DNA of 25,150 nt from positions 1-25,150 of IMG/VR virus record IMGVR_UViG_3300037264_002061, one strand, 5' to 3'. The translations under genes were made by a program, and so were the position numbers. This document shows positions 1-25,150 of the stretch, piece by piece (positions within the stretch are counted from its first letter, which is position 1; each line of letters starts with the position of its first letter). The notes beneath the pieces were generated by a model, which saw only the letters and a list, made by a program, of their open reading frames with translations, made no database searches and was not told where the DNA came from. Origin of the DNA: a virus.

Positions 1-35
1 CGCCTGACGCTGCACGTCCAGGGTCAGTGTCGCCC

Positions 36-446
36 CTACGGGATAATCCGTAGACCCGTAGGCGCACCCGGCAGATTGGGGCGCCGCCGCACGAAAGGGA
101 CGCGCGTCGTCTCCACACTCGTCCCGTCTGCGTTACTCGCCGACGCCGTGCCTTCGTAATTGCCGTCCACGAGCGCGGCAAAGCGCGTGGCATCCCCATA
201 GATGCAGACGCGGCCCGCGAGCGCCGGATCGTCCCAGATCCACCGCGTGGGATTCAGATTCGTCCCGGCGGCAGGCGCTGCCTGATTGCAGGCCACCGTG
301 GTGACCGGGACCACGAGCGTGCTCTGCGCGGTCGTCGCCCCAGCCACGAACACCGTGAGCGTCCAGGAGGTGGGCACGCCCGTTTGTGCCGCCGCTGCGC
401 CAGGCCACACCAGCACCAGCAGCACGAGTGCGGTTCGTCGCATCAT
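36..446 (-). CDS. Small exported protein with Sec signal peptide, function unknown
   Basis: A 136-residue product that starts with two Met and two Arg, followed by a Leu/Val-rich stretch and an Ala run ending in A20 before Q21: a textbook Sec signal peptide. The ATG at 446 is chosen because GGGAG lies 5 bases upstream and because starting here puts the Arg pair right at the N-terminus; in-frame extension to 497 would bury the signal. The mature part is beta-rich, holds two cysteines (a possible disulfide) and ends in a Pro/Arg-rich tail with a short stretch like the beginning of a fibronectin type III domain. It is the last complete gene of the series; the stop lies 35 bases from the window edge, and those 35 bases show no clear start. 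I do not recognise the family. Export is well supported; a role as surface or tail accessory protein is inference from position. Confidence 0.72.
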   Translation of the reverse strand: MMRRTALVLLVLVWPGAAAAQTGVPTSWTLTVFVAGATTAQSTLVVPVTTVACNQAAPAAGTNLNPTRWIWDDPALAGRVCIYGDATRFAALVDGNYEGTASASNADGTSVETTRVPFVRRRPNLPGAPTGLRIIP

Positions 447-462
447 CGCGTCTCCCGTCCCT

Positions 463-702
463 CTACTGTCGCTTGACCCACTGGCGAAAGTCGCCAATGC
501 TCTTACAGCTCGTCAGGCCGCTGGTCGCCTCGAGGCAAATCTGCGCCTTGTCTGGTACGCCGTCGCGAATCATGATGACGGGCGGCAGGAAGCTTGACGG
601 AGGCACCAGCTTCACGTAGTCGGCGAGCTGCTGCGCCGCGAGGGTCCCGAGGCCTGCCCAGATGACGATCAGGCCGCCCCAACCGACAGCCGTATGGGTC
701 AC
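463..702 (-). CDS. Small protein with N-terminal membrane segment, possible lysis-type protein
   Basis: A 79-residue protein starting with GTG at 702. AAGGAG (711-716 on the opposite strand) sits 8 bases before it, which fixes the start, and the GTGA overlaps the stop of the gene before it by 4 bases. Residues 6-21 form one hydrophobic segment followed by Ala-Ala-Gln-Gln, so it may be a membrane anchor or a weak signal peptide; the n-region has no positive charge, which argues for an anchor. The rest is soluble with two cysteines about 9 residues apart. It follows a membrane/coiled-coil protein gene and precedes an exported protein gene. Size and position would suit a spanin or holin accessory, but there is no lipobox and no family match that I can name. 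Confidence 0.68.
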   Translation of the reverse strand: MTHTAVGWGGLIVIWAGLGTLAAQQLADYVKLVPPSSFLPPVIMIRDGVPDKAQICLEATSGLTSCKSIGDFRQWVKRQ

Positions 703-932
703 TTGATGATCTCCTTCGTTCTGAGCGTCACCGTCAATTCGATCAGCGCCCGTTCATGAGCCCGCTCTTGGCTCTCCATGACGACCAACCGCTCCGTCAA
801 GGAGGCGAGCGTGAGGGCCTGCGAATCAAGTTTGGCGGACAACCCAAAATAGAGGCCCGCCATCGAGGCCACCCAGATCCCAGCCGTGATCGCTTCCGTG
901 ATCCCGAGCTTGATGGGTTTCTCGTCAGGCAT
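699..932 (-). CDS. Small membrane protein with one transmembrane helix and coiled coil (holin/spanin-like candidate)
   Basis: A 77-residue protein with a short charged N-terminus, one transmembrane helix at about residues 12-32, then a heptad-like helix rich in Leu, Glu and Arg to the end. It has no cysteine. The start ATG at 932 overlaps the TGA of the preceding gene (TGATG) and has GGGAG 6 bases upstream. This topology, with a single membrane helix and a coiled coil outside it, is common among small phage proteins annotated as holins, XhlA-like membrane proteins or inner-membrane spanins. With another membrane protein directly downstream, the pair could be part of a lysis cassette. No endolysin is visible in the window, so the lysis role is inference. 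Confidence 0.75.
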   Translation of the reverse strand: MPDEKPIKLGITEAITAGIWVASMAGLYFGLSAKLDSQALTLASLTERLVVMESQERAHERALIELTVTLRTKEIIK

Positions 933-1174
933 CAGAGGCTCCCAGCGACGAGGCGTTGCAGATGGGCGTACGAGATGGAGTCGTGGGCGCTGACGTGTTT
1001 GCGTTGTACCGCGGGACGCACCTGTGGGCGCCTGGCCCGTGGCGCGTGACGGATCTGTCGCCGACGGACGGCCGCCTCCATTTGGAGGCGGACACAGGAC
1101 TCATGCGCCTGCCACGCGAGCCCGTGCCGCTCGGCCTCCCAGGCGGCCACGATGGCGGATTCCCCCCGGTCCAT
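932..1174 (-). CDS. Small basic protein of unknown function
   Basis: An 80-residue product, rich in Arg, Ala and His with one cysteine, filling the space between two better supported genes. Two ATGs lie close together (1180 and 1174). I prefer 1174 because GGGAG (1183-1187) is then 8 bases upstream, whereas it would be only 2 bases from 1180. The stop overlaps the next start as TGATG. No domain is recognised. The longer in-frame reading on another frame of the same strand (925-1794) is rejected because it would overrun the well-supported gene at 1191-1553. The main support is tight packing, the ribosome binding site and the coupled stop; it could still be a spurious ORF. Confidence 0.55.
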   Translation of the reverse strand: MDRGESAIVAAWEAERHGLAWQAHESCVRLQMEAAVRRRQIRHAPRARRPQVRPAVQRKHVSAHDSISYAHLQRLVAGSL

Positions 1175-1182
1175 ACGCATAG

Positions 1183-1187
1183 CTCCC
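1183..1187 (-). promoter_or_regulatory. Ribosome binding site that decides the start at 1174
   Basis: GGGAG on the minus strand lies 8 bases before ATG 1174 but only 2 bases before ATG 1180, so the inner ATG is favoured. Confidence 0.5.
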
Positions 1188-1190
1188 TCG

Positions 1191-1553
1191 TCACGGCAGG
1201 AGCGACTTCAGAATGGCGCGCACCCGCGCCCGGAGCTGCTGGGCCGTCAGGAGCGTCTCCCCGGCCCGAACCTGGCACTTCTGGATCTCTTCCCAGAGGG
1301 CTCGCGCCACCGCCTGGACCACGAGGCCGCCTTCCAACTGCTGCGCCCGGTCGTCCCGTTCCGCGTCCAATACGGATGGCGCGTTCGGGTCGAACGTCGT
1401 GAGCAAGGCGTCCCCGGCGGCGATCTGGGCTGTGGTCGCAGTCGGCGCATACTGGATGACCCACGTCGCGCGATCCGCCTCCGCGCCGACGGTGACGCCG
1501 AGCACGGGAATCCCAGCCGCAACGAGCGCACGGGTCAGCCGGTCGGCCACCAT
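1191..1553 (-). CDS. Conserved-type phage protein downstream of the fibre gene
   Basis: A 120-residue soluble protein. The N-terminal half (residues 1-60) alternates short strands and an Ala/Thr-rich helix; the C-terminal half is a helix with many Gln, Arg and Ala. Its layout resembles short uncharacterised proteins I associate with genes after tail fibres in short-tailed phages; this is family memory, not a verified match. The ATG at 1553 overlaps the fibre stop as TGATG, and a strong GGAGGT (1563-1568) is 9 bases before it, inside the end of the fibre gene. It has one cysteine and no signal peptide, unlike the fibre. A role as fibre chaperone or virion component is possible but unsupported. 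Confidence 0.75.
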   Translation of the reverse strand: MVADRLTRALVAAGIPVLGVTVGAEADRATWVIQYAPTATTAQIAAGDALLTTFDPNAPSVLDAERDDRAQQLEGGLVVQAVARALWEEIQKCQVRAGETLLTAQQLRARVRAILKSLLP

Positions 1554-3289
1554 CAGCCCCAGACCTCCAGTACCATCCCGCTTTGGATGAGGCCGGCGCC
1601 CCCGTTGTCGCCGTAGAACGTGCAGGTCCCGCCGGTCGGCGAGTGCTCAATCCACGCATAGAAGTGATACCCCGCCGCCGGGGCGTCCACCAATTCCGCA
1701 CCCACCGAGGGCGACCCGGCGCCCCCGTTCCGGAGCAAGGACCCGCTGGTGGCCCCAGTCGCCAGGGCGGTCGTCGCGTCCTTGCCGACGCCAATGTGGC
1801 ACTGGAACCCGTCGCGGTCGCCGACGGCGTTCACGCGCACGGCGATCGCATCTTCGGCCACCCCAATCACGACGGCGAGTTGGTTGCTGGCGGAGCCGTT
1901 GGCTTGCCGCCACGCCGCCGTGGTGTAGGTCCAGGAGTCCGCGCCCTCGAGCCGCCGCATGGGCCGCCGGACCCGGTTGTCATAATTCCACACGAAGCGC
2001 AACGTGACCGTGTCGTCCGTCTGCCCGCCCGCGCTGTTGCAGTACACCGTCCCCGCGTAGCGGCGGGTGAGGGCGCCACTCTTCGCGTACACGCCGTGTT
2101 GAGTGACCAGGGCCGTCGCCCGCGTCGTGGCATTGGTCCAGGCGAGCAGTTCGGTCGCCAACACGCCGGCGTTGTTGTACAGAAACACATCGTACGGCAG
2201 GCTGGCCGTACACCCAACCAAACTCTGGGTCAGCTCCGTAAACGTGAGTCGATCCCACCCGCTCCCGTTGTAGGTGTAGCACGTATTGCCCTTGTACGGC
2301 GTCCAGTAGACGCTCGTCGCCGCCGAGACATCGCCCGAGGGCACCGGCACCCCCGCGCTGACCGTAAGACGCCCGTCGCAGGGCCCCGCCCAGTTGAATG
2401 AGGGGGCCCCCGTGGTGCTCGTGTCCTGATTCACGGTCGCATTGCCCGTGAGCGTCAGCGTCCTGGCCGCGTCTCCAGGGACCAGCGTAATCCCCCGATC
2501 CGCCGTGAGGTTCGAGGTCGTCCCGAGCACCAGACTGTGTGTCCCGTCGCTGTCGGGCATCCGGGGGTTCCCCGGGTTCCCGTGGAGGACAAAGGTCGTC
2601 GTGCTGTCGGCGGCACCAAGGAACCGCTGACTCGTCGCGGCGGCCGGTGGCGTGAGCGTCAGCGCGCCAGCCGTGGCACTGATGAAATAACTCTCCCCCG
2701 ACGTCAGGCCCGTCATGCCCGTGGCGCGGCCGGCGACCCGCACCGTGCCGCTCGAGCCAGTCGCGATGGCGGCTTGCGCGATACCCACGAGCGACGCCCC
2801 ACCAGAGGAATAGGTGTTGTCCGCGTCCGTCTTGTACCACCGCCCGGCCGTCGTGCCGCCCGTCCCATCCGCGAGGTAGACCACGTCGGTGGCCGCCAGC
2901 GTTTCGCCAGCCGTCGCGGCGATATCGACGGTCCCTGACGCCCCAGGGACCGCCGCCACGCCGTCCACGGTCCAGATCGTGACATCGGCCGCGCTGTCGA
3001 GCCGGAAGCGATAGGTCAGGGCTTGGAGAAAGATGGTCGCCCGTCCGGCACTGTCGAGCACGATGGGATGGGCGTGCGGCGTCGTGAGGGCAGACTCTTG
3101 ATAGGTCGCGAGCGGGGTGGTCGTCCCTGCCTCAGTCGGGTACAACTTGCAGCCCGCACAGGGGTTGCCGTTCCCGTCATAGAACGCAGCGCGTGGAACA
3201 GGAATGACTGTTCCGGCGACTTGGGCAAAGCCCACCTGACTCGCCACGGCGAGCAGGAGCACCACGAGGAGGACACGTCGAAGACGCAT
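1553..3289 (-). CDS. Tail fibre protein with a Sec signal peptide
   Basis: A 578-residue fibre. Residues 1-22 are a classic Sec signal: three Arg, a long Leu/Val core and cleavage after A22 before Q23. Directly after it comes the phage fibre N-terminal module (about residues 26-112: a product-like stretch with Gly-Asn-Gly, the 'EAGTTTPLATY' motif, and a strand ending in 'TIWTVDGV'). Repetitive Gly/Thr/Ala beta-structure follows (about 115-300). A globular module is at about 320-490, with the 'PYDVFLYNNAG' and 'RFVWNYDNRVRRPMRRLE' motifs known from many phage fibres. The C-terminus ends with the Trp/Tyr-rich 'HFYAWIEH' to 'LQSG'-type strand that closes many phage fibres. The mature part has eight cysteines. 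It starts at the ATG at 3289, 20 bases after the preceding stop, with no good ribosome binding site. Known fibres are cytoplasmically assembled and have no signal, so this one is odd. Confidence 0.9.
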   Translation of the reverse strand: MRLRRVLLVVLLLAVASQVGFAQVAGTVIPVPRAAFYDGNGNPCAGCKLYPTEAGTTTPLATYQESALTTPHAHPIVLDSAGRATIFLQALTYRFRLDSAADVTIWTVDGVAAVPGASGTVDIAATAGETLAATDVVYLADGTGGTTAGRWYKTDADNTYSSGGASLVGIAQAAIATGSSGTVRVAGRATGMTGLTSGESYFISATAGALTLTPPAAATSQRFLGAADSTTTFVLHGNPGNPRMPDSDGTHSLVLGTTSNLTADRGITLVPGDAARTLTLTGNATVNQDTSTTGAPSFNWAGPCDGRLTVSAGVPVPSGDVSAATSVYWTPYKGNTCYTYNGSGWDRLTFTELTQSLVGCTASLPYDVFLYNNAGVLATELLAWTNATTRATALVTQHGVYAKSGALTRRYAGTVYCNSAGGQTDDTVTLRFVWNYDNRVRRPMRRLEGADSWTYTTAAWRQANGSASNQLAVVIGVAEDAIAVRVNAVGDRDGFQCHIGVGKDATTALATGATSGSLLRNGGAGSPSVGAELVDAPAAGYHFYAWIEHSPTGGTCTFYGDNGGAGLIQSGMVLEVWG

Positions 3290-3309
3290 GCTTGGAGAAC
3301 GCTAACGTG
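3290..3309. other. Largest intergenic gap among the clear genes
   Basis: About 20 bases between the stop of the small membrane protein gene and the fibre start. It holds no convincing Shine-Dalgarno sequence, hairpin with T-run or promoter boxes that I can see. Its small size supports one long polycistronic transcript. Confidence 0.5.
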
Positions 3310-3534
3310 TTACTGCGAGTGATTATGCCACGACTGTCGAAGCAGCCACCAGATGACCTGCACACACCCCAAGGCGCCGGTCACGGTCGCCACCATGGCC
3401 CCCACGAAGACCAGCCACGGGGGCGCCTCGGCCCACGCCCACAGCGCCCGCCCAAGCCCTTCAACGAGCCACAGCAGGGGCGGGCTCGCCGAGGAGGGCC
3501 GCCGCCTGGCGGCGGGTCCGTTGCCACGCCTCAC
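3310..3534 (-). CDS. Small membrane protein overlapping the end of the polyvalent protein gene
   Basis: The C-terminal 55 residues form two hydrophobic, Trp-rich segments (one just before and one after a 'WAEAPPWL' turn), giving a hairpin-type membrane protein with a short basic/polar tail ending in Asn-His-Ser-Gln. The stop is at 3310 and the reading overlaps the 3' end of the giant gene (stop at 3461) in another frame. The start is uncertain: GTG at 3534 gives about 74 residues; tandem CTG codons at 3477 and 3474 would give about 55 residues and begin near the membrane segment. No candidate has a strong ribosome binding site, so it is probably translated by coupling to the giant gene. A holin is a natural guess for such a hairpin protein, but no motif proves it. 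Confidence 0.6.
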   Translation of the reverse strand: MRRGNGPAARRRPSSASPPLLWLVEGLGRALWAWAEAPPWLVFVGAMVATVTGALGCVQVIWWLLRQSWHNHSQ

Positions 3535-6500
3535 GCGACAGGAGCCGCTCCACGGTAAAGGCGTCCTTCCGAGCCAGCGACCGCAACGCCCGTCCGCGGA
3601 CCCCTTCTCGCGCGTCGGCCATGGCCCGCTCCAAGACGGCGACGTTGGTCTCATCGGAGCGGCCGGCAAAGCGTGGGCTCGCAATTCGCTCCTCGAGGAT
3701 GATCCGGACTTCTCGGCCCAACGCCTCGCTCAGAACATCTTCCTGCTCGCGAGTGAGATCCACTCGCACCCCGTTGCGTGTCAACTGTGGGCGCGGGGTC
3801 ACGGGCCGGAGCTTTAGCCGCGCGAGGGTGAGCGTCAACTCGTCTGAGGCCGCTTTGGAGACTTCCGGGACGAGGAACCCACGCTGATACCACGGTCCAG
3901 GCCGCGGGACGACGGGCGCTCCGAACCGCGTCCGCCGTACGGGCAACGTGTCCGACTGCCCTGGCGTGATCGCCTGTACGCTCTCCGCCACGCCCTCCGG
4001 GCGCCTCGCGTACGGATCAACGGCCTGCGTGATGTTCCGGAGCATGCCGCTGAAGGGGACGAGCCCCTGGGTGAACAGGCTGACCCACCGCCCGGCCTGC
4101 CGTGGCTCATCGAGCGCGTTCTGAAGTGACTCCAGTCCGGAGAGGAACGACTGGTCGAGGATCGACTGCCCAGCACCGGCCACGGCTGCGGCCACGGCAT
4201 CCTGCGCCGCCGCCTCATCCTGCTGCGAGGCCTCCCACGACTGCCACGCATTCGCCGCCGCCGAGAGCATGACCGAGTAGGGCTGGAACAGCACATACCG
4301 CACCCAGAACGTGCCGATCTTGATGGCGTTCCCGAGCTTCCCGAGGGCGTAGAACTCTTCGCGCTCGCCGGGATCATCGGGCGGCGCCCCGGTCAGACGC
4401 CCGGTGGCCGCCAGCCACACGAAGGGGATGAGGGCCATGCTCCCAAGAAGCGCCCGCCCACGGGCCTGTGCCTGTACGCGTGCATCCGTCGATCGCGCGC
4501 CGCGCATCGCGACGCCAGCCGGGGACCATTCGAAGCCCTGCCGAGTGATCGCGCCCGTAATCCGCATGAACGGAATCACGATCGTGGTGGCGATCCTGGC
4601 CGCAGCCGGCGCCGTCGGCCCTTTCAGTTTCAGGAGTGTCCGGATGATGAAACCCGGATCCTCGTTGAACGTGGCATGGTCGGCAAACTCAGACGCCCGC
4701 TCGAGGATGCCCGCCATCGCCTCCCCGTCCGGCGTCGTCCGATCCACGGCGGCCAGCAGCTCGGCCATCCGCGCCGCGATCCTGGGCGGGGCGGTCAGAC
4801 CTTCCTGTCTGGCGTGGCTGAAGAGGCCCGCGTAGAGCTCCTGGTGATGGGCGATCGTGCGGAAGAACTCATCCACCGCCTCCAAGGCACGGCCAGGGAT
4901 GTTGAAGGGATTCGCCAGCCCGCCAGGTAGTTCCACCCGTGGAGTGTCGAACTTCCCCGAGGCGGCCCGCTCCACCGTGCTCGGCCGGAAGCCTTCCGCG
5001 AACGTGAACCATGCCTGCCTGATGCCGCGATCCAGCCCGACGACCGTGCCTCCGAGGGCATGCGGGAGTTCGCTGAGGTACACGGCCCGCACGCCGCCCT
5101 TCGTCGCCACGCGGTAGAGGTCGGCTGGCACGGCCCCGAGCGGGACGGCCATGTTGGCCAGCACGTTGAAGGTGTTGCCGATCAGATTTCGGAGGTGCGT
5201 CTTGATGCCGGACAGCAGGTTCGCGTAGTAGATTGCCAGAGCGTAATCGACGAGCGTCCCCTGCCGCAGGGCTCGCAACTGCTTCAGCGGGTCGCCGGCG
5301 GCCTCAAGAGCCACCTTGGAGGCTTTCGCCAAATCCCCAGCGAACCCGGGCGCCTTGAGAATCTTGTCGATGAACGCCGACTCGCCCAACTCCAGCGCAC
5401 GCCCCTTCACCCGCAGGATGTTCAGCGCCCGCCCTGCCTCGGCCTTCGCGCCCCGGTAACTGGCCACCAGCACGGTCGCCACGTCCGTCAGATAGGAGAT
5501 GCGCGCCTTCTCGCGGTCGGTGGCCGTCTTCTCCTGAAGCTTCTGGAGCAACGGCTTCCGGGCCGTCAACGCCGTGGCGATGGCCGTCTGGTAGGCCTGC
5601 AACTCCTCCGCATTCAGGGCGGTGCCAGGCTTCAGGGTTTCCAATGGCAACCAGACATCCTTCGACAGGTCGGCTGTCCGCGGCCACGACTGGACATCCC
5701 GACGCTGAGGCTGGAACCCGCCGTACTGCTCGAGCAGCGCCTGCACGTCTGGGCGAATCGCCTCCGGCATCTTCTGGAGGCTCGGGAACTCCAGCCGCTT
5801 GGCCTCGGGAATCCGTACCGCCGGCGGGATGGCACGCCCCTCCGTGGGAATCGAGACCGGCCGAGCCTCACCAGCCTTCTGGAGGGCCGCCTCGTAAATC
5901 TGCCGGAGGTGTGGGCGGATGGCCTCCCCGAACTCCCGGATCATCTCCGCCGACCACTGTGCGAACCGGATGCTCCCCTTGGCGATCTTGGTCGCCCCGA
6001 TGATCGCCAGGTCGGCGAGGTCGTCCGCTGGAAGCCCGGCTATCGCCCGCTTGCCCGTCAGCGTGCCGCGGTCCTTGAGGCGGGCTTTGGCATCCTGCTC
6101 AATCGACTCCAGGGCACTGAGCGCCCGCTCGGCAACGGTGGCTTCCTCCCCCGCGACTACCCCACCCTCGTCTTCGTCGATCTCTTGGACGTCCTCAACC
6201 CCTGTGACGGGCACGCCGAGGGCCTTCGCAACCTCCTCGGCCTTGGTCTTCGCCGCCGCCAGATCCGCCTCCTGCTCAAACGGCGTGCCGAGGATCAACT
6301 CGTACCTGGCGATCTCCTCCTTGACCTGATCGCGCGACCAAGTGTCCTCGCGCGTGATGTCGTCGATTGCGCTCGTCACGGCCGTCAGCAGGCCCATGGG
6401 ATTGCGCCAGTTCTGCCCGCCGGGCCCTTGGGGATCTGGCGTCAGCAGTTCCAACGGCAGCGGCGTGTAGACATCGTCTTGGACCTTCCCGCCGTAGCGT

Positions 6501-9500
6501 GGCACCTTCGCTTTGGGATGCCGCAACACCAGCCACGGATCGGTCGTGCCGTTCCCCTCGATTGTCAGCGCCAGCCCGCGGTACGTGCCGATGGCCTTGG
6601 GCTGCACGTACGACTGCCACACGCCAGGATGCGCGTCGGTCTTGCGCGTCGCAGCCTGCGCCGCCGCCAAGATGGCCTCACCGATGGCGGTGTGCCCCGT
6701 CACGGTCTCGCCCTCGATCTGGGCCGTGCGGGCCGTGGCCTCCACGTCCTCCGTGACCGCCTCAGCGGTGCGCTGGCGTTGCTCGTCGCGTGCGGTCATG
6801 GACGCGAGCTGCGTACGCCTCGCCTCCAAGCTGTACTCCGCTTCGCGGCGCGACTCCTCCCAGCCGGTGTACACCATCTCGAGCCGCTGCACCTCGCCCT
6901 GGGCCTTGGCGAGCTCCAGCACCAGCGGGTTGCCCGTGGCGATCGCCTTCATCTCAGAGGCGGTCAGAACGGTCTGTTCCAAGTCGAGCGAGAGATCCCG
7001 TTCCTGGAGGCGCCCGTTGAAGAAGCGCGCGATGATTTGCGCCTTCGCCTCGTTCAACTGCCACATGTACGCGTCAAACCCGAATTGCTGCCCGGCGCCC
7101 TTCGCGACGTAGTTCAGCACGCGCACCCGAAAGGCCGGATCCGCCGCCGCTAAGGCGTGCCCCTGTCGGAGGATGCGCCCGATCCGCTGCTCGATGTCGG
7201 AGGGCTTCCACGCGGGGTCCACGTTGTGGAGCGCGACGAGCCGCTCCTGGACGTTCATCCCGGTGCCCATCTTGCCGGTGGAGCCGATCAGGACCCGCAC
7301 CTCGCCAGACCGCACCTTCCGGAACAGGGCTTTTCGGGCGCCGTCCCGCTTCTTCTCCGGCACGGCGTCGAGATCGTGGATGAACGCGATCTGCGCGGCG
7401 GGGATCCCGGCCTTGACCAGTTTCTTCTTCAGGTCCGCGTAGAGGTCGTACCCACGGTTCCGCTCGGCCTCCGTTGGTGGGCGGAGGACGGTCTTCCCGC
7501 TCGGCAGCGTCATCTTCCGCGCCTTGAGGCTCCGCTGCTCCGACCCCGGCGTGCCGGCGTCCATGAAGATCAGTTGCGCCCCCTTCACGCGGGCGTGCTC
7601 GCGATAGATGTCGGCCGCCTCCTCAGCGACGCGGTGCATCTTGTTCCCGCGCTCGTCTGGGGCGCGTCGATCCAACAGCCGCAGGTCCAGCATGCCGGCG
7701 CGGCCTTCGCCGGTGATCTTCACCATGTTGTCTGCACGGCGGTCGCGCGGGTCCAGATTATCGGCACGGTCCTTGAGCTCGCTCAGGAGCCTTGACTGCC
7801 CTGGTGTGAGATCCACTTGGACTACGTCGATCGTGTCGCCCTTCAACTTGGGACGCCTGGCCTTCAGCCATGGCAGGTCGTCGATCATCTTCACGTCGGC
7901 CACCTGCCGGAACATGGCCGCCAGATCCGGGAGGTTCCGGAACGCCTTCAGCCGCGGTCGGGCGGACATCCCCGTGCCGCTCGGGTCGAGCTCCGTCTCG
8001 GCCACGATGTGCCCGAACTGCGCGAGCCACGCATCGAAGGTGTGAATCCCCGCCCGCTCCAGGGCATGCTCCTGAAGCAACTTTTGCATCACGAAGATTT
8101 CCGCCATGGAATTCGAGACGGGCGTCCCGGTCGCCAGCACCACCGTGCGGTAGTTCGACTGCCGGTTGAGATACCGCACCTTCAAATACAGGTCGGCTGC
8201 TCGCTGCGCGTCGTTGTCGCTTGGGATCCCGGCCGCCTGTTGGCGTGTGGCGAAGTACAGGTTCTTGAACGAGTGGGCCTCGTCCACGAACAGCGCGTCG
8301 ACGCCAAGCTGCTCGAAGTCGAGCATGTCGTCCTTCGGCCGCTTGGCGAGGGCGTCGAGCTTCTTCTGGACGCGGTCCCGCATGTTCTCGAGCCGCTTCA
8401 CGGAGGGTGGCGTCTTCCCGGTCCCACGGCGACCTTTTTTATGCTCGCCGAGGTCGCGTCGGTACTCCGCGAGGATGGCGGTTTCGATCTCGTCGAGGAT
8501 CTCGCGGTGATACGCGCGCTCGGCCTCGGCGCTCATGGACACGCGCACGAACGCCGAGTAGGGCATGATGACCGCGTCCCACTGCCCGGAGGCAATCCGG
8601 GCCGTGAATCGACGCCGACGGTCCTTCGACAGATCCTCTGACGTGGCGACGAGCACGCGCGCATTCGGGTAGTGCTGGAGGAACTCGCTCGGGACCTGCG
8701 AGATGAGATGGTTCGGCACGACGAACAGCGGCTTCCGCGCGATCCCGAGGCGCTTCATCTCCATGGCCGCAGCCACCATCGTCAGTGTCTTGCCGGCGCC
8801 GACGACGTGCGCAAGGAGCGTATCTCCCATGAGGAGAATCCGGGCGACCGCGTCCCGCTGGTGATCGGCGATCTGCTCGCGCCAGAAGTCCGCCATGCCC
8901 GGGAAGGTCAGGAACGCCCCGTCGATCGTGGGCTCCACGTACGCGTTGAACGCATCGTTGTAGGTCCGGACGGCCCAGGACCGCCGCGCGCCTTCGTCCT
9001 TCAGTAGCCAGGACGTAAACGCCTTGTGCAGGTCTTCCTTGCGCTGTCGCGCGAGGGCTGTCGCGGTGCGGTCGACGACGGTCGTCCCTTCCACCGTGCG
9101 CTTGATCGTCCGGCGCCGGTCGTTGAGCGCGTCCAGGAGGAGGTCCTTCGTCCCGACATCGGCGGTGTCGAACTTCGACCGTAGACCCGTGCCGTCGATA
9201 CTCCACTTGGCGTCGGTCGGCTGGTACGACACCGTCACGCCGGATGCCCCACGGGCGATGTGCTCCACGAACTCCTGCACGTACGACGGGGGCACCCACG
9301 CTGCCCCCAGCCGCACGTTGATCTTGTAGGCCGGAAGATCCTCGGGGATGACGGCCATCAGCCGGTCCACTGCGGCCTGATACCGCGAGTCCAAGGCCGC
9401 CGCTGCTGACGCCTCCGCGAGCTTCACGCGCACGTTGCCGGAGAGGTAGACGACCGGGAGCTGCCAGCCGCTCGGCGTGTCAATGATGAGCCCGTCCGCC

Positions 9501-12500
9501 TGCAACGTGGCCGCGGCTTGCTCTGGACCTTGGCCCAGGAGCTCGCCCACGCGGGCGAGATCGATCCGCGCCGTCTCGCCGAGCGCAATCAGCAGGGCCG
9601 CCTGCGGGGAGCTCGCCGTGGTCGCCCGTCGGGCCGCTCGGGTCGTGCGCGTCGTGAAGATCGCCGTCTTTGTCGCCGTCTCGCGCTCCTCGTCGTACTC
9701 CTCAAGCGACAGCAGGAGCGGCAGGTCCGGATCTTCCCGGAAGGCATCCCAGTTCTCGGCCTTGGAGATGGGCCCGTGCTTCTTCACGAAACGGTCGTAC
9801 GCCTGCGTGAGCGCCTTCTGGGCGGCCGTGACTTTGGCGTCGCTTGCGTCCTCCGCCATGCGGTCGTAGACCGTCAGGAGCGCCGTGCGGATCGGCAGCA
9901 GGGCGCGGATGCGCGCATCGTCGGCCTTGCTGAGATCCAGGGGTGTGGCCCGCCCGTCGATCACTTGGGCCAGCCGATCGTCATGGATCAGGAATTCGAA
10001 CGGCCGCGTCCCTGCAGGCGCTTGGGCGTGAGTGAAGGCTGCGAGCGTCGCGGCGGGGGGCGTCAGATCAATGGCATTGGCGGGCAGCCGACGCACAGTG
10101 TCAGCCAACTGCGCAGCGAGATCGCCGGTCGGCTCGACGTTGTAGGTGTCGGCCCGGCGCATCTTCCCGGTGCTCGTGTGCGTGCCGAGCACCATCTCGG
10201 GGTGGGCCAGGAAGTACTCGTTGACGTGTTGCTCGACGCCAGCACCCTCCTTGTTGGCGAGCGTCACAGGCCTGATGGCCGCCCACGGTCCTGCGTGCTC
10301 GGCCTGCGCCCCCGCATGGCGCTTCCGGAGGAACAGGATGTCGGTGACGACCTCCGTCCCGGCGGTCGCTTTGAATGCCGTGAAGGGCAACCGGATGCCG
10401 CCAAGGAAGTCCGCCCGGCTGGCGAGATACTCCCGCACGCGCTGCCCAGTGTCGTCTCGCGCATCCATCGTCCCATGCGACGTCACGAACGCGATGAGCC
10501 CGCCAGGGGCCACCTTGTCGAGCGCCTTCGCAAAGAAGTAGTTGTGGATGCGTTGCTTCACGAACGCCGGGCCCTGAAACGTTGGATCCGTGATCGGGAT
10601 CGCGCCGAAGGGCACGTTGCTGATGGCAACGGCAAAGTGATTATCCGGAAGCGTCGCCGCTTGGAATCCGCTGTGATGGGCGTATGTGCCAGGATAGAGT
10701 GCCGACGCGATCGCCGCCGTGACGCCGTCCTTCTCCACGAGCGCCCACGGCGCACTCCGCAGGTCCTCCGGCACGAGCCCGACAAAGTGCCCGATGCCAG
10801 CCGCCGGCTCAAGGAAGGAGCCCGTGCGTACACCCAGGTGTCGGACTGCGTCCCACATCGCGCGGATCACCGTCGGCGAGGTGTAGTGGGCATTCTGGGT
10901 GGAGTTCCGCGCGAGGCTGTACTCCTCCGTCGTCAGGAGTTCCTTGAGTTGCCGGTCGGCATCGTTCCAGAAGGCATCCGGGGAGTCGTCGCCTTCCTCG
11001 CGCTTCCAGTATTCGAAGATGCGCGGCAGGCCGCCCCAGCCGACGTACCGCACGAGGGCGGCTTGCTCCTCGGGAGTCGCACGGCGCTGCTCACGCGCGA
11101 GCGCTGTGACGATCCGGATGGCGGCGAGATTGCGCGTGACACGCTCGCGGGCGGAGCCGGTGCCGATCGAGTCACTGTCGGTGATGCGATAGCGATCCGC
11201 GCCGAGGGCGGGATTCTCGGCCGCTACCGCGGCGGGCCGTACCGGGCGTCCCCCGCGAACGGGTCGAGGTCCGGCGGAAACAGGTCCTCCCTCGCCAGCT
11301 CCCTCGCCGCTGACCACGGCAGGCCCTCCCGGACCAGCCGCCGCTCGAGGCGGGCGTTCTCCTGCATCAGGAGGTCGACCTCCCGGTCGGTCAGGTTCGG
11401 CTGCGACCGCTTCACCGCCAGCCACAGTGCCGTCTTCATCGGGGATCTCGCTTTCAGGCTGCGCCTTTCCAAAGACGGTGTCAACATCAACCGTCTGTCC
11501 CGTCAACCGCTTCCACGCCGCGGCGAAGTACGCCCGCAGTTTCTCCGGGAACGTCTCGCCAGTGAGGTCCTGCCACTGCGCTTGGAGGAGCAAGGCCGCT
11601 TTCCGGGCCTCCACTACGCCGTCGTCAAGGTAGGTCCGGACGATCCCGATCATGGCGATGCCGTGCTTCGGGTTCACGCCGGCGCCGATCTCGGTTGAGA
11701 GATCCTTGGCGAGCTGCGTGATTAGGTCGTCGCGCTTCTTGGCGTTCTCCGCCTTGCGCGTGGCGAGGGCCTCGCGCTGCTCCTCGGCGGCGGTCTTGGG
11801 CGGCCGCGCTTCGAACGGCCGCTCAACAGCTACGCCAGCCGGCACAATCTGCGGTGTGACTGGCTTCTTCTCTGGTGCCTTCGGCTCCTCGCCACGGTCG
11901 CGTAGCACGTCGGCGGCAATCCGACGCTCGCGGGTCGTGGCTCTGACATCCTGGCCATTGGCAATCGTCCGGATCTCCTCAACTGACCGATCCTCCATCT
12001 CGCGACGAACTCGGAGATCAGGGCTGATCGCCACTTCGCGCACGCCGGGCATGTCGCCCTCGGGCGCTTGCCGCGCGCCGATAAGGATCTCAGCCTCGGC
12101 CACCGCCTCCGTCTTCTGCTTGGCGCGATCCCGTCGATACCAGGTCCCAGAGGTCTTCGCCCAGCGGTAGCCCGCCCGCTTCAGTTGCTTGCGGACCTCC
12201 TCAGATGGCTTCTCCGCGAACCTGACTTCGACGGACTCAAGGCGGTCGTTGTAGGTGACGGATGGCTGGCCTTCGCGGGCTTCGGCCGCAGCAGCGCGAG
12301 GAGCCTCAGCCGAAACGGCCGGTCCTGCAACAGGAGTCGTAGCAGGTCGCCCATGTGCCTCCTCCGGTGGTGTCTGGCCCTCCACATCCTGAACGACGAC
12401 ATTCCACAGTTCCTCGTCCGTCATCTCCGAGACGGGCTTGGTAACGGCTGGTGTCGGTTGGCGTGGGCTGGTCACGGCTGGTGCCCGCTGCGCGCCCGTC

Positions 12501-14803
12501 AGCGGGATCCTGACGGTTCCGCCGTCCTTGGCCGAGAACGTGACGTTCTCCAAGAGGATCGTCTGCCCTTCGAGGGCATCCAGCCCGTCGTACTCCTTCC
12601 CCTTCCCTGGCTGGACGTACGCCAAGGTGACATGCGGGCGGTACTCCGGGTACGTGTCAGTCGTCTCCAACGCCTCGGCGATCTTGGCGTTCAGGGCGTG
12701 CAGTTCGGGCGAAGCGACGATATCGATCTTGACGGCATCTGCGGTCCCACCCTCAACCCCGGCGAAGTGCGATGTCGTCCCGAACGTGGCTCGGATCGGG
12801 GCGACATCCTTCAAGACAGCCCGCACCTCTTCGACATCATCCGTGTGGAGCCCGTACTTCACGGTCAGGTGGGGCTGTGTCTCTCGCCCATCTGCCGCGA
12901 GGTCCTCGTCCTTCACCGTGGCCGCCATCGCCAGCACGTCGTGGGCGACTCCAGGCGGAAGGTCGACTTGGGTTGAGGCGAACTTTCGCTCAGCCGGTTC
13001 TGGAGGCGTGAAGGTCGCGACTTGGAGCTCAGGGGCGTCCCTGGTTCCCGCCGGCGGGAACGAAAGCTGCTCCTCAGATGGCCTGTTCTGAACCAATCGA
13101 TAGCCGCGAAAGCCCTCTACCTCTTCAACTGCCACCCATCCGCGCTCCAGTGCCTCGCGGGGCTCGACGCCGAGAAGGGTCCGCACACGCTCGCCGGTCA
13201 TCAGCGTGCGCCCTTCGAGATCAGGCACATCCGAAAGCACTTCCTGCCCATCCACCAGTTCAGCCGGCTGTTGGGGTGTGAAAGTCGCAACTTGGAGCTC
13301 TGGTGGGGCGTTCAGGCTTGCACTTGGAGCCTGTGGGGCCACGCTAGGAGCTTCCGGAGGCGTCTGGACGGCGACAGGGGCCACAGGAGGCGCTGTGTGA
13401 GGCGCAGCCGGAGGGAGGCTCCAAGTTCCACCCTGATCGCCACCCCAGAGCTCCACCAAGGCTCCAAGTGTGGCCCCAAGTGGCTGGACATCGACCGGCG
13501 CAGCGGTGGCCACGGGTGCAGGCGGCGGGGCCGTCTGACGTGCGACCCGTGGGCGAGGTTCTGGCTGGCGGAGCGGTGTTTCCTGGCCAGTTCCAAGTGT
13601 CTGCATGACCCGCTGCACGGCGGTCGCGCCAGCCGTCTGGGCCACCGTCCCGACGATGGTCGCGACAAGGGTCTGCTTCGCGGCGCTCCATCGCTCATCC
13701 CGATAGGCTGAGAAGGGCTTGTCCGGGTTGAGATAGACCCACTCGTTCAGGTCTTGCACGAGCGTAGCGAGTTGCTCCTGGGGCACCTCCAGCCCGACCT
13801 GGGCGAGCACGGTTTTCCAGAGTGCCTTGTTCGCCGCCAGATCCTTGAGCAGCTTCGACGCCGGCAGGAGTTCCGTCAGCACTTCCGTGGCACCATCGGC
13901 CACGGCCGCCTTCGCCGCCTCGAGAGGGGGCTTCCCCGACGCCATGGCGGTCTCGAAGGTATCGCTGCCAGTCGTGAAGCCCATCGCGGCCAGGAGCGGC
14001 GCCGGGTTGCCAGAGAGAATCCCGAGGGCAATCGCTGGCGCGGTCATCGCGATCGACTCCACGCCGCTGTAGACGCCGCGCTCGATCTCGCCGGCGAGGG
14101 GATCCGTCAGTTCCTGTGCCGTCACTTGCTCCGTCAGCGTCGTGACGGTGCGCGTCGCCAGATCCGCCACCGAGGGCAGATGCAGCGCCTCCCCGGCCGC
14201 GCCTATCGCCCGCCAGAAGGGCGCGTTGACAGCCCGGCTGAGCCGCGCGACCCCGGACGCGGCGGCCGTGCGCAGGTTCGCGCCGACATCGCGCGCAGGC
14301 GGCACAGCATCCGGCGGCGGACGCATACGTATGGAGGGCTGTGGAATCGCTACGCGCTCGGCGGGCGTGAGATGAGCCGCGACGGGCTGAATCGGCGCCG
14401 TCCCGCCGGCGGGATGGGCTGCTTGGAGACTGACCGTGTCCGCAAACTCCGGGCTCCATCCGCCCGCTTCGAGGGCTCGGCGCGTCCCAGGGGCGACGCC
14501 GGGCTGACGCGCTCCGGTCCTGGTGGAGAACCCCTCAACGAACTCGGTAGGATGGCCTGGCTTCTTGTACTGCGAGGGCCAGTGCCCGGCGGCATCGGGC
14601 ATCGCGCCCGCCAGGAAGGCGGCGCGGTAGTCGTAGAACTGGTCTGGACTGTCTGGGTCTGGGCTCAGGTCGCCGCGGTACGTGCCGTACCAGGCCCGGA
14701 AGGCCTGCTCGTCGTCAGTCGGAGCCTTGGTGACGGGCGTGTACGACTTGATCGCCAGCGGGGCGGGCGGCGCGTAGGCCTTGATGCGGAGCTGGCTCGC
14801 CAT
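3461..14803 (-). CDS. Giant virion-type polyvalent protein: 2H phosphoesterase, N6-adenine methyltransferase, SF2 helicase
   Basis: A single intact frame of 3780 residues. Domains in order: an N-terminal segment (about 35-90, with 'DYRAAFLAGA'), typical of the beginning of phage polyvalent proteins; a hydrophobic Ala/Gly-rich segment (about 245-310); Pro/Ala linkers; a 2H phosphoesterase domain (about 606-785) with H645-x-T647 and H724-x-T726; a small domain (about 849-898, 'LKRAGYRWAKTSGTWYRRD') found in antirestriction-type polyvalent proteins; an Ala/Pro/Gly linker; an N6-adenine methyltransferase (about 1196-1495) with motif I 'EPAAGIGHF' at 1332 and motif IV N1396-V-P-F; and an SF2/SNF2-type helicase (about 1975-2620) with Walker A K2005, DEAH 2174-2177, 'ATGTPVSNS' near 2221 and 'RIGRILRQGH' at 2540. 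The C-terminal third is helical with hydrophobic stretches near 3190-3225, 3400 and 3450. The start ATG lies 3 bases after the previous stop with no ribosome binding site. P1 DarB is the best known relative in architecture. No cysteine was found on reading. The role, delivered with DNA to block restriction and perhaps nucleotide signalling, is inferred. Confidence 0.95.
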   Translation of the reverse strand: MASQLRIKAYAPPAPLAIKSYTPVTKAPTDDEQAFRAWYGTYRGDLSPDPDSPDQFYDYRAAFLAGAMPDAAGHWPSQYKKPGHPTEFVEGFSTRTGARQPGVAPGTRRALEAGGWSPEFADTVSLQAAHPAGGTAPIQPVAAHLTPAERVAIPQPSIRMRPPPDAVPPARDVGANLRTAAASGVARLSRAVNAPFWRAIGAAGEALHLPSVADLATRTVTTLTEQVTAQELTDPLAGEIERGVYSGVESIAMTAPAIALGILSGNPAPLLAAMGFTTGSDTFETAMASGKPPLEAAKAAVADGATEVLTELLPASKLLKDLAANKALWKTVLAQVGLEVPQEQLATLVQDLNEWVYLNPDKPFSAYRDERWSAAKQTLVATIVGTVAQTAGATAVQRVMQTLGTGQETPLRQPEPRPRVARQTAPPPAPVATAAPVDVQPLGATLGALVELWGGDQGGTWSLPPAAPHTAPPVAPVAVQTPPEAPSVAPQAPSASLNAPPELQVATFTPQQPAELVDGQEVLSDVPDLEGRTLMTGERVRTLLGVEPREALERGWVAVEEVEGFRGYRLVQNRPSEEQLSFPPAGTRDAPELQVATFTPPEPAERKFASTQVDLPPGVAHDVLAMAATVKDEDLAADGRETQPHLTVKYGLHTDDVEEVRAVLKDVAPIRATFGTTSHFAGVEGGTADAVKIDIVASPELHALNAKIAEALETTDTYPEYRPHVTLAYVQPGKGKEYDGLDALEGQTILLENVTFSAKDGGTVRIPLTGAQRAPAVTSPRQPTPAVTKPVSEMTDEELWNVVVQDVEGQTPPEEAHGRPATTPVAGPAVSAEAPRAAAAEAREGQPSVTYNDRLESVEVRFAEKPSEEVRKQLKRAGYRWAKTSGTWYRRDRAKQKTEAVAEAEILIGARQAPEGDMPGVREVAISPDLRVRREMEDRSVEEIRTIANGQDVRATTRERRIAADVLRDRGEEPKAPEKKPVTPQIVPAGVAVERPFEARPPKTAAEEQREALATRKAENAKKRDDLITQLAKDLSTEIGAGVNPKHGIAMIGIVRTYLDDGVVEARKAALLLQAQWQDLTGETFPEKLRAYFAAAWKRLTGQTVDVDTVFGKAQPESEIPDEDGTVAGGEAVAAEPDRPGGRPPDAGERPPRAAAGPGGPAVVSGEGAGEGGPVSAGPRPVRGGRPVRPAAVAAENPALGADRYRITDSDSIGTGSARERVTRNLAAIRIVTALAREQRRATPEEQAALVRYVGWGGLPRIFEYWKREEGDDSPDAFWNDADRQLKELLTTEEYSLARNSTQNAHYTSPTVIRAMWDAVRHLGVRTGSFLEPAAGIGHFVGLVPEDLRSAPWALVEKDGVTAAIASALYPGTYAHHSGFQAATLPDNHFAVAISNVPFGAIPITDPTFQGPAFVKQRIHNYFFAKALDKVAPGGLIAFVTSHGTMDARDDTGQRVREYLASRADFLGGIRLPFTAFKATAGTEVVTDILFLRKRHAGAQAEHAGPWAAIRPVTLANKEGAGVEQHVNEYFLAHPEMVLGTHTSTGKMRRADTYNVEPTGDLAAQLADTVRRLPANAIDLTPPAATLAAFTHAQAPAGTRPFEFLIHDDRLAQVIDGRATPLDLSKADDARIRALLPIRTALLTVYDRMAEDASDAKVTAAQKALTQAYDRFVKKHGPISKAENWDAFREDPDLPLLLSLEEYDEERETATKTAIFTTRTTRAARRATTASSPQAALLIALGETARIDLARVGELLGQGPEQAAATLQADGLIIDTPSGWQLPVVYLSGNVRVKLAEASAAAALDSRYQAAVDRLMAVIPEDLPAYKINVRLGAAWVPPSYVQEFVEHIARGASGVTVSYQPTDAKWSIDGTGLRSKFDTADVGTKDLLLDALNDRRRTIKRTVEGTTVVDRTATALARQRKEDLHKAFTSWLLKDEGARRSWAVRTYNDAFNAYVEPTIDGAFLTFPGMADFWREQIADHQRDAVARILLMGDTLLAHVVGAGKTLTMVAAAMEMKRLGIARKPLFVVPNHLISQVPSEFLQHYPNARVLVATSEDLSKDRRRRFTARIASGQWDAVIMPYSAFVRVSMSAEAERAYHREILDEIETAILAEYRRDLGEHKKGRRGTGKTPPSVKRLENMRDRVQKKLDALAKRPKDDMLDFEQLGVDALFVDEAHSFKNLYFATRQQAAGIPSDNDAQRAADLYLKVRYLNRQSNYRTVVLATGTPVSNSMAEIFVMQKLLQEHALERAGIHTFDAWLAQFGHIVAETELDPSGTGMSARPRLKAFRNLPDLAAMFRQVADVKMIDDLPWLKARRPKLKGDTIDVVQVDLTPGQSRLLSELKDRADNLDPRDRRADNMVKITGEGRAGMLDLRLLDRRAPDERGNKMHRVAEEAADIYREHARVKGAQLIFMDAGTPGSEQRSLKARKMTLPSGKTVLRPPTEAERNRGYDLYADLKKKLVKAGIPAAQIAFIHDLDAVPEKKRDGARKALFRKVRSGEVRVLIGSTGKMGTGMNVQERLVALHNVDPAWKPSDIEQRIGRILRQGHALAAADPAFRVRVLNYVAKGAGQQFGFDAYMWQLNEAKAQIIARFFNGRLQERDLSLDLEQTVLTASEMKAIATGNPLVLELAKAQGEVQRLEMVYTGWEESRREAEYSLEARRTQLASMTARDEQRQRTAEAVTEDVEATARTAQIEGETVTGHTAIGEAILAAAQAATRKTDAHPGVWQSYVQPKAIGTYRGLALTIEGNGTTDPWLVLRHPKAKVPRYGGKVQDDVYTPLPLELLTPDPQGPGGQNWRNPMGLLTAVTSAIDDITREDTWSRDQVKEEIARYELILGTPFEQEADLAAAKTKAEEVAKALGVPVTGVEDVQEIDEDEGGVVAGEEATVAERALSALESIEQDAKARLKDRGTLTGKRAIAGLPADDLADLAIIGATKIAKGSIRFAQWSAEMIREFGEAIRPHLRQIYEAALQKAGEARPVSIPTEGRAIPPAVRIPEAKRLEFPSLQKMPEAIRPDVQALLEQYGGFQPQRRDVQSWPRTADLSKDVWLPLETLKPGTALNAEELQAYQTAIATALTARKPLLQKLQEKTATDREKARISYLTDVATVLVASYRGAKAEAGRALNILRVKGRALELGESAFIDKILKAPGFAGDLAKASKVALEAAGDPLKQLRALRQGTLVDYALAIYYANLLSGIKTHLRNLIGNTFNVLANMAVPLGAVPADLYRVATKGGVRAVYLSELPHALGGTVVGLDRGIRQAWFTFAEGFRPSTVERAASGKFDTPRVELPGGLANPFNIPGRALEAVDEFFRTIAHHQELYAGLFSHARQEGLTAPPRIAARMAELLAAVDRTTPDGEAMAGILERASEFADHATFNEDPGFIIRTLLKLKGPTAPAAARIATTIVIPFMRITGAITRQGFEWSPAGVAMRGARSTDARVQAQARGRALLGSMALIPFVWLAATGRLTGAPPDDPGEREEFYALGKLGNAIKIGTFWVRYVLFQPYSVMLSAAANAWQSWEASQQDEAAAQDAVAAAVAGAGQSILDQSFLSGLESLQNALDEPRQAGRWVSLFTQGLVPFSGMLRNITQAVDPYARRPEGVAESVQAITPGQSDTLPVRRTRFGAPVVPRPGPWYQRGFLVPEVSKAASDELTLTLARLKLRPVTPRPQLTRNGVRVDLTREQEDVLSEALGREVRIILEERIASPRFAGRSDETNVAVLERAMADAREGVRGRALRSLARKDAFTVERLLSREAWQRTRRQAAALLGEPAPAVAR
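13008..13030 (-). repeat. Direct repeat copy 2 inside the polyvalent protein gene
   Basis: Nearly identical (21 of 23 bases) to 13278-13300, and in the same frame, both encoding the core of 'PELQVATFTP'. The copies are exactly 270 bases (90 codons) apart and flank a compact module of about 80 residues just upstream of the 2H domain. Confidence 0.75.
13278..13300 (-). repeat. Direct repeat copy 1 inside the polyvalent protein gene
   Basis: Partner of 13008-13030. It closes a long Pro/Ala-rich linker. The two differences are third-position changes, so the encoded peptide is kept. Confidence 0.75.
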
Positions 14804-14806
14804 GGG

Positions 14807-16072
14807 TCATCGCGTCGTCGGCTGGACACTTCCGTCCTCGCGCACCGTCCACGTGGTTCCATCCGTCAACTCGTAGTCCCCGACCTTCTGGCCTTTCAGC
14901 AGGGTTCCGACGCTCGCCGGCACACCACCGGCTGGACGTCTGGCGGCCCCTGTCCGGAGATCCGGCGGCAGGATACGATCCCTCGAGGCGGCGGCCTTCC
15001 CGGTCGGACTCGTCACGGGCGGGAGATTGAGTTGTTCTCGGTAATTGTTCTCGATCGCCAGTTGCCGACGCCGCACATCGGCAGGTTGGAGCTCCGACCG
15101 AGGATCGGCCAGGTCGCGCTCGAGCCGATCCAAGGCGTCCCCGCGCCACCGGATAGCCACCGCCCGGGCGCTGTCGGTCAACCCTCGCCGCTCTTCGCGG
15201 CTCAGTCGGTCCTCGCGTTGCTCCGCCAGATCCTCTAGGAATTGCTGGTGCTCGGCTGTGCGCTTCGCCGCCGCAGCTTGCCGCTCGTCATCGACCGTCC
15301 GGCCGTGCTCGGTCCCCGCCTGCTCGGCCGTCAGCGCCCACTTCCGGAGTCGTTCTGGGGCGTCCGTGGAGAACGCGCCGGCCTGCTCAACGAGGCTGTC
15401 CGCCACGCCAAGGAACCGTGCGTGCCTCGTCCCGGTCTCCCACGCCTCCTCGGTCGTGGCGTCGGCTAAGAGTTCGCCCAGGAAGCGCCGCTGCTCCGTG
15501 TCGCTCACGCGCGCGTGCTGCTGGGCCTTCGTGAAGGCGTCCGCGAGCGCCAGTTTCTTCGCGAGGCCAGCCGTCTCCAGGCTCGCCCGCTCGACGAACT
15601 GCGTGATCCCCCGTACCCGCGCGGGGTCGTAGGCCTCCGGGATCTCCTCAGCCAGACGCGGATCAAGGCTCACCGCCATCTCCACGAGCGTGGGCCGAAT
15701 CTGCGGCCAGACGTCCGGCCGCGCTTCGGCTTCCTGCAGGAGCGCGGGGGCGCGTGTGTAGACGTCCGTGTGTTGGGCGATGCGCTCGCCCATCTTGGAC
15801 AAGGCCTGCTCGCGGATCGCGCCGGCCCCGTCCCGGAGCGATCGCGCCGTGGACCAGTCACCCGACTGCTCCAGAATGCCGGCGGCGCCGTCAAGACTGC
15901 CCTTCGCTTGGTTGACGGCCCGCTCGATCGCCTTCGTGCGCTTCGCCTCTTTGGACTGCTGCTCGAACTTCTCCAGATTCCCGGCCAGGCTCATCATCGC
16001 CGAGAGGCTCTGCATGGGATCCTGCCCCTGCGGCATTGGAATCAGTGGATAGGATCGCGGCTGGTACGGCAT
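14807..16072 (-). CDS. Helical internal virion / DNA-ejection-type protein
   Basis: A 421-residue protein that is almost entirely helical and charged. It has a Met/Pro-rich beginning, long Glu/Arg/Ala/Gln helices with coiled-coil character (strongest at about 255-345), and a final small beta part of about 40 residues with a Thr/Trp strand ('DYELTDGTTWTV'). There are no cysteines, no signal peptide and no enzyme motif. It lies between the 269-residue ejection-type protein and the giant polyvalent protein; in P22- and T7-type phages this place after the tail hub holds the internal core or ejection proteins (P22 gp7, gp20, gp16; T7 gp14-16). Start ATG 16072 lies 4 bases after the previous stop with no clear ribosome binding site, so coupling is likely. 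The function is inferred from composition and place. Confidence 0.82.
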   Translation of the reverse strand: MPYQPRSYPLIPMPQGQDPMQSLSAMMSLAGNLEKFEQQSKEAKRTKAIERAVNQAKGSLDGAAGILEQSGDWSTARSLRDGAGAIREQALSKMGERIAQHTDVYTRAPALLQEAEARPDVWPQIRPTLVEMAVSLDPRLAEEIPEAYDPARVRGITQFVERASLETAGLAKKLALADAFTKAQQHARVSDTEQRRFLGELLADATTEEAWETGTRHARFLGVADSLVEQAGAFSTDAPERLRKWALTAEQAGTEHGRTVDDERQAAAAKRTAEHQQFLEDLAEQREDRLSREERRGLTDSARAVAIRWRGDALDRLERDLADPRSELQPADVRRRQLAIENNYREQLNLPPVTSPTGKAAASRDRILPPDLRTGAARRPAGGVPASVGTLLKGQKVGDYELTDGTTWTVREDGSVQPTTR

Positions 16073-16076
16073 GGGT

Positions 16077-16886
16077 TCAGTACGCCGGCGGGGGCGGTGG
16101 CTGATACGTCGGCATCCCCTGTTTCGCCAGCCCGTAGAGGCTCATCAGCTTGGTCCAATAACTGTTCGCCGAGTCCTGGTTTAGGCCGAATCCCGTCGCA
16201 GCCGTGTTGAAGTTGGTCCCGTAGGTCTGGAGCCCGCGGGTGAACTCGTCCTGCTCGGCCCCGTACTGCATGGCGTACTCCGAGAGCCGCTTGCCAAGGC
16301 CGCCCTGCCACTCGCCGAACTTCCGGTTGTAGACGTTCCCGAACTCCTGCGCCGCCAGGCCTTGGCCGTGGGCCATCAAGTCCTTGAGCGTGCCAGCGGA
16401 CCGCAGGAGCCCCTGGGAGGCCGCCGCGTTCTGCATGGCCTCCTGCCCTTGACTGAGGCGGAACTGATACCCGGGGTCGGTTTGGAAATTCTCCGCTGTG
16501 GGTCCCTCGAAGTCGGGGTAGTCCCACGTTGGCATGTCGAATGTCGGAGGAGCGAAGTCGGGGTGACTGAACTGCCCGTACCCGGCGCCAGTCCCGACAG
16601 GAGGGGCGCCGGTGGCACCGGTGGCACCGGGTCGTTGCGATGTGGCCCGCTGCGTCAGCCACGCCCGAAACTCATCGCCACCCCCGCGGTTATAGCGATC
16701 GACGGCATCATCCAGATCGGATTCGGATGGTTTGATGCCCATGATGCGCGCATACTCGCTGCGCAGCCATTCCCGTTGCGCGGCGACCCGCTCCTCGGGC
16801 GTGGGGTATCGTGGCAACCCGGCCGGCGTCCTCTCACGCTCGTCTGGCCCCTCGGGTGGCGGTGGCTCCTCGCGTTCTAACGCCAT
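16077..16886 (-). CDS. Ejection-type virion protein with the 'DPGYQFRL' phage motif
   Basis: A 269-residue protein. The start ATG at 16886 is set by GAGGAG (16893-16898) 6 bases upstream; a longer frame to 17261 would lie inside the previous gene and is rejected. Residues 1-60 are Pro/Glu-rich then helical. Residues 85-130 are a Gly/Pro/Thr linker. From about residue 141 comes the 'DPGYQFRLSQGQEAMQNAAA' stretch followed by 'GLLRSAGTLKDL' and 'LAAQEFGNVYNR', a combination I know from many short-tailed phage virion proteins, sometimes named DNA transfer proteins. It ends in a Pro/Tyr tail. It has no cysteine and no signal. The motif supports a virion role strongly; the exact step in DNA delivery is inference. 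Confidence 0.85.
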   Translation of the reverse strand: MALEREEPPPPEGPDERERTPAGLPRYPTPEERVAAQREWLRSEYARIMGIKPSESDLDDAVDRYNRGGGDEFRAWLTQRATSQRPGATGATGAPPVGTGAGYGQFSHPDFAPPTFDMPTWDYPDFEGPTAENFQTDPGYQFRLSQGQEAMQNAAASQGLLRSAGTLKDLMAHGQGLAAQEFGNVYNRKFGEWQGGLGKRLSEYAMQYGAEQDEFTRGLQTYGTNFNTAATGFGLNQDSANSYWTKLMSLYGLAKQGMPTYQPPPPPAY

Positions 16887-16900
16887 TGGCGTCTCCTCAG

Positions 16901-17506
16901 TTAATCGACGTAGGACGGCCGCGCTGGACTGCCCGACAACTTGGCGAGCGCCAGGAGTGTCCCCAGATCCGGCATCCGGCTCTGTGGCATCGGTACCTGC
17001 GCGAACTGCCGTCGTGCTGCGCGCGGCCGGGCCGCAGGGCTCTGGCCTCCAGGGCCTGACGGTGCGCCCTCCATCACGCCGACGCGCGTCTCGGGCGGGA
17101 CCGACCAATCGGGCGCGGGCACGTCCCCAGGCGCGAACGCGGTCCCGCCACCGCCACCGCCACCGCCGCCCTGCGGCAACCCAGCCAACCCGTAGAGACT
17201 GTTCAGCGTCCCGGCGGCGAGGTTCCAATGCGGTGCGTAGATCGTCCGGTAGTCCTCCCACCGTTGGCGGTCCTGGGCAAGATAGTCCTCGTAGGACTTC
17301 CGCCGCCAGTCCGTGTCTGCGCGGGACCGCTCACCCTCCAGCGTGAGCCGTTCTCCCTCCCGCACATCGGCCCGTTGGTCCGATCGCTCTTGTGCGCTGA
17401 TGGACTGCTTGTTGGTATCGCCCGCACGTTTCGCGGCATAGGCGCTGCTGGCCGCCGAGGCCGCGCCGATCCCGATGGCGATGGCCGTACTGGTCGCGAC
17501 GCTCAT
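16901..17506 (-). CDS. Small ejection-type protein with N-terminal membrane segment and poly-Gly hinge
   Basis: A 201-residue protein. The start ATG at 17506 overlaps the preceding stop (ATGA) and has a strong AAGGAG (17515-17520) 8 bases upstream. Residues 3-25 are a small-residue hydrophobic helix (Ala/Gly/Ile/Ser), followed by a charged helix (about 26-92) rich in Arg, Glu and Asp, a run of nine Gly (113-121), a Pro-rich linker and a short C-terminal helix. This architecture resembles the smallest internal-core proteins of short-tailed phages (T7 gp14, P22 gp7), which are thought to line the channel through the outer envelope. It contains no cysteine. No sequence match is claimed; the call rests on shape and position. 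Confidence 0.78.
   Translation of the reverse strand: MSVATSTAIAIGIGAASAASSAYAAKRAGDTNKQSISAQERSDQRADVREGERLTLEGERSRADTDWRRKSYEDYLAQDRQRWEDYRTIYAPHWNLAAGTLNSLYGLAGLPQGGGGGGGGGTAFAPGDVPAPDWSVPPETRVGVMEGAPSGPGGQSPAARPRAARRQFAQVPMPQSRMPDLGTLLALAKLSGSPARPSYVD
17144..17170 (-). repeat. GGT/GGC triplet run encoding nine glycines
   Basis: Alternating GGC and GGT codons give a 27-base near-microsatellite within the gene at 16901-17506. Its length could vary by slippage in whole codons without breaking the frame. Confidence 0.8.
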
Positions 17507-18516
17507 GGTGTCAACTCCTTGACGTACGCCACCTCGAGGCGCTCGTACCCAAGATGCGCGTACAGCCGTTCCACGTCCTCGGTCGGCGCCACCATCTGCA
17601 TCATAGTAGCACCGTGGTCACGCGCCCACGCCTCCGCGTGACGGAGGAGACGCACCCCAACCCCGCGATGCTCAGGACTCACCCAAAAGAACAGTTCCCC
17701 TGCCGTGAGCGCCCCAGAGAGATGGTGCGGAAAAAGGACCACGCCAATCATACCCACGAGCGCGCCAGCCCGCTCGACCACGAGCAGGACGCCAGTCGCC
17801 TCCGTGATGAGTCGCTCAGCCAGTGCTCGCAACTGCGTCGGGTTATGTGGCACCCATCTGCTGTAGCCAGAGGTCACTCCGAAGCGTTGCCCCATCACGA
17901 GGAGGGCCTGGATGTCCGAAAGGGTCGCGGGCCTGATGGCCGACGGAGGCGCCTGACGTGACGGATACGCGCCGAACGCCACCTGAATCAGTCGTGCCGT
18001 CTCGCCCACGCCATAATTCTCGGCGATCGCCCGCGAATGAAAATAGCGCGAGTCGTAGACGAGGACCCGATTGAAGCGCGCCGGGACGTGGTGCCACGGC
18101 GTCCACAGCGCCGCGTCCTTGTCCAGCGCCCGCGCCGATCCGAGGACCGCACCGGTCGGCTCGAAGCGCCAGAAGGTCGTCCCATCTGCGGCGGGGGGCT
18201 CCGGATTGAGATACAGGACGGCAGTCCACTCCCCCATGCCTTCGTCGGAATGGATGAAGTTGGGTTCCTCCTGCCCGAGTGGACTCCGCCGAAAAAAGGA
18301 CAGTCGTGTCTGACTCTCCGGAAGGACGCGCTGCACGAGGCGCCCAAGGGTGGCGTCCGTCAGCAGCGCGATGCCGTGCCACTGTTCCTCGCCCGTGACG
18401 ATCGTCTCAAACGTGTGGCTGAGCGCCCACGCCCGATACGCCTCCGGTCGAGGCAACACGTCATCCAACACGGTCAGGAGTGCTGGAGGAGCGGCGCACG
18501 CGTCGATCATCGTCAT
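17503..18516 (-). CDS. Fused 2-oxoglutarate/Fe(II) oxygenase-like and GNAT acetyltransferase-like protein
   Basis: A 337-residue two-domain protein. Residues 10-185 look like a 2OG-Fe(II) oxygenase: H89-x-D91 in 'NFIHSDEG', a strand 'TAVLYLN', H160 in 'YDSRYFHSR' and R175 in 'ARLIQVAFG', fitting the HxD...H...R metal and 2-oxoglutarate pattern. Residues 193-337 look like GNAT: strands ending 'ELFFWVSPEHRGVGVRLL' (R284-G-V-G287, the acetyl-CoA pyrophosphate loop) and a C-terminal 'LYAHLGYERLEV' stretch typical of the fold. The start ATG at 18516 lies 2 bases after the preceding stop with a weak AGGA; a longer reading to 18792 is rejected as it overlaps the previous gene. It sits between tail genes and ejection genes, so virion or host protein modification is possible. 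Substrates are unknown. Confidence 0.85.
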   Translation of the reverse strand: MTMIDACAAPPALLTVLDDVLPRPEAYRAWALSHTFETIVTGEEQWHGIALLTDATLGRLVQRVLPESQTRLSFFRRSPLGQEEPNFIHSDEGMGEWTAVLYLNPEPPAADGTTFWRFEPTGAVLGSARALDKDAALWTPWHHVPARFNRVLVYDSRYFHSRAIAENYGVGETARLIQVAFGAYPSRQAPPSAIRPATLSDIQALLVMGQRFGVTSGYSRWVPHNPTQLRALAERLITEATGVLLVVERAGALVGMIGVVLFPHHLSGALTAGELFFWVSPEHRGVGVRLLRHAEAWARDHGATMMQMVAPTEDVERLYAHLGYERLEVAYVKELTP

Positions 18517-18518
18517 CG

Positions 18519-19019
18519 TTATCCTGCGTCGAGCGCCAGTTCTTCGGCAACCACATCGAGCTCGTAAACCATTGGTGTACCCACGCTGCCGTACGTGGTC
18601 GAATAGCTGATCGGGGTGCTCCCATCCGACCGAAGGATCACGGACACGCCCTCTCGCGTCGTCGTCGCGTTTCCGACCAACGCCGCCCCTGCCTGGCTCT
18701 GGGCGATCCCGCGCGTCCAGTGGACCGTGACCTGGATCGAGCTGCTCACCGACGCCGGGGTCGTCACCCGGACCTGATAGCTCACCCGCCACACGCCAGG
18801 CCCGATCGTCGCCAACGGGATCGGCGTCGTCGCCACGCTCGCCGACTGCCCCGCCAGCGGGACATGCGCCACGCGCGCGGGTCGATCATCCAGGGTCAGC
18901 GTCAGATTCGACAGCCACCGCTGCCACGCGCCCCCGACCAGCAGGCGCGGGAACCGCGGCGTGTTCGTCTCCGGCACGGCAATCACGTCCCGGAACGGCG
19001 GTGAGGGCCCGACCGCCAT
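18519..19019 (-). CDS. Small beta-rich virion-type protein, function unknown
   Basis: A 166-residue protein with alternating Thr/Ser/Val strands from about residue 35 to 150, fitting a beta-sandwich, and an acidic helix-like end. It has no cysteine, no signal and no catalytic motif. The ATG at 19019 directly abuts the preceding TAG, with GAGG just upstream. It follows the hub gene at once, so it may be a tail accessory, fibre-docking or decoration-type protein. I cannot name the family. Confidence 0.72.
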   Translation of the reverse strand: MAVGPSPPFRDVIAVPETNTPRFPRLLVGGAWQRWLSNLTLTLDDRPARVAHVPLAGQSASVATTPIPLATIGPGVWRVSYQVRVTTPASVSSSIQVTVHWTRGIAQSQAGAALVGNATTTREGVSVILRSDGSTPISYSTTYGSVGTPMVYELDVVAEELALDAG

Positions 19020-20462
19020 CTAGCCTCGCCCCCCGGGCACATAGGCATCGAACCACCGGGAGGCCGCGGGATCCGAGGTCCACAGTTCCCACTGACGATC
19101 ACGACCCGACCCGCACTGGTCCCACCGGACCCGCACCCCGTACTCCCCGACTTTCCCCACCTTGCGCTCCCGATCGCTGCCCCACGTCATCCCGCCGTCG
19201 TTGCTGTAGCGAAGCACGACGACCGGATCCTGGCCTTGGCCTGCGGCGACGGTGCCCACGCCACGGTCGCAGTCGAGTTCGAAATAGGGGAAGAACTGGC
19301 GACGTCGCTCCTGCCCTGGATGGGGCACGCGCCGCACCCGCCGCAGGGCCGCCCCACCCACATCGGTGTACACGCTCGAGGAGAACGCGTACAGGTGGTA
19401 GCCGTCGCTGTCGCACACCAGATTCTGACCGAATCCCACGCAATGGAACTGCGGGCGATACGTCAGGAAGGCATCGGCGGGCGGGCTCCAATAGCCCCGC
19501 TGGCTCCACAGCCCGGACGCCTCGTCGTAGGCCCACGAGGTGCGGGCGGATGGGAAGGAGAGGACGTAGAAGCGATGTCCCTCGCGGCCGTAGCTCCACC
19601 CAATGGCGTTGCTCGTCGCGAGCCCCTGATCCCGATACTGTTGAATCGCCCACCGGATGGCCTCCGAGCTGATCTCCTGCGGGGTGTAGCCCGCCATCCG
19701 GTAGATCGCGCCGAGGTCGTTTTCGTCCTGGCCAAGCCACGCACAGCCGTCCCCGAGGCGTGCCAACGAAAACGGCGCATGAATGCCGTGCTCGAACGAC
19801 GTCCCCGGACGCAGGGCGAACGGGATCGGCGACCGGCCGGCGTCGTACCACACCTCGCCGGTCTTCTGTCCGATCAGCACGATCTCGTTCGCCACGATGA
19901 TCATCGCGGCCCACGGGTCTGGCGCGGTGCGCTGGACGACATCCCCACCCGCCCACGTCAGCCCGTCAAGCGACTTGGACATCTTGAGTGTCGAGGTCGG
20001 CGCGTCCAACCCGACGAACCGCCCGTTGATCTCCCCCCCGTAGGTGATGCCCGTGACCACGCCCATCGTGTAGAGGTTGGTGGGCAGGGCGAAGATGTCA
20101 CCACGGCCACCCGAGACGACCAACAGTTCCTCGCCCCCCTCGCCGTTGCTCGTGATGGTGGCCGGATTCGCATCGACCGCCACGGTGCCCCGTTCAGTGA
20201 CCGCGCCGCCGCTGCCCACCTCGTAGAACCGGCTCCCGTAGACCGCGAAGAGGCGCTGGGTCGCGGCATCGAAGAAGACCGCCCGGCCCGGGGCTTGCCC
20301 CAGCGTGGCGAACACCGTGGTCCCTGGCACCGGCAGCAGTGCCCCACGGGCCTGTCCGCCGGAGAGCACGCGCGCCGGGAAGAGATTGACGCACCGCTCA
20401 CCGGCCAGCATGCGCGAGTACGCCTCGTAGGCCCCCCCGGCGAAGCCTGGCAGGGCGGCCAT
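19020..20462 (-). CDS. P22 gp10-like tail hub / packaged DNA stabilization protein
   Basis: A 480-residue protein. The first segment 'AYSRMLAGERCVNLFPA' (about 13-29) and the following Gly/Leu/Pro beta-turns, the repeated short strands of a propeller-like fold (about 30-420), and the closing 'LRYSNDGGMTWGSDRE' with a Trp/Arg-rich end (about 425-480) match the layout of P22 gp10-type packaged DNA stabilization proteins of short-tailed phages. These bind beneath the gp4 adaptor and carry the needle and spike. The start is placed at 20462, where ATG overlaps the adaptor stop (TGATG); an upstream start at 20513 would lie inside that gene. No strong ribosome binding site is seen, so coupling is likely. 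Six cysteines are present. Confidence 0.88.
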   Translation of the reverse strand: MAALPGFAGGAYEAYSRMLAGERCVNLFPARVLSGGQARGALLPVPGTTVFATLGQAPGRAVFFDAATQRLFAVYGSRFYEVGSGGAVTERGTVAVDANPATITSNGEGGEELLVVSGGRGDIFALPTNLYTMGVVTGITYGGEINGRFVGLDAPTSTLKMSKSLDGLTWAGGDVVQRTAPDPWAAMIIVANEIVLIGQKTGEVWYDAGRSPIPFALRPGTSFEHGIHAPFSLARLGDGCAWLGQDENDLGAIYRMAGYTPQEISSEAIRWAIQQYRDQGLATSNAIGWSYGREGHRFYVLSFPSARTSWAYDEASGLWSQRGYWSPPADAFLTYRPQFHCVGFGQNLVCDSDGYHLYAFSSSVYTDVGGAALRRVRRVPHPGQERRRQFFPYFELDCDRGVGTVAAGQGQDPVVVLRYSNDGGMTWGSDRERKVGKVGEYGVRVRWDQCGSGRDRQWELWTSDPAASRWFDAYVPGGRG

Positions 20463-21199
20463 CAGGCGTCCGTGTAGATGTTCGAGGAACGACGCCGTCC
20501 GCCGATCAGCCACTCGGGCCGGATCGGGGCGGTGCGCGGGATGTAGTTCGCCCGCTTGAGATCCCCCTTGGCCCGTGCCGCCCGGCGCTCGAGGCGGTCG
20601 GTCGCCTCCTTCCCGTAGCGGTCGGTGAGTTCCAACGCCAGATTCAACTTCAGTGCCCGGTGCGCCCCTGGCCGGAGGTCATAACTCGTGGCGGCGACCA
20701 GTGAGAGGATCGCGGGCACCGCCTGGTAGAGCACCACATCGACCGCGGCGTTGTCCGGGATCGGGTAGAAGAGGCAGGCGCCCAACCCGGCGCTGAAGGC
20801 GCGGTCGTAATACATTCTGGTGGGATACGCACCCGTGAACGACTTCACGCGAATCTGCTGCCACTCATCCCAGACCAACGGGCGCCCCTGCGACATCTCC
20901 ACGGGGTTGGCCGCGGCATCGTTTGGAATGACGCTCCAGGCGTCGATCGCCGTCGGCCACGTCTGATTGAACGCGCCGCCCACGCCCACGGGGTACGTCT
21001 GCACGTTGATGGTGAGGGAATGGACCGTGCGCGTCTGCCCGCCGATCGTCAGCCGCTCGGTGCGCCACGTGTCAAGGAGATCCGTCCCGACGACCAGCGC
21101 GTCGGCGATCAGTTCTGCGGCGCCGGCCTCCATAGGATCGAGCACCCCGATCTCCCGCAACGCGGATCTCGCCACGTCTGCACCTGTATAGATTGGCAT
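20462..21199 (-). CDS. P22 gp4-like tail adaptor (portal-to-tail connector)
   Basis: A 245-residue protein of the P22 gp4 tail accessory type. Residues 1-45 are helical ('ALREIGVLDPMEAGAAEL'), followed by 'LLDTWRTERLTI', a beta region with 'YPVGVGG' (about 69-75), a second core with 'MYYDRAFS' and 'FYPIPDN' (about 128-150), a 'YQAVPAILSL' strand, and a helical end with 'LNLALELTDRYGKEAT' and a basic tail. In P22 this protein closes the portal ring and receives gp10; the next gene here is gp10-like, which supports both calls. One cysteine. The start ATG at 21199 follows the preceding TAG by 7 bases; no strong Shine-Dalgarno. Confidence in the family is high, though similarity to P22 itself is remote. 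Confidence 0.9.
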   Translation of the reverse strand: MPIYTGADVARSALREIGVLDPMEAGAAELIADALVVGTDLLDTWRTERLTIGGQTRTVHSLTINVQTYPVGVGGAFNQTWPTAIDAWSVIPNDAAANPVEMSQGRPLVWDEWQQIRVKSFTGAYPTRMYYDRAFSAGLGACLFYPIPDNAAVDVVLYQAVPAILSLVAATSYDLRPGAHRALKLNLALELTDRYGKEATDRLERRAARAKGDLKRANYIPRTAPIRPEWLIGGRRRSSNIYTDA

Positions 21200-21206
21200 G
21201 GGCGGC

Positions 21207-21530
21207 CTACTTCGTCTCCGTTGCTTTCGGCGCCAGCGGCACGAGCCTCCACGTCGTCATGTCCAGTTTATACCCTGGCGCTTTGGTCGCGAGTTCCTTG
21301 TTCAACTGCGCCCGCAGCTCGTCGCGCATCGTCAGCACCGATCGGTACGCCTGATACTCGGGCAGCTTCTCGACGATAGCCCCGTGAGCCTTCAGGCTGT
21401 CCTCGGCCGACGTGAGCACCTGACGCCAGACCGCGAGCGCACTCGCATCCAGCGCGGGCACCTTCACCTCCTGCGCGACGAGTACGGCCGAGAGCAGTAG
21501 GAGCACGCCAGTTCGCAGCATCGTGTTCAT
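21207..21530 (-). CDS. Small exported helical protein with Sec signal peptide
   Basis: A 107-residue protein. The ATG at 21530 overlaps the spike stop by 4 bases (ATGA) and is preferred to the upstream candidate at 21542. The first 19 residues have one Arg, a Leu/Val core and a cleavage-like Val-Ala before Q20. The mature part is two helices rich in Ala, Leu, Glu and Lys with an amphipathic pattern ('LTMRDELRAQLNKEL') and a short strand at the end. It has no cysteine. It lies between the exported spike and the cytoplasmic adaptor gene. Its translational coupling to the spike suggests a chaperone, anchor or partner of the spike in the periplasm, but this is inference; I do not recognise the family. 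Confidence 0.75.
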   Translation of the reverse strand: MNTMLRTGVLLLLSAVLVAQEVKVPALDASALAVWRQVLTSAEDSLKAHGAIVEKLPEYQAYRSVLTMRDELRAQLNKELATKAPGYKLDMTTWRLVPLAPKATETK

Positions 21531-23683
21531 TGGTAACTGCACCCGCTGAATTGACGCACCGACGGTGAGTACGCGGTCCCACCGGATGTGTAGGCCCCAG
21601 GGTTCGCCAGCAACCCATACGAGACGGTGGTCCCTGTCACAGAGTAGATGAGCACGTCCCCGTCATAGGCACTCGGCGAGACCCCGGTCACGCGCATGGC
21701 ATCCCCGGCGAGAAAGCTGTGTGCCCCAATAGTGAGAGTCGCCAACCCGCCGGCGTAGGAGCCGGCTGTCACCGTCTTGCTCACCGCATAGGCCGTATCC
21801 ATGCTCAGGGACAGAAAACAATCCTTGGCCGGAATGTTGTTCACATGCCCGCCGACGCTCGCCTCGTCCGTCGCTCCGGTCACGTCTGGCCCGATCGCCG
21901 GATAGGGTTTGGCGCTCCACCACGACGGTTGCGCCGACAAGTAGAGCGACGCTGGAAGATTCTGGTTTGGTGGAATAGGATTCGCGTACTGCGCGAGACC
22001 CGACGGCACTTCTCCGTTCTCCCACCGATTCACCGCGTTCACCGTGTCGTAATTCCCCCATCGCAACATCGTGGTCTTAACGAGGGTATCGTTCGGAGGA
22101 TTGCCGCCCGTGCCGCCGTCGGCGCAGTTCGCCCCCAGACCCAAGGCGAAGATGGAGAGGGCACAGTTCGTCGTCGAGCCACCAGCCGCCGTTTCGTAGG
22201 TCGTATGAAATCCCGACTGCCCGAGCACATTCCCCACGATGTTCGTGAAGCGGCTGTACCCGTAATTGTGGACCGCGACGGTCTGCGTCGTCTTGCCGTG
22301 TTCCCATCCGTGCCAGCGATTCCTGTAGCCGGTGATGAAATGCGCGGACCCGTGGATGATGTCGAGAATCACCCCCGGCGTGTCGTTCCCTTCGATGAGC
22401 ACGAAACTGTTGCCGGCTGAATGAAAGTAGTGGGCCGGCTGCATCCAGTTCTGGTTGACATAGCAGTCGTTCAGGATGTAGTTGTACCCGAACACCGTCC
22501 CAGCCGTGTTGTCGGTGACGGGTGTGGAGTTGCATTCTCCAATGTTGTTCTCGATGAGATTATTCGATCCCCCGAACGTCTCCCAGCCGTAGTTGCCGGA
22601 TGCGCCCTGCTTCCCGTAGAAGTAGTTGTCTCGTACGGTGATGTGGGAGCTTTGGTAGATGCGCAGTTGGGCTCGGATGTCGTCTGCGCCGCCCATCGTC
22701 GGGGCCAACGCGATGAACCGCGTGTTCTTGATCCAGGACTGGTCCGCATTCCCGAAGTACACGCCAAACTGATGCCCGTTCGATCCGGTAATGTTCAGGT
22801 TGGTCAGGTCCACCGATAGGTTCTCGATCCCCACCCCGACGATATCGGCTTGCGCCGCTCCAGATCCAGCGAACCACATCTGTGGCGTCTTGCCGCTCGC
22901 CCAGTTCGGATGCAGCAGCGGGTCCGCAATCGTGATCGCGGAGCCGTTGATCGCCGTCACCGTCGTATAGAAGACTTGACCCCGCAGGGTGCGCGCCACA
23001 TTGCGGGCGCACGAACTACACGAGATGGCAACAAAGGAGGCGTCTCCACCGGCGACCCAAAACTCCCCATTGTCAGTCGTCGAGTCACTCAACTGATCAA
23101 GAAAGAGCCCGGTCCCCACGGTCAGGCTGCTCGTGGCCCCCACCGAGCATGATCCCACGGTCAGCACCGTCGTCCCCCTCGTGTATCCAGCCGACCACGT
23201 ACACACGTTGTGAGGACCGTCGTTGTAGTTCAGGGTGACGGGGGTGACATTGATCGCGTTCCCACCGGCATCCCCCCCACTCCCCGACCCCTGCCAGTGG
23301 AGGAATGTCGTATTCGGCCCGCCCCCGCGCAGCGTGACGTTGGCTTTGCCGTTGAACACAATCGCGGTGTTCAGGTAGAAATGCCCAGTCCCGAGCAGCA
23401 CGAATTGTCCAGCGGTGCACGCCGTGATCGCCGTATTGATCGTCCCAGCACTCTGCGGCGCTCCACTCGATCCATAGGCGGAAATCGTGGACCCGCATTG
23501 CGTCGTGCGCGTTTGGATCACCGCGCCGGCCGTAGACCAGTAGGGGCTTGATCGCGCACCATCAATCGGACTGGTGACAGCCCCAGAAGTGCCAACGCCT
23601 GCTCGTCGTCGCAGGCGGAGTTGGGCGTCTAGGCTGGACACCATCACAGCCAGAAGGACGCACGCAAGAAGGATGCGTGTCAT
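21527..23683 (-). CDS. Exported parallel beta-helix spike-like protein (pectate-lyase-type fold)
   Basis: A 718-residue protein. Signal peptide 1-20: Arg, Leu/Ala/Val core, 'SLDA' then Q21. From about residue 40 to 590 come coil-like repeats with Asn and Gly stacks ('VTLRGGG', 'IENLSVDL', 'WIKNTRFIAL', 'ITVRDNYFYG', 'NNLIENNIGEC', 'FVLIEGNDTPG', 'TNIVGNVLGQ'), a right-handed parallel beta-helix as in pectate lyases and phage tailspikes. Then comes a 'LPASLYLSAQPSWW' stretch (about 580-595) known to me from secreted soil-bacterial proteins. A small C-terminal beta module (about 635-718) shows 'GDAMRVTGVSPSAYDGDVL' followed by 'LANPGAYTSGGT', a type common in phage and surface proteins. The mature part has twelve cysteines. 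ATG 23683 overlaps the preceding TGA; GTG 23686 is an alternative start. Glycan cleavage is possible; no catalytic residues could be assigned. Confidence 0.87.
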   Translation of the reverse strand: MTRILLACVLLAVMVSSLDAQLRLRRRAGVGTSGAVTSPIDGARSSPYWSTAGAVIQTRTTQCGSTISAYGSSGAPQSAGTINTAITACTAGQFVLLGTGHFYLNTAIVFNGKANVTLRGGGPNTTFLHWQGSGSGGDAGGNAINVTPVTLNYNDGPHNVCTWSAGYTRGTTVLTVGSCSVGATSSLTVGTGLFLDQLSDSTTDNGEFWVAGGDASFVAISCSSCARNVARTLRGQVFYTTVTAINGSAITIADPLLHPNWASGKTPQMWFAGSGAAQADIVGVGIENLSVDLTNLNITGSNGHQFGVYFGNADQSWIKNTRFIALAPTMGGADDIRAQLRIYQSSHITVRDNYFYGKQGASGNYGWETFGGSNNLIENNIGECNSTPVTDNTAGTVFGYNYILNDCYVNQNWMQPAHYFHSAGNSFVLIEGNDTPGVILDIIHGSAHFITGYRNRWHGWEHGKTTQTVAVHNYGYSRFTNIVGNVLGQSGFHTTYETAAGGSTTNCALSIFALGLGANCADGGTGGNPPNDTLVKTTMLRWGNYDTVNAVNRWENGEVPSGLAQYANPIPPNQNLPASLYLSAQPSWWSAKPYPAIGPDVTGATDEASVGGHVNNIPAKDCFLSLSMDTAYAVSKTVTAGSYAGGLATLTIGAHSFLAGDAMRVTGVSPSAYDGDVLIYSVTGTTVSYGLLANPGAYTSGGTAYSPSVRQFSGCSYQ

Positions 23684-24513
23684 CACTCAAGGAGACTCGG
23701 AAAACTCGGGCCAGGGCCGCCCCCGCCAGACTCACGAAGTGCGAGCAGCCCGACGGCCCAATACGCCGCGCCGGATGGCGTGAACGTGCCCACAATGCTC
23801 CCCGCGGCCGCTTGTATTTGGTCCTCCGTTCGGCAGTGGACCGTTTGTACGCTGTCCGTGGTCCTGCCTGTGTAATTCGTCCCAGGCGTGAGCGTTTCCG
23901 CAATAATCCCCGCCCCAACGAAAATGTAGTCCCCGTTCGCGGTCGTTGTCACCGCCCCTGTGCTCACCGCATCCGTACCACCGGCTTCACCCCCAGCCGC
24001 TTTGTTCACATCGAACGGCGTGCCAGTATCGACCCCGCTGACCTCGTGGACCGCCCCACACGCGCCTTCGGTGATGTTCCCTGAGAAGGTGAGCGTGACG
24101 GTGTTCGCCCCACCAGACGTGAGACACCCGTAGAAGGTGCCTGACATCGTGACGTTCATGTACGTCGTCGGATTGTCCTTCAGCGTATACATGGTTGAGC
24201 GGGTGTCGGACACGCTGGAGAGCGACCGCGCATCGATGTAGTCGGCCCCAAACCCGACGATGCAATTGCCGTTGGTGACGTTGCTGTCGAAGGTGATGGC
24301 CAGTGTGGTCGTCGCACCACTGCCGTTGCCGGCCTTGCCTTGCACGAATGCCGTGGCTGCGCGGACTGGGACACCAATGAGGACCCACGCACCAAACGCG
24401 AGGATGAGAAGGAGATGTCGCGTGCTCATGAGAGGATGCTCACCTGCACCTCCGGTGTCGGCCAACGTCACCCCAGCGGCTGGCGCACTCTTGATTCCCT
24501 CACTTGCCCACAT
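23683..24513 (-). CDS. Exported beta-rich surface/adhesion-type protein with internal signal-like segment
   Basis: A 276-residue product if begun at ATG 24513, where GAGGAGG lies 5 bases upstream. A signal-like segment (Arg, His, Leu/Ile/Val core, 'VRAATA') then sits at residues 29-53 behind a 28-residue leader. A second ATG at 24429 would put the signal at the true N-terminus, with a weaker GGTGAG (24439-24444 on the opposite strand) 9 bases before it. The mature part is one beta-sandwich with 'ITFDSNVTNGNCIVGFGADY', 'SGGANTVTLTFSGN' and 'TTTANGDYIFVGAGI', a pattern I know from bacterial surface and secreted proteins. The end is a Gly/Pro tail. It has four cysteines. Its stop overlaps the spike start. 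Glycan or surface binding is a guess. Confidence 0.82.
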   Translation of the reverse strand: MWASEGIKSAPAAGVTLADTGGAGEHPLMSTRHLLLILAFGAWVLIGVPVRAATAFVQGKAGNGSGATTTLAITFDSNVTNGNCIVGFGADYIDARSLSSVSDTRSTMYTLKDNPTTYMNVTMSGTFYGCLTSGGANTVTLTFSGNITEGACGAVHEVSGVDTGTPFDVNKAAGGEAGGTDAVSTGAVTTTANGDYIFVGAGIIAETLTPGTNYTGRTTDSVQTVHCRTEDQIQAAAGSIVGTFTPSGAAYWAVGLLALRESGGGGPGPSFPSLLE

Positions 24514-24518
24514 ACACG

Positions 24519-24525
24519 CCTCCTC
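24519..24525 (-). promoter_or_regulatory. Strong ribosome binding site GAGGAGG
   Basis: It lies 5 bases before ATG 24513 and just after the TAA of the preceding gene. It favours the long form of the 23683-24513 product, which leaves its signal-like segment internal. Confidence 0.7.
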
Positions 24526-24526
24526 A

Positions 24527-25150
24527 TTAGATCGGAACCCGTTTCACATAAGTGAGCAACCCCTGCACGCTCGGCGTCGTGCCGCCGGTGTTGATACACA
24601 CATCCTCCCCGACATCACCTTTGAACACGGTCTGCCCACCGCCGCCGTAGGGGATCGGCTGCATGATCACCGGCAGGAACGTACCGCTAAGGACAGTGTT
24701 GCTCGTCGCGCACGCGGTGCCGGTGCCCGTCTCGAAGAAGAAGGTCGGCGTCGTGCCTCCCACGGTGACGACGAACCCGCAGACGTAGATGGTCTGGCTG
24801 GCGGTCAGGGCCACCGTAATCGCATCCGCCGTGACATTGACGGCCACGGAGGACTTATCCACGCCGCTCGACGCACAGGGGTCGACGCCAAACCCGAACG
24901 TCGCCTGGGCGCCTCGCCGGTCCAGCCAATGCAGCACCGCCTCATCATCGGCCGACACCGCCGTGGGCGCCGCCGCCGAGGACCGCCCGAAGAACATCGG
25001 CCCGGTCGTGGTCGATGGGGTGATCCCACCATCGTGCGTGTAGCTCGTGACCGTCGTGACCGCCGTCGCTCCACTCATCAACTGCACGCGCGCGGCTCCA
25101 TCCGTGGTCAGCGAGAGGGCGTTGGTCTGTGCGGTCGTGTAGGCCGGCGC
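24527..25150 (-). CDS. Partial beta-rich phage protein, N-terminus beyond the right edge
   Basis: The frame is open to the window edge, so the beginning is missing; a GTG at 25087 is an internal candidate, but the codons before it read on as 'YTTAQTNALSLTTDGAARVQ', a stretch typical of short-tailed phage proteins of unknown role near capsid and tail genes. The visible 207 or so residues are Thr/Val/Gly-rich strands with four cysteines, a hydrophobic strand 'IYVCGFVVTVGG', and an end of 'GLLTYVKRVPI'. I cannot see whether it has a signal peptide. It is followed after 13 bases by the next gene with a strong ribosome binding site. Decoration or fibre-associated protein is possible. Confidence 0.78.
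   Translation of the reverse strand, partial: APAYTTAQTNALSLTTDGAARVQLMSGATAVTTVTSYTHDGGITPSTTTGPMFFGRSSAAAPTAVSADDEAVLHWLDRRGAQATFGFGVDPCASSGVDKSSVAVNVTADAITVALTASQTIYVCGFVVTVGGTTPTFFFETGTGTACATSNTVLSGTFLPVIMQPIPYGGGGQTVFKGDVGEDVCINTGGTTPSVQGLLTYVKRVPI

Follow-up and report, generated by a model that had tools for sequence, protein, structure and literature searches.

A cysteine-free four-gene block encoding a DarB-type giant and predicted ejection proteins in a probable short-tailed phage

Ejection proteins of short-tailed phages and DarB-type proteins

The virion proteins that a phage injects are seldom known and are laborious to measure. Ejection has been established experimentally for sets of proteins in T7, P22, N4 and SU10 (PMC8402733, PMC9509320), and these podophage proteins contain no or almost no cysteine (Cys). 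The T7 proteins gp14, gp15 and gp16 have 1 Cys in 196 residues, 0 in 747 and 0 in 1318, respectively, and P22 gp7, gp20 and gp16 have 0 in 1309 altogether. The ejected set of SU10, which was defined by mass spectrometry (PMC9509320), comprises gp20-24 with 0 Cys in 2956 residues, whereas the adjacent gp19 has 6 in 343. The giant virion RNA polymerase of N4 (vRNAP, gp50), shown to be ejected with the DNA, has 0 in 3500 residues, or 0 in 4294 with its two neighbours. Family pools gave 2 Cys in 31,475 residues for T7 gp16, 6 in 46,461 for N4 vRNAP, 0 in 4,854 for P22 gp16 and 0 in 4,418 for SU10 gp24. Among 16 phages, the ejection or cargo proteins contained 11 Cys in 67,239 residues versus 538 in 63,821 for the other sampled proteins. 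The latter rate, 0.84 per 100, agrees with the figure of about one per 100 assumed in the original prediction and contradicts a lack of Cys from virion proteins in general. Absence of Cys might therefore be used to recognise podophage-injected proteins from their sequence.

The idea of a Cys-free ejected protein is not new. The lack of Cys in N4-type (Schitoviridae) vRNAP, correctly named in the original prediction, is already in print with passage through the tail and periplasm as the reason (PMC3715699, PMC2784036, PMC3915230). The published remarks found in the open-access literature concern N4-type vRNAP only, not neighbouring ejection proteins or other families, and neither the breadth over unrelated families nor the weak effect in contractile-tailed phages was found stated there. 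What is added here is the extension to DarB-type giants, to the module as a whole and to a broad range of families.

The giant protein described here is encoded in a window of 25,150 nucleotides (IMG/VR record IMGVR_UViG_3300037264_002061, positions 1 to 25,150). Its DarB-type methyltransferase/helicase core differs from the single-subunit RNA polymerase core of N4-type vRNAP, and the P22, T7 and SU10 ejection proteins show no family match to it. P1 DarB has a similar methyltransferase/helicase and is injected against restriction; unlike the window giant, it belongs to a contractile-tailed phage and contains 9 Cys in 2255 residues. Injection has also been predicted by Iyer et al. 2017 (PMC5512222) for the polyvalent proteins of phages and conjugative elements, which combine SWI2/SNF2 and DNA adenine methylase domains in one multidomain protein as the window giant does. 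Cysteine is unmentioned in that paper, and the versions from conjugative elements, counted here, retain Cys.

Architecture and cysteine content of the block

The block contains four genes on the minus strand, all with intact frames; reading of its coordinates on the plus strand was discarded as it yields meaningless frames. The largest gene (3461..14803) encodes a putative giant ejection protein of 3780 aa, which matches phrog_10089 (DarB-like antirestriction, 1419 bits). A 2'-5' RNA ligase/2H phosphoesterase domain is located at aa 640-733 (12605..12886; PF13563, E=3e-12). An N6-MTase and an SNF2-type helicase are combined in the core of this single polypeptide (phrog_10089, PF00176, PF00271 and core alignment), with the DNA methyltransferase part at aa 1276-1499 (10307..10978; phrog_9133 and the overlapping phrog_3820 'DNA methyltransferase', and core alignment), the SNF2/ResIII helicase N-lobe at aa 1995-2105 (8489..8821; PF00176/PF04851) and the helicase C-lobe at aa 2486-2548 (7160..7348; PF00271). 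The C-terminus carries an internal-virion-protein domain at aa 3438-3602 (3998..4492; phrog_6651, E=1e-24).

Three smaller genes complete the block. The first (14807..16072) encodes a 421-aa protein that is the positional counterpart of gp2 of Vibrio phage VvAW1, with 22% identity in the alignment. The second (16077..16886) encodes a 269-aa putative ejection protein that matches phrog_598 'DNA ejection' (E=5e-12) and has a DPGYQFRLS motif region in common with the VvAW1 'DNA ejection' protein. The third (16901..17506), which shares 4 bases with the upstream gene at the stop of the latter, encodes a 201-aa protein with a hydrophobic, Ala-rich N-terminus that is assigned to the module by position. 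Homology to ejection proteins was detected for the 269-aa protein and the C-terminus of the giant; no family match was obtained for the 421-aa and 201-aa proteins in Pfam and PHROG profile searches.

The block is located among late virion genes, with hub, adaptor, spike and fibre adjacent. The upstream border is a fusion of a 2OG-type oxygenase (DUF6445) and GNAT (17503..18792, minus strand), and the downstream border is a fibre-like protein (1553..3289, minus strand). The P22 gp10-type hub (head closure Hc3; 19020..20513, minus strand; phrog_578, E=4e-72) and the head-tail adaptor (20462..21199, minus strand) form a P22/T7-type neck that adjoins the block in the same order as in VvAW1. Tape measure, sheath and tube genes were not recognised in the window, which covers a record that is a 25-kb fragment. 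Homology and gene order support the earlier reading of the block as an injectable set, here a predicted podophage ejection module, and its four products probably enter the bacterium together with the phage DNA.

Translation of the four frames gave 0/3780, 0/421, 0/269 and 0/201 Cys, i.e., 0 in 4,671 residues, as stated earlier. This lack of Cys extends beyond 1000 residues, as in ejected proteins of the N4 vRNAP type. The neighbouring genes do encode Cys; the earlier counts of 8 in the fibre, 6 in the hub and 1 in the adaptor were reproduced, whereas the spike has 13 rather than 12. A single Cys in the oxygenase-GNAT protein is obtained if an internal ATG (M-T-M-I-D-A-C) is the start, and the longest frame has 3. 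Beyond the block, a 111-aa secreted-looking protein (21207-21542) likewise has 0 Cys.

The codon-position base composition of the giant predicts about 33 Cys codons, and none is present. Cys codons occur 127 and 101 times in the remaining two frames of this strand, and Trp, whose codon shares TG with those of Cys, is above expectation (50 versus 29.5). The probability of no Cys was calculated against an over-dispersed null, for which 153 other proteins from the 16 phages supplied the fit. It was 2e-5 for the giant and 0.06, 0.15 and 0.22 for the smaller products, with a joint value of 5e-8. Chance absence is negligible, as had been claimed; the giant holds nearly all of the statistical weight, and the absence of Cys from the three small proteins is not significant singly.

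Related giants and non-ejected homologues

DarB-like giants with the same core and the same absence of Cys are encoded by Lastavirus, Lessievirus, Pavtokvirus and VvAW1, and the gene order is similar (hub, GNAT or another small gene, small proteins, giant). In nine annotated relatives with GC contents of 46-69%, the giants of 3640-5007 aa have 0 Cys (1 in one case) and their small neighbours have 0, whereas GNAT, PAPS reductase, hub and spike all contain Cys. GNAT occupies the upstream-border position in most of them. Identity between the window giant and these giants is limited to 33-39% in the core, and the 2H domain in the giant and the fusion of GNAT to an oxygenase are features of the window phage. 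Pavtok gp27 (0 Cys in 5007 residues here) is a putative ejection protein (PMC8402733). Virions of JC1 have been shown to contain the giant together with the small neighbouring products gp64 and gp68, whereas PAPS reductase and GNAT are missing from the listed virion proteins (PMC9144972). The other DarB giants contain 27 Cys in 217,913 residues when pooled, and near-total absence of Cys is found in five families unrelated in sequence. A DarB-type protein of Dolichospermum phage Dfl-JY45 has 10 Cys in 2214 residues.

Intracellular versions of the DarB-like domain, proposed earlier as a comparison, keep their Cys. None of 39 cellular and plasmid relatives is Cys-free, compared with 49 of 65 phage giants. 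The DarB-type core of 79 cellular or mobile-element homologues has 0.84 Cys per 100 residues, with a minimum of 7, and four plasmid cores have 4-8 each. Relative to homologues, Cys is depleted 7-11 fold in the phage giant cores, the next residues just 1.4-fold, and Trp is enriched.

Compositional bias, repeats or descent from a single Cys-poor ancestor would leave no role for selection. Many relatives do cluster, so that their counts are not independent, and the giants form few deep clades in the homologue tree, which leaves six usable pairs as independent origins. Cys-free giants are nevertheless interspersed among Cys-bearing relatives, and 4-6 of these pairs point in the same direction and 0 in the opposite one (sign test, p about 0.06; a looser threshold gives 0.03). 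The Cys codons in the other frames, the depletion of Cys alone over a GC range of 0.46-0.69, and the recurrence of the pattern in five unrelated families and separate DarB lineages contradict composition and inertia as the cause and make this explanation hardly credible.

Thiol oxidation during passage as a probable explanation, and its rivals

The absence of Cys from the block is probably explained by selection against thiol oxidation acting on the whole ejection set. The products of 16901-17506, 16077-16886, 14807-16072 and 3461-14803 would make up the set of proteins ejected by a short-tailed phage whose neck is of the P22 type. Stored in the head, they would exit through the portal and then the short tail, and would pass the host envelope mostly unfolded. 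The small proteins may help to form a trans-envelope conduit, and the giant may reach the cytoplasm, where its methyltransferase/helicase would shield incoming DNA from restriction. A Cys exposed on an unfolded, unshielded chain could form a wrong or intermolecular disulfide, in Gram-negative hosts via the oxidising periplasm, and the trapped disulfide would stall the chain or spoil the conduit. Such trapping is proposed to have led selection to strip nearly every Cys from the set, and we infer thiol oxidation during passage as the selective agent.

Injected proteins of contractile-tailed phages (P1, phiKZ and T4) contain 23 Cys in 6,836 residues versus 1 in 10,820 for the established podophage ejection proteins (Fisher 5e-9), i.e., 0.34 and 0.01 per 100, respectively. 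In this comparison of three phages, the contractile-tail proteins are still about 2.5-fold depleted. Pseudomonas phage vB_PaeM_USP_25, picked by name as a further contractile-tail control, was rejected because it has a P22-type hub (phrog_8040 Hc3) and a Cys-free giant (0/4899).

These counts bear on two other explanations. Long storage of proteins in the virion, outside the reducing cytoplasm, might select against Cys through oxidation and cross-linking in the tightly packed head. Disulfides do arise in virions, and several hold the tail barrel of crAss001 (PMC10172136), a phage whose ejected cargo is Cys-poor. The portal, capsid, hub and spike of the same virions retain Cys, however, as do the injected proteins that P1, phiKZ and T4 keep in the head, so storage is a very unlikely cause. 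Alternatively, unfolding and threading through the narrow portal or tail channel, which a disulfide would jam, might exclude Cys irrespective of the periplasm. The crAss001 cargo is thought to unfold on extrusion (PMC10172136). A clade of giants from probable Firmicutes phages has 59 Cys in 50,898 residues, which is about 7-fold depleted. Firmicutes lack a periplasm, so the oxidising periplasm named in the original prediction, although plausible, cannot be the only cause. A single Clostridia genome has a hub homologue, and 6 of 291 genomes from this class carry N-terminal relatives, which makes Firmicutes hosts likely, but not certain, for this low-Cys clade. Against threading, phiKZ vRNAP subunits, P1 DarB and T4 Alt traverse a tail tube yet have 0.34-0.44 Cys per 100, and the contractile-tail pool is about 36-fold above the podophage pool. 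Threading by itself is considered unlikely, and oxidation during passage remains the preferred reading.

Absence of Cys as a mark of ejected proteins, as originally suggested, holds across unrelated, experimentally established families; it is not strictly necessary. The epsilon15 core proteins (5 Cys in 2574 residues) and T7 gp14 show that the rule is not absolute, and the crAss001 cargo has 3 in 3717. The suggestion that it sets the border of the injected set agrees with SU10 gp20-24 versus gp19 and with the JC1 virion list. About 1 in 8 ordinary phage proteins of 300 aa is Cys-free by chance, so the border cannot be set gene by gene from Cys alone; below about 500 aa, Cys absence carries no information.

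In short-tailed phages, near-total loss of Cys may have evolved repeatedly as a general mark of all ejected proteins, irrespective of protein family. Such a mark would tell ejected proteins apart from the rest of the virion and from contractile-tail-injected proteins, and its strictness would follow the oxidising power of the host envelope; this generalization is tentative and is given slightly less than an even chance. If true, Cys-free runs longer than 1000 residues would be enough to define the injected proteome by sequence, the injected sets of thousands of uncultured podophages would be predictable, and small neighbours of giants could be nominated as conduit parts. Ejected toolkits would be barred from Cys-dependent enzymes (catalytic Cys, Cys-ligated metal), and exposure of unfolded chains at envelope crossing would become testable. 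The rate is about 0.01 Cys per 100 residues in most giants and about 0.1 in those of Bacteroidota and probable Firmicutes phages.

A cysteine-free gene block

The window is a complete IMG/VR record of 25,150 bases, a linear fragment of a phage, with a GC content of 66.7%. Four intact genes of the minus strand (the original prediction is corrected on strand), transcribed in the order 16901-17506, 16077-16886, 14807-16072 and 3461-14803, encode products of 201, 269, 421 and 3780 aa, respectively. Their translations contain no Cys in 4,671 residues, which confirms the predicted Cys-free block. The predicted neighbour counts hold for the fibre (1553-3289), hub (19020-20513) and adaptor (20462-21199), with 8, 6 and 1 Cys, respectively; the spike has 13 instead of 12, and the oxygenase-GNAT (17503-18792) has 1-3, depending on the start. 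A 111-aa product (21207-21542) encoded between the spike and adaptor genes has a signal-like N-terminus and no Cys, and is too short to be informative.

The giant 3780-aa protein carries a 2H phosphoesterase domain (family profile match), a DarB-like DNA methyltransferase/SNF2-helicase core (phrog_10089, 1419 bits) and, at its C-terminus, an internal-virion-protein domain (phrog_6651). The 269-aa protein matches a PHROG 'DNA ejection' family and can be aligned with its counterpart in Vibrio phage VvAW1, the 421-aa protein is equivalent in position to VvAW1 gp2, and the 201-aa protein was assigned by position alone. The hub is P22 gp10-like (Hc3). VvAW1 shares the gene order of the window (hub, small genes, DNA-ejection protein, unknown, giant). 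Immediately upstream of the block, 17503-18792 encodes a fusion of a 2OG-type oxygenase (DUF6445) and a GNAT acetyltransferase, which may act on proteins of the ejection set prior to their packaging. GNAT occupies the matching position in most DarB-type podophages; elsewhere the equivalent place is taken by small Cys-bearing proteins, namely T7 gp13, epsilon15 gp13 and P-SSP7 orf32 (phrog_308) and P22 gp14 (phrog_651).

From codon-position base composition, about 33 Cys codons are expected in the giant gene and none is observed; read in its two remaining frames, this DNA contains 127 and 101. Trp, whose codon has the TG dinucleotide in common with Cys codons, exceeds expectation. A negative binomial null based on 153 non-ejection proteins from 16 phages puts the probability of no Cys at 0.45 for 100 aa, 0.12 for 300 aa, 0.006 for 1000 aa and 2e-5 for 3780 aa. 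The evidence therefore sits in the giant, and the three small proteins contribute little singly.

DarB-type relatives and intracellular homologues

Giants of 3640-5007 aa from nine annotated DarB-type phages (GC 46-69%) contain no Cys, except that of Atu_ph08 with one; for Itty13, Cys was counted over an uninterrupted frame of about 4100 aa. The adjoining small genes also lack Cys, and the GNAT beside the block has 2-4 per ~145 aa. In BcepIL02, a PAPS reductase gene (7905-8624; 5 Cys in 239 aa) lies within the otherwise Cys-free block. In virions of JC1, a close relative, mass spectrometry detected gp69, which is the giant, together with two small proteins of the block, gp64 and gp68 (PMC9144972). 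The GNAT gp63 and PAPS reductase gp65 are missing from the list of virion-associated proteins in that paper (PMC9144972); the Cys-bearing insertions are thus genes whose products are unreported in the particle. Pseudomonas phage vB_PaeM_USP_25 (L195) is a myovirus by name, yet its hub is of the P22 type (head closure Hc3) and its giant, of 4899 aa, is Cys-free; the name may be wrong.

Cys is kept in intracellular versions of the core. The ~1400-aa core of 79 genome-contig homologues, for the most part from Firmicutes mobile elements, contains 7-17 Cys (0.84 per 100), and four full-length plasmid homologues (three from Alphaproteobacteria, one from Rhodococcus) and P1 DarB have 0.29-0.53 and 0.40 per 100, respectively. 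On the core tree, 49 of 65 giants have a Cys-free core versus none of 39 other proteins. Cys-free giants are interleaved with Cys-bearing relatives (e.g., BcepIL02 and Y7 beside Rhizobium and Gluconobacter plasmid proteins), and among six independent pairs, 4-6 differ in the predicted direction and none in the opposite one. At matched GC, Cys alone is affected, at 0.09-0.15 of the cellular level; the next-lowest residues, His and Tyr, stand at 0.73-0.78, and Trp is raised. Sites that are mostly Cys in cellular proteins are Ala, Val, Ile, Leu or Ser in phage proteins. Short Cys-rich DarB-like proteins (1700-2650 aa, 7-16 Cys in the core) occur on the IMG/VR 'viral' contigs L052, L053, L060, L062, L069, L077 and L092, which look more like conjugative elements than phages.

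Unrelated ejection proteins

N4-type virion RNA polymerases without Cys have been described, with a proposed easing of passage through tail and periplasm (PMC3715699, PMC2784036, PMC3915230), and Cys-less giants are on record in Zobellviridae (PMC10747016). Cysteine is unmentioned in an ejection-protein review (PMC8954989) and a polyvalent-protein survey (PMC5512222), and no statement of a Cys-free whole podophage ejected set across families was found in literature outside subscription.

The N4 polymerase has 0/3500, as stated in the original prediction, and gp51 and gp52 next to it have 0/794. Counts are 0/747, 0/1318 and 1/196 for T7 gp15, gp16 and gp14, and 0/229, 0/471 and 0/609 for P22 gp7, gp20 and gp16, respectively. 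SU10 gp20-24, considered ejected since they are missing from genome-release intermediates (PMC9509320), have 0/2956; the gene directly preceding has 6/343. Non-redundant IMG/VR families of T7 gp16, N4 vRNAP, P22 gp16 and SU10 gp24 contain 2/31,475, 6/46,461, 0/4,854 and 0/4,418, respectively. In a pool of 16 phages, ejection or cargo proteins (some of them, in P-SSP7, epsilon15 and the DarB phages, assigned by annotation or synteny instead of measured ejection) have 11 Cys in 67,239 aa versus 538 in 63,821 aa for other sampled proteins, hand-picked from the annotated regions covered; the ejection rate is the lower in all 16.

The observation stands, and the pattern is genuine, strong and general. 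The proposal that Cys absence marks ejected proteins and sets their border is partly supported: it is a good mark of ejected podophage proteins where more than ~1000 residues are involved, but it cannot draw a gene-by-gene border for small proteins, and exceptions are known.

Contractile tails, host envelope and cause

As to DISCRIMINATING causes, Cys is retained in injected proteins of contractile-tail phages (23/6,836, 0.34 per 100), comprising P1 DarB (9/2255), DarA (1/639), DdrB (2/995), DdrA (0/121) and Hdf (1/203), phiKZ vRNAP subunits (7/1941) and T4 Alt (3/682). Established podophage ejection proteins have 1/10,820 (Fisher 5e-9). Both groups are stored in the head and pass the tail, so neither step alone explains near-zero Cys; the distinguishing feature is that podophage proteins themselves build or cross an unshielded envelope path. 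We infer, as the best among several explanations, that Cys was lost since thiols would oxidise while the unfolded chain crosses the envelope.

Strictness varies among podophages. A clade of giants from probable Firmicutes phages has 59/50,898, the giant of Bacteroides phage BKO1-TP3 has 8/5553, and crAss001 cargo gp45-47 has 3/3717 (7/7478 with gp49 and gp50). These lie at ~0.1 per 100, versus 0.012 (27/217,913) for other giants, and the strictness of Cys loss may be tied to host envelope or oxygen. The predicted cause, an oxidising periplasm, cannot explain the probable Firmicutes case; extracytoplasmic oxidation or unfolding demands therefore also contribute. Giants with low, non-zero Cys (~0.12 per 100) were seen at relatives' loci L016, L017, L019-L025, L029, L044 and L064, mainly in one clade whose hosts are probably Firmicutes. 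The crAss001 tail barrel is held by disulfides (PMC10172136), and thiols therefore oxidise in virions of this kind.
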